From: Streptomyces sp. DG2A-72
GTDB taxonomy: Bacteria > Actinomycetota > Actinomycetes > Streptomycetales > Streptomycetaceae
Assembly (NCBI RefSeq): GCF_030499575.1
Contig: NZ_JASTLC010000001.1
Coordinates: 5,976,001 to 6,040,000 of the forward strand
DNA: 64,000 nucleotides
Direction of reading: 5' to 3'
Below are positions 1 through 64,000 of the stretch, one piece after another; position 1 is the stretch's first letter; each line of letters begins with the position of its first letter. The notes under the pieces were generated by a model. It was not told the origin of the DNA, ran no database searches, and saw only the letters and a program-made list of their open reading frames with translations. Position numbers and translations under genes: made by a program.

Positions 1-712
1 GTTCGTTGATGGTGTAGACGACGTTGATGTCGGGCGACTTCTGCAGGCAGTTCTCCATCGCGGTCTGGCCCTTGGCCTGGTCGCCGCCGGTGTCCTGGGC
101 ACAGAGGACGTCCTTGTCGGTGGCGCCGAAGCCCTTCAGGAAGCCGTTGTGCCGCTGGATGCCGACGGAGACGCCCGGCGCGAGGTCGAGGGTGGCTATC
201 TTGGCCGACTTGCCCTTCATGGCGGCCTTGGCGTATTCGCCGATCAGCTCACCGGCCTTGAGGTTGTCGGTGGCGAAGAGGGCGTCGACCGCGCTCTCCG
301 GGTCGGTCGGGGTGTCCAGGGCGATGACCAGAACACCCTTGGCCTTGGCCTTCTCGAGCGCCGGCACGATCGCCTTGGAGTCGCTCGGCGTGATCAGGAT
401 GCCCTTCACCCCGGCGGCGACCATGTTCTCGATGGCGGTGACCTGACCGGCGTTGTCCCCGTCGAACTTGCCCGCCGCGGTGGACAGTTCGACGCCGTTC
501 TCCTTGGCGGCCTTCTCCGCGCCTTCCTTCATCTTCACGAAGAACGGGTTGGTGTCGGTCTTGGTGATCAGACCGACCTTGACGCTGCCCGAGCCGGTGC
601 TCGCGGTGCCCGATCCGGATCCGGATCCACAGGCGGTCAGGGCGAGGGCTGCGACACCCGTGCACGCGGCGGCTCTGATCAAGGAGGAGGGCAGACGAGA
701 GATGCGTGACAT
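1..712 (-). CDS. Sugar ABC transporter substrate-binding lipoprotein (partial)
   Basis: Substrate-binding part of a sugar ABC importer; the first 237 residues are visible and the C-terminus lies beyond the left edge. The ATG at 712 follows an AGGAG ribosome site. A signal peptide ends in the lipobox LTAC (Cys28), so the mature protein should be anchored outside the membrane. The body (VGLITKTDTNPFF, then NMVAAGVKGILITPSDS and AKGVLVIALDTP) is typical of the Peripla_BP_4 class that binds ribose, fructose or xylose. ATPase and permease genes probably follow to the left. It is divergent from the sugar kinase at 959 and shares the operator pair at 771-800 with it. Fructose as ligand is inferred from the kinase and levanase nearby. 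Confidence 0.88.
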   Translation of the reverse strand, partial: MSRISRLPSSLIRAAACTGVAALALTACGSGSGSGTASTGSGSVKVGLITKTDTNPFFVKMKEGAEKAAKENGVELSTAAGKFDGDNAGQVTAIENMVAAGVKGILITPSDSKAIVPALEKAKAKGVLVIALDTPTDPESAVDALFATDNLKAGELIGEYAKAAMKGKSAKIATLDLAPGVSVGIQRHNGFLKGFGATDKDVLCAQDTGGDQAKGQTAMENCLQKSPDINVVYTINE

Positions 713-770
713 GAACGACTCCTGCGGGATTGCGGGCGAGCGGCCGGCATCGGGGCATGCCGTCCCGAGA

Positions 771-800
771 TGTCATCGTTGACTTATGTCATCGTTGACA
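771..800. promoter_or_regulatory. Paired LacI-type operator between binding protein and kinase
   Basis: Two copies of a 14-bp dyad, at 771-784 and 787-800, fit TGTCAnCGnTGACA with a central CG, as usual for LacI-family operators. Their centres are 16 bp apart. The pair lies in the divergent promoter region of the ABC binding protein (start 712) and the PfkB kinase (start 959). The same arrangement with the same spacing recurs at 5797-5826 before the levanase, so the two loci are probably co-regulated. Confidence 0.75.
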
Positions 801-958
801 CTTCTTGGCCAGGATGATGGACTCCGGCTCCAGGCAACGTCAATGCCTTGTACCCGTCACAAATCGGCAACGCCCGTGGCCGTCGCCCGCCCGAAGCCGC
901 TGTGCGACTGCCCGCGACGTGCCCGTCTCGCCAGCGCGTTCCAAGAGAAGAGCAGCCC

Positions 959-2161
959 ATGACCCCGCCTCAGGTCACCGTCCTGGGAGAGTGCGCCGCC
1001 GACGTGTTCACCGAACCCGCGGGTACCCGGCACGAACTCGCCCTGCGTGTGCTGCCGGGCGGCGGATCCGCCAGCACGGCGGTGGCCCTGGCCCGGGTGG
1101 GGGTCGTGTCCCGCCTCGTGGTGCAAGCGACCTTGCTCGCCGCATTCCGGTCAGTTGCGCGTCGGCCGCTCCACGGGGCACGACTCCCCGGGTCGCGTGC
1201 GGCCGGCCTGCTGCCGGTGCCACCGGCGGTCCCGAACCGCGTGGATGCGGCGATGACCTGCGCATTCCACGTACTTGGCCGCGGCTACACCACCCGGCGG
1301 GACGCTATGCGGCTGGGCACCCCGGCCCGCTTCCTCGCACGGCTGTCCGGCGACGTGTTCGGCCGCCTCTTCCGGGCCCACCTGGAGGCATCCGGCGTGG
1401 ACCTGTCGTACTCCGTGGCCGCTGCCGAGCCCAGCACGCCGGCCGTGGCGGAGCTGGACGCCCAGGGGCAGGCCGCGTTCTCCTTCCATGCGCAGGCCAC
1501 CGCCGACCGGCAATGGACGAGCGCGGAACTGGCCGGGGTGGATCTGGCCGAGACCGTCTGCGTACACACCGGGGCACTGGCCCTGGTCAAGGAACCCGGG
1601 GCGGCGGCGGTGGAGGACTTCCTGGCAGCGGCCGCACCCCGGGCCACCATCAGCATCGACCCCAACGTCCGCCCGCTCCTGGTGCGTCCCGAGGTCTACC
1701 GCGCCCGGCTGGCGCACTGGTGCGGCCTCGCGGATGTGCTGCGGCTGAGCGAGGACGACCTGGATCTCCTCCTGCCCGGAACGCCGCCCGAGCAGGCGTG
1801 CGACACCTGGCATGCCGCGGGGGCACGGCTCGTCGTGATCACGCGTGGTGCCGAGGGCGCCCTGGCCTCGCTCGACGGGGAACGGGTGCAGGTGCCCGCG
1901 GTGGCGACGCAGGTCGTCGACACAGTCGGTGCGGGGGACTCTTTCACCGCCGGACTGCTGCACCACCTCGGCACCCGCGGACTCCTCGGCGGCAGGCTGA
2001 CCGACCTGCGTATCGGCGATGTCGAGGCCGCCTGCCTGTTCGCTACGCAGGTCGCGGCCCTGACCTGCTCGGTCGCCGGCCCCAACCCGCCATGGGAGAG
2101 CCAGTTGGCAAGGTTCGCGACGGAAAAGACCGTCGCCCAGCACCTCGACTCCACCCACTGA
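959..2161 (+). CDS. PfkB-family carbohydrate kinase with unusual insertion
   Basis: Ribokinase/fructokinase-type kinase that phosphorylates a sugar or sugar acid with ATP in the cytoplasm. The N-terminal sugar-binding motif (GGGSASTAVALARVG) and the C-terminal ATP/catalytic motif DTVGAGDSF (residues 321-329, catalytic Asp327) are present. At 400 residues it is about 70 longer than usual. The excess is a stretch at roughly residues 49-118, between ARVG and the motif TPARFLARLSGD, which normally follow each other directly. The stretch keeps the reading frame but resembles no kinase sequence I know. The ATG at 959 is preferred because PfkB homology begins there; the ribosome site is weak. Activity is uncertain because of the insertion. 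Confidence 0.8.
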   Translation: MTPPQVTVLGECAADVFTEPAGTRHELALRVLPGGGSASTAVALARVGVVSRLVVQATLLAAFRSVARRPLHGARLPGSRAAGLLPVPPAVPNRVDAAMTCAFHVLGRGYTTRRDAMRLGTPARFLARLSGDVFGRLFRAHLEASGVDLSYSVAAAEPSTPAVAELDAQGQAAFSFHAQATADRQWTSAELAGVDLAETVCVHTGALALVKEPGAAAVEDFLAAAAPRATISIDPNVRPLLVRPEVYRARLAHWCGLADVLRLSEDDLDLLLPGTPPEQACDTWHAAGARLVVITRGAEGALASLDGERVQVPAVATQVVDTVGAGDSFTAGLLHHLGTRGLLGGRLTDLRIGDVEAACLFATQVAALTCSVAGPNPPWESQLARFATEKTVAQHLDSTH

Positions 2162-2176
2162 CAAGGACACGAAACC

Positions 2177-2503
2177 ATGACGAAAACCCTGCTCGCCGAG
2201 TTCACCGCCCGAGAGGGAGCGGAGGACGAGGTCGCCCGCCTGATCCGGGACTACGCCCTGAAGGTGCGCGCAGAGGAAGGCAACCTGGCCTTCGACGTCT
2301 ACACCAAGGCGGCCGCCCCGCGCGCCTACTGGATCTTCGAGGTCTACCGGGACGAGGACGCCTTCGAGGCACACCTGGACGCCCCGTACGGCGGTCCGTT
2401 CAACGCCGCCCTCACTCCGCTGATCGAGGAGGACGCCTCCGTCCTGACGTTCCTCGATCCGCTGGCCCCGCATCCGGGACGATCCACTCGCACGCCCACG
2501 TGA
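2177..2503 (+). CDS. Antibiotic biosynthesis monooxygenase (ABM) domain protein
   Basis: Small 108-residue protein of the ABM/quinol monooxygenase fold, a ferredoxin-like alpha-beta barrel that acts as a dimer without cofactor. Family signs are the start LLAEFTAREGAEDEVARLI, the central EEGNLAFDVY and the segment YWIFEVYRDEDAFEAHL. It starts 15 bp after the kinase stop and is probably in the same transcript. ABM proteins are often found next to sugar-catabolic genes without a proven reaction, so the substrate cannot be given. No signal peptide, so cytoplasmic. Confidence 0.8.
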   Translation: MTKTLLAEFTAREGAEDEVARLIRDYALKVRAEEGNLAFDVYTKAAAPRAYWIFEVYRDEDAFEAHLDAPYGGPFNAALTPLIEEDASVLTFLDPLAPHPGRSTRTPT

Positions 2504-2526
2504 TCACCGCTAGCGTGCGTGAGGTG

Positions 2527-3018
2527 ATGACGGCCGACGATGTGTTGTCCATCCTCGCCGTGCTGCGGAACGCGGACGTCGACATCTGGATCGGCGGTGG
2601 CTGGGGCATCGACGCCCTGGTCGGCGAGCAAACCCGCCAGCACCGTGACCTGGACCTGATGCACCGCAAGGACCAGGAAGCGGCCGTCGTGGCGGCTCTC
2701 GCGGACGCCGGGTTCGTCGAGACCCTCGACTGGCGCCCCGTGCGGTTCGTCGTCACCGACCCTCACGACCGGGAGATCGATCTTCACCCTCTGATCTTTG
2801 CCGAGGACGGATCCGCCGTGCAGGCGTCACACGACCCCGAGCACCCGTTCACCTATCCCGGTTCGTGCTTCGTCACTGGCACGATCCTCGGGGCGACCGT
2901 CCCGTGCCTGTCGCCCGAGCAGCAGGTCTACTTTCACCAGGGCTATGAACCTGCTGATCACGACCGTCGCGACATGGCCCAGCTCCGGCAGACCTTCGGG
3001 ATCGCCACCCACTTCTGA
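2527..3018 (+). CDS. Lincosamide-nucleotidyltransferase-like protein
   Basis: 163-residue protein resembling the small LnuA-type nucleotidyltransferases. The motif WIGGGWGIDALVGEQTRQHRD is the nucleotidyltransferase signature (GGxxID...R.H.D), followed by DLDLMHR, and a later acidic motif, DREIDLHPLIF, completes the likely metal site. Members adenylylate lincosamides or unknown small molecules; a resistance role here is only a possibility. The ATG at 2527 is the conventional choice. In-frame GTG codons at 2500 (overlapping the upstream stop) and 2515 would allow translational coupling to the ABM gene. It converges on the levanase gene across the hairpin at 3078-3116. Confidence 0.72.
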   Translation: MTADDVLSILAVLRNADVDIWIGGGWGIDALVGEQTRQHRDLDLMHRKDQEAAVVAALADAGFVETLDWRPVRFVVTDPHDREIDLHPLIFAEDGSAVQASHDPEHPFTYPGSCFVTGTILGATVPCLSPEQQVYFHQGYEPADHDRRDMAQLRQTFGIATHF

Positions 3019-3077
3019 GCAGTTCTCCAAGGGCACTCTCCCATCGAGTCACACCAGTGTCAGCCGCGCGCCGAGAG

Positions 3078-3116
3078 CCGCGCGCCGGCAGCCGCTCCTG
3101 GCCGACCGGCGCGCGG
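3078..3116. terminator. Hairpin between convergent genes
   Basis: Perfect 11-bp inverted repeat CCGCGCGCCGG / CCGGCGCGCGG with a 17-base loop. It lies between the stop codons of the nucleotidyltransferase-like gene (3018) and the levanase (3129), which read toward each other. There is no T tract, as is common for terminators in high-GC actinomycetes. Confidence 0.6.
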
Positions 3117-3128
3117 ACCTGCGGCTCG

Positions 3129-5687
3129 TCACCGCCAGATGGACTTCAGCTGCCACGCCTGCATGTGGTCGAGGGTGGCGGTGCCGCCTTCGGCGAAGAC
3201 CTCGACGCCGGTGCTGGAGGGGTCGGGGAAGATCTGGTTGGTGATCACCGCTTCGCCGTTGCCGCCGAAGACCTCGACGGACGACCAGTCGACCAGGATC
3301 CGCAGCTTGACCTTGCCGTTCTTGGCCTTCAGGGGTGCGGTCTGAACGCCGGGGAAGGTGCTGTTGAAGTCGACGGCGCCGGAGCGGGTGCGGTCGACGT
3401 ACAGCTCCTGGGTCGTGGTGTCGTAGCCGATGACGGTCTCCTGGCCGCCCGCGCCGGTGCGCACCTTCAGGCCGAACCGGTCGGCGTCCTTGAGGGAGAA
3501 GGTGGCCTCGATGTCGAGCGCCTTGCCCTTGGCCGTGGGGCCGATCAGGGGCTTCGAGGTGTTCTTGACCGTGACACCGGTCGCGGTCGCCGGGCGCTTC
3601 TGGCGGAGGGATTCCAGGCTGCCCACCGGCTTGCTGGTCAGCCGGACTTGGCCGTCGACGGTGTGCAGGGCCATTTCCCTCGGAACGCTCTGCGCGCCGC
3701 GCCAGGGGGAGGTGGGGATGGACTGGCCGTAGTCCCAGTTGTTCATCCAGCCGATCATGTAGCGCTTGCCGCCCGGTGCGTTCTCCCAGGACACCGCCGC
3801 GTAGTAGTCCTTGCCGTAGTCGGCCCAGTCGGCGCGCTGTACGACGGACTTGGCGGGCTTGTCAGCCTCGGTGAACTGGTCGGCCATGACGTGGCCCCAG
3901 CCGGCGGTGTTCATGTCGACGACCTGGATCTGCGCCTTCTTGCCGGCGTACGGACGCAGGTCGAAGGACGCCCAGTCCAGGGTCTCGCTGTCGGCGCCGG
4001 TCGCGCTGCGGACGACCTCGCCGTCGACGAGCAGGTTGACGGACGTCTCCTGGGAGACGCGCTGGGCCTGGGTGTCGGACAGCACGATGTGGTCGACGTT
4101 GAGGTGGCCCCAGCCGCCGGTGTTGTTGTCGACGATCCTGATCTGCGCTTTCTTGCCGGCGAGGTCGCCGACGTCCCAGGAGGCCCAGTTGAGCGCTTCG
4201 GCGTCCTTTCCGGTGGCGCTGCGGACGACTTGGCCGTCCACGAGGAGCTCGACGGCGGTCGGGTTGTCGGAGCCGGCCGGATGATTGCCGCCGCCGATGA
4301 GGAAGTTGACGTACTTCTTGTCGATGGTGAACTCGGGCGAGGTGAGGGTGCCGGTACTGGCGTCGCCGTTCAGGAAGGTGTTGGCCAGCCCGTCTCCCAG
4401 GAAGCCGGAGACACCCTGCTGGCCGGGGAGGGTGCCGGTGGCTGGTTCGGTGCCGAAGGCATCCCCGGTCGCCGTCCAGTCGCCGTACGTTCCGCCTTCG
4501 AAGTCGGCGAGGACCGTGCCTTCGGGCGGAGTCCTGTTCATGACGGTTCCGGTCTCGTGCGGATGCCGCCCGCCACCGATCTTGAAGTTCAAGTAGGGGC
4601 TGTCGACGGTGAATTCGGGTGAGCTGAGGGTGCCGGTGGTCCCGTCACCGCCGTGGAAGCTGTTGGCGAGGCCCTTGCCGTCGAAGCCGGTGACGGTCCC
4701 CTGCCCGTCCACCGCCCCGGCTGCCGGTCCCTGGCCGAACGCGGTTCCGGTCGTCGTCCACTCACCGAAGCCGGTGCCCTCGAAGTCCTGCACCACCGTG
4801 CCGGTGGGCGGGGTGTAGCTGCCCTTGTCGTCTGCGGTGAACTTCTTGCCGTCGAAGTCGCCGATGAAGTACTGGGCGGCCGAACCGCCCGCGATACCAC
4901 CGGGGTTGATGTTGACGACCAGGACCCACTTGATGTTGTTCTTGTCGCCGTCGACGGCCAGGGGGAACAGGTCGGGGCATTCCCACACGCCGCCCGTCGC
5001 GCCGGCCGGTCCGAAATCGCTGAGCAGGTCCCAGTCCTTGAGGTTCTTGGACGAGTAGAACCGCACCTTGTGCTCGGCGGACAGCGACACGGTCATCAGC
5101 CAGCTCTTGGTGGGTGCGTGCCACTGGACCTTGGGGTCGCGGAAGTTGTCGGAGCCGATGTCGATGACGGGATTGCCCTGGTACTTGGTCCAGGTGCGGC
5201 CACGGTCGGTGCTGTAGGCGAGAGACTGGGCCTGCTTGCCGCCGTTCTTGTAGGCGCTGGTGTAGATCGCCACCATGGGCGGGTTCTTCTTCGTGCCGAA
5301 CCCGGTGGTGTTGTTCCAGTCGACGACCGCGCTGCCGGAGAACACCATCTCCTCGTCGTCGTGCGACAGGGCGAGCGGCAACTCCTCCCAGTGCACGAGG
5401 TCCCGGCTCACCGCGTGCCCCCAGGACATGTCGCCCCAGGAGTAGCCGTTCGGGTTGTACTGGTAGAAGAGGTGGTACTCGCCCTTGTAGTAGACGAGGC
5501 CGTTGGGGTCGTTCATCCAGTTCTTCTCCGGAGTGAAGTGGAACTGGGGTCTGTAGGTCTCGGTGTACGACGGGGTGTCGGCCGCGACGGCCTGGGGGGC
5601 CAGTGGCGCGGCGGACAGGGCGCAGACCGTCGCCACCGCCGCCATCAACCGCATGCGGGCATGCCGGGATACGCGTGCAGAGCTCAT
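3129..5687 (-). CDS. Secreted GH32 levanase / fructan hydrolase
   Basis: Exported beta-fructosidase that should release fructose from levan, inulin or sucrose. A signal peptide ends near residue 36 (PQAVA/AD). The GH32 triad is complete: WMNDPNG at 57-63 (nucleophile Asp60), FRDP at 182-185 (stabiliser Asp184) and WECPD at 235-239 (acid/base Glu236). After the first three blades the propeller is interrupted at about 298-605 by two copies of a fructan-enzyme module, one nested inside the other. The propeller resumes near 612 and a beta-sandwich domain ends the protein. The start at 5687 follows GGAGA. The operator pair at 5797-5826 lies upstream. Levan versus inulin preference cannot be read from sequence. 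Confidence 0.92.
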   Translation of the reverse strand: MSSARVSRHARMRLMAAVATVCALSAAPLAPQAVAADTPSYTETYRPQFHFTPEKNWMNDPNGLVYYKGEYHLFYQYNPNGYSWGDMSWGHAVSRDLVHWEELPLALSHDDEEMVFSGSAVVDWNNTTGFGTKKNPPMVAIYTSAYKNGGKQAQSLAYSTDRGRTWTKYQGNPVIDIGSDNFRDPKVQWHAPTKSWLMTVSLSAEHKVRFYSSKNLKDWDLLSDFGPAGATGGVWECPDLFPLAVDGDKNNIKWVLVVNINPGGIAGGSAAQYFIGDFDGKKFTADDKGSYTPPTGTVVQDFEGTGFGEWTTTGTAFGQGPAAGAVDGQGTVTGFDGKGLANSFHGGDGTTGTLSSPEFTVDSPYLNFKIGGGRHPHETGTVMNRTPPEGTVLADFEGGTYGDWTATGDAFGTEPATGTLPGQQGVSGFLGDGLANTFLNGDASTGTLTSPEFTIDKKYVNFLIGGGNHPAGSDNPTAVELLVDGQVVRSATGKDAEALNWASWDVGDLAGKKAQIRIVDNNTGGWGHLNVDHIVLSDTQAQRVSQETSVNLLVDGEVVRSATGADSETLDWASFDLRPYAGKKAQIQVVDMNTAGWGHVMADQFTEADKPAKSVVQRADWADYGKDYYAAVSWENAPGGKRYMIGWMNNWDYGQSIPTSPWRGAQSVPREMALHTVDGQVRLTSKPVGSLESLRQKRPATATGVTVKNTSKPLIGPTAKGKALDIEATFSLKDADRFGLKVRTGAGGQETVIGYDTTTQELYVDRTRSGAVDFNSTFPGVQTAPLKAKNGKVKLRILVDWSSVEVFGGNGEAVITNQIFPDPSSTGVEVFAEGGTATLDHMQAWQLKSIWR

Positions 5688-5796
5688 GGTGTCTCCTTGC
5701 CTGCGGCCGTCCGCGCAGCGGTGACTGCGGCCCCGGCACGGACGGACCGAAAAGTGACGCCCTGTCGGCGCCGACGTCCACGGCGCCGACCAGAGG

Positions 5797-5826
5797 TGTC
5801 ATCGTTGACTTATGTCAGCGATGACA
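5797..5826. promoter_or_regulatory. Paired LacI-type operator before levanase
   Basis: Two dyads at 5797-5810 and 5813-5826, about 110 bp before the levanase start. The second is a perfect palindrome, TGTCAGCGATGACA apart from its central base pair choice, and both fit TGTCAnCGnTGACA. The 16-bp centre spacing is identical to that at 771-800, which argues for cooperative binding by the same regulator. Confidence 0.75.
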
Positions 5827-5909
5827 TCGGTGCCCCGACAATGAAGCGCAATCCGGCCAGTGCCGTCAACGGTGCGGGCGTGATTGTTTCGGTACGGATC
5901 GACAGGCCG

Positions 5910-6075
5910 TCAGGCATCACCGCTGGTCGCGAACTGCGCCAACCGGTTCGGGCCGTGGGGGTTGGGGCCGGTGAACGAGCAGGTCAGGGCGGCGACCTGG
6001 GTGGCAAACCGGCAGGCTTCCGCCGCATCGTCGAGACCGAGAACGGCCAGTGGACGAATTGTTTCCGGGGTGTTG
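5910..6075 (-). pseudogene. C-terminal fragment of a second PfkB-type kinase
   Basis: Read on the minus strand, this stretch encodes about 55 residues ending at a TGA at 5910-5912. It includes EACRFATQVAALTCSFTGPN and NRLAQFATSG, closely matching the C-terminus of the kinase at 959-2161 (FATQVAALTCSVAGPNP, QLARFATE). Nothing recognisable as the rest of a kinase lies upstream, and the catalytic GAGD motif is absent, so this is a remnant. It sits between the levanase promoter and the LacI gene and suggests that a second kinase gene was lost by deletion. Confidence 0.8.
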
Positions 6076-6105
6076 ACCGGTCAGGTCTCTCGGTGCTTCA
6101 CTTCC

Positions 6106-6153
6106 GGAACCGGTACCGAAACCGGTTCCGGGACTGCTTCCGGTACCGGTTCC
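6106..6153. promoter_or_regulatory. ACCGGT repeat cluster before LacI gene
   Basis: Three 12-bp elements with a central CCGG or CG: GGAACCGGTACC (6106-6117), GAAACCGGTTCC (6118-6129) and GGTACCGGTTCC (6142-6153). The first and third are reverse complements of each other. They lie 75-120 bp before the LacI start codon and look like an autoregulatory LacI operator array, distinct from the TGTCA-type pairs. A partial match (GTACCGGTCCC) occurs at 10873-10883 before the GH3 gene. Confidence 0.6.
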
Positions 6154-6227
6154 AATGGGTCTCTGTACGATCGGCCCTTCGGTGCGGAGGACGTCTTCCG
6201 CCTCTGCGGGAAGGGAGGGGAGGTGAC

Positions 6228-7235
6228 ATGGGAGTCACTATCGCCGACGTGGCCACGCGGGCCGGGGTCAGCAAGACGACGGTCTCGCGGGTGCTGAACG
6301 GCAAGGGCGAGATCCACGAGAACACCGTCTTGAAGGTCCGCAAGGCGATCTCGGAACTCGGCTATGTGCCGAGCGCCGGGGCAGTGGGGCTCGCACGCGG
6401 CACGACACAGATGATCGGCATGCTGGTCCCTGATCTGGCCTGGGTCTGGTCCGGCATCGTGCAGGCGGTCGTCGACACGCTGGAGAGCGAGGGCTTCGGA
6501 CTGCGCATGCTGACCTGGAACCGCGGCGAGGAGTCACTGCGCAGGCTGGGCCTGCAGGTCGCTGCCAAGTCGTTCGACGGTCTGCTGGTGCTCGAGCCCG
6601 AGGGGGCCCTGGGATACATCACGGAACTGCACGAATCGGGGCTGCCGGTGGTGCTGATCGACGACCGCTTCCAGCGGCCGGGATTCCCCTACGTGGCCAC
6701 CACCAACCGGGAGGGCGGTGAGCAGGCGGCGCGCCACCTGCTGGACCTCGGCCGCCGTCGCCCTCTGGTGGTGACCGGTCCCGACGAGTACGGCTGCACT
6801 CAGGAACGGCTGGGCGGCTTCGTCGACGTCTATGCGCAGGCCGGGATCGAACTCGACCAACGCAGCATCATCTGCGGCGACTTCCTGTTCGACAGCAGCC
6901 GGAGCGCGGTCGCGCAAGCTCTCGCGGACGGCGTGGAGTTCGACGCGGTCTTCGGGCACAACGACCCCTCGGCGGCCGGCGTGCTCGCGGCCTTGCACGA
7001 GGCCGGCCTCAAGATTCCGCGGGATGTCGCCGTGGTGGGGTTCGATGACGTCGAGCTGGCGTCGTACACCTATCCGGCCCTGACCACCGTCCGCCAACCG
7101 ATGCGGGAAATGGGTGAGGCAGCGGCGCGTCTGCTGCTCGACCACGTGCGCAGATCGCCCGAGGCCGCCCCCTCGCGCATCATTCCCACCAGCCTCGTGA
7201 TCCGCGGCTCGACGTTAGAGCCGAGCTCGAACTGA
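6228..7235 (+). CDS. LacI-family transcriptional regulator
   Basis: 335-residue repressor. The N-terminal LacI helix-turn-helix (TIADVATRAGVSKTTVSRVL, from residue 4) is followed by the hinge helix and a periplasmic-binding-protein-like effector domain (MIGMLVPDLAWVWSGIVQAV onward; FGHNDPSAAGVLAALHEAG and VAVVGFDDVELASYTYPALT late in the protein). The ATG at 6228 has a strong GGGAGG site; the frame is open far upstream, but homology begins here. It lies between the levanase and the import/hydrolase operon and likely senses a sugar or sugar phosphate. Whether it binds the ACCGGT sites, the TGTCA sites or both is not decidable here. Confidence 0.9.
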   Translation: MGVTIADVATRAGVSKTTVSRVLNGKGEIHENTVLKVRKAISELGYVPSAGAVGLARGTTQMIGMLVPDLAWVWSGIVQAVVDTLESEGFGLRMLTWNRGEESLRRLGLQVAAKSFDGLLVLEPEGALGYITELHESGLPVVLIDDRFQRPGFPYVATTNREGGEQAARHLLDLGRRRPLVVTGPDEYGCTQERLGGFVDVYAQAGIELDQRSIICGDFLFDSSRSAVAQALADGVEFDAVFGHNDPSAAGVLAALHEAGLKIPRDVAVVGFDDVELASYTYPALTTVRQPMREMGEAAARLLLDHVRRSPEAAPSRIIPTSLVIRGSTLEPSSN

Positions 7236-7277
7236 CGCGACGTCATCGCGGTGCGCAAGTGATGGCGCCTCGCGGTC

Positions 7278-7307
7278 GGGCGGTGCGTTGCCGGTGACGC
7301 ACCGCCC
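7278..7307. terminator. Terminator hairpin after LacI gene
   Basis: Perfect 11-bp stem GGGCGGTGCGT / ACGCACCGCCC with an 8-base loop, 43 bp after the LacI stop. It probably insulates the regulator from the transporter operon that begins at 7629. Confidence 0.75.
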
Positions 7308-7628
7308 CCCGTCTCCTTGAAACCTCGGCGAACCTCTTCGGCTTCGCCTTGCTCACCCGGGCGGCTGCGCCTGCGTTCACGCGGCACCGCCCACATGCAC
7401 TTTCCGCCCGCGCGTTCCCGATCCGGGACACCGAAGGGGCGCCTGGCACACCCCGCCCGGCCGCTACCCACTCCGCGTCGGACGCTTCAACCGGGACCTG
7501 CGGCTGACCGCCGACGCCGCTGTCACCGCAGACGTTCTCCACTCGTGTGCTGACCCATCCGGGCGCCCGCCCGCTCCCACCCTTCGCCCCACCTGCGCCT
7601 GTATCGCTCAACGGCAAGGAGCCGCATC
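7308..7628. other. Intergenic region before transporter operon
   Basis: About 320 bp without a convincing gene. It should contain the promoter of the binding-protein gene, but I see no clear -35/-10 pair and no copy of either operator type. The ribosome site AAGGAG lies about 8 bases before the ATG at 7629. Confidence 0.4.
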
Positions 7629-8927
7629 ATGCGTATCACTACCCGTCACGCTGTCAGAACCGTCCAGACCTTGTGCGTCACCCTCACGGCTGCCCTCGTG
7701 GCCACCGGCTGCGGCCGGAGCGAGGATTCCGGCCCCGGCAACGATGCCCCCGCCGAGATCGGCGCGGGCAAGGCCAAGGGGACGGTGGTCATGTGGTCCC
7801 TGGGTGACCCCGACGAAGACCTGAAGGAGCTGGCCAAGAAGTTCAAGCAGGAAAACCCGGACGCAGACGTCAAGATCACCGCGGTCCCGTGGGACGGCGC
7901 CCACGACAAGCTGACCACCGCGATAGCCGGCGGCAACACACCGGACATGTCCATGGTGGGCAGCACTTGGATGGCCGAGATGGCCGCCTTGAACGGCTTC
8001 CAGGCCACCCCGACGTCGATCAAGTCCTCGGACTTCTACCCCGGCCAGTGGGACACCACCAAGTACAAGAACACCTCCTACGGCGTCCCGTTCATCGCCG
8101 ACACCCAAGCGGTCTACTACCGGACCGATCTCACGGCGAAGGCCGGCATCAAGGGCGCCCTGGCCGGCGACTGGGACGGATACCTGAAGGACCTCAAGGC
8201 CATCCAGGCCACCGCCGGCAAGGAGAACCCCAAGCTGCGCCACGCCAGCGGGCTGGTGATGGGCTTCAACTCCTGGATCTTCTGGCTGCCGATGGTCTGG
8301 CAGCAGGGCAGTGACATCTACGACGCCAAGACCGGAAAGTTCACCTTCGACACGCCCGAGGTCGCCAAGGCGCTGGAGAACTACGCAAGCGTTCCGAAGC
8401 AGGGCCTCGCGCCGACCGACAGGGCGGACAACGTGCAGGCCTTCCAGGACGGGCTGACCGCCGTCTACCAGGAAGGCGCGTGGGCCGGCGGCACCTTCCA
8501 CAAGGACTCCCCGCAGCTGGACGGCAAGTGGAAGACCATGCCGATGCCGTACACCAAGCAGCCCGCAGGGTTCGCCGGCGGCACCGACCTGGCGGTGTTC
8601 AAGGAGGCCAAGAACCCCGACGCGGCATGGAAGTTCGCCCAGTTCCTGACCGAGCCCGCCAATCTGGCGACCTATTCCAAGGCCACCGGCAGCCTGCCTC
8701 CTTCGCCCCAGGCGTGGACGGAGGGGAAGCTGACCGAGGACGAGAACTTGAAGGCGTTCGCCGAGCAGCTCGAGGTCAGTAAAGCGCCGCCCGCCATCAC
8801 GACCTGGCAGCAGATCGCCGACACCATCGACTCCGAACTGGAGAAGCTGACCCTCGGCAAGGCCACCGTCGCCGAGGTGCAGAAGACGCTGCAGTCCAAG
8901 GCCACCAGCATCGGCACGGGCCGCTGA
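7629..8927 (+). CDS. Carbohydrate ABC transporter substrate-binding lipoprotein
   Basis: 432-residue solute-binding protein of the family-1 (maltose/oligosaccharide) class. The signal peptide ends in the lipobox VATGC with Cys28. Characteristic segments are TVVMWSLGDPDEDLKELAKK, AIAGGNTPDMSMVGSTWMAE and FAGGTDLAVFKEAKNPDAAW. It would capture a di- or oligosaccharide for the two permeases that follow (8961, 9954). Family-1 binders with MalF/MalG-type permeases usually take oligosaccharides, in contrast to the monosaccharide-type binder at 1-712. Downstream GH3 and GH32 enzymes suggest a fructan- or glucoside-derived oligosaccharide, but the ligand is unknown. Confidence 0.9.
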   Translation: MRITTRHAVRTVQTLCVTLTAALVATGCGRSEDSGPGNDAPAEIGAGKAKGTVVMWSLGDPDEDLKELAKKFKQENPDADVKITAVPWDGAHDKLTTAIAGGNTPDMSMVGSTWMAEMAALNGFQATPTSIKSSDFYPGQWDTTKYKNTSYGVPFIADTQAVYYRTDLTAKAGIKGALAGDWDGYLKDLKAIQATAGKENPKLRHASGLVMGFNSWIFWLPMVWQQGSDIYDAKTGKFTFDTPEVAKALENYASVPKQGLAPTDRADNVQAFQDGLTAVYQEGAWAGGTFHKDSPQLDGKWKTMPMPYTKQPAGFAGGTDLAVFKEAKNPDAAWKFAQFLTEPANLATYSKATGSLPPSPQAWTEGKLTEDENLKAFAEQLEVSKAPPAITTWQQIADTIDSELEKLTLGKATVAEVQKTLQSKATSIGTGR

Positions 8928-8960
8928 GCGCCGCCGCGTGAGTATCCCTCGTACGGACGG

Positions 8961-9947
8961 ATGACATCCATGTCCACGAAAACGCTCCCCGAGCGGGGCG
9001 ACACCCACGAGCAGGGCACCGCACGGCCGGAACAGAACCCCGGTCACCGGCGCTTCGCGGTCCGGGGCACGGCGCGCGGCAGGCAGGCCCGGGCCGCCTG
9101 GATGCTCGCCGCCCCGTTCCTCGCGCTGTTCGCGGCCTTCATGCTGCTGCCGGTGGTGTGGTCGCTGCTGATGGGCCTGACCGACACCAAGAGCGCGGAC
9201 CTGCGCACACCGCTGAACGTGTCGTTCGTCGGCTTCGACAACTACGTACGCCTCTTTGAGGACCCGCAGTTTTTCACGGCCCTGCGCAACACGGCCGTGT
9301 TCGTCCTGGTGGCCCTGCCCCTGACCCTGGCCGCCGGGCTCGCGGCGGCGGTTGCCCTCGACCGGGGTATCCGCCGCTTCCGGGCCGTCTTCCGGGTCGG
9401 CTTCTACCTGCCGGTGATCACCAGCATCGTGGCTGTCGCCGTGGTGTGGAAGACGCTCCTCGAACCTCGCGCGGGACTGGTGAACCTCGTCCTGGGCTGG
9501 TTCGGGATCGACGGCCCGTCCTGGCTGGCGGACACCCGCTTCGCCCTGCCCGTCATGATCGTGATGGCGGTGTGGCGCAACCTCGGCACCGTCATGATCA
9601 TCATGCTGGCCGGGCTGCAGTCCGTACCCCAGTCCCTGATAGAAGCGGCCGAACTCGACGGCGCCGGGCCCTGGCAGCGGTTCTGGAGCGTCACCTTCCC
9701 ACTCCTGCGCCCCGCCCTGCTGCTGACCGCCGTGACCACCGGCATCGGCTATCTGCAGTTCTTCGACGAGCCGTTCGTCATGACCGACGGCGGACCGCTG
9801 GACTCCACCCTGTCGGCCACGTTGTACGCCTACAAACAGTTCGGCAACGGCAACTACGAGATGGCCTCGGCCGCCGGCTACGTCATCTTCGTCCTCATCG
9901 TTGCGCTGACCGTGCTCCAGTTCCGCGTGCTGCGAGACAAGGACTGA
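8961..9947 (+). CDS. Carbohydrate ABC transporter permease (MalF type)
   Basis: 328-residue integral membrane protein with about six transmembrane segments after a charged cytoplasmic N-terminus of roughly 35 residues. The cytoplasmic EAA loop that contacts the ATPase is visible as EAAELDGAGPWQRFWSV from about residue 230. It pairs with the permease at 9954. No ATPase gene is present; Streptomyces commonly energise such importers with the shared MsiK ATPase encoded elsewhere. The start could be the ATG at 8961 or at 8970; neither has a strong ribosome site. Confidence 0.9.
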   Translation: MTSMSTKTLPERGDTHEQGTARPEQNPGHRRFAVRGTARGRQARAAWMLAAPFLALFAAFMLLPVVWSLLMGLTDTKSADLRTPLNVSFVGFDNYVRLFEDPQFFTALRNTAVFVLVALPLTLAAGLAAAVALDRGIRRFRAVFRVGFYLPVITSIVAVAVVWKTLLEPRAGLVNLVLGWFGIDGPSWLADTRFALPVMIVMAVWRNLGTVMIIMLAGLQSVPQSLIEAAELDGAGPWQRFWSVTFPLLRPALLLTAVTTGIGYLQFFDEPFVMTDGGPLDSTLSATLYAYKQFGNGNYEMASAAGYVIFVLIVALTVLQFRVLRDKD

Positions 9948-9953
9948 TGCCTC

Positions 9954-10841
9954 ATGAGCACCCTCTCCACTCTCCGAACCCCACAACCGGGCACGGCCCG
10001 CGCTCTGAGGCGCCGCCGCATCCGGCAGAACTGGGGCCGGCCCTGGCTGTACCTACCGCTCGCCGGCGCCCTGCTGCTGATGATCGCGCCGTTCCTGTGG
10101 ATGCTGTCCGGGTCGTTCAAGCCCGAGGCCGACATCCGCAGAGTCCCGCCCGTCCTGATACCCACGGCGCCAACGACCGCCAACTACGGTGAGCTGTTCA
10201 GCACGCTCGACTTCACGAGCATGTTCGCCAACTCCGTGATCGTGGCCGTCGCCGTCACCGCCGGGAACCTGATCTTCTGCTCGATGCTCGGATACGCCCT
10301 GGCCAAGCTGGAGTTCTGCGGACAGCGCGCCGTTTTCCTGCTGGTCATGGGGACGCTCATGATCCCCGGCCTGGTCACCTTCGTACCGCTGTACGTGCTG
10401 GTGTCCAACATGCAGCTGACCGGCTCCCTGCTCGGGCTGATCCTGCCGTTTCTGGCCACCCCCTTCGGGGTGTTCCTGATGCGACAGTTCATCTCCACCC
10501 TGCCCGACGAACTCATCGACGCTGCCCGCGTCGACGGCTGCCGCGAACTGGTCATCTTCGGGAGGATCATCCTGCCGCTGACGAAGCCGGCCCTCGCCAC
10601 GCTCGGGATCATCACCTTCCTCGGCTCCTGGAACAACTTCCTGTGGCCCCTGGTCGTGGCCCAGAACGAGAGCCAGTACACCCTCCCCGTCGGCCTCGCC
10701 CTGGCCAGCAGCGGACAGTCCTTCACGCGCTTCGGCATCCTGCTCGCCGGCGCCATGGTCGTCCTGCTGCCGGTGATGATCGTGTTCCTCATCTTCCAGC
10801 GCCAGTTCGTGGCCGGTATCGCCACCACCGGCCTGAAGTGA
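9954..10841 (+). CDS. Carbohydrate ABC transporter permease (MalG type)
   Basis: 295-residue partner permease with about six membrane segments, starting 6 bp after its partner. Typical features are WMLSGSFKPEADIRRVPP near the N-terminus, the EAA-type loop DAARVDGCRELVIFGRI from about residue 192 and the C-terminal region ending FIFQRQFVAGIATTGLK or close to it. It forms the translocation pore with the 8961 product. Tight spacing shows one operon, 7629-10841, probably continuing into the hydrolase genes. Confidence 0.9.
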   Translation: MSTLSTLRTPQPGTARALRRRRIRQNWGRPWLYLPLAGALLLMIAPFLWMLSGSFKPEADIRRVPPVLIPTAPTTANYGELFSTLDFTSMFANSVIVAVAVTAGNLIFCSMLGYALAKLEFCGQRAVFLLVMGTLMIPGLVTFVPLYVLVSNMQLTGSLLGLILPFLATPFGVFLMRQFISTLPDELIDAARVDGCRELVIFGRIILPLTKPALATLGIITFLGSWNNFLWPLVVAQNESQYTLPVGLALASSGQSFTRFGILLAGAMVVLLPVMIVFLIFQRQFVAGIATTGLK

Positions 10842-11008
10842 CACCCCGGTTCCCGCCCCACCGTCCCATGCCGTACCGGTCCCGCCCAGGGCGGCGGACG
10901 GACGGCACGCGAGCCCCGCCGCGACGGGCGGCAAGGTTCGCGCGACGAAGCACTCACCGTCGCCCATCAACTCTCTGATCTGTGACGACTCATCTCTTGG
11001 AGAACACC

Positions 11009-13306
11009 GTGGGACAGCCGGTCCACTCTGCCGCGTACCTGGATCCGGAAGCGTCCGTGGAAGCGAGAACCGACGACTTGCTCTCCCGGATGACCCTGCC
11101 GGAGAAGGTCGGGCAGCTGCTGATGCTCGACGCGCAACACGGGGACCTGGCGGACATCGTGTCGGCCAAGCTGGCCGGATCGGTCCTGCACGTGTCTCCC
11201 GGCCTCATGCCGCAGGCCATGGAACTGGCCCGGCAGACACGGCTCGGCATACCGCTGCTGACAGCCGACGACGGCATCCACGGCCACTCGTTCTGGCCGG
11301 GCGCGACCATCTTCCCGACCCAGCTGGCCATGGCCTGTACCTGGGATCCCGCCTTGCTCCACCGGGTGGCCCGCGTGGCCGCGACCGAGATCGCGGCGAC
11401 CGGTATCCACGGGACATTCTCTCCGGTGCTGTGCATCACCCGGGACCTGCGCTGGGGCCGGATCAACGAGACGTTCGGCGAGGACCCGTTCCTGATCGGT
11501 GAACTCGGGGCGGCGATGGTACGCGGCTACCAGGGCGAGGGCCTCAGCGACCCGACAGCCGTGCTGGCATACGCCAAGCACTTCGCTGGCTACTCCGAAA
11601 CCCTGGGCGGGCGCGACGCGAGCGAAGCCGAGCTCAGCCCACGCAAGCTGCGCTCATGGTTCCTGCCCCCCTTCGAGCAGGCGGTACGGGCCGGCTGCCG
11701 CGGCTTCATGCTCGGATATCAGTCGATCGACGGTGTGCCCATCACCGCGAATCAGTGGCTGATCAACGATGTGCTCAAGGGTGAGTGGGGTTTCACCGGC
11801 ACGCTGGTGACCGACTGGGACAACGTCGGCCGGATGGTCTACGACCAGCGGATCTGCGCCGACTACGCCGAGGCGGCGGCGGTAGCCGTCAACTCCGGGA
11901 ACGACCTCATCATGGCCACGCCGCAGTTCTTCGAGGGCGCCCAGGAGGCGGTCGCCCGCGGCCTGATGGAAGAGAAGCAGATCGATGACGCGGTACGGCG
12001 GGTTCTGCGGCTGAAGTTCGAGCTCGGGCTGTTCGAGGACCCCCGCGCCCCCGACCCCGAGCGGCAGGCGCGGGTGATCGGCTGCCGTGCCCACGCCGAC
12101 CTCAACCTGGAGACCGCCCGCCGCTCCCTGGTGTTGCTGCGCAACGAGGGGATCCTGCCCCTCGAGGGCGGGCTGACCTCGGACGGAACGGGGCGCGCCG
12201 TGAGCCGGGACAGGCCGCGAACGATCGCGGTCATCGGCCCCAACGCCGACAGCACGGAAGCCATGCTCGGCGACTGGGCGGGCGCCACCGGCCAGGTCCC
12301 GTGGATGCCCGGAGGACATCCACGCGAGTCGGTGGAGACGGTGCTCGACGGCCTTCGCGCCGTCGCACCGGCCGACTGGACCATCACGTACGCCCGCGGA
12401 GCCGACATCGAAAGCCCCGCATCCAACTCCGAGTGGTCCCTCGGGCCCGACGGCCAACCGCAGCCGGCTGTTTTCACCCCCGCCCCGGTCGACCAGGCAC
12501 AGCTTCGGGAAGCCACCGCCGCCGCGGAGGCCGCCGACTACGCCGTCGTGGTCGTGGGGGACACCATCGCCCTCACCGGCGAGGTGCGTTCCACGGCGAC
12601 GCTCGACCTCCAAGGCGGCCAGATCGCGCTCCTGGACGCGGTCGCCGCCACCGGCACACCGATGATCGTCGTACTCGCCCAGTCCAAGCCGAGCACCCTC
12701 CCGGACTCCGCCCTGAACGCGGCAGCCCTCATCGAGGCGTTCAACCCGGGCATGCGCGGTGGCCGCGCCGCCGCCGAACTCCTTCTCGGACTCATCGAAC
12801 CCAGCGGCCGGCTCCCGGTCTCCTTCGCACGCCACGTCGGACAGCAACCGGTCTTCTACAACCAGGTGCGAGGCCAGCACGGGGAACGCTACGCGGATCT
12901 CACCCAGGCCCCCCTGTTCGCGTTCGGCGAGGGCCTCACCTACACCACGGTCACCTACTCCGACCTGGTCGTGCACGACCCGGAGGTCCCCGCCGACGGC
13001 ACCGTCGACGCCACGGTGCGGCTCACCAACAGCGGCAGCCGCCCGGCCCTGGAAACGATCCAGGCGTACATCAGCGACCTGACCACCAGCGTCACCTGGG
13101 CCGAGCAGGAGCTGAAGGCTTTCACCCAGGTTGAAATACCTCCCGGCGAAAGCCTGCACGTCCGCATCAGCATCCCTGCCTCCCAGTGCTCTCTCGTCAC
13201 AGCTGACAACCGCCGAGTGGTCGAACCAGGCGAGTTCGCACTCCGTGTCGGCCCCAGCTCACGGCGGGAGCAGCAGCTGAGCGCGGAATTCCGCATCCGG
13301 ACCTGA
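11009..13306 (+). CDS. Glycoside hydrolase family 3 (beta-glucosidase type)
   Basis: 765-residue enzyme removing terminal beta-linked sugars with retention. It has the (alpha/beta)8 domain (GQLLMLDAQ, IPLLTADDGIHGHSFWPGAT, RWGRINETFGEDP, KHFAGYSE), the nucleophile motif LVTDWDNVGRM (Asp269), an alpha/beta sandwich (ARRSLVLLRNEGILPLEGG) and a C-terminal fibronectin-III-like domain (FGEGLTYTTVTYSDL onward). No signal peptide, so it should act inside the cell on imported saccharides. The GTG at 11009 is chosen because TTGGAGAA lies just upstream; a GTG at 10982 in the same frame has none. Substrate linkage is not evident from the sequence. Confidence 0.9.
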   Translation: MGQPVHSAAYLDPEASVEARTDDLLSRMTLPEKVGQLLMLDAQHGDLADIVSAKLAGSVLHVSPGLMPQAMELARQTRLGIPLLTADDGIHGHSFWPGATIFPTQLAMACTWDPALLHRVARVAATEIAATGIHGTFSPVLCITRDLRWGRINETFGEDPFLIGELGAAMVRGYQGEGLSDPTAVLAYAKHFAGYSETLGGRDASEAELSPRKLRSWFLPPFEQAVRAGCRGFMLGYQSIDGVPITANQWLINDVLKGEWGFTGTLVTDWDNVGRMVYDQRICADYAEAAAVAVNSGNDLIMATPQFFEGAQEAVARGLMEEKQIDDAVRRVLRLKFELGLFEDPRAPDPERQARVIGCRAHADLNLETARRSLVLLRNEGILPLEGGLTSDGTGRAVSRDRPRTIAVIGPNADSTEAMLGDWAGATGQVPWMPGGHPRESVETVLDGLRAVAPADWTITYARGADIESPASNSEWSLGPDGQPQPAVFTPAPVDQAQLREATAAAEAADYAVVVVGDTIALTGEVRSTATLDLQGGQIALLDAVAATGTPMIVVLAQSKPSTLPDSALNAAALIEAFNPGMRGGRAAAELLLGLIEPSGRLPVSFARHVGQQPVFYNQVRGQHGERYADLTQAPLFAFGEGLTYTTVTYSDLVVHDPEVPADGTVDATVRLTNSGSRPALETIQAYISDLTTSVTWAEQELKAFTQVEIPPGESLHVRISIPASQCSLVTADNRRVVEPGEFALRVGPSSRREQQLSAEFRIRT

Positions 13307-13325
13307 AGGCCGTGTCCGGACCTGT

Positions 13326-13341
13326 AGCCCGCATGCGGGCT
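13326..13341. terminator. Short palindromic hairpin between GH3 and GH32
   Basis: Perfect 16-bp palindrome AGCCCGCATGCGGGCT, 20 bp after the GH3 stop. It may attenuate read-through or be an operator for the GH32 gene. The 122-bp gap also holds an imperfect GC-rich dyad near 13360-13400. Confidence 0.4.
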
Positions 13342-13428
13342 TGAAGACCCCCGCCCCGTCGGCCCGCCGCCCCGCTAACCCGAAGGCCGGCGGGGCGGGT
13401 CCACACTGAAACACCGAAAGGCACGCGT

Positions 13429-14901
13429 GTGTCCACCACACCCCGCGATCCGCACCGCCCCGTGGCGCACCTGCGCCCGCCCCGCAACTGGATCAACGAC
13501 CCCAACGGGCTGGTCTTCCACGACGGCCACTACCACGCGTGCTACCAGTACAACCCGTACGGAGCGACCCACGCGAACGTGCACTGGGGCCACTTCCGCA
13601 GCCCCGACCTGCTGACCTGGGAGCCGCTGCCGATCGCCCTGTCCCCGACCCCCGGTGGTGTGGACGCCAACGGCTGCTTCTCCGGCAACGCCGTCTCCGA
13701 TGGCGACCGGCTCGTCGCCTTCTACTCCGCGCACCGCGAGGACCGCTCGTTCCAGCACCAGCCCGTCACCTGCGCCGTTTCCCACGACGGCGGCAACAGC
13801 TTCAGCCCGCGGGGCGAACTGCTCATCCCCGAGTGGCCCGACGGCTGCACCATGTACCGCGACCCGTACGTCTGGCGGGACGGCGACGGCTGGCGGATGC
13901 TGGTCGGCGCCGCCCTCGCGGACGGCCGCGCCGCCGCCCTCCTGTACGACTCACCCGACCTGGAGAACTGGACCTACCGGGGGCCCTTCGCGGCCCGCGA
14001 GAAGGAGCCGATCAGCGGGACCGACCTGGACACCGGCGAGGGCTGGGAATGCCCCCAGTACCTCCCGGCGGCCGACGGACGCGGCGCCCTCATCCTCAGC
14101 GCATGGACCGAACCCACCGGCCCGATGAGCGTCGCAGCCCTGATCGGCGAAGAGTACGACGGCCACTTCAGGGCCGGCCCACCGCTACCCGCCGACCACG
14201 GCCCCGACTGCTACGCACCCGCCCTGCTGCGCGCACCGGGCGACCGGTGGCTGCTGTGGGGCTGGTCATGGGAAGCCCGCGACGAAGACTGGGCCGTCGC
14301 GGACGGATGGGCCGGCGTCCTCACCCTGCCCCGCGAGATCCATGTCGACGACGACGGCACCCTGCGCCAGCAGCCCGCCACCGAACTGCTCGCCCTGCGC
14401 GGCGAACACACCATCCACGCCACAGGAGCGATGTACGGCCCGCAGCCTGTGGACCTCGGCAGCGTGGGCCACGCCTTCGACCTGACGGCCCGCATGGAGC
14501 CGACCGGCAACGCCGGTCTGCGGCTGCTCACCACCCCGGACGGCTCCGAGTACCTCGACATCCGCCTCGATACCGACACGGGCGAACTGGTCGTCGACCG
14601 CGACCACGCCTCACGGGACCCCCGGGCCCGCGGCGGCTCCTACCGGATGCCCTGCCGGGCAGACCGGCCCGTCGACCTGCGCGTGGTCGTCGACCACTCC
14701 ATCGCCGAAATCTTCCTGACCACCACCGGCCAGGTTCTCACCCTGCGCTTCTACCCCACAGGGGAGGGCCCGTGGCGACTTGAGGCCCGCAGCGCACCTG
14801 GTACGCGTCTCGGCTTCGCGGTCGACGCGTGGGAGCTGCACCCGCTCGTGATCAAGGAGCCGAGCACCGGCACCGCAGAGCCGGCGAAGACGTCGCCGTA
14901 G
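13429..14901 (+). CDS. Intracellular GH32 beta-fructofuranosidase
   Basis: 490-residue GH32 enzyme without a signal peptide, probably cleaving imported sucrose, sucrose phosphate or fructo-oligosaccharides. All three catalytic motifs are intact: WINDPNG (residues 21-27, nucleophile Asp24), RDP (Asp145) and WECPQ (Glu207). A five-bladed propeller is followed by the beta-sandwich domain (LRLLTTPDGSEYLDIRLDTD; VDLRVVVDHSIAEIFL). The start is a GTG at 13429 with a modest GAAAGG site. It complements the secreted levanase at 3129-5687. Levanase-type versus sucrose-phosphate hydrolase activity cannot be separated from sequence alone. Confidence 0.92.
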   Translation: MSTTPRDPHRPVAHLRPPRNWINDPNGLVFHDGHYHACYQYNPYGATHANVHWGHFRSPDLLTWEPLPIALSPTPGGVDANGCFSGNAVSDGDRLVAFYSAHREDRSFQHQPVTCAVSHDGGNSFSPRGELLIPEWPDGCTMYRDPYVWRDGDGWRMLVGAALADGRAAALLYDSPDLENWTYRGPFAAREKEPISGTDLDTGEGWECPQYLPAADGRGALILSAWTEPTGPMSVAALIGEEYDGHFRAGPPLPADHGPDCYAPALLRAPGDRWLLWGWSWEARDEDWAVADGWAGVLTLPREIHVDDDGTLRQQPATELLALRGEHTIHATGAMYGPQPVDLGSVGHAFDLTARMEPTGNAGLRLLTTPDGSEYLDIRLDTDTGELVVDRDHASRDPRARGGSYRMPCRADRPVDLRVVVDHSIAEIFLTTTGQVLTLRFYPTGEGPWRLEARSAPGTRLGFAVDAWELHPLVIKEPSTGTAEPAKTSP

Positions 14902-14992
14902 AGCCGACCCCAACCGTTGGTCCCCCACCTCGGCATTCTGCCCCGCCCTCTTCCGAAAGTACTGAACAAGCAGGTCCGAAGGAGGATCTTCC

Positions 14993-17929
14993 ATGAGCTC
15001 GTACGGTCTCGGACGACGCCAGTTCCTGGCCACCGCTGTCGGTGTCGCCGCCGCCTGGACCCAGGTTTCCGGGAACGCCGTTGCCGCCCCGCAGCTGAAG
15101 CAGGCCGCACGTGGCAATTTCGTGCGTGTCTGGCTGACGGACGTGTCGGCCGACAAATGGGTTGCTGGCCAAAGCGATGTGCTGTTCCAGGCGAAGAGAA
15201 CAGCCAACCCGCTGACGATCAAGATCGACGACAGCGTCAAGTACCAAAAGGTCCAAGGCTTCGGGGCGGCTATGACCGATTCCTCCGCCTGGCTCATCGA
15301 CAAGCTGTCCACTGCTGAGCGGACCAAGCTGATGAACAAGCTGTTTGATCCCTCGAAGGGCATCGGCCTCAGCCTGCTCCGCTCTCCGATGGGCGCCACG
15401 GATTTCAACGCGTCCGGGAACTACTCCTACAATGACATGCCGGCGGGACAAACGGATCCGACGCTGTCCAACTTCTCCATCCAGCATGATGCGCCGTACA
15501 TCATTCCGGCATTGCGGCAGGCCCTCTCGCTCAATCCGTCCATCAAAATCATGGCCAACCCGTGGAGCCCGCCAGGCTGGATGAAGACCTCCGACTCCAT
15601 GATAGGAGGCACTCTCAAGAGCGAGTACACGTCAGCGCTGGCCAACTACTTCGTAAAGTTCATCCAAGCCTACGGCGAAGCCGGCGTGCCCATCGCCTAC
15701 ATTTCGCCGCAAAATGAGCCCATGGGAACTCCCACCTGGCCCGGCATGTTCCTGTCCGCTTACCAGGAGTCCGAGTTGATCCAGGAGATCGGCAAGGCGT
15801 TCGAGGCCAACGGAATTTCTACGAAGATTCTGGCGTGGGACCACAACTGGGATGTGCCCTCGTACCCCGAGACCATTTTCAGCGACCCCGCTGCCGCCAA
15901 GTACACCGCGGGAACCGGATGGCACATCTACAGCGGCAACCCGAACTACCAGACTCTGGTCCACAACGACTACCCGAATAAAGAAACCTACATCACGGAA
16001 GCCACCGGAGGCATTTGGCAGGACAGCAAGCAGACAGCGTTCAGCGAAGCACTCGGTACGTGGATCATCAAGGGCACGCGCAATTGGGCGAACGGGGTGA
16101 TGCTGTGGAACATCGCACTCGACCCCGATATGGGTCCGCTCAACAGCGACACCGACGGTATACCCATGCTTCGGGGCTTGCTCACGATCGATCCGGCCGA
16201 CGGAAGGGTTTCCTACAATGTGGACTACTACGCCCTCGCTCACGCCAGCAGGTTCGTCAAACCTGGAGCGCGTCGGATCTACTCGAACACCTTCGGGGAA
16301 GGAAGCATAGAGAACGTTGCGTTCCAGAACCCGGACGGATCGAAGGTCCTGATCGCGTACAACTCGGGAAGCGCAGCGAAAACCTTCAGCGTTGCCGACG
16401 GGACGCACTCTTTCGACTACACCCTGAACGCCGGCGACGCCGTCACCTTCACGTACTCCGGACCTGAGCAGAGCGGCCGTACCCCTGCAGCGACCAAGGT
16501 CTCGGATCCGACACACGACTTTACGTTCAAGTCGACGTCCGGTCCGGTTACTGTCACGTACGATCCGGCACTACTGCCCTATCAAAATGCAATCCGTAAC
16601 GGAAACAAGCTGGTCACGTATTCCCTGCCGATCGGAGCTTCTGTAGAGGCGACAGGAAGGGCGCTGAGCCGTAGCAAGTGGACCGCCACGGCTTCGGCGC
16701 AGGCGGATTGGGGTGTGGCCGCGAACGCGATAGACGGTGACATCAATACACTGTGGAGTCTCGGGCATGGGACGACGAGTGGCGACTGGTTCCAGATCGA
16801 TCTGGGAAGCCCTACGAGCTTCAATAAGATCGTCCTCGACACGGGCGTAAACAATTCGTTCGACTACGTCACTAAGTATCAGATATATGTGTCGAACGAT
16901 GGTGCCGATTGGGGCAGCGCGATTGCAAACGGCAGCGGAGGCATAGGAAAGACAGCCGTCACATTGCCGACACGGACGGCCCGGTACATTCGCATCGTCA
17001 GTGCCGCGACATCCGGTTTCTGGTGGGCCATCGGTGACATCAACGTGTACGGGTCTTCGCGTGGAACCGGTTCGATCACAGCTCCGGCAGCGGTATCAAA
17101 GGGCCTCCAGGTGAAGACCTGGACCAGCAAGGAAGGGACGCAGGTTACCGTAGTATTCAACGGGACCGCTGGAAGTAAGAGTTTCAAGATATCCACCGAC
17201 GGCTCGTATACTTATACGCTGCCGAGCGGGACCTCGGCGATGTTCACAACCAAGAAGTTGTCGAGCTTCCCGACGTCGGTCTTCAGCGGTTTGACGCCGA
17301 ATCGAGGCATACCGCGCGCCGAGTTCACGATTCGCGGTTCTGGTTTCGGTGACGCGCAGGGATTGGGCACGGTGTATTTCGGATCAAGCTATGCCGAAAT
17401 AGGTAGCTGGTCGGACACGAGCATCAGCGCTTACGTTCCCAAGGGGCTTCCGTCGGGGAAGGTTACGGTTTCTGTGAAGGGAACCAGTGGAGTGGATGCA
17501 GGTGGATCTTCGTTCGACGTCATCGATCTAGGTCCTGCGCTGCCGCGGACGGGCTGGACCGCAACGGCTTCGGACGCAAATCAGTGGGATGCGCCCGGAA
17601 GCATGCTCGATGGCGATTCTGGTACTCGGTACAGCTCCGGAACGGGGCAGTACGACGGCCTCTGGGTCCAAGTGGACATGGGGCAGACGCAGACGTTCAA
17701 CAAGATTGTGCTGGACGTCGGCGGCAGTGTCAGCGACTATGCGCGGACCGCAGACGTATACGTATCCACGGAGGGAACCGACTGGACCAAGGTTTCTTCC
17801 GTAGCAGACGGCCAACGAGTCCACCTGGTCTCCTTCCCGACGCAGACAGCTCGCTACATCAAGGTCGTCAATACCGACAATGTTGCGCGTAGCTGGTGGT
17901 CAATCGCAGAATTCAACGTCTACAACTGA
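14993..17929 (+). CDS. Secreted GH30 glycosidase with two F5/8C carbohydrate-binding domains
   Basis: 978-residue multidomain enzyme. The N-terminus (GRRQFLATAVGVAAA) is a twin-arginine signal. A GH30 catalytic domain spans about residues 60-480, with acid/base Glu242 in ISPQNEP and nucleophile Glu336 in YITEATGG. Then come an F5/8 type C (CBM32-like) domain (about 556-686), a linker, an IPT/TIG Ig-like domain (about 762-845) and a second F5/8C domain to the end. GH30 members of this kind cleave beta-1,6-glucan, glucosylceramide or related glycans. An AGGAGG site precedes the ATG. Base composition is clearly less GC-rich than its neighbours (for example the stretch 15960-16300), pointing to recent transfer. 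Confidence 0.9.
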   Translation: MSSYGLGRRQFLATAVGVAAAWTQVSGNAVAAPQLKQAARGNFVRVWLTDVSADKWVAGQSDVLFQAKRTANPLTIKIDDSVKYQKVQGFGAAMTDSSAWLIDKLSTAERTKLMNKLFDPSKGIGLSLLRSPMGATDFNASGNYSYNDMPAGQTDPTLSNFSIQHDAPYIIPALRQALSLNPSIKIMANPWSPPGWMKTSDSMIGGTLKSEYTSALANYFVKFIQAYGEAGVPIAYISPQNEPMGTPTWPGMFLSAYQESELIQEIGKAFEANGISTKILAWDHNWDVPSYPETIFSDPAAAKYTAGTGWHIYSGNPNYQTLVHNDYPNKETYITEATGGIWQDSKQTAFSEALGTWIIKGTRNWANGVMLWNIALDPDMGPLNSDTDGIPMLRGLLTIDPADGRVSYNVDYYALAHASRFVKPGARRIYSNTFGEGSIENVAFQNPDGSKVLIAYNSGSAAKTFSVADGTHSFDYTLNAGDAVTFTYSGPEQSGRTPAATKVSDPTHDFTFKSTSGPVTVTYDPALLPYQNAIRNGNKLVTYSLPIGASVEATGRALSRSKWTATASAQADWGVAANAIDGDINTLWSLGHGTTSGDWFQIDLGSPTSFNKIVLDTGVNNSFDYVTKYQIYVSNDGADWGSAIANGSGGIGKTAVTLPTRTARYIRIVSAATSGFWWAIGDINVYGSSRGTGSITAPAAVSKGLQVKTWTSKEGTQVTVVFNGTAGSKSFKISTDGSYTYTLPSGTSAMFTTKKLSSFPTSVFSGLTPNRGIPRAEFTIRGSGFGDAQGLGTVYFGSSYAEIGSWSDTSISAYVPKGLPSGKVTVSVKGTSGVDAGGSSFDVIDLGPALPRTGWTATASDANQWDAPGSMLDGDSGTRYSSGTGQYDGLWVQVDMGQTQTFNKIVLDVGGSVSDYARTADVYVSTEGTDWTKVSSVADGQRVHLVSFPTQTARYIKVVNTDNVARSWWSIAEFNVYN

Positions 17930-18186
17930 CCTCGGGCTTTCATGTGGGGTGATCGTTGACCTTGCCCCGACACAGAGCCGGCGCCAGCGTTGCCGTAGGG
18001 CCGGATCCGACCCCGGTACCACACCCCCTGCACACAGGCACCACCCAACCCTCATCCTGCACAACACGAGGAGGCACCACTTGAGAGGCCCGCGCTCAGC
18101 CGTGGGCAAAGGACAACACCGCGCCAGGCGGGTGGGCGTTGTCCGCGATCGCTGCTGTCGGCCGACGGCAGTCGGCGGTTCAACGG
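17930..18186. other. Intergenic region, no gene seen
   Basis: No supported coding sequence. A 9-bp match to half of the TGTCA-type operator (ATCGTTGAC, near 17951) is likely coincidental. The region separates the GH30 gene from a stretch of gene remnants. Confidence 0.4.
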
Positions 18187-18447
18187 CTAGCGATCAGTTC
18201 CGGAGGTCCTGATCATGACGGCGTACACCGGGGAGTCGGCGAACGGCTGCTGCTCGCCGACCTTCGTGTACCCCCATGATTCGTACAGTTCTTGCACCTT
18301 GGGCTGGGTCACGTCGACCAGGAGGACGGCGAGGTCTTCCGTGCGCTCCTTCAGCAGCGCTTCTTGGAGGCGTTCGGAGATGCCCTGTTTTGCCGGCGAG
18401 GGCGCACCTGGCGTTTTGTCGTTGCTTGACCGTAGTGGCCTGGTCAA
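18187..18447 (-). pseudogene. Truncated GNAT acetyltransferase
   Basis: The last 65 residues match the end of a GNAT N-acetyltransferase: ERLQEALLKERTEDLAVLLV, then LYESWGYTKVGEQQPFADSP and the terminal strand VYAVMIRT. The N-terminal half, including the first strands and the acetyl-CoA loop start, is missing. The sequence before GISERL is unrelated, low-complexity and joins a different frame. It appears to be a 3' remnant of a once longer gene. Confidence 0.65.
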
Positions 18448-18696
18448 GAGACTTCCGAAGCCAAGGCGCGGAGATTGGGGACGAGTTCGGGGTGATCACC
18501 GCGGGGACGAGGAGGGAGTACCCCAGCAGCATGGCGGCGTCGTAGCCGGCTGGTGTGCCGGGCATGTCGAGGTAGCGCGGGACGCTGCGGTCCACCCACT
18601 CCTGCCGTACGGCCACGACGCCTTCACGGAAGCGGAGGCCGAGGCGGAAGACGACGCTGACCCGCCCGCCGCCCAGGGCACATCAGTGCCCCCAGT
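18448..18696. other. Decayed coding sequence on the minus strand
   Basis: The minus strand is open at about 18480-18616 and encodes a protein-like stretch (QEWVDRSVPRYLDMPGTPAG, then YDAAMLLGYSLLVP) that stops making sense before it meets the GNAT remnant in another frame. I do not recognise the family. It is best read as debris of one or more broken genes. Confidence 0.35.
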
Positions 18697-18782
18697 GAAA
18701 CCCCAGCTCAGGGCCACACAAGGCAATAAGGCTGATGCCCCGCCTCATGCAGCCGATGGCTGAAGTCCTGTCACTCATGCAG
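18697..18782. repeat. 86-bp direct repeat, left copy (gene 3' end remnant)
   Basis: Matches 27881-27966 at all but about five of 86 positions. In the right copy this is the last 25 or so codons and stop of the conserved gene at 27892. Here, read on the minus strand, the same codons end in HRLHEAGHQPYCLVWP and stop, but a TGA replaces a TGG codon and homology ends at once upstream. The repeats bracket the biotin/Pxp gene cluster. Confidence 0.85.
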
Positions 18783-18909
18783 CGAATGGGAGCTGCAGGG
18801 GGTTGACCTGGGGTTTCTCCGTGAAGAGTGCGTTGTCGTCGTCCACGGCCGCGCCGATGAGCTCACGTGCGAGATGCCACCAACCTGCAGTCCGACTGCG
18901 GTACCTCGC
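18783..18909. other. Intergenic region after BioY, no gene seen
   Basis: Lies between the left direct repeat and the BioY stop codon. I see no gene, hairpin or integrase remnant in these 127 bp. Confidence 0.35.
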
Positions 18910-19503
18910 TCACGGACGGATGCGTGCCACTCCCCGCCACGCCAGTGGCAGCAGTCCCGCCGCCACCGCTGTCTTGAGGGCGTCGGTGACCAGGAAGGGG
19001 GTGACGCCCTTCGCGATGGCGTCCTGGAGGCCGAGGTGCAGGTGCAGGGCCAGCCAGGTGGCTCCGGTCAGGTAGATGACGGTATTGCCGAGGGCCATCA
19101 GGCCGATGGTGCCGACGACGCTGCGGTCGTTGCCGCGGCGGGCGAGTTCGCCGACGAGCAGGGCGGCGAGGACGAAACCGACGATGTAGCCGAAGGCCGG
19201 GCCGCCTGCGCCATGGCTGTGGTCGGCGAACCAGGGGACTCCGGCGGCGCCCGCGGCGAGGTAGAGGACCATCGAAGCGGCCCCGCGTGCGGTGCCGAGT
19301 GCCGCGCCGGTGAGGAGGACGGCCAGGGTCTGGAGGGTGAAGGGGACCGGGCTGAGCGGGGTCTGGAGGGAGACCTGCGCGGCGAGGCCGGTGAGACCGG
19401 CGCCGCCGGTGACAAGGAGAGTGTCGCGGAGCAGGGCCGAACCCGGGATGCGGTCGGCGAGTACTCCCGGCCGGGTCAGAGGCTGGAGGGTGGCAGTGGC
19501 CAT
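18910..19503 (-). CDS. bioY: BioY-type biotin transporter
   Basis: 197-residue membrane protein of the BioY family, the biotin-binding S component of energy-coupling factor importers. Five to six hydrophobic helices are visible. Family features are the region QVSLQTPLSPVPFTLQTLAV near residue 43, ARGAASMVLYLAAGAAGVPWF and the late segment IYLTGATWLAL with AIAKGVTPFLVTDALKTAVA. BioY can work alone or with shared EcfA/EcfT subunits; none are encoded here. It follows the biotin carrier gene by 58 bp, so this operon brings its own supply of the cofactor that its carboxylase needs. Confidence 0.92.
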   Translation of the reverse strand: MATATLQPLTRPGVLADRIPGSALLRDTLLVTGGAGLTGLAAQVSLQTPLSPVPFTLQTLAVLLTGAALGTARGAASMVLYLAAGAAGVPWFADHSHGAGGPAFGYIVGFVLAALLVGELARRGNDRSVVGTIGLMALGNTVIYLTGATWLALHLHLGLQDAIAKGVTPFLVTDALKTAVAAGLLPLAWRGVARIRP

Positions 19504-19561
19504 GGAAGTGGGTTCCGTTCTCGGGGACTTGGCGGGCTCGGGGGAGTGGAGGCAGGCGGGC

Positions 19562-19777
19562 TCAGGAGATCTCGGCGATCAGGGCGCCCTCTTCGAGGAC
19601 GTCGCCCTCGCTGATGGCGAGCTTGGTGACGGTGCCCGCGGTGTCCGCCTCGACGGGGATCTCCATCTTCATCGATTCGAGGATCGCGAGCTGGTCGCCG
19701 ACGGCGACGACGCTGCCCTCGGTGACCAGCACCTTCCATACGTTGGCGGCGAGGTCTGCGGTGATCTGCTGGGCCAT
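19562..19777 (-). CDS. Free-standing biotin carrier (BCCP-type) protein
   Basis: 71-residue protein consisting of a single biotinyl-lipoyl domain with the biotinylation motif ESMKMEIPV; the central Lys carries biotin. It ends in GDVLEEGALIAEIS, the last half of the barrel. The ATG at 19777 has a GGAGA site; a longer open frame upstream lies over the biotin carboxylase gene and is spurious. The protein would shuttle carboxybiotin between the biotin carboxylase at 19788-21149 and a carboxyltransferase. Unlike BCCPs of fatty acid synthesis it lacks the long Pro/Ala-rich N-terminus. Confidence 0.92.
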   Translation of the reverse strand: MAQQITADLAANVWKVLVTEGSVVAVGDQLAILESMKMEIPVEADTAGTVTKLAISEGDVLEEGALIAEIS

Positions 19778-19787
19778 CGGGGGTCTC

Positions 19788-21149
19788 CTAACGTTCCTGG
19801 CGGGGGGCGCGCATGCGGGTGACGAGGCCGGTGGTGTAGGTGCCGTCGGCGAAGGCGGGTTCGTCGAGGAGTTCGGTGAAGAACGGCAGGTTGTTCTTGG
19901 GCCCGCTGATGGCGAAGGACGCGAGCGCGTCACGTGCCCGGGCGAGTGCCTCCTCACGAGAGTCCGCGTGCACGATCAGCTTCGCCATGAGCGAGTCGTA
20001 CGCCGGTGTCACCTTGGTGGCCTCGGCGTATCCGGAGTCGACGCGCACGCCCTCTCCGGTGGGCTCGACCCATGCGGCGACCGCGCCGGGGCCGGGCAGG
20101 AACCGGATCGGGTCCTCGGCGTTGACCCTGAACTCGACCGCGTGGCCTCGCGGTTGTACGGCCGTGAGGTCCACGGTCGGTGGCAGTCCGGACGCCACGC
20201 GCAGTTGCTCCTCGACCAGGTCGACGCCGAACACCGCCTCGGTGACGGGGTGTTCGACCTGGAGCCGGGTGTTCATCTCCAGGAAGACGAAGTCCTGGGC
20301 GCCCGTCTCGCCGTACACCAGACACTCCACGGTCCCGGCGTTGCGGTAGCCGACGGCCTTGCCGACCTCGGCGGCGGCGGTGAGCATGCGCTCGCGCAGC
20401 GAGGGGTCGAGTGCGGGTGAGGGGCTCTCCTCGACCAGTTTCTGGTTGCGGCGCTGCACGGAACAGTTGCGCTCGCCGAGGGCCACCACCGTGCCGTCGG
20501 CGAGTCCGAGGATCTGTACCTCGATGTGCCGGGCGTCGGGGTAGTAGCGCTCCAGGAGGATGCCGGGATCGCCGAACAGCCGGGCGGCGAAGCCGGACAC
20601 GGCCGTGTACTGCTTGCGCAGCTCCGCCTCGTCGGTGGCGATGCCCATGCCCATGCCACCGCCACCCGCGGACGCCTTGACCATGATCGGGTAGCCGATG
20701 TCCGCCGCGGCGACCACGGCGGTGGCCTCGTCGGTCACCGGGTCGACGGTGCCGGGCGCGACGGGCATCCCGGTGGCGGCGACCGCGTTCCGGGCGTTGA
20801 TCTTGTCGCCCATCAGGTCGATGACCTCGGGGTCCGGGCCGACCCAGACCAGGCCCGACTCCCGCACCCGGCGGGCGAACTCGGCGTTCTCGGAGAGGAA
20901 TCCGTAGCCGGGGTGAATGGCCGCCGCGCCCGTCTTCAGGGCGGCTCGCAGGACCCGGTCGGCATTGCGATACGACTCCGCGGGCGCCGCCGGACCGATC
21001 TCCACCGCTTCGTCGGCCTCGGCCACGAACGGCAGTCCGGCGTCGACATCGCTGTGCACGGCGATCGTACGGATGCCGAGCCGGCGGGCGGTGCGGATGA
21101 TGCGGCGGGCGATCTCGCCCCGGTTGGCGATCAGCAACGACTCGATCAC
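19788..21149 (-). CDS. Biotin carboxylase (AccC-type) subunit
   Basis: 453-residue ATP-grasp enzyme that carboxylates biotin on its carrier with bicarbonate and ATP. The N-terminal IANRGEIARRIIRTARRLGI, the glycine-rich ATP loop KASAGGGGMGMGIA near 165 and the catalytic segment FLEMNTRLQVEHPVTE near 290 are all intact. It starts within the 3' end of pxpA (ATGA-type overlap) and ends 10 bp before the carrier gene. The partners here are not an acyl-CoA carboxyltransferase but AHS1/AHS2 proteins, so acetyl-CoA or propionyl-CoA is unlikely to be the acceptor. The domain matches the BC part of urea carboxylase in function. Confidence 0.93.
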   Translation of the reverse strand: MIESLLIANRGEIARRIIRTARRLGIRTIAVHSDVDAGLPFVAEADEAVEIGPAAPAESYRNADRVLRAALKTGAAAIHPGYGFLSENAEFARRVRESGLVWVGPDPEVIDLMGDKINARNAVAATGMPVAPGTVDPVTDEATAVVAAADIGYPIMVKASAGGGGMGMGIATDEAELRKQYTAVSGFAARLFGDPGILLERYYPDARHIEVQILGLADGTVVALGERNCSVQRRNQKLVEESPSPALDPSLRERMLTAAAEVGKAVGYRNAGTVECLVYGETGAQDFVFLEMNTRLQVEHPVTEAVFGVDLVEEQLRVASGLPPTVDLTAVQPRGHAVEFRVNAEDPIRFLPGPGAVAAWVEPTGEGVRVDSGYAEATKVTPAYDSLMAKLIVHADSREEALARARDALASFAISGPKNNLPFFTELLDEPAFADGTYTTGLVTRMRAPRQER

Positions 21150-21925
21150 GGCGTCACCACCAGGTCTGCCAGCGGCACTGTTTCGATGCCGTGTTCAACG
21201 AACGCCGTGTGTACGGCGGTTGCGGTCTCCACCGCGTTGGGCGCGTCCCCGTGCAGGCACAGGGAGAGGGCGTCGACATCGAGCTCCGTTCCCTCGTTCG
21301 CCTCGACCTTGCGCTCCAGCACCATGCGCACCGCACGGCGGGCGACGAGGTCCGGGTCCCAGGCGAGCTTGACCGGCTCGATGACGAGGTGTCCGGAGCC
21401 GTCGTAGTGCAGGTCGGGGAAGGCTTCCGGGACGAGCGTGATGCCCTCGGCGGCGACGGCGTCCGTGGTGCTGCGGTTGAGCAGCATCAGCGGCAGGGAC
21501 GGGTCGGTCTTGGCGACGGCACGGGCGACGGCGGCGGCCAGTCGTGGGTCCTCGGAGGCCATGACGTACAGGGCGCCGTGCGGTTTCACGTGGGCGAGCC
21601 GCCCGTCCGCCGACCGTACGAAGGCGTCCAGCGCGCCGAGTTGGTAGAGGCAGTAGTCCTCCAGGTCCTCGGGCGCGACCGTCATGCGGCGTCGCCCGAA
21701 ACCCATCAGGTCGGGGAAGGCCAGGTGGGCGCCGACGGCCAGGCCGTGCTCCACGGCCGCTGCGACGGTACGGCGGATGGTGGGCGGGTCGCCGGCGTGG
21801 TAGCCGGTGGCGATGTTGACCGAGGTGAGGTACGGCATCATGCCCAGGTCGTCGCCGAGGCTCCAGCGGCCGAAGCTCTCGCCCATGTCACAGTTGATGT
21901 CGATGCGGGGGGAGGTGCCGGCCAT
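21146..21925 (-). CDS. pxpA: 5-oxoprolinase subunit A (LamB/YcsF family)
   Basis: 259-residue LamB/YcsF protein. Signature motifs are DINCDMGESFGRWSLGDD at the N-terminus, NIATGYHAGDP, VGAHLAFPDLMGFGRR, HVKPHGALY and the late SLCLHGDAPNAV. In PxpABC, PxpA is the metal-independent-looking TIM-barrel partner of the ATP-dependent opening of 5-oxoproline to glutamate. The gene overlaps both neighbours by 1-4 bp, so translation is coupled. Association with a biotin carboxylase suggests a related but distinct lactam or cyclic ureide as substrate; this is inference. Confidence 0.92.
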   Translation of the reverse strand: MAGTSPRIDINCDMGESFGRWSLGDDLGMMPYLTSVNIATGYHAGDPPTIRRTVAAAVEHGLAVGAHLAFPDLMGFGRRRMTVAPEDLEDYCLYQLGALDAFVRSADGRLAHVKPHGALYVMASEDPRLAAAVARAVAKTDPSLPLMLLNRSTTDAVAAEGITLVPEAFPDLHYDGSGHLVIEPVKLAWDPDLVARRAVRMVLERKVEANEGTELDVDALSLCLHGDAPNAVETATAVHTAFVEHGIETVPLADLVVTP

Positions 21926-22911
21926 CAGAGTTCCTCGTAGTGCTGGGGGTCGGTGGTGTAGTCGGCGCGGGCGGCGAGCGAGAGTGCCTCGTCGAGGGAG
22001 ACCTCGCGGAAGCGGATGGTGTCGCGGCCCGGCCGCAGCTGGCCGGTCTTCCACAGGCCGGCTTGCACGACCGTGCCGATGACGGTGAAGCCGCCGGCGG
22101 TCGGCCCGTCGGGGCCGAGGATGACGGGGACGTCGCCGTTGGTGTTGATGCCGCCGAACGGGTAGCTGCCGTCGAGCACGTTGGAGGGGTGGCCGCCGGC
22201 GACACCTCCCGACGGCCGGGCCCACTGGAAGCGGTGGGCCTGGAGGCGGGTGCCGACGCGGTTGGCGTTGAGGTCGACCTTCCACTCGCGACCCAGCAGG
22301 TCCTTCCAGTCCTGTTCAGTGAGGAAGTCGGGGTTGGCGTGCGGGCCGCGCATCACCTCGACCTCCCAGTCGTTGGCCAGAGCCGGGCGTAGGGCCGTGG
22401 GGACACGCAGCCGGGCGGGCTCGGGCGCGTGCAGGGCGTGCAGGACATCGCCCTTGGCCAGCGCGCGGCCTTCCACTCCGCCGATGCCGCCCATCGTGTA
22501 GGTGGCGCGGGAGCCGAGCACGGTGGGCACGTCGATGCCGCCGGCCACCGCCAGGTACAGGCGGAAACCCGGGCCCTTGACGATCGCGCACTTGATCTCG
22601 TCGCCCGGGACGACCCGGACGGTCTCCCACAGCGGCATCGGCTCACCGTTGAGGGTGATGCCCGAGCCCTCGGCGCCGGTGACGGCCACCGACGTCGCCG
22701 CGAGCACGTTCAGGGTCAGGCGGCCCATGGGGATCTCCAGGGCGGCGGCCCCGACGTCGTTGCCGACGAGGGAGTTGGCGACGCGGAAGGAGAGGTGGTC
22801 CATCGGCCCGGCCGGGAAGAAGCCCCTGGACTGCAGGCCCCGGCGGCCCGGGTAGTCCTGCACCAGGGTCTGCAGCCCGGGCGAGACCACGTCGAAGACG
22901 GCAGTCGACAT
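21925..22911 (-). CDS. AHS2 / PxpC-type carboxyltransferase-domain protein
   Basis: 328-residue protein of the AHS2 family, which is found as PxpC of 5-oxoprolinase, as KipA, and as a domain of urea carboxylase. Conserved parts include VVSPGLQTLVQDYPGRRGLQ, PAGPMDHLSFRVANSLVGN, LYLAVAGGIDVPTVLGSRAT and SNVLDGSYPFGGINTNGDVP. In urea carboxylase the AHS1 and AHS2 parts together transfer carboxylate from biotin to urea. It lies head-to-tail with the AHS1 gene at 22912 with no gap, in keeping with a heterodimer. Confidence 0.9.
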   Translation of the reverse strand: MSTAVFDVVSPGLQTLVQDYPGRRGLQSRGFFPAGPMDHLSFRVANSLVGNDVGAAALEIPMGRLTLNVLAATSVAVTGAEGSGITLNGEPMPLWETVRVVPGDEIKCAIVKGPGFRLYLAVAGGIDVPTVLGSRATYTMGGIGGVEGRALAKGDVLHALHAPEPARLRVPTALRPALANDWEVEVMRGPHANPDFLTEQDWKDLLGREWKVDLNANRVGTRLQAHRFQWARPSGGVAGGHPSNVLDGSYPFGGINTNGDVPVILGPDGPTAGGFTVIGTVVQAGLWKTGQLRPGRDTIRFREVSLDEALSLAARADYTTDPQHYEEL

Positions 22912-23874
22912 TTACGGCACCTCCATACGGGCGGCCGCCGCCTCGCGGGCGGTGCGCAGCGTGTCGGCCTCGGCGCGCACCGCTTCGGCGCGCTCCAGGT
23001 AGTCGGCGACCGAGAACGGATCGTCCTCGATCATGTACTCGTAGCGGTTCTCCAGCACGTCCCGGCGGGCGGCGAGCAACTGGTCCTCGCTCACCCGCAG
23101 GAACCGCACGCGGTCGCCGGGGCGGATCAGCAGCGGGTCCTCGCGGAAGACGTCGTGCCGGGCGAGGATGTCGTAGACGGGCACGGTGCGGCCGAAGAGC
23201 TGGTAGCCGCCCGGGGACTCCACCGGGTAGATGGCCACGCAGGGGCCGCCGATGCCGACCGCGCCCTCGGCGGTCCAGGTGCGGGTCGGGTTGTATTTCG
23301 GCACGGTGATGGCGTTGCGGGGGTCGAGCGGGAACATGAACGGCAGGCCCGGGAAGAAGCCGGTGTAGGCGTTCCACCACTCGGTGCCGGTGACGGTCTC
23401 GTACAGCGCCTCGGGGCCGTCGAGCCCGTTGTACTCCACGATGTAGTCGATGTTGGAGTTGTCGCGAACGTTCGGGGCGTCCTGCCGGATGGTGGTGGCG
23501 TAGCGCCGTACGGCCTCCCGGCTCTCCGCGTCGGCGAAGGCGATCGGCAGCGTGATGAGCCGGCTCGGGATGGTCAGGGAGCGGACGGACTCCTGGGCGT
23601 CGTGCACCTCCTCCAGGGCTGCGATGAGATCCTTGCGGTCGATGGCAGCCGGCTCGTACTGCACGAGCAGGGAGCGGAAGCCGGGGGCGCCCTCCACCAG
23701 GCCGGGCACCGGGTGTGCGGCCAGGCGGGCGGAGACGGCGGTGACGAAGAAGTTCAGTTCCAGGTCGAGTGCCATCTCGCCGTACTCGACGAGCACGTAC
23801 CGGTCGCCCGCGGCGCGGTAGGTGATGGCGGGCCGGTCGGTGTCGGCGGCCCGGCTGTGGATGATCGCGGTCAC
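22912..23874 (-). CDS. AHS1 / PxpB-type carboxyltransferase-domain protein
   Basis: 320-residue AHS1 (KipI/PxpB) family protein. Recognisable parts are GDRYVLVEYGEMALDLELNF, the central TGFFPGLPFMFPLDPRN and GGPCVAIYPVESPGGYQLFG with TRTVPVYDI-like sequence after it. It is longer than typical PxpB (about 220-240): extra sequence lies at about 125-180 and at the charged C-terminus (YLERAEAVRAEADTLRTARE, probably helical). That length resembles the AHS1 part of urea carboxylase. It would form the carboxyltransferase with the 21925 product. The start at 23874 lies 35 bp after the permease stop. Confidence 0.88.
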   Translation of the reverse strand: MTAIIHSRAADTDRPAITYRAAGDRYVLVEYGEMALDLELNFFVTAVSARLAAHPVPGLVEGAPGFRSLLVQYEPAAIDRKDLIAALEEVHDAQESVRSLTIPSRLITLPIAFADAESREAVRRYATTIRQDAPNVRDNSNIDYIVEYNGLDGPEALYETVTGTEWWNAYTGFFPGLPFMFPLDPRNAITVPKYNPTRTWTAEGAVGIGGPCVAIYPVESPGGYQLFGRTVPVYDILARHDVFREDPLLIRPGDRVRFLRVSEDQLLAARRDVLENRYEYMIEDDPFSVADYLERAEAVRAEADTLRTAREAAAARMEVP

Positions 23875-23908
23875 GGGTCCTCTTTCTTTCGGAGGCTGGG
23901 CGGCGGTC

Positions 23909-25429
23909 TCAGCGGCCGTCCGCCGCGCAGGCGGAGCAGACGACGGTGGCCTTGGCGGTCCGGTCCATCTCGACGGCGATGTAACTGCGGTCGCAGGCGT
24001 GGCAGCGCACCCGGGCCTCCCAGATGTCCTCGACCTCGTCGCGCGGGTCGTCCCCGGTGCGGCGGACGGCGTCGGGCGCGAACTTCAGGGCGAGCCAGTA
24101 CAGTCCGGCGGCCAGGGCGACGGTGACCAGCGGCGCCAGCTGGGCGAGTACGGCGCTGCCCTTCTGCTCGGTGAGGACGATCCCGACGACGGAGGCGGCC
24201 ACCCATGCCCCGGCCCCGGCAGTGACGGGGACGAGCCGCAGCGGGCGGAACTCGGGCAGTCCGTCGCGGTCGGCGCCGCGTACGGCGATGTGGACCAGGG
24301 CGATGGCGATCCAGGCGGTGACGAAGACGCCCTGCCAGGCCAGCGCACGCAGCAGGTAGCTGAGCACGTCGGTCAGCATCAGCAGGTAGGCGATGACCCC
24401 GGAGACCGCGACCCAGGCGGCGCGCGGCAGCCTCAGGCGCAGGACGCGGGCGGCGAAGGCTTCCAGGTTGGTGGAGGCGAGGTAGTAGTTGGCGGTGTTG
24501 ATACGGGTCTGGGACACGACGATCACCAGGACCCCGGCGAACCCGAGGGTGTCGATGAAGGCGTCCACCACGCCGGTCTCGGATCCGGCGATGTTCCAGG
24601 CACGGAGCAGGTAGATGCCGATGAGCCCGTTGACGGCGAAGGTGAAGAAGTAGAACACCCAGCCGAAGGTGACCGTGCCGTGGAACTTCTGGTCCTCGGC
24701 CTTGCCGAAGCGGGCGAAGTCGATGGTGTACATCATCATGATCCACACGCCCATGTAGATCAGGTACGACGTCAGCCAGCCCGGCAGCGTTCCGGCGGAG
24801 GCCGCCGAGTGCAGCCAGTCGTGCGGGTAGCCCTGCTTGACGGTGGCCGTGACGACGACGGCGATCAGTCCGGCGACGTACAGCGGCAGCAGTACCCCGT
24901 TGAGCTTGTCCAGCCAGGTTCGCACTCCGCCGATCACCAGCGGCAGGGCGTACACCACCACGACCAGGTACCAGATCTTGATGTCGCCGCCGAAGTACTT
25001 CTGGAAGGCCACGGCGACGATCGAGCCCTCGAACACCCCGTAGTAGAGGGCGGTGGCGGCGAAGATCAGGGGCGCCAGCGCCGAGCCGAGCGTGCCGAAC
25101 AGACGGCGCGAGAGCAGGGCGACGGTCAGACCGGTACGGGCCGCGTACCGCGACAGCACCAGGTTGACCATGCCGTACGTCACGACCGTCAGGGCTATGC
25201 CCGCGAGCGTGGCCGGGGTGCCGACGGCGTCCGCCGAGGCCACTGCGACGTAGAGCCAGAACATGGCCGAGAACATGGCCCACCAGGCCATCGTCAGCGA
25301 CCAGCGGCCCGATCGCCAGGACAGCGGGACGACGTGGGTGGAGTAGTCCTCGGTGGCGGCCTCCTTGACGACTCTGGGGTCGTCGGTGAAGGAGACCTCC
25401 AGCACCGGGCGCTCTGAGGTCGTGGACAT
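23909..25429 (-). CDS. NCS1-family permease with zinc-ribbon-like C-terminus
   Basis: 506-residue transporter with about 12 membrane helices, of the nucleobase-cation-symport-1 family that imports purines, pyrimidines, hydantoins or allantoin. It begins with a soluble tail, then WSLTMAWWAMFSAMFWLYVA; IDFARFGKAEDQKFHGTVTF and SQTRINTANYYLASTNLEAF are conserved family regions. After the last helix a cytoplasmic tail contains Cys476-x2-Cys479 and Cys498-x2-Cys501, a zinc-ribbon pattern I do not associate with this family. It heads the carboxylase operon, so its substrate is probably the substrate or precursor of that enzyme. AGGAGA precedes the ATG. Confidence 0.9.
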   Translation of the reverse strand: MSTTSERPVLEVSFTDDPRVVKEAATEDYSTHVVPLSWRSGRWSLTMAWWAMFSAMFWLYVAVASADAVGTPATLAGIALTVVTYGMVNLVLSRYAARTGLTVALLSRRLFGTLGSALAPLIFAATALYYGVFEGSIVAVAFQKYFGGDIKIWYLVVVVYALPLVIGGVRTWLDKLNGVLLPLYVAGLIAVVVTATVKQGYPHDWLHSAASAGTLPGWLTSYLIYMGVWIMMMYTIDFARFGKAEDQKFHGTVTFGWVFYFFTFAVNGLIGIYLLRAWNIAGSETGVVDAFIDTLGFAGVLVIVVSQTRINTANYYLASTNLEAFAARVLRLRLPRAAWVAVSGVIAYLLMLTDVLSYLLRALAWQGVFVTAWIAIALVHIAVRGADRDGLPEFRPLRLVPVTAGAGAWVAASVVGIVLTEQKGSAVLAQLAPLVTVALAAGLYWLALKFAPDAVRRTGDDPRDEVEDIWEARVRCHACDRSYIAVEMDRTAKATVVCSACAADGR

Positions 25430-25512
25430 GAACGTCTCCTGAAGGGGGAGCGAGCGGGGAGGGGTGGGACCAAGGTGCGGTGCGGCCCCCCGGGCGCCCA
25501 ATGCGCGATGTG

Positions 25513-25529
25513 CGTAATCGCGTATTACG
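25513..25529. promoter_or_regulatory. CGTAAT inverted repeat before permease operon
   Basis: Perfect 6-bp arms CGTAAT / ATTACG around a 5-bp spacer, 84 bp before the permease start and just after the pucR stop. This AT-rich dyad stands out in GC-rich surroundings and is a candidate PucR or other regulator site for the permease-carboxylase operon. Confidence 0.5.
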
Positions 25530-25563
25530 TTTGCGCCATCTGCGGACTGGCCGGGGTGGGCCT

Positions 25564-27066
25564 TCAGCGGTCCCGCACGGTGAACGCCATCCACAGCTCC
25601 GCGCGCAGTCCGGGGTCGGAGAACCGCCGGCCCAGCAGCGTCTCGGCACGCCCGAGGCGATAGGTGAGGGTCCGGCGGTGGATGCTGAGGGCGGCCGAGG
25701 CGGCTTCGGTGTTGCCGTTGTGCGCGAGATAGGTCCGTACCGTCTGGAGAAGATCGATGCGCCGGGCGTCCTCGGACTCCAGGGGTGCGAGGGTGGCGTA
25801 CGCCCATCCCTCGGCCTTCGCCGGGCTCACATGCGCCAGCAGGCCCTCGTGGGCGACGTCCTTGGTCGCCAGCAGGCGGCCGGTCGCGGAGGCGGGCAGG
25901 GTGTCGGCGAGTGCCGCGATCTTGGGCCAGACATCGGCCAGCCCGTTCAGATCGGCGGGTTCGCTGATGACGCCGAGACTCCCGCTCGTCCGGCTGAGCA
26001 CGGTCTGTACGACGCCTGCGTCCCCCTCGACGGCGGGCAGCACGACCACGACGCGTCCCTGGGCGTCCCCGGCCACCAGCGCCGAGACGATCTGCAGGCT
26101 GCGTTCGTCCTCCAGCGCCTCCAGCAGATCGACCCGCCGGGCCGGGGAGGTGGTGAGGGCGGCGATCCGCACCGGCGGTTCCGGCAGCGGGATGCCCAGT
26201 GCCTCCGCGGCCTCCTCGGCCGCCGCGACACGGCCCGACATAAGCATGGACAGCACCGTGGCCCGCTCCCGGCGCTCACTGTCCATCAGCTCCGCGGCCT
26301 GGGCCACACCGAGCGACAGCAGATCCACGGCGACGTCGACCACGCCCCGCTCGTGCCCGCGCAGCGGGGCGGCCCGGCCGACGGCCAGCACTCCCGCCGG
26401 GCGGGCGCCCTGGCCCACCGGCAGCAGGGTCACCCGGGTACCGCCGTGGTCGAACGCCGCCGCGTGCCAGGACCGGGCACGGGCCACCTCCAGCCGGACC
26501 CGCTCGGCATGGCGCCGGGCGTTCTCCGGCGCCCCGGCCAGCAGATGCCCCTCCCGGGACAGCAGCAGCACCCACGCGTCGAGTTGTCCTGCCAGCCGGG
26601 TGACCACGGACCTGTGCGGCGGCGGGGTCAGTGCCGCCCGGACCAGCCCGCGGTAGCCCTCCATGGCGGCGGTCTGCTCGGCACGCTCCTCGGTCATCAG
26701 CCCGTCGGCCACCCTCCGGACCACCGCGCTGAACGGTGTCGCCTGCGGCACCTCGGCCACACTCAGCCCGCACCGGGCCGCTTCGGTGAGCAGCGCCTGC
26801 GGCACCTCGGCATGCCGCAGCCCCACCCCGAACCCGACCGCGGGCACGCCCGCCCGCACCAGCCGGTCGACGTACTCCGGCCAGCGGCGACTGGTCCGCC
26901 CCAGGCTCAGCCCGGTCGTCAGCAGCAGGCTGTCCCGGTCCAGATACGGCGTCGGATCGACGAGATCACTGACATGCGCCCACCGCACGACCACGTCGGC
27001 GCTTCCGGTGCGCAGCTTCAGGCCGAGGTCCTGGTGAGCGAGCAGACCCGCCAGAGTGAGGGGCAC
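25564..27066 (-). CDS. PucR-family transcriptional regulator
   Basis: 500-residue regulator. The N-terminal PucR domain (LTLAGLLAHQDLGLKLRTGS, then WAHVSDLVDPTPYLDRDSLL) is followed by a GGDEF-like central region and the C-terminal PucR helix-turn-helix (VRTYLAHNGNTEAASAALSI, then HRRTLTYRLGRAETLLG). PucR proteins activate purine-catabolic genes in Bacillus and Streptomyces. It is co-directional with the permease operon 134 bp downstream and is its likely controller. The GTG start at 27066 agrees with the family N-terminus but lacks a ribosome site, because an IS element ends only 13 bp upstream. Confidence 0.9.
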   Translation of the reverse strand: MPLTLAGLLAHQDLGLKLRTGSADVVVRWAHVSDLVDPTPYLDRDSLLLTTGLSLGRTSRRWPEYVDRLVRAGVPAVGFGVGLRHAEVPQALLTEAARCGLSVAEVPQATPFSAVVRRVADGLMTEERAEQTAAMEGYRGLVRAALTPPPHRSVVTRLAGQLDAWVLLLSREGHLLAGAPENARRHAERVRLEVARARSWHAAAFDHGGTRVTLLPVGQGARPAGVLAVGRAAPLRGHERGVVDVAVDLLSLGVAQAAELMDSERRERATVLSMLMSGRVAAAEEAAEALGIPLPEPPVRIAALTTSPARRVDLLEALEDERSLQIVSALVAGDAQGRVVVVLPAVEGDAGVVQTVLSRTSGSLGVISEPADLNGLADVWPKIAALADTLPASATGRLLATKDVAHEGLLAHVSPAKAEGWAYATLAPLESEDARRIDLLQTVRTYLAHNGNTEAASAALSIHRRTLTYRLGRAETLLGRRFSDPGLRAELWMAFTVRDR

Positions 27067-27079
27067 GCGGCCAGGCTAA

Positions 27080-27840
27080 GGGCTCCTTTCGGAATGCTGG
27101 GTGCTTGCGGGCGAGGGTCATGCAGTGGGCGAGCTGGAGGAAGGCGTCGTGCATGTCGTCTCGGGCTTCCCCAGCGGGTCCGTAAGCGGCGGGGACCGTG
27201 GAGCCGGGCGACGGCGGACTCGGCGACCCACCGCACCCGGCCCAGGCCATGTGGCTGACCGCGCCTGGCGATCTTCGGGACGATGCCGCGCTCGCGCAAC
27301 CGGCGGCGATACAGGTCGTGGTCGTACCCGCGATCGGCATACAACGCCCGGGGCTTGCGCCGGGGCCGGTCCCGCTTGCCCCGCACCGGCGGTACGCCGT
27401 CGACCAGAGGCAGGAGCTGCGTGACGTCGTTGCGCTGTCCGCCGGTCAGCGACACTCGCAGCGGGGTGCCGTGCGCATCGGTCAGTATGTGGTGTTCCGG
27501 GCCCGGCCGCGCACGGTCAACCGGACTCGGACCGGCTTTTGGGCTGCTTCGCCCCCGCTTGGCCTGCACATGCGAGGCATCGACGGTGACGCGGTCGAAG
27601 TCCAAGCGGTCCGCCGCCCGCAACCGGTCCAGCAGCACCCGCTGGAGTTGCTCCCCCACCCCGGCCTCCTGCCATTCAGCCAGCCGCCGCCAACAGGCAG
27701 GACCGGAACCGAAGCCCAACACCCTGCAGCGTCTTGCGGTCATCGATCCGCTTACGCCCCGGGTGCCACGGGTCACCCCCACAAAGACGGAACCACTTCC
27801 ATCTCCACCGTGCCACAGGAAGATCATTCTGCAAGGACCC
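27080..27840 (-). mobile_element. Defective IS5-family insertion sequence
   Basis: A 761-bp element. Its ends are imperfect inverted repeats (GGGCTCCTTTCGGAATG at 27080; GGGTCCTTGCAGAATG inward from 27840), and a 4-bp CTAA flanks it on both sides (27076-27079 and 27841-27844) as a target-site duplication. It carries a degenerate transposase. Intact ends and duplication show a transposition insertion rather than a rearranged fragment. Confidence 0.82.
27090..27820 (-). pseudogene. IS5-family transposase, frameshifted and deleted
   Basis: DDE transposase remnant. The catalytic domain is recognisable (DRVTVDASHVQAKRG; GPSPVDRARPG; LYADRGYDHD; RRGQPHGLGRVRWVAE). The N-terminal part WHPGRKRIDDRKTLQGV lies in another frame and is joined to LGFGSGPACWRRLAEWQEAG with roughly 17 expected residues missing. 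Near 27174 a one-base shift moves the C-terminus (EARDDMHDAFLQLAHC, KHPAFRKEPL) into another frame. A programmed frameshift would not explain the lost codons, so the gene is dead. Confidence 0.82.
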
Positions 27841-27880
27841 CTAAAAAAGGCGAGGCCCGAAGACCCCGCCCGAATCCCAA

Positions 27881-27966
27881 GAAACCCCAGGTCAGGGCCA
27901 CACAAGGCAATACGGCTGATGCCCCGCCTCATGCAACCGATGGCTGAAGTCCTGCCACTCGTGCAG
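27881..27966. repeat. 86-bp direct repeat, right copy (gene 3' end)
   Basis: Near-identical to 18697-18782. It spans the stop codon and last codons of the conserved hypothetical gene at 27892 plus 11 bp beyond it, starting 37 bp past the IS target duplication. Direct orientation and position at a gene's 3' end resemble attachment-site repeats. Confidence 0.85.
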
Positions 27967-28515
27967 CAGTTGATACACATTGAACGCATCCCGGGGCCCA
28001 CCCCGGTCCGGCACAGTCGACCAGATGAACGCAGCCGCGCCCACCGCTTCCTCGCCGATCCCCCGCAGCGGGTCCACGACGGTCATGGGGAGTTTGACGA
28101 CGGCGTAGTCGGGGTGGAGGACGACCAGTTCCAGGGGTGGCACCTTGTACAGGGGGACGCCCTCGATGCCCGTGAGTACCATCGCGGCCATCGTCTCGGG
28201 CTTGATCTTGGTGAACATGCCGTTCATGCCGAGCTCGTCGCCGCCGAGTTCCTCGGGGCGCATCGAGATCGGGACGCGGGCCGCGGTCGCGCCGTCAGGT
28301 GCGCCGAAGTACTTGTACGTCACCCCCACCCGACCACCATTCCTGCTCCCCGCCCGCAGCCGCTCGACCCGCTGGTCGTGCCGCTCGGGCTCCTGTCCAC
28401 CCTGTGCCTGACGTGACTCAGCCGCTTCCTCCGCCTCGCGCCGGTGCCTGCCCCCTCGGGCACGTCGAGGACCCAGGTCGTCAGTCCCCTCGCCCAGTCC
28501 GCCACCGCGATGCAT
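27892..28515 (-). CDS. Conserved hypothetical protein (possible upstream frameshift)
   Basis: Family not recognised by function. From about 28323 down, the protein is well ordered: YKYFGAPDGATAARVPISMR, GMNGMFTKIKPETMAAMVLT, LELVVLHPDYAVVKLPMTVV, and ending HEWQDFSHRLHEAGHQPYCL then VWP. Upstream the frame stays open (QEPERHDQRVERL) to an ATG at 28515, but a more natural N-terminus (MEICIAVADWARGLTTWVLD) lies in a neighbouring frame starting at 28523. A one-base shift near 28445 would join the two. A short form from the GTG at 28323 is possible but has no clear ribosome site. The 3' end is duplicated at 18697-18782. Confidence 0.6.
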   Translation of the reverse strand: MHRGGGLGEGTDDLGPRRARGGRHRREAEEAAESRQAQGGQEPERHDQRVERLRAGSRNGGRVGVTYKYFGAPDGATAARVPISMRPEELGGDELGMNGMFTKIKPETMAAMVLTGIEGVPLYKVPPLELVVLHPDYAVVKLPMTVVDPLRGIGEEAVGAAAFIWSTVPDRGGPRDAFNVYQLLHEWQDFSHRLHEAGHQPYCLVWP

Positions 28516-28851
28516 ATCTCCACCCGACTGCTTTTCTAGGACGCGTGGCCCCCGCCGCGCAACCCGATCATCGTGTCAGTGACCTCCCCCACGGCCGCCC
28601 GCCGAAACGTGCGTTGAAACACCTGTCCGCAGGATCTTCGCAGCCCCTGAACAAGCCTCGCCACAGCATGGCCGGTGAGGGCTCCCGTATGACATACGTA
28701 CGGGACCCCCGTTTGAGCTGTGTGTATCAGGTCTCAGTTTCGCAGACGGGGAGACGGGTGGGGGACCACGTCCGGTTCCTCCGCCGCCTACCCTGAGGAG
28801 GTCACCAGGAGAAGCCCAGGAAATCGGAGAAGGTCGGAGAAGTCGCCGGAC
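28516..28851. other. Intergenic region with palindrome before hemL
   Basis: Divergent promoter region between the hypothetical gene and hemL. The perfect 13-bp palindrome CGTATGACATACG at 28686-28698 lies within a wider dyad (CCCGTA at 28684, TACGGG at 28699), a plausible operator 150 bp before hemL. A purine-rich leader (28798-28845) precedes the hemL start. No coding sequence supported. Confidence 0.5.
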
Positions 28852-30168
28852 ATGAGTGAACTGCCTTATTCATACGATGCGCCTGTCTCGCAGGCTCTGT
28901 TCGACCGTGCGGCCGCCGTCACGCCCGGCGGCGTCAACTCGCCGGTGCGCGCCTTCCGGGCGGTGGGCGGGACACCCCGGTTCATGGTGTCCGGCCACGG
29001 GCCCTATCTCACCGACGCCGACGGGCGCGACTACGTCGACCTGGTCTGTTCCTGGGGACCCATGATCCTCGGGCACTCCCACCCCGAGGTCATCGCCGCC
29101 GTCCAGGACGCCGTCTCCCGCGGTACGTCCTTCGGCACGCCCGGCGAGGGCGAGGTCGCGCTCGCCGAGGAGATGGTCGCCCGGATCGAGCCGCTTGAGC
29201 AGGTGCGGCTCGTCTCCAGCGGTACCGAGGCCACCATGTCCGCTATCCGGCTCGCCCGCGGGTTCACCCGGCGCACCAAGGTGATCAAGTTCGCCGGGTG
29301 TTACCACGGTCACGTCGACTCGCTCCTCGCCGCCGCGGGCAGTGGCGTGGCCACCTTCGCCCTGCCCGACACCCCCGGCGTCACCGGTGCCCAGGCCGGC
29401 GACACCATCGTGCTGCCGTACAACGACCTCGAAGCCGTACAGGAGGCCTTCCACCGGCACCCCGGCGAGATCGCCTGCGTGATCACCGAGGCCTCGCCCG
29501 GGAACATGGGGGTGGTGCCTCCGGGGCCCGGGTTCAACCAGGGGCTGAAGGACGCCTGCCGGGAGAACGGCGCCCTCTACATCTCCGACGAGGTCATGAC
29601 CGGCTTCAGGACCAGCAGGGCCGGCTGGTACGGCATCGACGGCGTCCGGCCCGACCTGATGACCTTCGGCAAGGTCATGGGCGGGGGCTTTCCCGCCGCC
29701 GCCTTCGGGGGACGGGAGGACGTCATGGCGCACCTCGCGCCCGCCGGTCCCGTCTACCAGGCCGGCACCCTCTCCGGGAACCCGGTCGCCACCGCCGCCG
29801 GCCTCGCCCAGCTGCGCCTCCTCGACGACGCCGCGTACGACACCGTCAACGCCGTCTCGACGCAGATCCAGGCCCTGGTCACCGAGGCGCTCACCAAGGA
29901 AGGCGTCGCGCACCGGCTGCAGACCGCCTCCAACATGTTCTCCGTCTTCTTCACGGACCGGGCGGTGCGTGACTACGAGGACGCCAGGAAGCAGGAGTCC
30001 TTCCGCTTCACCGCGTTCTTCCACGCGATGCTGGCGAACGGCGTCTATCTGCCGCCGTCGTCCTTCGAGTCCTGGTTCGTGTCCACGGCCCACGACGAGC
30101 GTGCCGTGCAGCGGATCGCCGACGCCCTCCCGGTGGCGGCCCGAGCGGCGGCGGAGGCCCAGGCATGA
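28852..30168 (+). CDS. hemL: Glutamate-1-semialdehyde 2,1-aminomutase
   Basis: 438-residue class-III aminotransferase that converts glutamate-1-semialdehyde to 5-aminolevulinate, the last step of the C5 route to haem and other tetrapyrroles. Characteristic sequence: [18 protein letters not shown] at the N-terminus, [19 protein letters not shown], and the PLP-lysine motif [11 protein letters not shown] with Lys274. The ATG at 28852 fits the family start; the open frame runs further upstream without homology. It overlaps the phosphatase gene by 4 bp (ATGA). Supply of haem fits the cytochrome c maturation genes downstream. Confidence 0.97.
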
Positions 30169-30845
30169 GCAACCCCGACATCACCGTCGTACACGTCATG
30201 CGGCACGGCGAGGTCGCCAACCCGGGCGGCGTGCTGTACGGGCGGCTGCCCGGGTACCACCTGTCGGAGCTGGGGCGGCGGATGGCCGACCGGGTCGCCG
30301 AGCACCTCGCGCCGCGCGACATCACGTACGTCTGCTCCTCCCCGCTGGAGCGCGCGCAGGAGACGGCCACGCCGATCGCCAAGGCGCACGGCCTGGATCT
30401 CGCGACCGACGAGCGGCTCATCGAGGCCGACAACGTCTTCCAGGGCAAGACCTTCGGTGTGGGCGACGGGGCGCTGCGGCGGCCCGAGAACTGGAAGCAC
30501 CTCGTCAACCCGTTCAAGCCGTCCTGGGGTGAGCCCTACGTCGACCAGGTCGTACGGATGATGGGGGCGCTGGACGCCGCGAAGGACGCTGCGCGGGGGC
30601 ATGAGGCGGTGCTGGTCAGTCATCAGCTGCCGATCTGGATCGTGCGGTCGTATGTCGAGCGGCGGCGGTTGTGGCACGACCCGCGCAAGCGGCAGTGCAC
30701 GCTCGCGTCCCTGACGTCCTTCACGTATCAGGGGAACCGGATCGTGTCCGTGGGGTACTCCGAGCCGGCGCGGGATCTTGTGCCGGCGCATCTCCTTGCA
30801 GGGGCTAAGCCGGTCAAGGGGAAGGACAAGGCGTTCGGCGCGTAG
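30165..30845 (+). CDS. Histidine phosphatase (phosphoglycerate mutase-like) protein
   Basis: 226-residue cytosolic protein of the histidine phosphatase superfamily. The catalytic motif is [15 protein letters not shown] (His14 accepts phosphate). [20 protein letters not shown] and the second catalytic region [20 protein letters not shown] support the fold. Substrate unknown; members hydrolyse sugar phosphates, nucleotides or cofactor phosphates. It is translationally coupled to hemL by a 4-bp overlap and is followed by the Tat lipoprotein and cytochrome c maturation genes. Confidence 0.92.
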
Positions 30846-30882
30846 CGCTTCGCTGTGATTGTGCGGCTTTTCAGGTAGTTCT

Positions 30883-30935
30883 TCGGCTGCCTCGCCGGTG
30901 GGGGTTGTTCGCGCAGTTCCCCGCGCCCCTTAAAG
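30883..30935. repeat. Streptomyces-type GC-rich intergenic repeat, copy D
   Basis: Contains CGCGCAGTTCCCCGCGCCCC preceded by a CGGCTGC...GTGGGGGTTG segment, matching the element at 50181-50228. It lies in the 208-bp gap before the lipoprotein gene. The shared tail CCCCGCGCCCCT also occurs at 46757-46843 and 61791-61875. Confidence 0.75.
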
Positions 30936-31053
30936 GCCTTTTGTTGCGCCGTTGTTGCATTTGTTCCGGAATGCTTGCGAACTTCCGGAACCTCCTCGTT
31001 CCTCGTGTCCTCTGACTGGGTGACCACCAGAGCACGTGATGATCGGGGATGTA

Positions 31054-32286
31054 ATGCGCAATCTCACCCGAAGGGGAGCGATCGGTCTTGGGGCCGGTGC
31101 CGCTGCTGCTGCCGGGCTGGCCGGCTGTGGCACCTTCACCCCGTCAGAGGGGTCGTCGGGGGTCGGGGGTTCCGGAAAGAGGCCTTCCGTCAAGCCGAAG
31201 GCCACCGCCCGCCCGATCGGTGACGGGTCGACCTCGTTCACCGGGAAGCAGCCCCACCAGCCGTCGAAGCCCGTGCCGCTGGAGCCCGGTCAGGCGCCGC
31301 CGCAGTTCGTCATCTTCTCGTGGGACGGGGCAGGTGAGGTCGGCAACGGGCTCTTTCCGCGCTTCCTGGAACTCGCCAAACAGCACGACGCGCACATGAC
31401 CTTCTTCCTCTCCGGGCTGTATCTGCTGCCCGAGAGCAAGAAGCGGCTGTACGACCCCCCGAACAACCCGCGTGGCGCCTCCGACATCGGCTACCTCACC
31501 GACGAGCACGTCAAGGCGACGCTGACGAACGTCCGGCAGGCCTGGCTCGACGGGCACGAGATAGGCACCCACTTCAACGGGCACTTCTGCGCCGGCACGG
31601 GCAGTGTCGGCAACTGGACGCCGCAGCAGTGGAAGAGCGAGATCCAGCAGGCGAAGGCCTTCGTGAAGGAGTGGCGGACCAACACCGGGTGGACCGACAT
31701 GCCCGCCCTGCCCTTCGACTACGAGAAGGAACTCGTCGGCGGCCGCACGCCCTGCCTGCTCGGCCAGGACAACCTGCTGCCCGTCGCCCGTGAACTCGGC
31801 TGGCGCTACGACGCCTCCTCGCCCGGCGGCCGTCAGGTCTGGCCCACCAAGAAGAACGGCATATGGGATCTGCCGCTTCAGCAGATACCTTTCCCCGGAC
31901 GTTCGTTCGAGGTCCTGTCCATGGACTACAACATGCTCGCCAACCAGTCGCTCAACACGACCAAGGCGCCGTCCTACAACTACCCGGGCTGGCGGAAGCA
32001 GTCGTCGGAGGCGTACATAGCGGGATTCCAGCGGGCATACGAGACAAATCGTGCACCTTTCTTCATCGGCAACCACTTCGAGCAGTGGAACGGCGGCATC
32101 TACATGGACGCCGTGGAAGCCGCGCTGAAGCACATCGCGCGCGAGAAGGAGAAGGGCGAGGACATCCGCCTCGTCTCCTTCCGGCAGTTCGTGGACTGGA
32201 TGGACGTACAGAAGCCGGCGGTGCTCGACAAGCTGCGCACCCTCGACGTCGGGCAGGCGCCCGCGGCGGGGTGGAAGCAGCTCTGA
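31054..32286 (+). CDS. Tat-exported polysaccharide deacetylase-like lipoprotein
   Basis: 410-residue exported protein. The N-terminus MRNLTRRGAIGLGAG is a twin-arginine signal (Arg6-Arg7) ending in the lipobox LAGC (Cys25). The mature part has a NodB/polysaccharide-deacetylase-like pattern: FVIFSWDGAGEVGN in place of the usual TFDDG, HMTFFLSGLYLLPESKK, and the metal-type motif HEIGTHFNGHFC. The substrate may be cell-wall glycan. The ATG at 31054 has a CGGGG site; in-frame starts at 31036 (GTG) and 31039 would only lengthen the charged N-terminus. Followed by the thioredoxin-like lipoprotein gene. Confidence 0.85.
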   Translation: MRNLTRRGAIGLGAGAAAAAGLAGCGTFTPSEGSSGVGGSGKRPSVKPKATARPIGDGSTSFTGKQPHQPSKPVPLEPGQAPPQFVIFSWDGAGEVGNGLFPRFLELAKQHDAHMTFFLSGLYLLPESKKRLYDPPNNPRGASDIGYLTDEHVKATLTNVRQAWLDGHEIGTHFNGHFCAGTGSVGNWTPQQWKSEIQQAKAFVKEWRTNTGWTDMPALPFDYEKELVGGRTPCLLGQDNLLPVARELGWRYDASSPGGRQVWPTKKNGIWDLPLQQIPFPGRSFEVLSMDYNMLANQSLNTTKAPSYNYPGWRKQSSEAYIAGFQRAYETNRAPFFIGNHFEQWNGGIYMDAVEAALKHIAREKEKGEDIRLVSFRQFVDWMDVQKPAVLDKLRTLDVGQAPAAGWKQL

Positions 32287-32352
32287 AATGGGAGTTTCCG
32301 CCCGGAAGGGGGGTGCGCAAGATCCTCGGAACGGACATGCGAAACTTTTCAC

Positions 32353-32943
32353 ATGAGTGCCGCCAGCCGCGCCCCCCTGACCCTCGCCGGTGCCGTCGTA
32401 GCCGCGTTGCTGCTGTCCGCCTGCACCTCCGGAGGGACCTCGGGTGGAGGCGGTAACACCAACTTCGTCATGGGCGAGGACGGCATCGCGACCGTCAAGC
32501 AGGGCGAGCGGGTCGCCGCCCCCGACCTGTCCGGCGACACCATCGACGGCAAGCAGCTCGACGTCGCCTCGTACAAGGGCAAGGTCGTCGTGCTGAACGT
32601 CTGGGGCTCCTGGTGCGCCCCGTGCCGTGCCGAGGCACCCGGGTTCGAGAAGGTCTACAAGGACCTCAAGGGCCAGGGCGTGCAATTCGTCGGCATCAAC
32701 ACCCGTGACACCAGCACCAAGAACGCCGTCGCCTTCGAGAAGCAGCAGGGCGTCACCTATCCCAGCCTGTACGACCCCACCGGCAAGCTGATGCTCCGCT
32801 TCAAGAAGGGCACGCTCAACCCGCAGGCGATCCCCTCCACGCTCGTCCTCGACCGGGACGGCAAGATCGCCGCCCGCTCGCTCGCCGCACTCAGCGAGGA
32901 CAAGCTGCGCACGATGCTCACCCCGGTCCTCGCGGAGAAGTGA
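32353..32943 (+). CDS. Thioredoxin-like lipoprotein (ResA/TlpA type)
   Basis: 196-residue thiol-disulfide oxidoreductase anchored outside the membrane by Cys24 (lipobox LSAC). The redox motif VWGSWCAPC has Cys88 and Cys91; KVVVLNVWG and the cis-proline loop (QAIPSTLVLDRDGKIAA) complete the thioredoxin fold. ResA-type proteins reduce the haem-binding cysteines of apocytochrome c, receiving electrons from CcdA, which is encoded next with a 1-bp gap. First gene of a four-gene cytochrome c maturation (system II) set. Confidence 0.95.
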   Translation: MSAASRAPLTLAGAVVAALLLSACTSGGTSGGGGNTNFVMGEDGIATVKQGERVAAPDLSGDTIDGKQLDVASYKGKVVVLNVWGSWCAPCRAEAPGFEKVYKDLKGQGVQFVGINTRDTSTKNAVAFEKQQGVTYPSLYDPTGKLMLRFKKGTLNPQAIPSTLVLDRDGKIAARSLAALSEDKLRTMLTPVLAEK

Positions 32944-32944
32944 C

Positions 32945-33715
32945 GTGACCGGAGTGTCCACGCTGGCCGCCACCGGCTACAACGGCACCGTGCTCAACGG
33001 CGCCCTGCTGGTGGCCCTGCCGATCGCGCTGCTCGGCGGCCTTGTCTCCTTCTTCTCGCCGTGCGTCCTGCCGCTCGTCCCCGGCTATCTGTCCTACGTC
33101 ACCGGAGTCGCCGGCACCGATCTGGCCGAGGCCCGGCGCGGGCGGATGGTCGCGGGCGCTTCGCTGTTCGTGCTGGGCTTCACCGCCGTGTTCGTCTCCA
33201 GCGGCGCGCTGTTCGGATACTTCGGCTCCAACCTCCAGGAACAGCACGGTGTGCTGAACAAGGTGCTCGGCGTGCTCATGATCGCCATGGGTGTCTTCTT
33301 CATGGGCCTGATGCCCTGGCTCACCCAACGCGAGTTCCGCTTCCACAAGCGACCGGTCACCGGGCTCGTCGGGGCCCCCTTCCTCGGCGCGCTGTTCGGC
33401 ATCGGATGGACGCCCTGCATCGGCCCCACCCTCGCCTCGGTGATCGCGCTCTCCTCCCAGCAGGGCAGCGCGGGCCGCGGGGCGCTGCTGACCGTCGCGT
33501 ACTGCCTGGGCCTCGGCGTGCCGTTCGTCCTCGCGGCGATCGCCTTCCGTAAGGCGCTCGGCGCCTTCGGCTGGGTCAAGCGCCACTATGTCTGGGTGAT
33601 GCGGATCGGCGGCACCATGATGATCGCGACCGGGCTGCTGCTGCTGACCGGCACCTGGGACAGTCTCGTGTCGGAGATGCAGAACTGGTCCAACGGCTTC
33701 ACTGTGGGGATCTGA
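32945..33715 (+). CDS. ccdA: Cytochrome c biogenesis protein CcdA
   Basis: 256-residue membrane protein with six helices. The two redox cysteines are Cys40 in FFSPCVLPLVPGYLSY and Cys158 in GIGWTPCIGP, which carry electrons from cytosolic thioredoxin to ResA outside. The start is a GTG at 32945, one base after the ResA-like stop, and resB follows 3 bp after its own stop. The operon arrangement 32353-36675 leaves little doubt about the role. Confidence 0.95.
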   Translation: MTGVSTLAATGYNGTVLNGALLVALPIALLGGLVSFFSPCVLPLVPGYLSYVTGVAGTDLAEARRGRMVAGASLFVLGFTAVFVSSGALFGYFGSNLQEQHGVLNKVLGVLMIAMGVFFMGLMPWLTQREFRFHKRPVTGLVGAPFLGALFGIGWTPCIGPTLASVIALSSQQGSAGRGALLTVAYCLGLGVPFVLAAIAFRKALGAFGWVKRHYVWVMRIGGTMMIATGLLLLTGTWDSLVSEMQNWSNGFTVGI

Positions 33716-33718
33716 TCG

Positions 33719-35581
33719 ATGAGCAAGACGACCGCCTCCGACGCGACTTCGGCCGCCGCCGAGGACCAGGACCAGGACCTGGGCGCCGCCGGCTCCCAGC
33801 TCTCCACCGCCCCCAAGGAGGAGCTGCCGGGCCTGCCCTCCATGGGCGTCGTCGGCTGGGCCCGCTGGTTCTGGCGTCAGCTCACCTCCATGCGGGTCGC
33901 CCTGCTGCTGCTCCTGCTGCTGGCGATCGGTGCGATCCCCGGCTCGCTGATCCCGCAGTCCGGAACCGACGCCACCAAGGTCGCCGACTTCCGCGACAAG
34001 CACGACATCCTCGCGCCGGTCTACGACAAGCTCGGCCTCTTCCACGTCTACAGCTCGGTGTGGTTCTCCGCGATCTACATCCTGCTGTTCGTCTCCCTCA
34101 TCGGCTGCATCGTGCCCCGCACCTGGCAGTTCGTCGGTCAGCTGCGCAGCCGTCCGCCGGGCGCGCCCAGGCGGCTGACCCGGCTGCCCGCGTACACGAC
34201 CTGGCGCACCGAGGCGGAGCCGGAGCAGGTCCGCGAGGCCGCGCTGACCCTGCTGAAGAAGCGGCACTTCCGCGCCCATCTCTCCGGTGACGCCGTCGCC
34301 GCCGAGAAGGGCTATCTGCGTGAGGTCGGAAACCTCGCCTTCCATATCGCGCTGATCGTGATGCTGGTCGCCTTCGCCGTCGGCCAGCTGTTCAAGATGG
34401 AGGGCAACAAGTTGGTCCTCGAGGGCGACGGCTTCTCCAACACCCTCACCCAGTACGACGACTTCAAGTCCGGCACCCTCTTCGACACCGACGACCTGGC
34501 GCCGTTCAGCTTCATCCTGAACGACTTCACCGGCACGTACGAGACCTCCGGCCCCAACAAGGGCACTCCGCGCACCTACAAGGCCGCCATCACCTACGCC
34601 GAGGGCGCCTACGGCAAGGACAAGAAGACCGTCGTCCAGGTCAACAAGCCCCTGGAGATCGGCGACTCGAAGGTCTACCTCACCGCCCACGGCTACGCCC
34701 CCCTCATCACCGTCCGGGACGGCAAGGGCAACGTCGTCTACAGCGACGCCGTGCCGCTGCTGCCGCTCGACTCCAACTCCACCTCCTCCGGCGTGATCAA
34801 GGTCTACGACGGCTACAAGAACGCCAAGGGCGTCAGTGAACAGCTCGGCTTCAAGGCCTTCTTCCTGCCGAGCTATGTGAAGGGCAACGAGATCTCCTCC
34901 GCCTTCCCGGCGCTGCTGAACCCGATCCTGAACCTGGAGCCCTACCACGGCGACCTCGGCGTCGACTCGGGCATCCCGCAGAGCGTGTACCAGCTCGACA
35001 AGTCGCATATGAAGGACTTCAAGGACTCCAAGGGCCAGCAGTTGAGGGAGAACCTCAAGCCCGGCGAGACCATGAAGCTCCCGGGCGGCGCCGGCACGGT
35101 CACCTACGAGGGCACCAAGGAGTGGGCGAACTTCCAGGTCACCCAGCAGCCCGCCAGCGGCTGGGCGCTCGGCGGTGCCATCACCGCGATCTTCGGCCTC
35201 GCCGCCTCCCTGTTCATCCAGCGCCGCCGGGTGTGGGTGCGGGCTACGCGCAGCGCCGATGGGGTGACGGTCGTTGAAATGGCCGGCCTCGGCCGAAGCG
35301 AGTCCGCCAAGGTGCCCGAGGAACTCGGTGAACTCGCGGGGATTCTTTACGACCGGACTCCCGGGGCCCCCGACCGGGATACCGGCACGGACACGGCGCA
35401 GGACGGCGTATCCGCCCCCGCCGTGCCGCCCACGACCGACGAGCCTGCCCCCGACAAGCCGGACTCCGCCACCGCGCAGCGCGCCGCCAAGTCACCGGTC
35501 GCCGACCCCGCTGCGGAGCCGAGCACCGAGCACATCAACCCCGATACCCAAGCCGTACCTGCCGAAGGGCTGGAGACGTGA
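33719..35581 (+). CDS. resB: Cytochrome c biogenesis protein ResB
   Basis: 620-residue membrane protein, half of the system II haem lyase. An acidic cytoplasmic N-terminus is followed by hydrophobic segments (SMRVALLLLLLLAIGAIPGS; VWFSAIYILLFVSLIGCIVP; a third near residues 205-225), a large extracytoplasmic domain with FILNDFTGTYETSGPNKGTP, a last helix near 485-505 and a long, disordered-looking Pro/Ala-rich cytoplasmic tail. With CcsB it moves haem across the membrane and attaches it to CxxCH sites. It overlaps ccsB by 4 bp. Confidence 0.95.
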   Translation: MSKTTASDATSAAAEDQDQDLGAAGSQLSTAPKEELPGLPSMGVVGWARWFWRQLTSMRVALLLLLLLAIGAIPGSLIPQSGTDATKVADFRDKHDILAPVYDKLGLFHVYSSVWFSAIYILLFVSLIGCIVPRTWQFVGQLRSRPPGAPRRLTRLPAYTTWRTEAEPEQVREAALTLLKKRHFRAHLSGDAVAAEKGYLREVGNLAFHIALIVMLVAFAVGQLFKMEGNKLVLEGDGFSNTLTQYDDFKSGTLFDTDDLAPFSFILNDFTGTYETSGPNKGTPRTYKAAITYAEGAYGKDKKTVVQVNKPLEIGDSKVYLTAHGYAPLITVRDGKGNVVYSDAVPLLPLDSNSTSSGVIKVYDGYKNAKGVSEQLGFKAFFLPSYVKGNEISSAFPALLNPILNLEPYHGDLGVDSGIPQSVYQLDKSHMKDFKDSKGQQLRENLKPGETMKLPGGAGTVTYEGTKEWANFQVTQQPASGWALGGAITAIFGLAASLFIQRRRVWVRATRSADGVTVVEMAGLGRSESAKVPEELGELAGILYDRTPGAPDRDTGTDTAQDGVSAPAVPPTTDEPAPDKPDSATAQRAAKSPVADPAAEPSTEHINPDTQAVPAEGLET

Positions 35582-36675
35582 CTCTCGCCGCCGCAACCGA
35601 TCTCGCCGCCGCGACCAACGAAAATCTCGCGAGCCTCAGCAACACGCTGATCTACTCGGCGATGGCCGTCTACACGCTGGCCTTCTTCGCCTACATCGCC
35701 GAGTGGCTTCTCGGCAGCCGCAGCAAGGTCGGCCGAACAGCCGCCGCGCTGACCGCGCAGAAGACCGCGGCGAAAGCGCCGGCCGTCACGGTGCAGACGG
35801 CGGGCGGGGCCGCCGTACTGGAGCGGCCGAAGGTCGTCGTGCGGGCCGCGGCGGGTGCGCGGGATGTGCCCGACGGGCCGGGGGCCCACGGCGGGGACGA
35901 GCAGGGGGACCTCTACGGGCGTATCGCCATCTCCCTCACCGTCCTCGCGTTTCTGATCGAGTTCGGTGGTGTGCTCGCTCGGGCCCTGTCGGTGCAGCGG
36001 GCGCCGTGGGGCAACATGTACGAGTTCAACATCACCTTCTCGACGGTCGCCGTCGCTGTGTACCTCACACTGCTCGCGCTGAAGAAGAACATCCGCTGGC
36101 TCGGACTCTTCCTGATCACCACGGTCCTCCTCGATCTCGGCCTCGCCGTCACTGTCTTGTACACCGCCAGCGACCAGTTGGTTCCCGCCCTTCACTCGTA
36201 CTGGCTGTACATCCACGTCTCGACGGCGATCTTCTGCGGCGCGGTCTTCTACGTCGGTGCGGTCTCCACGATCCTGTACCTCTTCAAGGACTCGTACGAG
36301 AACAAGCTCGCCACCGGCGGCACGCCCGGCCGCTTCGCGAACTCCGTCCTCGACCGGCTGCCCGCGTCGGCCTCCCTCGACAAGTTCTCGTACCGCGTCA
36401 ACGCGGCCGTCTTCCCGCTCTGGACGTTCACGATCATCGCGGGCGCGATCTGGGCGGGCGACGCGTGGGGCCGCTACTGGGGCTGGGACCCCAAGGAGAC
36501 CTGGTCCTTCATCACCTGGGTCGCCTACGCCTGCTATCTGCACGCCCGCGCCACGGCCGGCTGGAAGGGCCGCAAGGCCGCCTACCTGGCCCTGCTCGCC
36601 TTCGGCTGCTGGCTGTTCAACTACTACGGCGTCAACATCTTCGTGTCGGGCAAGCACTCGTACGCGGGTGTGTAA
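35578..36675 (+). CDS. ccsB: c-type cytochrome biogenesis protein CcsB (ResC)
   Basis: 365-residue membrane protein carrying the tryptophan-rich haem-handling motif (DAWGRYWGWDPKETWSFITW) and conserved external histidines such as that in ALHSYWLYIHVS. It has about eight helices; a charged Ala/Pro-rich loop follows the first. It is the catalytic partner of ResB in attaching haem to apocytochromes. The start is a GTG overlapping the resB stop (GTGA). The operon ends at the hairpin at 36691-36726. Confidence 0.95.
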   Translation: MTLAAATDLAAATNENLASLSNTLIYSAMAVYTLAFFAYIAEWLLGSRSKVGRTAAALTAQKTAAKAPAVTVQTAGGAAVLERPKVVVRAAAGARDVPDGPGAHGGDEQGDLYGRIAISLTVLAFLIEFGGVLARALSVQRAPWGNMYEFNITFSTVAVAVYLTLLALKKNIRWLGLFLITTVLLDLGLAVTVLYTASDQLVPALHSYWLYIHVSTAIFCGAVFYVGAVSTILYLFKDSYENKLATGGTPGRFANSVLDRLPASASLDKFSYRVNAAVFPLWTFTIIAGAIWAGDAWGRYWGWDPKETWSFITWVAYACYLHARATAGWKGRKAAYLALLAFGCWLFNYYGVNIFVSGKHSYAGV

Positions 36676-36690
36676 GTCCCTTGCGGTGAA

Positions 36691-36726
36691 GGCCGGTTCC
36701 TGTGACGTGAGTCACGGAACCGGCCT
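36691..36726. terminator. Terminator after cytochrome c maturation operon
   Basis: Strong hairpin GGCCGGTTCC(T)GTGAC / GTCACGGAACCGGCC, a 15-bp stem with one bulged T and a 4-base loop, followed by TTTGCC. It separates ccsB from the sigma factor gene. Confidence 0.85.
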
Positions 36727-36751
36727 TTGCCGTACGGACAGATAAAGAGGC

Positions 36752-37357
36752 GTGGATACGAATCTGCGCACACGCATCCGCGCGGGGGACCACAACGCCT
36801 TCGGTGACCTCTTCGACGCGTACGCACGCTCCGTCTACAGCCATGCCTTCCGGCTCACGGGGGAGTGGAGCACGGCCGAGGACGTCGTCTCGCTGACCTT
36901 CCTGGACGCGTGGCGGCTGCGTGAGCGGCTCGACGAGGAGGGCGGCTCGCTGCGGCCGTGGCTGCTCGGCATCGCCACCAACGTCACCCGCAACACCCGC
37001 CGCACCGCCCGACGACACGCGGCGGCCGTCGCCCGTCTGCCGCCCGCCGAGGACGTACGGGACTTCGCCGACGACGTCGCGGGCCGGCTGGACGACTCGG
37101 CGCAACTGGCCGTCGTACGGACCGCGTTGGCGAAGCTGCGGCGGGCCGAGCGTGAAGTGCTGGCGCTGTGCGTGTGGTCGGGGCTGGGCTACGAGGCGGC
37201 GGCCGAGGCGCTAGGGGTGCCCGTCGGGACCGTACGATCGCGGCTTTCGCGGGCGCGGACGAAACTCGCGAAATATATGGAACCGCCTCACCCGCACGGA
37301 CAGATGAGAGGTGACCGCACCACCGCGGCCGGGCCCATCAGGGAGGGAAACCGATGA
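36752..37357 (+). CDS. ECF-type RNA polymerase sigma factor
   Basis: 201-residue sigma-70 family protein with region 2 (FGDLFDAYARSVYSHAFRLT, EDVVSLTFLDAWRLRERL) and region 4 (REVLALCVWSGLGYEAAAEA, LGVPVGTVRSRLSRARTKL). A GTG start lies 26 bp after the terminator. The product of the next gene, coupled by a 4-bp overlap, is a single-pass membrane protein of the CU044_5270 type; such pairs recur in actinomycetes and the partner may control the sigma factor, though no classic zinc-binding anti-sigma motif is visible. Target promoters unknown. Confidence 0.93.
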   Translation: MDTNLRTRIRAGDHNAFGDLFDAYARSVYSHAFRLTGEWSTAEDVVSLTFLDAWRLRERLDEEGGSLRPWLLGIATNVTRNTRRTARRHAAAVARLPPAEDVRDFADDVAGRLDDSAQLAVVRTALAKLRRAEREVLALCVWSGLGYEAAAEALGVPVGTVRSRLSRARTKLAKYMEPPHPHGQMRGDRTTAAGPIREGNR

Positions 37358-38241
37358 ACCAGCTTCCCGAACTTCCGGAGAGGGATCTTCCACCGGGCCG
37401 TCACCGACTCCTCAAGGAGCATCTGATGACCGAGATCCGGCGCGAGGACCAGGCCGCCCGCACGCGTGCCAGGTGGCTGCTGCCCGCGCTGGGGGCCGGT
37501 GCCGTGGCAACCGTCGCGGCCGTAGCCTTCACCGTCCCCTTCGGATCTTCGTCGGCGCCGGCCGTGTCCAAGGAGGCCGTGGCCGTGCTGGAGGGCGCGG
37601 CGCGAGGAGCCGAGAGCGGGGTGCCGTACGGCAGGATCCGCGACGACCAGTTCGTCTACATCAAGAGCCGGGTCGCCTACATGCGCCAGGTGAACGGCGG
37701 TCCCGAAAAGCTCGATCCCGTCCACACCAGGGAGATCTGGAACTCGGTGAACGGCAGCACGAGCGGGCTCCTGGAGGAGGACATCGACAACAACCAGCAC
37801 GTGGTGCTGGAGGGCTGGCAGGACATGACCTACCGCGACCTTGCCGAACTGCCCACCGACCCGGACGAGATGTACGACTGGCTGTGCGCGACGAGCGCCA
37901 AGAAGGTCGACGCCGAGCACCCGGACCAGGACGAGGAGGCCTTCGTCCTCTTCGGCGACCTGGTCCAGGAGTCGCTGATGCCGCCGGACGTGAGCGCGGC
38001 GCTCTACCGGGCCGCCGCCCGGATTCCGGGCGTCGAGGTGGTCCGGGGCGTCAAGGACGCGGTGGGCCGTGAAGGGGTCGCGATCACCCGGCAGAGCGGC
38101 CGGGTGCAGGTGCAGATGATCTTCGACGAGAAGACCTCCGTCTTCCTCGGCGAGCGGGAACTCGACGACGACGGCAAGGTCCGCGGCATCAGCGCGATCC
38201 TTGACCGGGCCATCGTGGACAAGGCAGGTCAGCGCCCTTAA
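37354..38241 (+). CDS. CU044_5270 family membrane protein
   Basis: 295-residue protein. The first 40 residues include LPERDLPPGRHRLLKEHLM, then one membrane helix (WLLPALGAGAVATVAAVAFT, about 42-62) and an external domain rich in acidic residues with FVYIKSRVAYMRQV and REIWNSVNGSTSGLL. The combination of this short cytoplasmic segment, one helix and an outer beta-rich domain, encoded directly after an ECF sigma gene, is the usual setting of the family. Function is not established; an anti-sigma or sensory role is inferred from position. Confidence 0.85.
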   Translation: MNQLPELPERDLPPGRHRLLKEHLMTEIRREDQAARTRARWLLPALGAGAVATVAAVAFTVPFGSSSAPAVSKEAVAVLEGAARGAESGVPYGRIRDDQFVYIKSRVAYMRQVNGGPEKLDPVHTREIWNSVNGSTSGLLEEDIDNNQHVVLEGWQDMTYRDLAELPTDPDEMYDWLCATSAKKVDAEHPDQDEEAFVLFGDLVQESLMPPDVSAALYRAAARIPGVEVVRGVKDAVGREGVAITRQSGRVQVQMIFDEKTSVFLGERELDDDGKVRGISAILDRAIVDKAGQRP

Positions 38242-38279
38242 GGCGTGCAGAACGCCCCGCCAGGAGTCACGCTGGTGTC

Positions 38280-38681
38280 ATGACCGGTTCCATCGAGCAG
38301 GGCGCCAGCCGGATCCACGGGAGCACGCACATACTCCACTTCCTGGTGCGGCTCCCGAGGCCCATGGAGACGGTCTGGCCCGCCCTGGCCACCGCGGAAG
38401 GCCTGGCCGCCTGGTTCACTCCGGCCGATGTCCTCGAACCCCGTCTCGGCGGCGCGGTCACCCTGCGTGACGTCGGCTCCGGGAGAGTCACCGCCTGGGA
38501 CGTGGAGCGGATCGCCGAGTACACGGTGGAGGGCGGTGGCCGGCTCAGGTTCCATCTCGAGCGCGCCGGCGACGAGGGCAGCACGCTCCGCTTCACCCAT
38601 GAGTTCCGGGGCGAGCAGGAGTCGGAGGAGCGGTGGCGGGCGCGGTTCGAGCGGCTGATCGAGAACCTCAGTCGACGGTGA
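38280..38681 (+). CDS. SRPBCC / AHSA1-type domain protein
   Basis: 133-residue cytosolic protein of the START-like AHSA1 group. The pattern LRLPRPMETVWPALATAEGL-like start followed by AAWFTPADVLEPRLGG, then VERIAEYTVEGGGRLRFHLE and STLRFTHEF is diagnostic. Members bind small hydrophobic ligands or act with chaperones; no specific role can be given. The ATG is at 38280, and its 3' end overlaps the convergent dioxygenase gene by 14 bp. Confidence 0.82.
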   Translation: MTGSIEQGASRIHGSTHILHFLVRLPRPMETVWPALATAEGLAAWFTPADVLEPRLGGAVTLRDVGSGRVTAWDVERIAEYTVEGGGRLRFHLERAGDEGSTLRFTHEFRGEQESEERWRARFERLIENLSRR

Positions 38682-39645
38682 TCGAGTCCAGCTTCTCCCG
38701 CAGATACACATGCGAGTCGACCGGCTCGTACGCCACCCGCCCCACCGGTGCCGGTACGGACTCCACGAGGGTGCCCGGGGTGCACTCGCCGAAGTAGACG
38801 AGGGACATCAGCTCCTCGGTGGGTGCGTCGGCGGGGGGTGGGAGGACGCGGTGGCGGCCGGAGCGCCAGCGGTCGCCGGTCCAACGGGCCATCAGGTCAC
38901 CGATGTTGATGGTGAAGGCCTCCGCGTCGTACGGCGCGTCCTCCCAGCCGCCCTCGTCCGTGTAGACCTGCAGGCCGCCCTTGCCGGCCTGCCGGTCGAG
39001 GATCGTGACCGTCCCGAAGTCGGTGTGCGGGCCGATGCGGAACTGGCCCGGCTCGGGTGCGCCGATCACCTCGGTGCCCGGGTACCAGTTGATGTTGAAG
39101 CCGTATGTCGGATGGTCCATGTGCCGGGAGAAGAAGTCGGATTCGAGCCCGAGGGCCTCACCGAGGAGGGACAGGAGTGTCTTCTCCAGGTCGGCCATCC
39201 GCGCCAGATACTCCTCGCAGAGCCGCTGAAGCTCCGGCACCTGAGCGGGCCAGACGTTCGGCGCGTACCACTCCGCGTTGGTCTCCGGGTCCTCGAAGGG
39301 CTCGTGCGTGGCGAAGGTCAGCGACTCCTTCAGGTCCGGCGGGGTCTCGGTCCCCTCCGAGTACCCGTTGGCCTCCGCCCCCGGCCCGAGCCAGCCACGC
39401 CCGCCGACCTTCGCGGCGTAGGCCTGCTTGACCTCGACGGGCAGCGCGAAGAACGCCTTCGCGGCCTCGCGGATCCGGGAGCGCAGCGAAGGGTCCACAC
39501 CGTGCCCGGTGACGAGCAGGAACCCGGCGGTCTGCAGCGCCTCGTCGACGGTACGGGCGATCCGCGCGCGGACCTCCGGGTCGCCGTCGAACCAGGGCTT
39601 CAGGTCGATCGTGGGGATACGGGGGTCAGTCACCGATGTCCTCAT
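38668..39645 (-). CDS. Isopenicillin-N-synthase-like 2-oxoglutarate/Fe(II) dioxygenase
   Basis: 325-residue enzyme with an N-terminal DIOX_N domain (IPTIDLKPWFDGDPEVRARI; GFLLVTGHGVD) and a jelly-roll catalytic core. Iron ligands are His207 and Asp209 in GPHTDFGTVTI and His265 in RSGRHRVLPP. Such proteins hydroxylate or oxidise small molecules; fungal and actinobacterial relatives oxidise nucleobases such as thymine or xanthine. It shares an operon with the deaminase at 39626 (20-bp overlap), and with PucR and NCS1 genes nearby a nucleobase substrate is plausible. Confidence 0.87.
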   Translation of the reverse strand: MRTSVTDPRIPTIDLKPWFDGDPEVRARIARTVDEALQTAGFLLVTGHGVDPSLRSRIREAAKAFFALPVEVKQAYAAKVGGRGWLGPGAEANGYSEGTETPPDLKESLTFATHEPFEDPETNAEWYAPNVWPAQVPELQRLCEEYLARMADLEKTLLSLLGEALGLESDFFSRHMDHPTYGFNINWYPGTEVIGAPEPGQFRIGPHTDFGTVTILDRQAGKGGLQVYTDEGGWEDAPYDAEAFTINIGDLMARWTGDRWRSGRHRVLPPPADAPTEELMSLVYFGECTPGTLVESVPAPVGRVAYEPVDSHVYLREKLDSITVD

Positions 39646-40075
39646 TCCACAGGGCCGGATTGTTCTTGATGAAGTCGCGCATCATCCCGACGCACTCGGG
39701 ATCGTCCAGGAGCACGATCCCGACACCGTGCTCGGCGAGCCAGTCGTGACCGCCGTGGAAGGTGGCCGCCTCGCCGATCACCACCCGCGAGATGCCGAAC
39801 TGCCGGACCAGTCCCGAGCAGTACCAGCACGGCGAGAGCGTCGTCACCATCGTCGTCCCGCGATACGACCGCTGCCGTCCCGCAGCACGGAACGCGGCCG
39901 TCTCCGCATGCATGGACGGGTCGCCGTCCTGGACCCGCCGGTTGTGGCCGCGGCCGAGGAGCGCGCCGTCGGCGCCGTAGAGCGCGGCGCCGATCGGGAT
40001 GCCGCCCTCGGCGAGCCCGGCGCGGGCCTCCTCGATCGCGGTGGTGAGCCAGGTGCGTGCCTGTGCCTGATCCAT
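39626..40075 (-). CDS. Nucleoside/cytosine deaminase family protein
   Basis: 149-residue zinc deaminase. The motifs HAE (His56, Glu58) and PCWYC (Cys83, Cys86) supply zinc and the proton shuttle. The C-terminal helix ends with NPALWNEDIGD, as in yeast-type cytosine deaminases, where an acidic Asp near the C-terminus recognises the base. It is divergent from a PucR regulator (start 40175) and overlaps the dioxygenase gene. Cytosine or a related base is likely, and the NCS1 cytosine-permease-like gene at 42487 would supply it. Confidence 0.88.
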   Translation of the reverse strand: MDQAQARTWLTTAIEEARAGLAEGGIPIGAALYGADGALLGRGHNRRVQDGDPSMHAETAAFRAAGRQRSYRGTTMVTTLSPCWYCSGLVRQFGISRVVIGEAATFHGGHDWLAEHGVGIVLLDDPECVGMMRDFIKNNPALWNEDIGD

Positions 40076-40174
40076 ACGTCCACTCTGCTGGCGCGGAAAC
40101 ACCGGGGCAACGTGCGGAAAGTACTCTCCGGGCAGCCCGTAGCCGGACGGAATGTCAGCGCCCTGGAGGTTCCT

Positions 40175-41458
40175 GTGCCCGCACTCACCCTCCGTGAAGT
40201 CCTGGCCCTCGACCCGGTGCGCGCGGCCGAGCCCGAGCTGCTGGCCGGCGCGGGCGCACTGGACCGCCCGGTGCGCTGGGTGCACTCGAGTGAGGTCTAC
40301 GAGGGTGCGAACTTCCTCGACGGCGGCGAACTGCTGCTGACCAACGGCTTCGGACTCACGGACGCGGACGAGGAGGTCCGCCGGCGGTATGTGCGCGAAC
40401 TGGCGGCCCGGGGCGCGACCGGGCTGGCGGTGGAGGTGGGCCGCTCGCTGCCGAGCATGCCCGCCGAGGTGATCGACGAGGCGGGCCGGGTGGGGCTGCC
40501 GCTGCTGGCCCTGCACCGGGTCGTGCCCTTCGTACGGATCACGGAGGCCGCGAACCGGGCGATCGTCGCGCGAGGTCTGTCCGGCCGGCATTCCGTCGTA
40601 CGGCCCTGGGGCGACGACCACGCCGCCGCGCTGCTGGCCGACCTCGCCGACCGGGCGGCGCTGAACCAGCCGGAGGTGGAGGCGAGAGCCGCCCTCGCGG
40701 GATTCCACCCCGGCCCGGAAGCACGCCTGATCGGCGTCTCCCTGCACGGCACACGCGAGGTGGGCGCCGTGGACCGGGCGGCACGGCTGCTGGGCGGGGC
40801 GGGGCTGCGGGCCGCCTTCCCCGCGGACGTACTGGCTCTCCTGGCGCTTCCCGCACAGTCCCGCCAGGGCAGCGCGCGGGACCCGGTGCGGGCGGTCCAG
40901 GAAGCCTTCCGTACGGCGGCCGACCCCGGCCTGACGGTGGCGGTCGGCCACGCGGTCGGCCCTTCCGTCGCCGCCGGGAGCGGCTGGCTGCGCTGGAGCG
41001 ACACGCTGCGGGCGGCCCGTACGACACTGGAACTCGCGCTGACGGTGCCGCCCCCGGAACCCGGGGCACCGGACGGTCCCCTCGTCACCTCCTCCCGCGC
41101 CCTCGCCCTGGAACGGGAGTTGACGAGGGGCGGCGTGGACGCCAACCGGGAACGGCTCACGGGCATGGTCCAGCACGCACTCGGCCCCCTGCTCGCCTGG
41201 GAAGCGGCCCACCCGAGCGACCTCGTCCGCACCCTGGAGGTCCACCTGCGGCACGGCTGCTCACCGACCCGGACGGCAGCGCTGCTGCACATCGGCCGAC
41301 AGTCGCTGTACCAGCGGCTGGAGCGGATCGAGTCCCTGCTGGGCCTGGAGATCGACGACCCGGATCTGCTGGGGGAGTTGCTCGCGGCGGCCTGCGCGCA
41401 TCGGGTGGTACGGGGGATGGGGGCGGCTGTCGGGGGTGGGCTGCGGACCGTGGCCTGA
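40175..41458 (+). CDS. PucR-family transcriptional regulator
   Basis: 427-residue regulator with an N-terminal PucR ligand domain (LTLREVLALDPVRAAEPELL, WVHSSEVYEGANFLDGGELL) and the C-terminal PucR helix-turn-helix (HLRHGCSPTRTAALLHIGRQ, SLYQRLERIESLLGLEI). The GTG at 40175 has a GGAGG site 8 bp upstream; the frame is open further upstream without homology. It is divergent from the deaminase-dioxygenase pair and likely regulates it and the permease at 42487. It is not a close copy of the regulator at 25564. Confidence 0.9.
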   Translation: MPALTLREVLALDPVRAAEPELLAGAGALDRPVRWVHSSEVYEGANFLDGGELLLTNGFGLTDADEEVRRRYVRELAARGATGLAVEVGRSLPSMPAEVIDEAGRVGLPLLALHRVVPFVRITEAANRAIVARGLSGRHSVVRPWGDDHAAALLADLADRAALNQPEVEARAALAGFHPGPEARLIGVSLHGTREVGAVDRAARLLGGAGLRAAFPADVLALLALPAQSRQGSARDPVRAVQEAFRTAADPGLTVAVGHAVGPSVAAGSGWLRWSDTLRAARTTLELALTVPPPEPGAPDGPLVTSSRALALERELTRGGVDANRERLTGMVQHALGPLLAWEAAHPSDLVRTLEVHLRHGCSPTRTAALLHIGRQSLYQRLERIESLLGLEIDDPDLLGELLAAACAHRVVRGMGAAVGGGLRTVA

Positions 41459-41468
41459 GATCTGGCGG

Positions 41469-41948
41469 TCAGGGGCGGGTGTGCATCAGACGGGGGGAGT
41501 TCTCGAAGCCGCTGCGGGCGTAGGCGGGGATCGCTCGGGGGCTGGAGTGCACGGTGACCCTTTCGAGGCCGAGCGTGCGGGCGCGGTTCAGCACCGCGTC
41601 GAGAAGCCGGGCACCCAGGCCGCTGTTCCGCTCCTCCGGTACGACGTACACGCATTGCAGATCGCCCGAGGCCCGGTTGAGTGCGCCCGGGGTCGGCACG
41701 CGGGGGAGGACGGCCAGCCAGGCCATGCCGATGACCGTGTGCTCGCGGACCAGAACGGTGCACGTGTGCGAGGCGGCGTTCTCGCGGGCCCAGGTGGTGA
41801 AGTGCCGTATGAAATCGGCGCGTTGGGTGTCGGCCACCGGGTCGTCTGGGTGCTCGTTCTCACGGATCCACTGCCATCGGAGCTCGGCGACGGCTTCCAG
41901 GTCCTGAAGGCCGGCCGGGCGGATCGTGATGTTGCTGCTCCTCTGCAT
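41469..41948 (-). CDS. GNAT-family N-acetyltransferase
   Basis: 159-residue acetyltransferase. The N-terminus ITIRPAGLQDLEAVAELRWQW, the strand LQCVYVVPEERNSGLGARLL with the acetyl-CoA loop RNSGLG, and the final HSSPRAIPAYARSGFE are typical. Substrate unknown. It is convergent with the PucR gene (11 bp apart) and divergent from the small exported protein gene at 42030. Confidence 0.87.
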   Translation of the reverse strand: MQRSSNITIRPAGLQDLEAVAELRWQWIRENEHPDDPVADTQRADFIRHFTTWARENAASHTCTVLVREHTVIGMAWLAVLPRVPTPGALNRASGDLQCVYVVPEERNSGLGARLLDAVLNRARTLGLERVTVHSSPRAIPAYARSGFENSPRLMHTRP

Positions 41949-42029
41949 GTGCGCATTGTGCTTGGATCTGCCCGAACGCTTGCGCCCTTTCCCCCGTCTC
42001 AGTACCAACCGAAAGGGACGGAGGGGGAC

Positions 42030-42514
42030 ATGAAGCACCGTACGTGGATCGCGGCCGCCATCGGTACTGCCGCCGTGACACTGGCCGTCGGCCTGTGGAT
42101 CGACACGCTGGGCACCGGCCACACCGACGGCGGTCTACGGGCCGACCCCCGCACGAGCGTCTCCGCCCCGGCCGAGGACATGTGCGTCGGCACCCTCCCG
42201 AGCCCCACGGGGAGCGGGGACCCGGCTCGCGACACCCCGCTGTTCAGGACCCTTGCCCGTATCGACGAGCTGGGCGCGGACGCCTACTCCGACGTCTACA
42301 CCGGCCTCTCCGTCGACCAGGACGACAACGCCGCCGACGTCTGGCCCATCCCCCCGCCGACGCCATGCGTGTAGTCGGCGTGGACGAGCGGGGATACGTC
42401 GACGTCGGCGTCGACGACCCCCGCAAGGCCGAGCCCATCCTCAAGGAGGAGTTCGGGCCCCGGCACATCAAGGTGACGTACGTGGGTCAGACCGAAGAGG
42501 CGGACGTCGGCTGA
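42030..42514 (+). pseudogene. Small exported hypothetical protein, frameshifted
   Basis: The first frame (42030-42374) encodes an N-terminal membrane helix or signal (WIAAAIGTAAVTLAVGLWID) and DELGADAYSDVYTGLSVDQD, then runs through a C6 tract near 42350 into a stop. The next frame picks up without a gap: DAMRVVGVDERGYVDVGVDD and FGPRHIKVTYVGQTEEADVG, ending at 42514. Adding one C to the tract gives a continuous protein of about 160 residues. Either a sequencing slip, a true frameshift mutation or slippage-prone expression. The 3' end overlaps the convergent permease gene by 28 bp. Confidence 0.7.
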
Positions 42515-43902
42515 TCCTTCCGCCGCAGCGCCCAGTACAGCCCCGCGCTCACCACGAACCCGACCAGGCATGTCACGTCCCCGAAGGACGGCCAGCGCTC
42601 AGGCACCCAGCCGACGAACTTCTCCTGGTTGGAGAACAGCGGCACGGACACCACTATGCCGGTCAACAGGGCGGCGACACCGGGCCAGTTGGCGAAGGTC
42701 CGGTCGCCGAGCCGTGTCGCCAGTTCCTCGACCGGCGTCCGCGCCCGGAGCCACCGCTCCACCAGGACCACCCCCAGCCACGGGCCCACCCAGTACGCGA
42801 TCACCAGCAGGAACGCCTCGTACGCGTGCCCCGCGTCCGCGAGCGACGCCCACGCCGCCGCCGTACCCGCGAGACCGCACAGCACGACGATCGCGCTGCG
42901 CCCGAGCCACGCGGGCAGCTTCAGGCCGAGAGAGGTGATCGACATGGCGGAGGAGTAGACGTTCAGGGCGTTCGCGGAGACCGCGCCGAGGATGATGGCG
43001 AGCAGCACCAAGTCGCTGAGCCAGCCCGGGAGATGGCCTGTGAAGGCGGCCGTAGGGCTGGCGCCCTCGGGGGCGACGATCGTCGCCGATGCCGCGCCGA
43101 TCACCGACACCACCGCGATGGAGACGAAGAGGCCGACGGCCGGGTACAGGGCCGTCCGGAGGCGGTTCGCCGTGCGCGGGAGATAGCGGGAGTAGTCGGA
43201 GGCGCCCGGGTTCCAGCCCGCCGCGTAGCCCCAGGCCGCGCTGAAGGCGAGCAGGAAGCCGCCGATGCCGCCGCCCGTGCCGAGGGCGGCGAGGTTCGCC
43301 TCCTTGAAGGTCCACACCCCGGCCAGCAGGAAGATCACCGCGAGGGCCGGGAACGCGTACTTCTCGAAGGCGTGGACGAAGTTGTGGCCGATGAAGCCGA
43401 TCACGATCTCGGCGGCCACCACCAGCAGGAGGGAGGGGAGCGGACGTAGACCGGTCAGGGTGTTGAGCGCGAAGGCGGCGCTCACACTGTTCACGGCGAA
43501 CCAGCCGACCCCGGCGACCAGCGCATTCACCCCGGAGGGCAGCAGATTCCCCTTGTACCCGAAGGAGAGGCGCCCGATCGCCATCTGCGGGACCCCGAAC
43601 CGCGGGCCGTCCAGGGACAGGATCCCGTGCGACAGCGCCCCGAGCGCCGTGCCCAGCAGCAGCGCCGCGGTCGCCTGCCAGAAGGTCAGCCCGAAGAAGA
43701 GGACCGAGATCACGCCGATGTAGACGGTCGCGAACTCGATGTTCGGAGACGCCCACGTCCACAGCAACTGCAGTGGACCGCCGTGCCGTTCGGCGTCGGG
43801 GATGGGTTCCGAGCCCGCCGTCTCGACGGCGATGACCTTGTCACCGTACTCGGGGGCGATCGTGCCGGAGGAGTCGGCGGGAGCTGTCGTCATGCGAGAC
43901 AA
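42487..43902 (-). CDS. NCS1-family cytosine/purine permease
   Basis: 471-residue transporter with about 12 helices, of the CodB-like branch. Motifs include LLWTWASPNIEFATVYIGVI at the first helix, GRLSFGYKGNLLPSGVNALV, WGYAAGWNPGASDYSRYLPR and the substrate-region segment VSANALNVYSSAMSITSLGL. Together with the deaminase and PucR regulator 2.4 kb to the left it forms a nucleobase uptake and salvage/catabolism set. It has no cysteine-rich tail, unlike the NCS1 protein at 23909. Confidence 0.9.
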   Translation of the reverse strand: MSRMTTAPADSSGTIAPEYGDKVIAVETAGSEPIPDAERHGGPLQLLWTWASPNIEFATVYIGVISVLFFGLTFWQATAALLLGTALGALSHGILSLDGPRFGVPQMAIGRLSFGYKGNLLPSGVNALVAGVGWFAVNSVSAAFALNTLTGLRPLPSLLLVVAAEIVIGFIGHNFVHAFEKYAFPALAVIFLLAGVWTFKEANLAALGTGGGIGGFLLAFSAAWGYAAGWNPGASDYSRYLPRTANRLRTALYPAVGLFVSIAVVSVIGAASATIVAPEGASPTAAFTGHLPGWLSDLVLLAIILGAVSANALNVYSSAMSITSLGLKLPAWLGRSAIVVLCGLAGTAAAWASLADAGHAYEAFLLVIAYWVGPWLGVVLVERWLRARTPVEELATRLGDRTFANWPGVAALLTGIVVSVPLFSNQEKFVGWVPERWPSFGDVTCLVGFVVSAGLYWALRRKDQPTSASSV

Positions 43903-43974
43903 GTGTCCGGCCCGCGTGCACTACGGCCCAGGGGCGCATTGCCCGCTTCGGAGGGCTCGGCGGCGTACAGCTTG

Positions 43975-44301
43975 TCAGTCGTCCTTGGGGTCGTCGCCGC
44001 GCTTCTTGTCCTCCTCCTCGTCCTTGAGGGACTTGAGGAAGTCGGGGTTGTCGTCGGGAGCGACGAATTTCGTACGGCTGCCCGGGGAGAAAGGGGTGAT
44101 GCCGCTCGCCGGGGTCTTGCGGACCTTGCCCGCCACGAACCAGGCGACCGGGCCGACCAGCACCTGGCCGAAGAGCAGGATGATGAACACCCACGCCACC
44201 TTCGGCAGCCTCTTCACCTCGTCCTCCGGGGTGTTCAGGCAGTCGATGAAGGCGTAGATCCACAGGGCGAGGACCAGCAGGAGGGGCAGATACCTGAGCA
44301 T
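43975..44301 (-). CDS. PLDc_N-domain membrane protein
   Basis: 108-residue protein with two membrane helices (LPLLLVLALWIYAFIDCLNT and VAWVFIILLFGQVLVGPVAW) separated by PEDEVKRLPK, the signature of the phospholipase D N-terminal (PLDc_N) domain as found alone in many Streptomyces. A charged cytoplasmic tail ends DEEEDKKRGDDPKDD. Function unknown. It is divergent from the menaquinone decarboxylase gene, 86 bp apart. Confidence 0.87.
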   Translation of the reverse strand: MLRYLPLLLVLALWIYAFIDCLNTPEDEVKRLPKVAWVFIILLFGQVLVGPVAWFVAGKVRKTPASGITPFSPGSRTKFVAPDDNPDFLKSLKDEEEDKKRGDDPKDD

Positions 44302-44387
44302 GAAGGCGGTGAACCCCCAGAAGACGGCGAGGGGCTTGGACGGCCCCGGTGACGGGGCCAGGGTAGCCCTTGGCCGATACTGGACAC

Positions 44388-45839
44388 ATGGCTTACGACG
44401 ATCTTCGCTCCCTGCTCAGGGCGCTGGAGCGCGAGGGTGAACTCAAGCGCATCAAGGCCGAGGTCGACCCGTATCTGGAGGTCGGGGAGATCGTCGACCG
44501 GGTCCAGAAGGCGGGTGGCCCGGCGCTGCTCTTCGAGAGCGTGCGCGGCTCCAGCATGCCGCTCGCCATGAACGTCTTCGGGACCGACCGGCGCCTGCTG
44601 AAGGCGCTGGGCCTGAAGTCGTACGGCGAGATCTCCGAGAAGATCGGCGGCCTGCTCCGCCCCGAGCTGCCGCACGGCTTCGTCGGTGTACGCGAGGCCT
44701 TCGGGAAACTCGGCGCGATGACGCACGTACCGCCGAAGAAGGTGAAGGACGCACCCGTCCAGGAAGTCACGCTGTACGGCGACGAGGTCGACCTCGACGA
44801 CCTGCCCGCGCTGTTCACCTGGCCCCAGGACGGCGGCTCCTTCTTCAACCTGGGCCTCACCCACACCAAGGACCCCGAGTCCGGCATCCGCAACCTCGGC
44901 CTGTACCGCCTCCAGCGCCACGACAAGCGCACCATCGGCATGCACTGGCAGATCCACAAGGACAGCCGGAACCACTACCAGGTCGCCGCCCGGCGCGGTG
45001 AGCGGCTGCCGGTCGCCATCGCCTTCGGGTGTCCGCCCGCCGTGACCTACGCCTCGACCGCGCCGCTCCCCGGTGACATCGACGAGTACCTGTTCGCCGG
45101 GTTCATCGCGGGCAGGCGGATCGAGATGGTCGACTGCAAGACCGTGCCGCTGCAGGTTCCGGCGCAGGCGGAGGTCGTCCTGGAGGGCTGGCTGGAGCCC
45201 GGCGAGATGCTGCCCGAAGGGCCCTTTGGCGATCACACCGGCTTCTACACCCCGCAGGAGCCCTTCCCGGCCCTGAAGATCGACTGCGTGACGATGCGGA
45301 AGCGGCCGCTCCTGCAGTCGATCGTCGTAGGCCGCCCCCCGACGGAGGACGGACCGCTTGGCCGTGCAACGGAGCGCTTCTTCCTCCCGCTGCTGAAGGT
45401 CATCGTCCCGGACATCGTGGACTACCACCTGCCGGAAGCGGGGGGCTTCCACAACTGTGCGATCGTCTCGATCGACAAGAAGTACCCCAAGCACGCCCAA
45501 AAGGTGATGCACGCTGTATGGGGTGCGCACATGATGTCCCTCACCAAGCTGATCGTCGTGGTCGACGCCGACTGTGACGTCCACGATCTGCACGAGGTCG
45601 CCTGGCGGGCCCTCGGCAACACGGACTACGCCCGCGACCTCTCGGTCGTGGAGGGTCCGGTCGACCATCTCGACCACGCCTCCTATCAGCAGTTCTGGGG
45701 CGGCAAGGCGGGTATCGACGCGACGAAGAAGTGGCCCGAGGAGGGCTATACGCGGGACGGCGGGTGGCCCGAGATGGTGCTGTCCGACCCGGAGACGGCG
45801 GCGAAGGTCGACCGCCGGTGGAAGGAGTACGGCCTTTGA
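44388..45839 (+). CDS. UbiD-family menaquinone biosynthesis decarboxylase
   Basis: 483-residue UbiD-type decarboxylase that depends on prenylated FMN; in the futalosine pathway this protein removes the carboxyl group from the naphthoate intermediate after or around prenylation. Recognisable regions: DDLRSLLRALEREGELKRIK, PALLFESVRGSSMPLAMNVF, AIAFGCPPAVTYASTAPLPG and EGPFGDHTGFYTPQEPFPAL. The ATG at 44388 is preferred over an upstream TTG. The stop overlaps the TTG start of mqnP. The cofactor should come from the UbiX-type protein at 47683. Confidence 0.93.
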   Translation: MAYDDLRSLLRALEREGELKRIKAEVDPYLEVGEIVDRVQKAGGPALLFESVRGSSMPLAMNVFGTDRRLLKALGLKSYGEISEKIGGLLRPELPHGFVGVREAFGKLGAMTHVPPKKVKDAPVQEVTLYGDEVDLDDLPALFTWPQDGGSFFNLGLTHTKDPESGIRNLGLYRLQRHDKRTIGMHWQIHKDSRNHYQVAARRGERLPVAIAFGCPPAVTYASTAPLPGDIDEYLFAGFIAGRRIEMVDCKTVPLQVPAQAEVVLEGWLEPGEMLPEGPFGDHTGFYTPQEPFPALKIDCVTMRKRPLLQSIVVGRPPTEDGPLGRATERFFLPLLKVIVPDIVDYHLPEAGGFHNCAIVSIDKKYPKHAQKVMHAVWGAHMMSLTKLIVVVDADCDVHDLHEVAWRALGNTDYARDLSVVEGPVDHLDHASYQQFWGGKAGIDATKKWPEEGYTRDGGWPEMVLSDPETAAKVDRRWKEYGL

Positions 45840-46738
45840 GTTCCGCATCCGCCGCGATCCCGCAGCCGGGACGCACCAAGGCGTTCCTGCGTCTGGTGAT
45901 GATCGAGCACTCGGTCTTCGCACTTCCCTTCGCCTATATCGCCGCGCTCACCGCGATGTTCCAGTGGGACCGGAACATCCACTGGGGCCGGCTGCTCCTG
46001 GTGACGATCTGCATGGTCGGGCTGCGCACCTTCGCGATGGCCGTGAACCGGATCATCGACCGTGAGATCGACGCCCGTAATCCCCGGACGGCGCAGCGTG
46101 AGCTGGTCACCGGTGCGATGTCGGTGAAGCATGCCTGGACCGGTGCGTTGATCGCCGTGGTGATCTTTCTCGGCTCGGCGGCGCTGCTCAATCCGCTGTG
46201 TCTGGCCCTCGCGCCCGTCGCGGTGATCCCGATGGTGGTCTATCCCTATGGCAAGCGGTTCACGAACTTTCCGCAGGCCATTCTTGGTCTCGCCCAGGCG
46301 ATGGGGCCGGTCGGCGGGTGGCTGGCGATCACCGGTGAGTGGTCCTGGGACGCGGTGATCCTGGGGCTTGCCGTCGGTATCTGGATCGGTGGGTTCGATC
46401 TGATCTACGCCTGCCAGGATGTCGAGACCGATCGTGAGATCGGGGTGATGTCGGTTCCGGCTCGCTTCGGGATTCCGGCGGCGGTGCAGGGGGCGCGGGT
46501 GTGCCATGCCGTGACCACGGTCTTGTTCGTCTGGTATGCGGTGGTGACGGACGCCGGCTTCTTCTTCTGGTTCGGTCTGCTGATTGTCGCGAGCGCGTTC
46601 ATTTACGAGCACTCGATTGTGCGGCCGCATGATCTGTCGCGGCTGAACAGGGCGTTCTTCAGTGTCAACGGGTTCATCGGGATCGCGTTGTTCGTGTGTG
46701 CGCTGCTGGATCTGATGGTGCGGGGGCTCACGGTCTGA
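45836..46738 (+). CDS. mqnP: UbiA-family prenyltransferase MqnP
   Basis: 300-residue integral membrane prenyltransferase of the futalosine menaquinone pathway, attaching the polyprenyl tail to the naphthoate ring. The two aspartate motifs are NRIIDREIDARNPRTAQREL and DLIYACQDVETDREIGVMSV, binding Mg-diphosphate; about eight helices. The TTG at 45836 is the likely start: it overlaps the upstream stop (TTTGA) and has GGAAGGAG about 8 bases before it. It converges on the rhomboid gene across a repeat/hairpin element. Confidence 0.92.
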   Translation: MSSASAAIPQPGRTKAFLRLVMIEHSVFALPFAYIAALTAMFQWDRNIHWGRLLLVTICMVGLRTFAMAVNRIIDREIDARNPRTAQRELVTGAMSVKHAWTGALIAVVIFLGSAALLNPLCLALAPVAVIPMVVYPYGKRFTNFPQAILGLAQAMGPVGGWLAITGEWSWDAVILGLAVGIWIGGFDLIYACQDVETDREIGVMSVPARFGIPAAVQGARVCHAVTTVLFVWYAVVTDAGFFFWFGLLIVASAFIYEHSIVRPHDLSRLNRAFFSVNGFIGIALFVCALLDLMVRGLTV

Positions 46739-46756
46739 GGGGCGGTCCGTTGTTGG

Positions 46757-46843
46757 TCGTCTGCGGCTGCGTCGTGGCTGGTCGCGCCCACGCGGCGGAG
46801 CCGCAAATTGACACAGCCCCGCGCCCCTGGCGGGGCGCTGCGG
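46757..46843. repeat. GC-rich intergenic repeat, copy A (hairpin)
   Basis: Near-identical to 61791-61875. It includes GTGGCTGGTCGCGCCCACGC, CGGCGGAGCCGCA and the hairpin GCGCCCC-TGGC-GGGGCGC. Lying between convergent mqnP and rhomboid genes, it probably acts as a two-way terminator. Confidence 0.8.
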
Positions 46844-46870
46844 AACCGTGGGTGACTTTGCCGGCGCCGC

Positions 46871-47560
46871 TCAGACGCCGCGCGCGGGTATCGCGGGGCG
46901 GCGGAACAGGTAGGCCGCCACTACTCCCGACACCAGGCCGATCAAGTGGCCCTGCCAGCTGACGCTGGTCTGGGTGGGGGCCAGGCCGGCCAGGATGGAG
47001 CCGCCCCAGACGGCGGCTATCAGGAGGCCGACGAGGATGCCGAGTGGGCGGCGCTCCACGAAGCCGGTCACCAGGAGGAAGCCGAAGAGGCCGAAGATCA
47101 GGCCGGAGGCGCCCGCGGTGTTGCTGTGCGCCGGGGATATGAGCCATACGCCCAGTCCGTCCGCGACGATGATCACCGCGCAGACGAGGGCGAACCGGCG
47201 CAGGCCGCCGAGGGCCGCGAGGAAGCCGAGGACCAGCAGGGGCACGCTGTTGGCGGCGACATGGGCGAAGCCGAAGTGCAGGAAGGCGGCGGGCACGATG
47301 TCGATCAGCTCGGACGGTTCGCGCGGGGTGATGCCGAGGCCGTCCAGCGCATGGCCGCTGATCACGTCGACCACTTCCAGCAGCCACAACAGGGCCACCC
47401 AGCCCAGCATCAGCTTGGCCGCGGTCTTCGCCCGGTCACCACGCGTCAACGCGAGGCCCGCACCGGATCCGGCACCTGGACCCCAGCGCCGACCTTTGCC
47501 GGGCCGCCAACCCAAGCCCCCGTCCGGCCGCCGACCCGCGCCCGCACCCATTCCCACCAT
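46871..47560 (-). CDS. Rhomboid-family intramembrane serine protease
   Basis: 229-residue membrane protease with about six helices. Catalytic Ser152 in NTAGASGLIFG and His205 in SWQGHLIGLVSG form the dyad; HFGFAHVAANS (His95, His100, Asn104) is the conserved loop/oxyanion region. The first 45 residues are Gly/Arg-rich and probably cytoplasmic. Substrate unknown. It lies on the opposite strand inside the menaquinone gene group, between mqnP and the UbiX-type gene, and has no obvious link to that pathway. Confidence 0.93.
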   Translation of the reverse strand: MVGMGAGAGRRPDGGLGWRPGKGRRWGPGAGSGAGLALTRGDRAKTAAKLMLGWVALLWLLEVVDVISGHALDGLGITPREPSELIDIVPAAFLHFGFAHVAANSVPLLVLGFLAALGGLRRFALVCAVIIVADGLGVWLISPAHSNTAGASGLIFGLFGFLLVTGFVERRPLGILVGLLIAAVWGGSILAGLAPTQTSVSWQGHLIGLVSGVVAAYLFRRPAIPARGV

Positions 47561-47682
47561 GGCATCCCCCAGCCAGCCGCGTCACCAACCTGTCCGGTCA
47601 GCACACCTAGCCCGTCACTCATAGCAACGGCCCGCACCCCTCGGCCGGTTCCCGGCTCGCGAAGCCGGATAGGCTCGGTGTC

Positions 47683-48366
47683 GTGAACCGAGTCAAGCCA
47701 GGAGAGACGGCGCGTACGCCTTGGATCGTAGGGGTGTCCGGCGCCTCCGGCACCCCGTATGCCGCCGCCGTGCTGCGCGCGCTGCTGGCCGCGGGCGAGA
47801 GCGTCGACCTGGTCGTCAGCCGCGCCTCCCGGCTCACCCTGCTCGATGAGACCGGCATCCCCTTCCGGGACGCCCACTGGCAGGACGACCTGCGGGAATG
47901 GCTGGCGCGAGGGGCCGACGGCAAGCCGGAGGCCTTCGGCGTGGACATCGCCGGCGTACGGCACTGGAGCGCCGGGGACCTGGCCGCGGGGCCGTCCTCG
48001 GGGTCGTACCCCGCCAAGGGCATGCTGATCGTCCCCGCCTCCACCGCCTGCGTCGCGGGCGTCGCGCTCGGGCTGTCGAAGGACCTGCTCCAGCGCGCGG
48101 CGAGCGTGACCCTCAAGGAGGGCCGGAGGCTCGTCGTCGCCGTACGCGAGGCACCGCTCAACGGGCAGACCCTGCGCCACCTGGTGACACTGGACGACGC
48201 CGGCGCGACCGTCGTACCCACCTCGCCCGCGTTCTACCAGGGGGCCACGCACATCCAGGACCTGGTGGACTTCGTGGCCGGCCGGATCCTGGACGCGGCC
48301 GGCGTCCAGCACGACCTCTACCGCCGCTGGAAGGGCGAACTCGGCGGAGGGTCCGGCCCGACCTGA
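47683..48366 (+). CDS. UbiX-family flavin prenyltransferase
   Basis: 227-residue flavoprotein that makes prenylated FMN, the cofactor of UbiD-type decarboxylases such as the one at 44388. The FMN-binding start WIVGVSGASGTPYAAAVLRA, the loop IVPASTACVAGVALGLSKDL and EAPLNGQTLRHLVTLDDAGA are conserved. An insertion of about 25 residues around ARGADGKPEAFGVDIAGVRH lengthens the middle. Start is a GTG at 47683. It is the expected functional partner of the decarboxylase although a rhomboid gene separates them. Confidence 0.93.
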   Translation: MNRVKPGETARTPWIVGVSGASGTPYAAAVLRALLAAGESVDLVVSRASRLTLLDETGIPFRDAHWQDDLREWLARGADGKPEAFGVDIAGVRHWSAGDLAAGPSSGSYPAKGMLIVPASTACVAGVALGLSKDLLQRAASVTLKEGRRLVVAVREAPLNGQTLRHLVTLDDAGATVVPTSPAFYQGATHIQDLVDFVAGRILDAAGVQHDLYRRWKGELGGGSGPT

Positions 48367-48387
48367 ACCACCGAGCCACTGAGTCAT

Positions 48388-48468
48388 TTGGCAGCCACTT
48401 GGCAGTCACTTGGCAACACCCGAAAACTTGTCATCTCCATATCTCTGATCGTCATATCTCCAATCGTC
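48388..48468. promoter_or_regulatory. Phased repeats before Lrp gene
   Basis: TTGGCA occurs three times at exact 11-bp intervals (48388, 48399, 48410). A 15-bp tandem pair follows at 48439-48453 and 48454-48468 (ATATCTCTGATCGTC, ATATCTCCAATCGTC). Both arrays lie in the 128-bp gap before the Lrp/AsnC gene and could be autoregulatory Lrp sites on one face of the helix. Confidence 0.55.
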
Positions 48469-48494
48469 GGAATCAGCGGAAGGCTTCGAATCGC

Positions 48495-48950
48495 ATGGAC
48501 GCGGTGGACAGGCAGCTCATCCAGGCCCTGAGAGAGAACGGCCGGGCCTCGTACGCGGAGCTGGGGCGCCTCGTCGGCCTGTCGGGACCCAGCGTCACCG
48601 ACCGCATCAACCGGCTGGAGGCGGCCGGCGTCATCACCGGCTACCGCGCCACCGTCGACGCCGCCTCACTCGGCCTCGGCGTCACCGCCCTGATCGGCAT
48701 CTCACTCTCCGACGCCACCGACCACGAGGACGTGGCCCGGCGACTGAGGGATCTCTCCGAGATCGAGGACTGCTGGTTCATCGCCGGCGAGGACTCCTAC
48801 ATGCTCAAGGTGCGCGCCGCCGACGTGGACGGCCTGGAGAAGATCATCCGCCGGCTCAGCGGCACCAAGGGCGTCTCCCGGACCCGTACCACGATCGTGC
48901 TCTCCACGAAGTGGGAGAACCGGGTCGGAGAACTGCCCGAAGAGGCGTAG
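48495..48950 (+). CDS. Lrp/AsnC-family transcriptional regulator
   Basis: 151-residue regulator with an N-terminal AsnC helix-turn-helix (DRQLIQALRENGRASYAELG, RLVGLSGPSVTDRINRLEAA) and a C-terminal RAM ligand domain (FIAGEDSYMLKVRAADVDGL, TTIVLSTKWENRV). Such proteins form octamers and respond to amino acids. It stands directly between the UbiX-type gene and mqnE (42 bp before its ATG), suggesting a role in controlling menaquinone synthesis; that link is positional only. Confidence 0.93.
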   Translation: MDAVDRQLIQALRENGRASYAELGRLVGLSGPSVTDRINRLEAAGVITGYRATVDAASLGLGVTALIGISLSDATDHEDVARRLRDLSEIEDCWFIAGEDSYMLKVRAADVDGLEKIIRRLSGTKGVSRTRTTIVLSTKWENRVGELPEEA

Positions 48951-48991
48951 GCGTACGGTTTACGGAGTCTGTCTCAGAAAGGTGTGACCCC

Positions 48992-50155
48992 ATGGACGTC
49001 GGGCTCAAGCGCGAGCTGGAGCAGAAGGTCAGGGCCGGTGAGCGGCTGACCCGTGAGGACGGCATCGCGCTGTACGAGTCGGACGACCTGGCCTGGCTGG
49101 GCGGGCTGGCGCACGAGGTGCGGACGCGCAAGAACGGCGATGTCGTGCACTTCAACGTCAACCGGCATCTCAACATGACCAACGTCTGTACGGCCTCCTG
49201 CGCCTACTGCTCGTTCCAGCGCAAGCCGGGCGAGAAGGACGCGTACACGATGCGCATCGAGGAGGCCGTGAAGCTCGCCAAGGCGATGGAGGGCGAGAAC
49301 CTCACCGAGCTGCACATCGTCAACGGACTGCATCCCAATCTTCCGTGGCGGTACTACCCCCGTTCCCTGCGCGAGCTGAAGGCGGCCCTGCCGGACGTGT
49401 CGCTCAAGGCGTTCACGGCGACGGAGATCCACCACTTCGAGACGATCTCCGGGCTGAGCGCGTCCGAGATCCTCGACGAGCTGATCGACGCCGGGCTGGA
49501 GTCCCTCACCGGCGGCGGCGCGGAGATCTTCGACTGGGAGGTGCGGCAGCACATCGTGGACCACCGCACCCACTGGGAGGACTGGTCCCGCATCCACCGG
49601 CTGGCGCACGAGAAGGGTCTGAAGACCCCGTGCACCATGCTGTACGGCCACATCGAGGAGCCGCGGCACCGCGTCGACCACGTTCTCCGGCTCCGTGAGC
49701 TCCAGGACGAGACGAACGGCTTCCAGGTCTTCATCCCGCTGCGCTACCAGCACGACTTCGTCGACATGAAGGACGGCAAGGTACGCAACCGCCTCCAGGC
49801 GCGCACCCAGATGGCGACGGGTGCGGAGGCTCTGAAGACCTTCGCTGTCTCCCGTCTCCTCTTCGACAACGTCCCGCACGTCAAGGTTTTCTGGGTCATG
49901 CACGGCGTTCAGACCGCGCAGCTGGCCCTCCAGCACGGCGCCGACGACATGGACGGGTCGGTGGTCGAGTACAAGATCACGCATGACGCGGACGACTTCG
50001 GTACGCCGAACAAGCTCACCCGTGAGGATCTGCTGGATCTGATCCGGGATGCGGGGTTCCGGCCGGTGGAGCGGAACACGCGGTACGAGATCATTCGGGA
50101 GTACGAGGGGCCGGATCCGTTGCGCAGGGAGTCGCCGCAGCCGATGCGGGTGTGA
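48992..50155 (+). CDS. mqnE: Aminofutalosine synthase MqnE
   Basis: 387-residue radical-SAM enzyme of menaquinone synthesis that joins 3-[(1-carboxyvinyl)oxy]benzoate to adenosine from SAM, giving aminofutalosine. The cluster motif CTASCAYC (Cys66, Cys70, Cys73) differs in order from nothing else in the family; LHIVNGLHPNLPWRYYPRSL and LTGGGAEIFDWEVR are characteristic. The ATG at 48992 has AAAGGTG upstream; the longer open frame overlaps the Lrp gene. It identifies the pathway in this organism as the futalosine route. Confidence 0.95.
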   Translation: MDVGLKRELEQKVRAGERLTREDGIALYESDDLAWLGGLAHEVRTRKNGDVVHFNVNRHLNMTNVCTASCAYCSFQRKPGEKDAYTMRIEEAVKLAKAMEGENLTELHIVNGLHPNLPWRYYPRSLRELKAALPDVSLKAFTATEIHHFETISGLSASEILDELIDAGLESLTGGGAEIFDWEVRQHIVDHRTHWEDWSRIHRLAHEKGLKTPCTMLYGHIEEPRHRVDHVLRLRELQDETNGFQVFIPLRYQHDFVDMKDGKVRNRLQARTQMATGAEALKTFAVSRLLFDNVPHVKVFWVMHGVQTAQLALQHGADDMDGSVVEYKITHDADDFGTPNKLTREDLLDLIRDAGFRPVERNTRYEIIREYEGPDPLRRESPQPMRV

Positions 50156-50180
50156 TTTTTGGGGCCTCAGGTTGTGGCTC

Positions 50181-50228
50181 GGCTGCGGGTGAGTGGGGGC
50201 TTGTCGCGCAGTTCCCCGCGCCCCTTGG
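50181..50228. repeat. GC-rich intergenic repeat, copy C
   Basis: Matches the element at 30883-30935: CGGCTGC, then GTGGGGGCTTG, then CGCGCAGTTCCCCGCGCCCC. It fills most of the short gap between mqnE and udgX. Confidence 0.75.
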
Positions 50229-50246
50229 GTGGGTACTCGGGCCGGC

Positions 50247-50906
50247 ATGGTTAGTACTGAGGCGCCTGAGGACGCCTATACCGCTGAACCCTTTCTTCCC
50301 GACCGTGGCGGTCTCTCCTCCCTCCGTCGCGCCGCTGCCGAGTGCAGGGGTTGCCCCCTGCACCGGGACGCCACCCAGACCGTCTTCGGTGCCGGGAACC
50401 CGGACGCTCGCGTCATGCTCGTCGGCGAGCAGCCCGGCGATCAGGAGGACCGTCAGGGCAAACCCTTCGTCGGGCCGGCCGGGCGCCTCCTGGACCGTGC
50501 GCTGGAGGAGGCCGGCATAGATCCGGCGGACGCCTATGTCACCAATGCCGTCAAGCACTTCAAGTTCACGCAGGCCGAGCCTCGTAAGCGCCGTATCCAC
50601 AAGGCGCCGACCCTGCGTGAGATGACGGCGTGCGGGCCGTGGCTCGCGGCCGAGCTGGCGGTCGTGGAGCCGGAGTTGATCATTGTGCTCGGTGCCACCG
50701 CGGGCAAGGCGCTGCTCGGGTCGTCGTTCCGGGTGACGCAGGTGCGCGGGACGGTCCTGGAGGAGGAGATCCATGGACGTCAGGAGCGGCTGGTGCCGAC
50801 CGTGCACCCGTCGTCGGTGCTGCGGGCACAGGACGACAAGGACCGGAGGGCGGCGTACGAGGGGCTGGTCTCGGATCTGAAGGTGGCGGCGCGAGCACTG
50901 TCGTAA
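50247..50906 (+). CDS. udgX: UdgX-type uracil-DNA glycosylase
   Basis: 219-residue iron-sulfur uracil-DNA glycosylase. It has motif A as GEQPGDQED (from residue 60) and the UdgX-specific loop EPRKRRIHKAP with His118. In mycobacterial UdgX the matching histidine forms a covalent bond to the abasic site after uracil removal. The second catalytic region is VPTVHPSSVLR. Cys33 and Cys36 plus later cysteines would bind the cluster. The ATG at 50247 fits the family; a weak ribosome site precedes it. Confidence 0.9.
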   Translation: MVSTEAPEDAYTAEPFLPDRGGLSSLRRAAAECRGCPLHRDATQTVFGAGNPDARVMLVGEQPGDQEDRQGKPFVGPAGRLLDRALEEAGIDPADAYVTNAVKHFKFTQAEPRKRRIHKAPTLREMTACGPWLAAELAVVEPELIIVLGATAGKALLGSSFRVTQVRGTVLEEEIHGRQERLVPTVHPSSVLRAQDDKDRRAAYEGLVSDLKVAARALS

Positions 50907-50922
50907 TGGTTACGATGCTGCC

Positions 50923-51447
50923 GTGTCCCTTACTTTCACCCTGGACCCCGCCGTCGATCCCACCCTCCGCGACGGCATCCTCGACCTGTGGACCGACGTC
51001 TCCAACGCGGGCGGTTCCGTCGGCTTCGTGCCCCCGGTGACGCGGGAGGCGATACGCCCGGAGCTGGTGAAGCACTTCGCGGCGATGGCGGAGGGCCGCA
51101 CCCGGCTGCTCGTCGGGCACGACGAGTCCGGGCAGGTCGCGGCGACCGCCTTCCTCACGTTCAACACGCACCGGCTGATGACGCACTGGCTGTGGCTGTA
51201 CACGGTGATGGTGCACCCGCGGCACCAGGGCCGGGGCTACGGCCGTGACCTGCTGTCCGCCGCCGAGGACGCGGCCCGCGGCTTCGACGGCATCGAGGCG
51301 ATCCGGCTCACCTGCCGGGGCGGCAACGGCCTGGAGCGGTTCTACGGCTCCTGCGGCTACAAGGAGGTCGGCCGGGTCCCCGGCGCGATCCGTGTCGCTC
51401 CCGGAGACGACCGGGACGACGTCCACATGCTGCTGACGCTGAGCTGA
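50923..51447 (+). CDS. GNAT-family N-acetyltransferase
   Basis: 174-residue acetyltransferase. The core TVMVHPRHQGRGYGRDLLSA is the acetyl-CoA-binding strand and loop (Q/RxxGxG as HQGRGYG), and LERFYGSCGYKEVGRVPGAI the last strands. Its substrate is not evident. It starts with a GTG 16 bp after udgX and is probably co-transcribed with it. Confidence 0.9.
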   Translation: MSLTFTLDPAVDPTLRDGILDLWTDVSNAGGSVGFVPPVTREAIRPELVKHFAAMAEGRTRLLVGHDESGQVAATAFLTFNTHRLMTHWLWLYTVMVHPRHQGRGYGRDLLSAAEDAARGFDGIEAIRLTCRGGNGLERFYGSCGYKEVGRVPGAIRVAPGDDRDDVHMLLTLS

Positions 51448-51534
51448 CCCTCGTGAGGAGCGGGGCGGCTGTCACAGACCGGGCTGCCGTCCGGTCTTAA
51501 GGGATGACTGAACGCTCTTCAAGAGGAGAACAAC

Positions 51535-52449
51535 ATGAGCCAGGTCAACATCGCACGCCCCGATGCACCGGGGTATGACGAATTGGTTCCGTCGCGCTAC
51601 GCGCTGAAGGTCGGCGACATCGACGTGATGGTGATCAGCGACGGGGTGCTGCCGATCCCCGCCGTGACGATGGCCACCAACGCCGCCACGGCCGACCTGG
51701 CGGCGTGGCTTAGTGACATGTTCCTGCCACCGGAGATGCTCGACTGGCCACTGAATGTGGCCGTGGTGCGCAGCGGAGGCCGGACCATCCTCATCGATTC
51801 CGGGCTGGGGACAGAGTTTCCGGGCTTTCCGCGGGCCGGGCAGTTGGCCATGCGACTGCACGCCGCCGGGATCGATCCCGCATCCGTGACCGACGTGGTG
51901 CTCACCCACTTACACATGGACCACATCGGCGGGCTGCTCGTCGACGGGCTGAGGGGCCAACTGCGCCCGGACCTGCGGGTCCACCTGGCGGCCGCCGAGG
52001 CCGAGTTCTGGGAAGCGCCTGATTTCTCCCGCACCGTCATGCCGGCACCGGTGCCGGAAGTGCTTCGAACGACCGCCTCGCGGTTCCTGGACATGTACCG
52101 CAGCCAGTTGCGGCCGTTCGAGGCGGAGTACGAGGTGGCGCCAGGAGTAATGATCTGTCGCACCGGCGGTCACACCCCCGGCCACAGCATCGTCCGCCTG
52201 GAGTCCGGCGGCGACCGGCTGACGTTCGCCGGCGATGCCGTGTTCCAGTGCGGGTTCGACAAGCCCGAGTGGCACAACGGCTTCGAACACGACCCCGAGG
52301 AATCAGCCCGCGTCCGGATCCGTCTCTTGAAAGAGCTGGCGGCGAGCGGCGAGCAACTGGTGGCCACTCACCTCCCGTTCCCGTCCATCTGCAACGTGGC
52401 GGTCGCCGGCAACGCCTTCCGTTTCGTACCGGCCGTCTGGGATTACTGA
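51535..52449 (+). CDS. MBL-fold metallo-hydrolase (lactonase-like)
   Basis: 304-residue metallo-beta-lactamase-fold enzyme. The zinc motif HLHMDH (His125, His127, Asp129, His130), the later GGHTPGHS and FAGDAVFQ, and a last His in VATHLPFP supply the two-metal site. The overall layout (a long N-terminal segment with VMVISDGVLPIP) resembles AHL-lactonase and quorum-quenching relatives, but the substrate is unknown. A GAGGAG site precedes the ATG at 51535. Followed by the perfect hairpin at 52488. Confidence 0.88.
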   Translation: MSQVNIARPDAPGYDELVPSRYALKVGDIDVMVISDGVLPIPAVTMATNAATADLAAWLSDMFLPPEMLDWPLNVAVVRSGGRTILIDSGLGTEFPGFPRAGQLAMRLHAAGIDPASVTDVVLTHLHMDHIGGLLVDGLRGQLRPDLRVHLAAAEAEFWEAPDFSRTVMPAPVPEVLRTTASRFLDMYRSQLRPFEAEYEVAPGVMICRTGGHTPGHSIVRLESGGDRLTFAGDAVFQCGFDKPEWHNGFEHDPEESARVRIRLLKELAASGEQLVATHLPFPSICNVAVAGNAFRFVPAVWDY

Positions 52450-52487
52450 CCGTTGATATGTAGCCCTGGTTGTCCAGTGAGCAGGGT

Positions 52488-52526
52488 GGAGCGATGCCCA
52501 CTTGCCATCGCTGTGGGCATCGCTCC
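52488..52526. terminator. Perfect 14-bp hairpin after MBL gene
   Basis: Stem GGAGCGATGCCCAC / GTGGGCATCGCTCC with an 11-base loop, 38 bp after the stop codon, with no T tract. Probably the terminator of the metallo-hydrolase gene. The rest of the gap to 52720 holds no gene. Confidence 0.8.
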
Positions 52527-52720
52527 GAAACCGGATGTGACGGCTGAGATCCGTCATCTGCACTCGCTCCAGCCAGTCCGAGAGGACGAGCCGCCGCTCA
52601 GCACACGGCGCGATGAGAATCCGACAGCTTCAGTGCGACAGGACACCCCCCTCCAAGATCGGGAGGTGTGCATGCTTCACTGGACGACGGACCTTTTTGG
52701 AATCGGAAGAGTGGATTGAG

Positions 52721-53020
52721 ATGCTCCGCTACACACTGATGCGCCTCGGGATCTTCGCGGGCTGCCTCGTGGTCGTCTGGGGCCTCGTCTACTCCGGCCT
52801 GGCCCCGCGGGGCCTCGGCGCGTCCAACGGCATGTGGGTCGTCCTGCTCGCCCTGGTGATCTCCGCCCCGATCAGCTTCGTGGTGCTGCGCAAGGAGCGG
52901 GACCGGGCGTCGGTGCGGATCGTCCAGAAGGTGGACCGGGTGAAGGCCAACCTGGACGCCAACCGTTCCCAGGAGGACGTGGCGGACGACGCCTCCCGTG
53001 CACAGGGGCATGCCTCTTAA
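52721..53020 (+). CDS. DUF4229-type small membrane protein
   Basis: 99-residue protein with two membrane helices (RLGIFAGCLVVVWGLVYSGL; MWVVLLALVISAPISFVVLR) followed by a charged tail (RIVQKVDRVKANLDANRSQE). The length and the pattern of the second helix running into LRKERDRAS fit DUF4229 of actinobacteria. Function unknown. It precedes the TetR gene by 37 bp. Confidence 0.82.
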   Translation: MLRYTLMRLGIFAGCLVVVWGLVYSGLAPRGLGASNGMWVVLLALVISAPISFVVLRKERDRASVRIVQKVDRVKANLDANRSQEDVADDASRAQGHAS

Positions 53021-53057
53021 GGCTCTGCCGCGGCCTGCGAACCGTAGGCTGACCCCC

Positions 53058-53720
53058 ATGGGTGCCGTGAAGACCAAGCGGATGCCGCGTGCCGTACGTG
53101 AGCAGCAGATGCTCGACGCCGCCGTGCAGACCTTCGGCCAGCGGGGATACATGGCCGCGTCGATGGACGAGATAGCCGAACTGGCGGGCGTTTCCAAGCC
53201 GTTGGTCTATCTGTACCTCAACTCGAAGGAAGACCTCTTCACGGCGTGCATCCGCCGGGAGGCCACCGCGCTCACCGAAGCGGTCCGCAAGGGCGTCGAC
53301 CCGGGCCTGCCCGCCGACCGCCAACTCTGGGCAGGGCTGCGGGCGTTCTTCACGCACACCGCGCAGAACCCGGACGGCTGGTCGGTGTTGCACCTCCAGG
53401 CCCGCACGCACGGCGAGCCGTTCGCCGCCGAGGTCGCCGCGATGCGTGAGGAGATCGTCGCGTTCGTGACGCAGTTGATCCTGGCCGGCGCCCGCGAGGC
53501 GCACCACGACCCGGATCTGCCGGAGCGTGAGGTCGCCGGTCTCGCGGAGGCCCTGGTCGGCGCCGCCGAGTCGCTCGCCGCCTGGGCCAACGCGACCCCG
53601 GGCGTGACCGCCCGTCAGGCCGCCGCGACGCTGATGAACTTCGCCTGGGCGGGCCTGGGCGGCCTGATGGCGGGCCGTCCCTGGCCCCCGCCGCAGGAGC
53701 CGGACGCTCAGGCCGGGTAG
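53058..53720 (+). CDS. TetR-family transcriptional regulator
   Basis: 220-residue repressor. The N-terminal helix-turn-helix is REQQMLDAAVQTFGQRGYMA, SMDEIAELAGVSKPLVYLYL. The C-terminal ligand domain is mostly helical with HLQARTHGEPFAAEVAAMRE. The ATG at 53058 is chosen from homology. It is convergent with the MaoC-type gene (13-bp overlap of 3' ends). Given its neighbours it probably controls lipid genes through the palindromes at 54567-54594, but this is untested. Confidence 0.92.
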   Translation: MGAVKTKRMPRAVREQQMLDAAVQTFGQRGYMAASMDEIAELAGVSKPLVYLYLNSKEDLFTACIRREATALTEAVRKGVDPGLPADRQLWAGLRAFFTHTAQNPDGWSVLHLQARTHGEPFAAEVAAMREEIVAFVTQLILAGAREAHHDPDLPEREVAGLAEALVGAAESLAAWANATPGVTARQAAATLMNFAWAGLGGLMAGRPWPPPQEPDAQAG

Positions 53721-54538
53721 ACCGTGCCGCTCACCTGCGTCCGGTCGCCGCCCCGCAGCTCGAAGCGTTCGCCGTCCGCCGCGTACGTCACCGTTCCCGG
53801 CAAGAGCACCGGCGTCTTGAACTGCGCTTGCACCAGCGCCCGTTCAGGCACGCCGTGCGCCGCCAGGCATCGTGCCACGGTCCACATCCCGTGTGCGATG
53901 GCCCGCCGGAAGCCGAAGAGCCGGGCGGTCAGGGCATAGAGGTGGATCGGGTTGCGGTCCCCGGACGCGGTCGCGTACCGGCGCCCGATGTCCCCGGCCA
54001 GCCGCCACTCGGCGACGACGGGCAGTGGACCCGTCTCTTCCTTCGGAGCCTGTGGGGTACGGCCGTCCGTGCGATGGCGGGCGAGATACGTACTCCGCGA
54101 CTCCCATACGACGTCCCCCGCCGCCCGCACCTCCGTGACGACGGCGGCCTCCGTGCCCCGCCGATGGGGTGCCAGGCCCTCGACGTGGACCGTGACTTCG
54201 TACTCCCCGGTCGCCGCGAGCGCCCGCCGCTGGGTGATCTCGATCGACGTATGGACGAGTCCCAGCAGCGGCAGCGGAAAGCCCCGGCCGCTCATCAGCC
54301 GCATGGCCAGCGGAAAGCCCAGCACATGCGGATACGTCACCGGCAACGCGTCGTCGCCGGTGGCGAAGCCGCAGACGCGTTCGTAGGCGGCCAGCCGGGC
54401 GAGGTCGATGCGTACGCCGGGCAGGACGAGCCGGGTGCGGGGGAAGTCGGCGTCCGGGCGGGGTCGTTTGAAGGGGGAGAGCAGGGCGCCGCGGGCGAGC
54501 AGGGGCGCGAGCGCGGGCGCGTCGGTCAGGTCGGCCAT
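53708..54538 (-). CDS. MaoC-like (hot-dog) dehydratase
   Basis: 276-residue protein with two hot-dog-like halves. The hydratase-2 motif GDRNPIHLYALTARLFGFRR in the second half carries the catalytic Asp and His; AIAHGMWTVARCL follows it. Such proteins hydrate enoyl-CoA or dehydrate hydroxyacyl-ACP/CoA. The ATG at 54538 is preferred to the one at 54544 because GGGGAG then lies at proper distance. It is divergent from the acyl-CoA synthetase at 54883. Confidence 0.88.
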   Translation of the reverse strand: MADLTDAPALAPLLARGALLSPFKRPRPDADFPRTRLVLPGVRIDLARLAAYERVCGFATGDDALPVTYPHVLGFPLAMRLMSGRGFPLPLLGLVHTSIEITQRRALAATGEYEVTVHVEGLAPHRRGTEAAVVTEVRAAGDVVWESRSTYLARHRTDGRTPQAPKEETGPLPVVAEWRLAGDIGRRYATASGDRNPIHLYALTARLFGFRRAIAHGMWTVARCLAAHGVPERALVQAQFKTPVLLPGTVTYAADGERFELRGGDRTQVSGTVYPA

Positions 54539-54566
54539 GGTCATCTCCCCACGCGAAAACTCTGCT

Positions 54567-54624
54567 TACTCAGGAGTAAAGTTACCTCAGGTAAGGCCAG
54601 GTCGGGAGGTGAGAATTCCTCACC
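54567..54624. promoter_or_regulatory. Palindrome array before MaoC and acyl-CoA synthetase genes
   Basis: Three dyads in 58 bp: TTACTC-AG-GAGTAA (54567-54580), TTACCT-C-AGGTAA (54582-54594) and GGTGAGAATTCCTCACC (54608-54624). The first two are similar and only one base apart, as in TetR-type tandem operators. They lie 30-90 bp before the MaoC start. The remainder of the 344-bp gap to 54882 carries no gene. Confidence 0.65.
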
Positions 54625-54882
54625 TTAGGGGGGTTCCAACCCATCGGTAAAATAGGGAAGTTGACGTCCGGTCGGCAGGTGCCCGGGTGATCGCCGAGGT
54701 TGCACATCCCCGGCCCCTTACCACCTCGTAACCCGCACGAACTCCACACCTGGGCGCCGTACGATCTCCCACCTAACCAGCGGTAACACACGTGGCCGCA
54801 CACAGCTGGTGAACGCCGCAGTACGCGCTGCGCGTACTTCATGCAGCAGAGCGGTACGAGCTGCACGCCTCAGGAGCTGCCC

Positions 54883-56826
54883 ATGTCGATCCCGCAAGCG
54901 TCCCCTTCCGGCTCCACCCCCGACTTCGGCATCGACCTCGACTACGACGGCGAGCCGATCCTCAGGGCGCCGGAGATCCGTCGGCTGGACGGAATGGTGC
55001 GAGAGGTGTCCATTCCGCCGCTGGTCGCACCGGCCGTGCACGGCTCGCTCGCCGACCTGCCGTTCGACCGCGCGGAGACGCAGCCGGGACATGTGGTCCT
55101 CAGCCGCAAGACGGAGGACGGCAGCTGGACCGACGTGACGGCGGCCGAGTTCGCGGCGCAGGTGCACGCGGTGGCCAAAGGGCTGATCGCCGAGGGGCTG
55201 GTCCCCGGTGACCGGGTCGCCGTCATGGCGCGTACGAGGTACGAGTGGACGCTCCTCGACTTCGCCGCCTGGGCCGCCGGCCTGGTGACCGTCCCCGTCT
55301 ACCCCACCTCGTCCGTCTTCCAGGTCCGCTGGATCCTCCAGGACTCCGGCGCGGTCGCCCTGGTCACCGAGACCGGGGCCCAGGCCGCCGCCCTCGGCCC
55401 GGAGCGCGAGCGCCTGCCCGACCTGCGCCATATGTGGGTCATCGAGAAGGGCCATGTGGACCGGCTGGCGGAGCTGGGCGAGCAGGTGCCGGACCAGGAG
55501 GTGGACATACGGCGCGGGATGCTGGTCCCCGACACCCTCGCCACCCTCATCTACACCTCGGGCACGACCGGCCGGCCCAAGGGCTGCGCGCTCACGCACG
55601 GCAACTTCTTCGCCGAGGTCGACAACGCGATCGAACTCCTGTACCCGATCTTCAAGGCGCGGACGAGCGAAGAGGCGTCGGTGCTGCTGTTCCTGCCGAT
55701 GTCGCATGTCTTCGGCCGGATGGTGGCGATCGCATGCGTCCGGGCGGGAGTACGGCTGGGCCATGCGCCGAGCCTGAAACCGGACCACCTGCTGCCGGAC
55801 CTGGCGAGCTTCAAACCGACGTGCCTGCTCGCCATCCCGTACATGCTGGAGAAGATCTTCAACAGCGCGCGGGCCCGTGCGGAGTCGGGCGGGCGGGTCT
55901 CGGCGTTCGACCGTGCGACGAACGTGGCCATCAAGTACGGCGAGGCGATGGAGGCGAAACAGACGGGGACGGGCTCAGGCCCGAACCGGGCGCTGAAAGC
56001 CGCGCGTACCTTCTACGACCCCCTGGTCTACCGCCGTATCCGCAACGCCATGGGCGGACGCGTGCGGTATGCGATCTGCGGCGGCTCACCGCTGGGCAGG
56101 CGGCTGGCCGCGTTCTACACCGGGGCGGGCATCGAGATCTACGAGGGCTACGGCCTGACCGAGGTCACCGGCGCGGCGACCATCACGCCCCCGCTCAAAC
56201 CCCGCCTGGGCACGGTCGGTTGGCCGCTCCCCGGCACGAGGGTCCGCATCGCCGCGGACGGCGAGATCCTGCTGGCCGGCGATCAAGTACTGCGCGGCTA
56301 CTGGGACCCGCAGGCGGGCGGAGTGGTTCCCGCGGCCCCCGACGGCTGGCTGGCGACGGGGGACATCGGTGCGCTGGACGACGAGGGCTACCTGACGATC
56401 ACCGGCCGCAAGAAGGAGCTCCTGATCACCGCGGGCGGCAAGAGCGTGGCCCCGGCCCCCCTGGAGAACTGGCTCCGCTCCCACCCGCTGATCTCCCAGG
56501 CGATAGTCGTCGGCGACGGCCGCCCCTACGTCTCCGCGCTGATCACCCTCGACATGGACGGCATCACCCACTGGCGCCGTATGAACGGCAAACACCCGGT
56601 CCCCGCAGAACTCCTGGTCAGCGACGAGGAGTTGACCGCCATCCTGCAACGCGCCGTGGACGAGGCCAACAAGCTCGTCTCCCGCCCCGAGTCGATCCGC
56701 CGCTTCGCGATCCTGCCGCAGGACTTCACGGAGTTCTCCGGCCATCTGACGCCCTCCATGAAGCTGCGCCGCGAGGCGGTCATGCGGGACTTCGCGGCGC
56801 AGATCGAGGGGCTTTACTCGAAGTAG
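54883..56826 (+). CDS. Long-chain fatty-acid-CoA ligase (AMP-binding)
   Basis: 647-residue adenylate-forming enzyme activating fatty acids to acyl-CoA. The phosphate loop YTSGTTGRPKG (224-234), VLLFLPMSHVFGRM, EGYGLTEVTGAATITPPLKP and the C-terminal hinge DGWLATGDIGALDDEGYLTI, then GRKKELLITAGGKSVAP, are all intact; LTPSMKLRREAV near the end carries the catalytic Lys. The ATG at 54883 has a CAGGAG site. It belongs to the bacterial long-chain acyl-CoA synthetase type and, with MaoC and TetR genes, forms a lipid metabolism locus. Confidence 0.93.
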   Translation: MSIPQASPSGSTPDFGIDLDYDGEPILRAPEIRRLDGMVREVSIPPLVAPAVHGSLADLPFDRAETQPGHVVLSRKTEDGSWTDVTAAEFAAQVHAVAKGLIAEGLVPGDRVAVMARTRYEWTLLDFAAWAAGLVTVPVYPTSSVFQVRWILQDSGAVALVTETGAQAAALGPERERLPDLRHMWVIEKGHVDRLAELGEQVPDQEVDIRRGMLVPDTLATLIYTSGTTGRPKGCALTHGNFFAEVDNAIELLYPIFKARTSEEASVLLFLPMSHVFGRMVAIACVRAGVRLGHAPSLKPDHLLPDLASFKPTCLLAIPYMLEKIFNSARARAESGGRVSAFDRATNVAIKYGEAMEAKQTGTGSGPNRALKAARTFYDPLVYRRIRNAMGGRVRYAICGGSPLGRRLAAFYTGAGIEIYEGYGLTEVTGAATITPPLKPRLGTVGWPLPGTRVRIAADGEILLAGDQVLRGYWDPQAGGVVPAAPDGWLATGDIGALDDEGYLTITGRKKELLITAGGKSVAPAPLENWLRSHPLISQAIVVGDGRPYVSALITLDMDGITHWRRMNGKHPVPAELLVSDEELTAILQRAVDEANKLVSRPESIRRFAILPQDFTEFSGHLTPSMKLRREAVMRDFAAQIEGLYSK

Positions 56827-56907
56827 ATTCCTGATGTTGGCCTCTGGGCACAACACCCTTCGTCCGGACAGGCGGCGGTGCGCCGTCCGGCCAAAGGGGG
56901 AATCTTC

Positions 56908-57774
56908 ATGGCTGCGAGCCGTTCCACGCATGTCACTCTGGCCGCGTTAGCGGCATTGCTGCTCTTCGTCGGTGCATACGGAATCGTGCGGGTCGCTACC
57001 GGGGATTCTTCGGGTGTGAATTCGCAGGAGTCGAGCTCGGGTGATGTCTCCGGGGGAGGGGGAGCGGCGTCCGGGGGGACCGGGGCGTCGGGGTCCACGT
57101 CTGGGGCGTCTGGATCATCCGACGGGGGAACGGGTGACGGGGACAACGGCTCGGGGGAGACAGGTTCGGGAGAGGTCAAGAACCTCAGGCTTCCGGGGGC
57201 GACGCTGACCGACACGTATCCGGTCGTGAAGGAGGAGGGGGGCGTGACGTTCGACTCCTCCAAGGGCGGATGTGTTGTTCTGGCCAACAAGCTCGAATCG
57301 GCAGTGACGATCCGGTCCTTCCACATAGAGGGCTCGGCGAACGTAGAGAGCTTTGCCGGTCCTTGCCCTTACGCGGTGACTCCCTCGCCCGGTATCTGGG
57401 GCGACGGCCTGACCGGCCCGGTGACCCCGTGCGAACCGGGCACCGTGCTCGAGGGCACCGCGCAGTCCCCCCGGCACGGCTGTCACCTCCTGCTGTCGCG
57501 CCCGGGGGGCCTCGGCCGGGAGCAGGCCACCCTCGTCGTCGACGTCACGGGTACGTGCGCGGGGGCGACGCCACGGCCCTGCTCCGGGACAGCGACCCTG
57601 ACCTACACCTTCAAGGCGGACGAGTCGGTCACCGGCGGAGGCGAAAGCACCCCGGAGACGCCGGAGCCACCCACGGACACAAGCCCGCCGCCGGGTGAAA
57701 CGACCGGGGGCACGACACCGACGGAATCCACGGAATCCACGGAATCCCCGGTGCCCTCAGAGGCCGGGACGTGA
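56908..57774 (+). CDS. Exported Gly/Ser-rich hypothetical protein
   Basis: 288-residue protein of unknown function. One N-terminal membrane helix (HVTLAALAALLLFVGAYGIV) leads into a low-complexity Gly/Ser/Thr linker (about 35-90), an external domain with FDSSKGGCVVLANKLESAVT and several cysteines that may pair as disulfides, and a Pro/Thr/Glu-rich C-terminal tail. The ATG at 56908 follows AAAGGGGG. Its stop overlaps the start of the next membrane protein gene, so the two are expressed together. Confidence 0.75.
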   Translation: MAASRSTHVTLAALAALLLFVGAYGIVRVATGDSSGVNSQESSSGDVSGGGGAASGGTGASGSTSGASGSSDGGTGDGDNGSGETGSGEVKNLRLPGATLTDTYPVVKEEGGVTFDSSKGGCVVLANKLESAVTIRSFHIEGSANVESFAGPCPYAVTPSPGIWGDGLTGPVTPCEPGTVLEGTAQSPRHGCHLLLSRPGGLGREQATLVVDVTGTCAGATPRPCSGTATLTYTFKADESVTGGGESTPETPEPPTDTSPPPGETTGGTTPTESTESTESPVPSEAGT

Positions 57775-58793
57775 CCCCGGAGCCCGAACCGGAGCCACCG
57801 GCATCGCTGTTGGAGGGACAGGTCCGGGAACGTCTGTGGGCCGTGGCCAACGTCGTCGCGCCGACCACCGTGGTCACCACCCTGCTCTTCTACTTCGGCT
57901 ACGTGGCGACGACAGCGCGATTTCGCTACTTCGGCGTGTACCTCGACATGGTCGACCTGTCCCTCCAGGAGATGCTGCTCTACGGGGTGGAGGTCGTCTA
58001 CCCGCCGCTCACCATCGTCGCGATCGCCTTCCTCCTGATCACGGCAGCCCACACGGGGGTCCGCTGGATGATGGCGTCCCCGGACCGCGACGCCGTCACC
58101 GGCTGGGTCGGTCTCTTCGTGGTCATCGCCGGGCTTCTGGCGTTCACCCGCGGCATCGTCGGCCTACTGGTACCGGAGGTCGCCCGCACCGAGGGAATCG
58201 CGAGGACTCCCCTGTCCCTCGGATGCGGCGCCCTCGCCCTCGCGTACGGCCTCTGGTTGCTGCGAGTCGTCGCCGTCCGCTGGGACCGGCGCCGAGCCGA
58301 ACGTGACGACAGCGGGGGCACGGGCGCCCCGGACGAGGAGCCGGCGGCCGCCCCTCCCACCGTCCCCGCGAACGCCGGTGAACTGGCCACGTGGCTGGAG
58401 TCTCCCGCCGTCACCCGCCTCAACAGACACGCCCTGGCCTGGGTGGCGGTCATCGTCGTAGCGGGCTCCTTCTGGACGGCCAACAGTTTCGCCGCCGCCT
58501 ATGGGCGAGGCCGCGCCCTGGACGACGCCGAGTCCCTTCCGAACCGCCCGGAGGCCGTCCTCTACACCAAGGAACCGTTGCGGGATCTTCCGGCCGCAGT
58601 CCAGGAAACGGAGTTGCCAGATGCCGACGACAAGGAGTCCCTCCGTTTCCGTTACAGAGGCCTGCGCCTCCTCGTCGAGTCCAACGCCCGGCTCTTCCTG
58701 GTGCCCGCCCAGTGGGTCACCGGGGACAGCCGGACCTTTGTGATCCCGTACGACGACAGCGTTCGAGTCGACCTCGTCCCACGGCGACGGTAG
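57771..58793 (+). CDS. Hypothetical polytopic membrane protein
   Basis: 340-residue membrane protein, family not recognised. About five hydrophobic segments are visible, including VVAPTTVVTTLLFYFGYVAT, VVYPPLTIVAIAFLLITAAH, GWVGLFVVIAGLLAFTRGIV and HALAWVAVIVVAGSFWTANS, then an outer C-terminal domain (RFRYRGLRLLVESNARLFLV). The GTG start overlaps the stop of the preceding exported protein gene by 4 bp. The pair may form a membrane complex. Confidence 0.75.
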   Translation: MTPEPEPEPPASLLEGQVRERLWAVANVVAPTTVVTTLLFYFGYVATTARFRYFGVYLDMVDLSLQEMLLYGVEVVYPPLTIVAIAFLLITAAHTGVRWMMASPDRDAVTGWVGLFVVIAGLLAFTRGIVGLLVPEVARTEGIARTPLSLGCGALALAYGLWLLRVVAVRWDRRRAERDDSGGTGAPDEEPAAAPPTVPANAGELATWLESPAVTRLNRHALAWVAVIVVAGSFWTANSFAAAYGRGRALDDAESLPNRPEAVLYTKEPLRDLPAAVQETELPDADDKESLRFRYRGLRLLVESNARLFLVPAQWVTGDSRTFVIPYDDSVRVDLVPRRR

Positions 58794-58794
58794 A

Positions 58795-59049
58795 TCAGCC
58801 CCGTTCGCCCACGAACTCGCCGGACAGGAAGGCCGACCAGGTGGTGGGGGAGAGGGTGAGGTGCGGGCCCGTGGGGTTCTTGGAGTCGCGGATGTGGATG
58901 GTGTGGGGGCAGGTGGCGACCTCTAGGCATTCGCCGCCCTCGCCGCTGCTGTACGTCGACTTGCGCCAGGTGTAGGCGACTTCTAGGCATTCGCCGCCCT
59001 CGCCGCCGCTGTAGCTGGACTTGAACCAGTCGAGCCTGTCGATGTTCAC
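58795..59049 (-). CDS. DUF397-domain protein with internal duplication
   Basis: 84-residue small protein with the DUF397 signature (WFKSSYSGGEGGECLEVA, then IHIRDSKNPTGPHLTLSPTT, WSAFLSGEF). The first 20 residues of the domain occur twice (WRKSTYSSGEGGECLEVA) owing to a 60-bp tandem duplication at 58916-59035. The GTG start overlaps the stop of the HTH gene upstream, so translation is coupled. DUF397 proteins nearly always accompany WhiJ-like HTH regulators in Streptomyces and modulate development or antibiotic production in studied cases. Confidence 0.88.
   Translation of the reverse strand: MNIDRLDWFKSSYSGGEGGECLEVAYTWRKSTYSSGEGGECLEVATCPHTIHIRDSKNPTGPHLTLSPTTWSAFLSGEFVGERG
58916..59035. 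repeat. 60-bp tandem duplication inside DUF397 gene
   Basis: Two consecutive 60-bp units (58916-58975 and 58976-59035). Their first 30 or so bases, containing TCTAGGCATTCGCCGCCCTC, are almost identical; the later halves have diverged. The unit length keeps the frame and adds 20 residues to the protein. Confidence 0.85.
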
Positions 59050-59942
59050 AGCTCCCCCAACTTCTTCTCGATCAAGGCGCGGGATTCCAAGGGACTGAGG
59101 GCCAGTGCCCGCATGATCCCATAGCGCTCGGCGAGCTTCCGCACCTCCTCCATGTCGGTGATGAGCCTCGGATAGCCCTGCGCCTCCGTATAGCCCACCT
59201 GGGCATGCTTCTTGGGCGTCAGCAGGTTGAACGCGCTGTCCAAGTTGGGGTGCTGCTCGACCTTGGTCGGCATGACCTGGAGCTCGACGTTCCGCAGGTG
59301 GCCGATCCGCAGCAGACGCTCCAACTGCTCCGCGAAGACCGCCTTCCCGCCGATCGGCCGGTCGAGGATGACCTCTTCGAGTACGTAGCTGATGACGGGC
59401 AGGGGATCGCGCTCGAAGACCTGCTGCCGGGACAGCCGGTCCGACACCCGCTTCTCGATGGCCTCCTCGCTCAGTAGCGGGCGCCGCTTGACGAACACGG
59501 CGTGCGCGTAGTCCAGCGTCTGGAGCAGCCCCGGCATGCCATGGTTGGCGTAGAAGTGCAGCTCGACGGCCTCCGCCTCCAGCGCCGCGTAACTCCGGTA
59601 CCACTCTGGATGCCGGGTCCGCCGCTTGGACATCGCCTGCTCGACGTCCTCCATCGCCTCCTTCAACAGCCCGTCGGCGTTGAGGAGTTCATCCGCCTTC
59701 TGCAGGAACTCCGGCCGGGGTGCCCGCACCCCGCGCTCCATCGCCCCGATCTGGTCGGGCCCGTATCCGACCATTGCGCCGAACTGCTTCTGTGTCAGCC
59801 CAGCCCGCTCGCGCAGCAGCCGGAGCATCCTGCCCAGCGTGCGGAACAACTCGATGGTTCCATCCGCCTCCGCCGGCGTCTCCGGCCTCCGCTCCCGTTC
59901 GTCCGTCACGTGCGTCACCGCCCTTACGTCGTCGTTGGTCAC
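59046..59942 (-). CDS. XRE-type HTH regulator (DUF5753, WhiJ-like)
   Basis: 298-residue regulator with a Cro/C1 helix-turn-helix (LGRMLRLLRERAGLTQKQFG, GYGPDQIGAMERGVRAPRPE) and the DUF5753 effector domain (LHFYANHGMPGLLQTLDYAH; EEVILDRPIGGKAVFAEQLE; LTPKKHAQVGYTEAQGYPRL). It starts with a GTG at 59942, about 100 bp divergent from the ATPase-like gene at 60043. In S. coelicolor, paralogues of WhiJ with DUF397 partners repress sporulation until relieved. The target of this one is unknown. Confidence 0.92.
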   Translation of the reverse strand: MTNDDVRAVTHVTDERERRPETPAEADGTIELFRTLGRMLRLLRERAGLTQKQFGAMVGYGPDQIGAMERGVRAPRPEFLQKADELLNADGLLKEAMEDVEQAMSKRRTRHPEWYRSYAALEAEAVELHFYANHGMPGLLQTLDYAHAVFVKRRPLLSEEAIEKRVSDRLSRQQVFERDPLPVISYVLEEVILDRPIGGKAVFAEQLERLLRIGHLRNVELQVMPTKVEQHPNLDSAFNLLTPKKHAQVGYTEAQGYPRLITDMEEVRKLAERYGIMRALALSPLESRALIEKKLGEL

Positions 59943-60042
59943 GGCCGACTGCCCGACATCGCACGCCCCGCAGCCGTACTGCTACGCACAGTCGCGCCGT
60001 CGCCCCTGGTCAGCGTAGATACAACCGACCACGCTGAGTGAC

Positions 60043-60453
60043 GTGAACGCCGAAATCTCCACCCAGCGCCTGAGCGCCACCCCCCGAGGTGCCCGGCTCG
60101 CCAGACGACTCACCGCGTTGCAACTCGCCGCGTGGGGGCACCCGTACGACAGCGAGGTGAACCGCACCGCGCAGCAGCTGGTCGCCGAGCTCGCCGCGAA
60201 TGCCGTGACGCATGGGCGTCTTCCCGGGAGGGACTTCGAGTTGCGGCTGCTGCTCTTTCCTGAGGAGACCGTGCGTATTGAGGTGAGTGACCCGAGAGGT
60301 GACCGGCAACTCAGGTTCATCAACGAGCCGGAGGGAGAGCGCGGGCGGGGGCTGATTCTCGTCTCGCTGCTCGCTCTCACCTGGGGCGTTGCGGAGCGCG
60401 ACGTCGGGAAGACGGTGTGGGTGGAACTCGCGCTCAAGGAGCCAGGGTTGTGA
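60043..60453 (+). CDS. Anti-sigma-type ATP-binding protein (RsbW-like)
   Basis: 136-residue GHKL-fold protein. The N box VAELAANAVTHGRLPGRDFE and the glycine box GRGLILVSLLALTWG mark an HATPase_c_2 domain of the RsbW/SpoIIAB type. These phosphorylate anti-anti-sigma factors or bind sigma factors. The GTG start is divergent from the WhiJ-like gene. The trio HTH / DUF397 / RsbW-like is recurrent in Streptomyces genomes. Confidence 0.9.
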   Translation: MNAEISTQRLSATPRGARLARRLTALQLAAWGHPYDSEVNRTAQQLVAELAANAVTHGRLPGRDFELRLLLFPEETVRIEVSDPRGDRQLRFINEPEGERGRGLILVSLLALTWGVAERDVGKTVWVELALKEPGL

Positions 60454-60460
60454 TCAGGGA

Positions 60461-60515
60461 AAACGTTTGCCGTCCTGTTACGACAACCGCTTGACGTGAC
60501 ATGCCCTCGGGGCAT
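60461..60515. promoter_or_regulatory. Palindromes upstream of orphan sugar-binding protein
   Basis: AAACGTTT at 60461-60468, within GGAAAACGTTTGCC, resembles a LacI-type operator. A TTGACG hexamer (60491-60496) could be a -35 box. A perfect dyad ATGCCC-TCG-GGGCAT follows at 60501-60515. All lie 50-110 bp before the GTG start at 60569. Confidence 0.5.
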
Positions 60516-60568
60516 TTGCTACCGCCACCCGGGTAGCACGCCGCTCATCGGCTCGGAAGGCTCCAGTA

Positions 60569-61705
60569 GTGAACCCTCGTTCCCCCCACACATCAGCCGT
60601 ACGCCGTATCGGCATAGGCCTCGCCACCTCCGCCTCGGCCCTGTCGATCGCCGCGTGCGGTGTCGTCGGCGGAATCGGGGGCGGCGACAGCTCCGCGCCC
60701 CCGAAGAAGGGCGACGACATCACGGTGGGTCTCCTCCTGCCGGACAAGGACACGTCCCGTTTCGAGAAGTTCGACCATCCGCTGATCAAGAAGGAAGTCG
60801 CCACCCTCACCCACAACAGGGGCAAGGTCGTCTACGCCAACGCCGAGGCGAGCGTGGCCGAGCAGAGCCGACAGTTCCAGAAGATGATCGACGACAAGGT
60901 GGATGTCATCCTCGTCGACGCGCTGGATGCCAAGGCCATCGCCACGGACGTACGGAAGGCCAGGGACGCGAACATCCCGGTCATCGCCTACGACCGGCTC
61001 GCGCAGGGGCCCATCGACGCGTATGTCTCCCACGACAACGAGCTGGTCGGCGAGGTGCAGGGCCGCGCCATCATGGGCGAACTCGGCTCGCAGGCAGCGT
61101 CCGCCAAGGTAGTCATGATGAACGGCGATCCCGAGGACCCGAACACGGCACTGTTCAAGCAGGGCGCGCTCCACGAACTCGAAGGCAAGGTCAACATCGT
61201 CCAGCAGTACGACACGGACAAGTGGTCGCCCGGAGTCGCCGAAGCGAACATGAGGAAGGCGATCGAGGCCGTCGGGCTGGACAACATCGCCGCCGTGTAT
61301 GCGGCGAGCGACGGCCTCGCGGGCCCTGTCATCAAGGCGCTGAAGGCGGCGGGCGCGAGCAAGATTCCACCGGTGACCGGGCAGGACGCGAATCTGGACG
61401 CGGTGCAGCGGATCGTGGCGGGCGACCAGTACATGACCGTGTACAAGCCGTTCGCGGAGGAGGCGACCGACGCCGCGAAGATGGCCGTGTACAAGGTCCA
61501 GGGGCGCTCGATCGAGTTCGACGCACTGACCCAGGACAAGGTCGACAGCCCGACGGACGACGACATTCCCGCACAGCTGGTGCCGGTGGTCGCCGTCACC
61601 AGGGACAACATCGAGGAGACGCTGATCCAGGACGGCGTCTACACCGTCAAGGAGATCTGCACCCCGGAGTATGCGGCGGACTGCGCGGCGATCGGCCTGA
61701 AGTAG
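60569..61705 (+). CDS. Xylose-type sugar ABC substrate-binding lipoprotein
   Basis: 378-residue binding protein of the XylF-like Peripla_BP_4 group. Signal peptide with lipobox IAAC (Cys30). Characteristic segments: VDVILVDALDAKAIATDVRK, NIPVIAYDRLAQGPIDAYVS, AAVYAASDGLAGPVIKALKA, and the C-terminal VKEICTPEYAADCAAIGLK with two cysteines likely in a disulfide. The GTG start at 60569 has a GGAAGG site. No permease or ATPase gene is adjacent, so it must serve a transporter encoded elsewhere or be a sensor. Xylose or a similar pentose is probable. Confidence 0.9.
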   Translation: MNPRSPHTSAVRRIGIGLATSASALSIAACGVVGGIGGGDSSAPPKKGDDITVGLLLPDKDTSRFEKFDHPLIKKEVATLTHNRGKVVYANAEASVAEQSRQFQKMIDDKVDVILVDALDAKAIATDVRKARDANIPVIAYDRLAQGPIDAYVSHDNELVGEVQGRAIMGELGSQAASAKVVMMNGDPEDPNTALFKQGALHELEGKVNIVQQYDTDKWSPGVAEANMRKAIEAVGLDNIAAVYAASDGLAGPVIKALKAAGASKIPPVTGQDANLDAVQRIVAGDQYMTVYKPFAEEATDAAKMAVYKVQGRSIEFDALTQDKVDSPTDDDIPAQLVPVVAVTRDNIEETLIQDGVYTVKEICTPEYAADCAAIGLK

Positions 61706-61790
61706 GCCCGGAGCGGAGTGTCAGGCCCGCGCGCCGTCCCTCCGGTAGCTCTCCACCAGGTTCGCGGGCGGAGGGCTCCGTCGCCCGGGT

Positions 61791-61875
61791 GCGGGTTCGT
61801 TGTGGCTGGTCGCGCCCACGCGGCGGAGCCGCATATAGATACAGCCCCGCGCCCCTTACGGGGCGCTGCCCCTAG
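61791..61875. repeat. GC-rich intergenic repeat, copy B (hairpin)
   Basis: Same element as 46757-46843: GTGGCTGGTCGCGCCCACGC, CGGCGGAGCCGCA, then the hairpin GCGCCCC-TTAC-GGGGCGC. It again sits between convergent genes (binding protein and methyltransferase), in line with a terminator role. Confidence 0.8.
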
Positions 61876-62510
61876 GCGGGTTTGCGGGCGATCAAGGACG
61901 CCTGTTGCGTCGGCTCGTTCGGGGCGGGCTCTCGCACCATCCTCATGACGGGCGCGAACCCGGCGGCTCGGAGCAGGCCGTCGATCTGGTCCGGCTGTCG
62001 CCGTTGGAAGTCCAGCGCCACATCATGTCCCCAGGGCCGGTCGTGGTGCCGGGGCTCGTCGCCGATCTGGAAGGCGATCAGGAGGTGGCCGCCCGGTGCC
62101 AGGACGCGCCGGAACTCGTCGAAGAGGGAGGGGAGTTCGTTCACAGGGGTGTGGATGGAGGAGTACCAGGACACGGCGCCCGCGAGCGAACCGTCGGGTA
62201 GGTCCAGCTCCAGCATCGAGCCCTGCTCGAACCGCAGCCCCGGATTCTCCCGCCGGGCGATCGTGAGCATCGACTCCGACAGGTCGAGCCCGAAGACGGA
62301 CAGTCCGAGGGAGGCGAGGTGGGCCGTCACACGCCCCGGCCCGCAGCCCAGGTCGGCCACGCGACCGCCTGCCCCCACCAGTTCCGCGAACCCGGCGAAC
62401 ACCGCCCGGTCCAGTGGCTTGGCCAGTTCGGCACGGAAGAGGTCGGCGTAGTCCTCGGCGATGGCGTCGTAGAAGGTGCGTGTGGCGGTGAGGAAATCGG
62501 CTTCGGTCAT
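61872..62510 (-). CDS. Class I SAM-dependent methyltransferase
   Basis: 212-residue methyltransferase with motif I VADLGCGPGRVTAHLASLGL (from residue 51), the acidic loop GLDLSESMLTIARRE and FRRVLAPGGHLLIAFQIGDE. It is of the Methyltransf_11/25 kind acting on small molecules; substrate unknown. The ATG at 62510 is chosen over longer open frames because the N-terminus TATRTFYDAIAEDYADLF is the usual family start. Confidence 0.9.
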   Translation of the reverse strand: MTEADFLTATRTFYDAIAEDYADLFRAELAKPLDRAVFAGFAELVGAGGRVADLGCGPGRVTAHLASLGLSVFGLDLSESMLTIARRENPGLRFEQGSMLELDLPDGSLAGAVSWYSSIHTPVNELPSLFDEFRRVLAPGGHLLIAFQIGDEPRHHDRPWGHDVALDFQRRQPDQIDGLLRAAGFAPVMRMVREPAPNEPTQQASLIARKPA

Positions 62511-62541
62511 GGCCGCGGACCCTACCGACCCCCACTGACAC

Positions 62542-62856
62542 TCACCCCACACCCGCCGCCCGCAGCACCGCCGTCGTGGCCGCCGCCCCCAGCACGACCA
62601 CCACGAACGGCGCCCGGCGCCACGCCAGTACGCCCGCCACCAGCACCCCACTCGGCCGCGCCCACCCCGCGAAGTCCCCGCTCTCGGTCAGCGCGCCGGT
62701 CGCCAGCAGCGCGGTGAGCAGGACGATCGCGCCGGCCGACATCAACTCCTGGACCTTCGAGGGGAGTTCGATACGTCCGTAAAGAACCGGTCCCACCAGC
62801 CGGAAGGCGTACGTCCCCACCGCCAGCGCCAGGATCATCGCGACCGTCGTGCTCAT
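62542..62856 (-). CDS. AzlD-family branched-chain amino acid transport protein
   Basis: 104-residue membrane protein with three to four helices (MILALAVGTYAFRLVGPVLY; MSAGAIVLLTALLATGALTE; APFVVVVLGAAATTAVLRAA). It is the small subunit partner of AzlC-type exporters of branched-chain amino acids, whose gene precedes it with a 4-bp overlap. Confidence 0.9.
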   Translation of the reverse strand: MSTTVAMILALAVGTYAFRLVGPVLYGRIELPSKVQELMSAGAIVLLTALLATGALTESGDFAGWARPSGVLVAGVLAWRRAPFVVVVLGAAATTAVLRAAGVG

Positions 62857-63539
62857 GCCGCTGCCCGCCTCCGTCCGTATACGAAGAGCCCGGCGAGCGC
62901 GAACAGCACCGGCACCCCGGCGGGGACGGCGGGGGTCACCGCCAGTGCCACGACCGCGCCGAGCACGGCGGCCCGTCGTACGCCCGCGTCCTTGCGCAGG
63001 GCGGGCAGTACCAGCGCCACCAGGACGGCGGGGAAGGCGGCGTCGAGGCCGTACGTCGCCGTGTCGCCGAGCGCGCTTCCGGCGAGCGCGCCCGCGAGGA
63101 CGCCGGTGTTCCAGGCGGCGAACAGGCCGAGGCCGTTCACCCAGAATGCCGTCCGGTGTCGTACCGGATCGGGCTGGGCGAGCGTGAAGGCGACCGTCTC
63201 GTCGGTGACGAGGTGGGCGCCGAGGAAGCGGGCGAACCGGCTCCGGCTGCCGAGGACGTCCGCCACGGCCAGGCTGAAGGCCGCCGTCCGGGTGTTCAGG
63301 AGCAGCCCGGTCGCCGCCGCGGCGAACGGCCCGCCCCCGGCGAGCAGTACGCCGACCGCGCTGAACTGCGCCGAGCCCGCGTACACGACCAGCGACATCA
63401 CCACCGGCACCCAGACGGGCAGCCCGCCGGCCACGGAGACCGCGCCGAAGGAGACGCCGACGACACCGCTCGCCAGCCAGACGAGGGCGCTGTCGCGCAC
63501 CAGAGGTGCCATCATCGGTGTTCGGAGTAGCGAACGCAT
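62853..63539 (-). CDS. AzlC-family permease
   Basis: 228-residue membrane protein of the AzlC family, the large subunit of a branched-chain amino acid exporter. Conserved: GVVGVSFGAVSVAGGLPVWV, the motif VVYAGSAQFSAVG, LLNTRTAAFSLAVADVLGSR and LGAHLVTDETVAFTL. Start assigned to the ATG at 63539; a GTG at 63557 would add six residues. Divergent from the XRE-type regulator at 63622, with a perfect inverted repeat between them. Confidence 0.9.
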   Translation of the reverse strand: MRSLLRTPMMAPLVRDSALVWLASGVVGVSFGAVSVAGGLPVWVPVVMSLVVYAGSAQFSAVGVLLAGGGPFAAAATGLLLNTRTAAFSLAVADVLGSRSRFARFLGAHLVTDETVAFTLAQPDPVRHRTAFWVNGLGLFAAWNTGVLAGALAGSALGDTATYGLDAAFPAVLVALVLPALRKDAGVRRAAVLGAVVALAVTPAVPAGVPVLFALAGLFVYGRRRAAA

Positions 63540-63561
63540 GTTTTCCAGGATGAACACCTGG

Positions 63562-63589
63562 ACGTTCGTTCGTCAAGCCGAACGAACGT
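63562..63589. promoter_or_regulatory. Inverted repeat between azlC and regulator
   Basis: Perfect 11-bp arms ACGTTCGTTCG / CGAACGAACGT with a 6-base spacer in the 82-bp divergent gap. A further GCGAACGATG lies at 63599-63607. Most likely the operator of the XRE regulator, controlling itself and azlCD. Confidence 0.8.
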
Positions 63590-63621
63590 GCCTGTAGAGC
63601 GAACGATGGGAAGTGAGCCGT

Positions 63622-64000
63622 ATGAGCGAGCCCCTTGCGTGGATCGCCGCCTCCCTGCGCCGCGAGCGCACCCGGGCCGGGCTGTCGCTGTCCGAGCTGG
63701 CCAAACGGGCGGGGATCGCGAAGTCCACGCTGTCCCAGCTGGAGACGGGCAGCGGAAACCCCAGCGTGGAGACGCTGTGGGCGCTGGGCGTCGCACTCGG
63801 GGTGCCGTTCAGCGCGCTGGTGGAGCCGCCGGCTTCGGCCGTTCAGGTGATCCGGGCGGGCGAGGGGCCCACGGTCGCCTCCGAACGGGCGGACTACGTG
63901 GCCACCCTGCTCTCCGCCAGCCCGCCCGGCGCCCGGCGGGACATCTACCACCTGCGCGCGGAACCGGGCCCGGCCCGGGATTCGGAGCCGCACATTCCGG
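63622..64000 (+). CDS. XRE-family regulator with probable cupin domain (partial)
   Basis: First 126 residues of a regulator cut by the right edge. The helix-turn-helix RRERTRAGLSLSELAKRAGI, KSTLSQLETGSGNPSVETLW (about 14-55) is followed by the start of what is normally a C-terminal cupin sensor (YVATLLSASPPGARRDIYHL). Regulators of this kind stand next to azlCD in many actinomycetes. The ATG is at 63622, after GTGAGC. Confidence 0.88.
   Translation, partial: MSEPLAWIAASLRRERTRAGLSLSELAKRAGIAKSTLSQLETGSGNPSVETLWALGVALGVPFSALVEPPASAVQVIRAGEGPTVASERADYVATLLSASPPGARRDIYHLRAEPGPARDSEPHIP

What the first reader, a model, noticed from the sequence alone, without database searches (positions are those of the whole stretch)
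18910..25429. Split biotin-dependent carboxylase joined to PxpA, an NCS1 importer and BioY
One operon encodes biotin carboxylase, a 71-residue biotin carrier, AHS1 and AHS2 proteins, a LamB/YcsF amidohydrolase, an NCS1 permease and a BioY importer, with a PucR gene upstream. Seen: all key motifs and coupled starts. Known: urea carboxylase fuses BC-AHS2-AHS1-BCCP, and PxpABC opens 5-oxoproline with ATP but without biotin. Inferred: this is a modular machine that carboxylates a cyclic amide, ureide or hydantoin with carboxybiotin and then opens it with PxpA. The substrate would enter by the NCS1 permease and biotin by BioY. I know no established substrate for this gene set.
Basis: partly seen in the sequence, partly recalled or inferred. 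Interest (0 to 1): 0.8.

Follow-up and report, generated by a model that had tools for sequence, protein, structure and literature searches.

The report
Split biotin-driven lactam-opening enzyme operon
A Streptomyces operon appears to encode a multi-part enzyme that uses the vitamin biotin and ATP to activate and then open a very stable ring-shaped amide, probably a lactam, so the cell can use it as food; relatives sit in many soil bacteria, but its chemistry has not been shown here.

Summary
The genes are real and at the stated places: NCS1 permease, AHS1, AHS2, PxpA-type hydrolase, biotin carboxylase (BC), 71-residue biotin carrier (BCCP) and BioY in one tightly coupled minus-strand operon, PucR upstream. 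AHS1/AHS2 are not ordinary PxpB/PxpC. In the tree they stand beside the urea/guanidine carboxylase transferase and keep its catalytic lysine (K193), but lack the aspartate (D1584) found in 44 of 44 fused urea/guanidine-type enzymes examined. In 25 related loci with at least 9 kb on both sides, PxpA is present in 24, BC in 23, BCCP in 23. PxpA has lost two arginines invariant in 27 of 27 PxpA of PxpB/C clusters, as expected if the substrate lacks the carboxylate of 5-oxoproline. GABA transaminase lies in or near the cluster in 4 of 61 and 3 of 8 relatives of two clades, some with succinate-semialdehyde dehydrogenase. Best reading: a split bacterial counterpart of fungal LamA/LamB; carboxybiotin activates a neutral lactam (2-pyrrolidinone-like), PxpA opens it. 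The host also holds urease, a guanidine-signature carboxylase and two PxpABC sets without BC. The window's own substrate is unproven: NCS1 importer, no GABA genes beside it. New variant of a known kind; chemistry untested.

The parts
25564..27066 (-). PucR-family regulator (500 aa)
   Evidence: PF07905 72 bits, HTH_30 67 bits; a PucR-type gene is also near the pair in many split-type relatives
23909..25429 (-). NCS1-type importer (506 aa) with a C-terminal CxxC...CxxC tail
   Evidence: homologues named purine-cytosine permease; model pLDDT 86.8 matches CodB 7qoa and Mhp1 2jln; no Pfam match
22912..23874 (-). AHS1 / carboxyltransferase subdomains C-D (320 aa); K193 = KlUA K1605; no residue at KlUA D1584
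21925..22911 (-). AHS2 / carboxyltransferase subdomains A-B (328 aa); N256 = KlUA N1330
   Evidence: CT_A_B 268 bits; TIGR02712 331 bits versus PxpC NF045499 146 bits, cut-off 500
21146..21925 (-). PxpA/LamB_YcsF-type ring-opening hydrolase (259 aa); L172 and E183 where PxpB/C-linked PxpA have R and R
   Evidence: PF03746 286 bits; residues
19788..21149 (-). biotin carboxylase (453 aa)
   Evidence: three BC Pfam domains; aligned to solved biotin carboxylases
19562..19777 (-). biotin carboxyl carrier, 71 aa, ESMKMEI, K37
   Evidence: NF004547 93 bits over cut-off 75
18910..19503 (-). BioY biotin uptake protein (197 aa)
   Evidence: PF02632 128 bits; BioY also near 11 of 61 group A and 3 of 8 group E loci
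18697..18783 (+). left copy of an 87-nt direct repeat bracketing the operon
   Evidence: 94% identical to 27881-27967; only two places found in the genome
27018..28001 (-). DDE transposase ORF covering the right repeat copy (27881-27967)
   Evidence: PF01609 53 bits

Best explanation
The operon encodes a split, biotin-dependent lactam-opening system. BC uses ATP and bicarbonate to carboxylate biotin on the 71-residue carrier (inferred from family). The AHS1-AHS2 pair, a carboxyltransferase of the urea-carboxylase type with a changed substrate pocket, moves the carboxyl group to the ring amide of a small neutral lactam (N-carboxylation most likely; O-carboxylation of the lactim not excluded). 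PxpA hydrolyses the activated ring; the carbamate on the freed amine loses CO2, so bicarbonate is consumed and released and ATP drives the ring opening. The NCS1 permease imports the substrate, BioY supports biotin supply, PucR controls the genes. Most likely substrate class: a five- or six-membered lactam without a carboxylate, such as 2-pyrrolidinone (to GABA). All chemical steps are inferred, and the substrate is least certain for the window itself.
For: Clade: an unrooted AHS1+AHS2 tree of 122 sequences puts the window in group A (support 0.985); urea/guanidine carboxylases (0.999) lie on the same side of a fully supported split from PxpB/C and groups B/E. Catalytic lysine K193 (KlUA K1605, probable general base, K1605A severely inhibits; PMC5770610, passages): K in 59 of 61 group A, 9 of 10 B (one gap), 8 of 8 E, 44 of 44 fused; R in 31 of 31 distinct PxpB-type loci (32 rows, L099 and L158 are one place). 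The two group A exceptions, L023 and L024, show no BC, PxpA or BCCP; four K loci at contig edges (L038, L052, L056, L057) show none either; exact test on BC or PxpA presence p = 0.011. Pocket: KlUA D1584, part of the published guanidine carboxylase signature (PMC11410670, passages), is D in 44 of 44 fused and absent in 61 of 61 A. Gene set: of 25 A loci with 9 kb or more on each side, PxpA 24, BC 23, BCCP 23. PxpA: R172 and R183 in 27 of 27 PxpB/C-linked, versus L172 in 43 of 44 (one gap) and E183 in 40 of 44 where no second pair was found. Downstream: GABA transaminase over the curated cut-off, co-directional with the cluster, in L031, L036, L065, L069 and, within about 3-5 kb but with oppositely directed genes between, in clade E L190, L192, L193; SSADH-type inside the run in L031 (below cut-off) and over cut-off in L193. 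Biotin: BioY near 11 of 61 A and 3 of 8 E. Physical precedent: 9yx5 title; AccA3 and AHS chains in one entry.
Against: No activity, biotinylation or growth was measured. No GABA gene was recognised beside the window operon (one search list, by eye; the class-III aminotransferase at 28720-30168, scores 131 of 506.65 bits for GABA transaminase); the host's one match over cut-off is about 1.7 Mb away. GABA-transaminase linkage is uneven: 4 of 61 A and 3 of 8 E versus 0 of 31 distinct PxpB-type; A+E p = 0.096, A alone 0.30, E alone 0.006. Hydantoinase A genes lie in 4 of 61 A loci too (L020, L032, L048, L070). The lysine is not a strict marker of BC linkage: 5 PxpB-type loci (L156-L159, L178) have a BC nearby and keep R. 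That the PxpA arginines bind the 5-oxoproline carboxylate is inference; clade E keeps R172 (7 of 8, one gap). The host has bioB, so BioY may be dispensable.
Confidence: 0.6

Rival explanations
1. Same carboxybiotin-PxpA mechanism, but the window's substrate is a cyclic ureide, hydantoin, imide or pyrimidine rather than a simple lactam.
For: NCS1 fold closest to CodB (cytosine) and Mhp1 (hydantoins); PucR family; hydantoinase A genes in 4 of 61 A loci; polysaccharide-deacetylase-type genes further downstream in L019, L020 and L022 and an asparaginase gene in L022; HIBADH-like gene in 8 loci (scores of the two tested are below the curated cut-offs), as dihydrothymine breakdown could need.
Against: GABA transaminase/SSADH near the cluster in two clades; no dihydropyrimidinase recognised beside the window operon (one search list, by eye only, no search).
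Confidence: 0.25
2. An ordinary PxpABC 5-oxoprolinase with BC and BCCP as bystanders or for acetyl-CoA carboxylase.
For: PxpA family membership; S. aureus has BC+BCCP+pxpABC in one operon, read as separate functions (PMC11315280, passages); C. glutamicum pxpTABC is needed for 5-oxoproline growth, and the passages seen name no biotin partner (PMC13274462).
Against: AHS1 74 bits versus PxpB cut-off 145.55, AHS2 146 versus PxpC cut-off 500; separate clade; K193 not R; lost PxpA arginines; host already holds two PxpABC sets with no BC within the 19 kb held around each; no AccD-type domain among the eight proteins tested.
Confidence: 0.08
3. A split urea or guanidine carboxylase.
For: Beside those enzymes in the tree; N256 matches the urea-type N1330.
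Against: D1584 absent in window and 61 of 61 relatives; the only allophanate hydrolase over cut-off lies at 1.777 Mb behind the fused guanidine-signature enzyme; two near-full-length urease alpha matches in the host; no Rfam match at gathering score in 17000-29000, so no known guanidine riboswitch.
Confidence: 0.05
4. An inactive or repurposed locus brought in by a mobile element.
For: 87-nt direct repeats and a transposase flank it; only 4 of 295 genomes of the host genus, the host included, have AHS1 at 50% identity or more.
Against: All frames intact and coupled; motifs kept; AHS1 80-86% identical, with the order AHS1-AHS2-PxpA-BC-BCCP, in four loci of other genera (L019-L022).
Confidence: 0.05

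Closest known systems
Fungal LamA/LamB lactam utilisation (Aspergillus nidulans)
   Same: A biotin carboxylase-type protein (LamA) works with a PxpA-family protein (LamB); needed for 2-pyrrolidinone to GABA (function and the link LamA = P38095 recalled; the 1,241-aa A. nidulans 'urea carboxylase', the query P38095, and the missing amidase seen in passages of PMC3073912)
   Different: LamA is one fused chain; here four chains.
Urea / guanidine carboxylase (TIGR02712; KlUC 3va7)
   Same: BC, CT and BCCP functions; CT residue K1605; closest solved structure
   Different: Split; D1584 absent; partner is PxpA, not allophanate hydrolase
PxpABC 5-oxoprolinase
   Same: PxpA family and AHS1/AHS2 folds
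   Different: Different CT clade, K instead of R at 193, own BC/BCCP, PxpA arginines lost
M. smegmatis long chain acyl-CoA carboxylase with MSMEG_0435-MSMEG_0436 (PDB 9yx5)
   Same: An AHS1/AHS2 pair reported bound to a biotin carboxylase complex (entry title only; AccA3 chains)
   Different: PxpB/C-type pair by score on a shared AccA3; whether a dedicated BC/BCCP exists for it was not looked for
S. aureus pxpB-pxpC-pxpA plus accB-accC six-gene operon (PMC11315280)
   Same: Same five functions in one operon
   Different: PxpB/C-type by name (its sequence was not examined here); read there as separate pathways
OplAB / CapAB ATP-dependent lactamases
   Same: ATP-driven lactam opening, bicarbonate possibly involved (PMC11033972, PMC8453981, passages)
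   Different: Not PxpA/AHS proteins; no biotin role stated in the passages seen

Membership tests
Urea carboxylase | single fused BC-CT-BCCP chain | tested here: not met
   four separate ORFs
Urea carboxylase | Asp at KlUA 1584 | tested here: not met
   gap at that column in the window and 61 of 61 relatives; D in 44 of 44 fused
Urea carboxylase | Asn at KlUA 1330 and Lys at KlUA 1605 | tested here: met
   N256, K193
Urea carboxylase | allophanate hydrolase partner beside it | tested here: not met
   only host match over cut-off is at C1:1.777 Mb, not in the window
Guanidine carboxylase | Asp at KlUA 1330 and 1584 | tested here: not met
   N256 and gap
PxpABC 5-oxoprolinase | PxpB and PxpC equivalog scores | tested here: not met
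   74 of 145.55 and 146 of 500 bits
PxpABC 5-oxoprolinase | PxpA family (PF03746) | tested here: met
   286 bits
PxpABC 5-oxoprolinase | turns over 5-oxoproline | not testable with these tools
   needs enzyme assay
LamA/LamB lactam system | biotin carboxylase-type CT machine plus PxpA-family partner | tested here: met
LamA/LamB lactam system | sequence orthology to LamA | not tested
   P38095 letters not available; of the 120 listed relatives of the joined query, 119 keep the GLGDV aspartate motif and the other is an AHS1-AHS2 fusion without BC
LamA/LamB lactam system | needed for growth on 2-pyrrolidinone | not testable with these tools
   needs mutant growth test
Biotin carboxyl carrier | biotin attachment MKM motif and family score | tested here: met
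   ESMKMEI, NF004547 93.1 over 75
Biotin carboxyl carrier | actually biotinylated | not testable with these tools
   needs streptavidin blot
Acetyl-CoA carboxylase BC subunit (TIGR00514 / NF006367) | curated score | tested here: not met
   505 of 626.5 and 543 of 597 bits
NCS1 transporter | Pfam family score | tested here: not met
   no Pfam match
NCS1 transporter | fold and homologues | tested here: met
   CodB and Mhp1 best; some homologues with PF02133
BioY | PF02632 | tested here: met
   128 bits over 25

The most novel reading that the evidence does not exclude
A further class of biotin-dependent carboxylase whose acceptor is a lactam: carboxylation, not phosphorylation, is the general way the AHS1/AHS2 family activates cyclic amides. 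Clades A, B and E carry their own BC/BCCP; PxpB/C-type pairs, 5-oxoprolinase included, may borrow carboxybiotin from a shared acyl-CoA carboxylase (as 9yx5 hints) or have switched chemistry with the K-to-R difference.
Probability: 0.3. Interest if true: 0.8.

Novelty: new variant of a known kind. Interest (0 to 1): 0.62.

Why it matters
[quoted passage not shown] If these operons open such lactams with carboxybiotin, they supply that enzyme, give a new acceptor for biotin chemistry, correct many 'urea carboxylase / allophanate hydrolase / 5-oxoprolinase / acetyl-CoA carboxylase' gene names, and make the old question of how LamA/LamB works testable in a bacterium.

Tried and rejected
Rejected: coincidence of neighbours (conserved set across phyla); urea and guanidine; plain PxpABC; known riboswitch control (no Rfam match at gathering score). 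Led nowhere: hunting a fused LamA-like relative (119 of the 120 listed keep the urea/guanidine aspartate motif); the plasmid collection (269 records, 40 listed; only Thermomicrobium roseum reads as split type, the others listed match at 41% or less, mostly annotated urea carboxylase). No paper joining BC/BCCP, AHS1/2 and PxpA into one enzyme was seen in the listings, which cover an open-licence library only; Niehaus 2017, the PxpABC discovery paper, is not held and is known to me from recall. The K/R rule as a strict marker of biotin use was weakened by five BC-linked PxpB-type loci. The GABA-transaminase contrast for A+E together is not significant (p = 0.096). Some weaker matches were not counted as GABA transaminase or SSADH: L073 and L077 (153-167 bits; the L071 member of that cluster scored as a HemL-type protein) and aldehyde dehydrogenases in L023, L030, L035, L061, L064. 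In one search no fold outside the urea carboxylase/PxpB/KipI group stood out for AHS1; that is no proof of absence.

Counting notes: group A was set by BLAST score to the window (250 bits or more), not by BC. Sample bias: the one genome scan used AHS1 relatives of the window and kept 80 of 328 loci. Rows dropped: L015, L126, L128, L129; L184-L186 (repeats of L018, L041, L042). One place was counted twice (L099 lies within L158); counts here are given for 31 distinct PxpB-type loci, and the 26 with full flanks and the 27 PxpA are not affected. For the tree, 122 of 160 paired sequences were used (every third fused one, short ones out; L099 and L158 both out), FastTree. PxpB-type loci came from the best 30 loci of 148 genomes of the host phylum; 19-kb stretches were fetched for most, not all, of them.


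Full report

THE HOST ALREADY HAS THE OBVIOUS ENZYMES. Elsewhere in the genome: two PxpA with PxpB-type partners and no BC in the 19 kb held around each (L004, L005); a fused 'urea carboxylase' at 1.775 Mb with the guanidine signature D at 1330 and 1584, followed by the only allophanate hydrolase over cut-off; two near-full-length urease alpha matches (a third, 26-bit partial match is also over cut-off); bioB; and one GABA transaminase over cut-off. The window operon is therefore probably redundant for urea and 5-oxoproline.

CONSERVATION. One genome scan gave 80 loci: 61 split-type (group A), 17 fused, 2 outliers. In the 61, AHS2 is present in 61, PxpA 54, BC 42, BCCP 48, BioY 11, many contigs being short; with 9 kb or more on both sides (25 loci) PxpA 24, BC 23, BCCP 23. 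Record titles include Actinobacteria (with Solirubrobacterales), Thermomicrobium and other Chloroflexi, Rokubacteria and a Deltaproteobacterium. Of 26 PxpB-type loci with the same flanks, 5 have BC. Within the host genus the split type is rare: AHS1 at 50% identity or more in 4 of 295 genomes, the host included, against 92 of 295 with any match at E 1e-40, nearly all of these about 40% identical and in long frames like the fused enzyme.

CLADES AND RESIDUES. The AHS1+AHS2 tree shows four groups: A (window), D (urea/guanidine carboxylases), B+E (PxpA-linked and mostly BC-linked, AHS1 about 30% identical) and PxpB/C. At KlUA K1605, the likely general base of urea carboxylase (PMC5770610, passages), groups A, B, D and E have K (59 of 61; 9 of 10, one gap; 44 of 44; 8 of 8); distinct PxpB-type loci have R in 31 of 31. 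The two A exceptions are L023 and L024, in which no PxpA, BC or BCCP was found; L024 has only 13.6 kb held, and four K loci at contig edges also show none. KlUA D1584, part of the published guanidine carboxylase signature (PMC11410670, passages), is present in 44 of 44 fused enzymes and absent from all A, B, E and PxpB-type sequences aligned. At 1330, which separates urea (N) from guanidine (D) enzymes, the window has N256; group A has N in 40 of 57 aligned, and the 17 others fall in L023/L024 and in 15 loci with a second AHS pair and/or oxygenase genes. PxpA: R172 and R183 are invariant in 27 of 27 PxpB/C-linked proteins; the 44 from A loci without a second pair have L172 (43, one gap) and E183 (40). 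I infer, without a ligand structure, that the arginines hold the carboxylate of 5-oxoproline, so the A-type substrate lacks it.

WHAT THE NEIGHBOURS SAY. In L031 the run is GABA transaminase, binding protein, ABC ATPase, permease, AHS1, AHS2, PxpA, SSADH-type, BioY, all on one strand, with BC and BCCP further off on the other strand; L036 and L065 have GABA transaminase, transporter, AHS1, AHS2, PxpA, BCCP, BC in line; L069 also has the transaminase upstream on the same strand. These four score 547-575 bits against the TIGR00700 cut-off of 506.65; the SSADH-type protein of L031 scores 560 against 646. In clade E, L190, L192 and L193 carry GABA transaminases over the same cut-off, and L193 an SSADH over cut-off, some 3-5 kb from AHS1 with oppositely directed genes between; L187, L190, L191 and L193 have a molybdenum-hydroxylase large subunit just behind the cluster. 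T. roseum has molybdenum hydroxylase subunits, a TorT-like binding protein, ABC transporter, BCCP, AHS1, AHS2, PxpA and BioY in line and accC divergent. A speculative route that fits: cyclic imine to lactam by the hydroxylase, lactam to amino acid by this machine, then transaminase and SSADH. None of the 31 distinct PxpB-type loci has a GABA transaminase or SSADH match at E 1e-40, but the contrast for A+E is not significant (p = 0.096; E alone 0.006). Against one substrate for all: hydantoinase A genes in four A loci, HIBADH-like genes in eight, toluene-monooxygenase-like and HpaB genes in the subgroup with a second pair.

MECHANISM. Shown by sequence: parts, motifs, clade, linkage. Inferred: carboxybiotin formation, transfer to a ring amide, ring opening by PxpA, loss of CO2. 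The logic copies urea carboxylase plus allophanate hydrolase and would let one ATP drive hydrolysis of a very stable ring. Precedent that an AHS pair can dock on a biotin carboxylase is the title of PDB 9yx5, with AccA3 chains in the same entry; I saw no paper on it.

KNOWN VERSUS NEW. The gene combination is known as an operon in S. aureus (PMC11315280, passages) and, fused, as fungal LamA plus LamB (function recalled; P38095 in PMC3073912, passages). I saw no paper in the searched library that treats BC, BCCP, AHS1/2 and PxpA as one enzyme (search calls listed under Tried and rejected). So this is a new variant of a known kind: a split, bacterial, dedicated version with a diagnosable pocket, its own importer and biotin uptake.

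MOBILITY. An 87-nt repeat, 94% identical, brackets the operon at 18697 and 27881, the right copy inside a DDE transposase ORF; these are the only two copies found in the genome, in line with recent acquisition.

MENDED IN CHECKING. One PxpB-type place had been counted twice, so 32 became 31 and the p-values moved slightly; hydantoinase and molybdenum-hydroxylase neighbours were family-tested.

Noticed in passing
L023:6800-20900, L024:8200-13618: Amycolatopsis loci keep PucR, NCS1 (only C-terminal fragments in L024) and the AHS1/AHS2 pair but show no PxpA, BC or BCCP; AHS1 K193 is R and N256 is A. L023 has aconitase X, ComA-like and aldehyde dehydrogenase genes next to it: possibly a biotin-free reuse of the pair.
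   Followed up: partly
L027, L040-L043, L045, L062, L066, L067, L074: Loci with two AHS1/AHS2 pairs beside one PxpA/BC/BCCP set; several also carry toluene-monooxygenase-like (PF02332) and/or HpaB oxygenase genes; the A-type pair there has lost N256.
   Followed up: partly
window:23909-24010: The NCS1 permease ends in a CHAC...CSAC tail that looks like a zinc ribbon; unusual for this family as far as I recall.
   Followed up: no
window:18697-18783 and 27881-27967: 87-nt direct repeats, 94% identical, bracket the operon; a DDE transposase ORF covers the right copy; no other copies found in the genome.
   Followed up: yes
G000:C1:1774685-1778836 (L009): The host's fused 'urea carboxylase' has the published guanidine carboxylase signature (D at 1330 and 1584), as do 41 of 44 fused enzymes examined at 1330, and is followed by allophanate hydrolase.
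   Followed up: partly
L156-L159, L178: PxpB/C-type clusters with a BC nearby that keep R at the K193 position.
   Followed up: no
L039:2221-3570: A BioA-type transaminase (over cut-off) sits beside the cluster: another biotin link.
   Followed up: no
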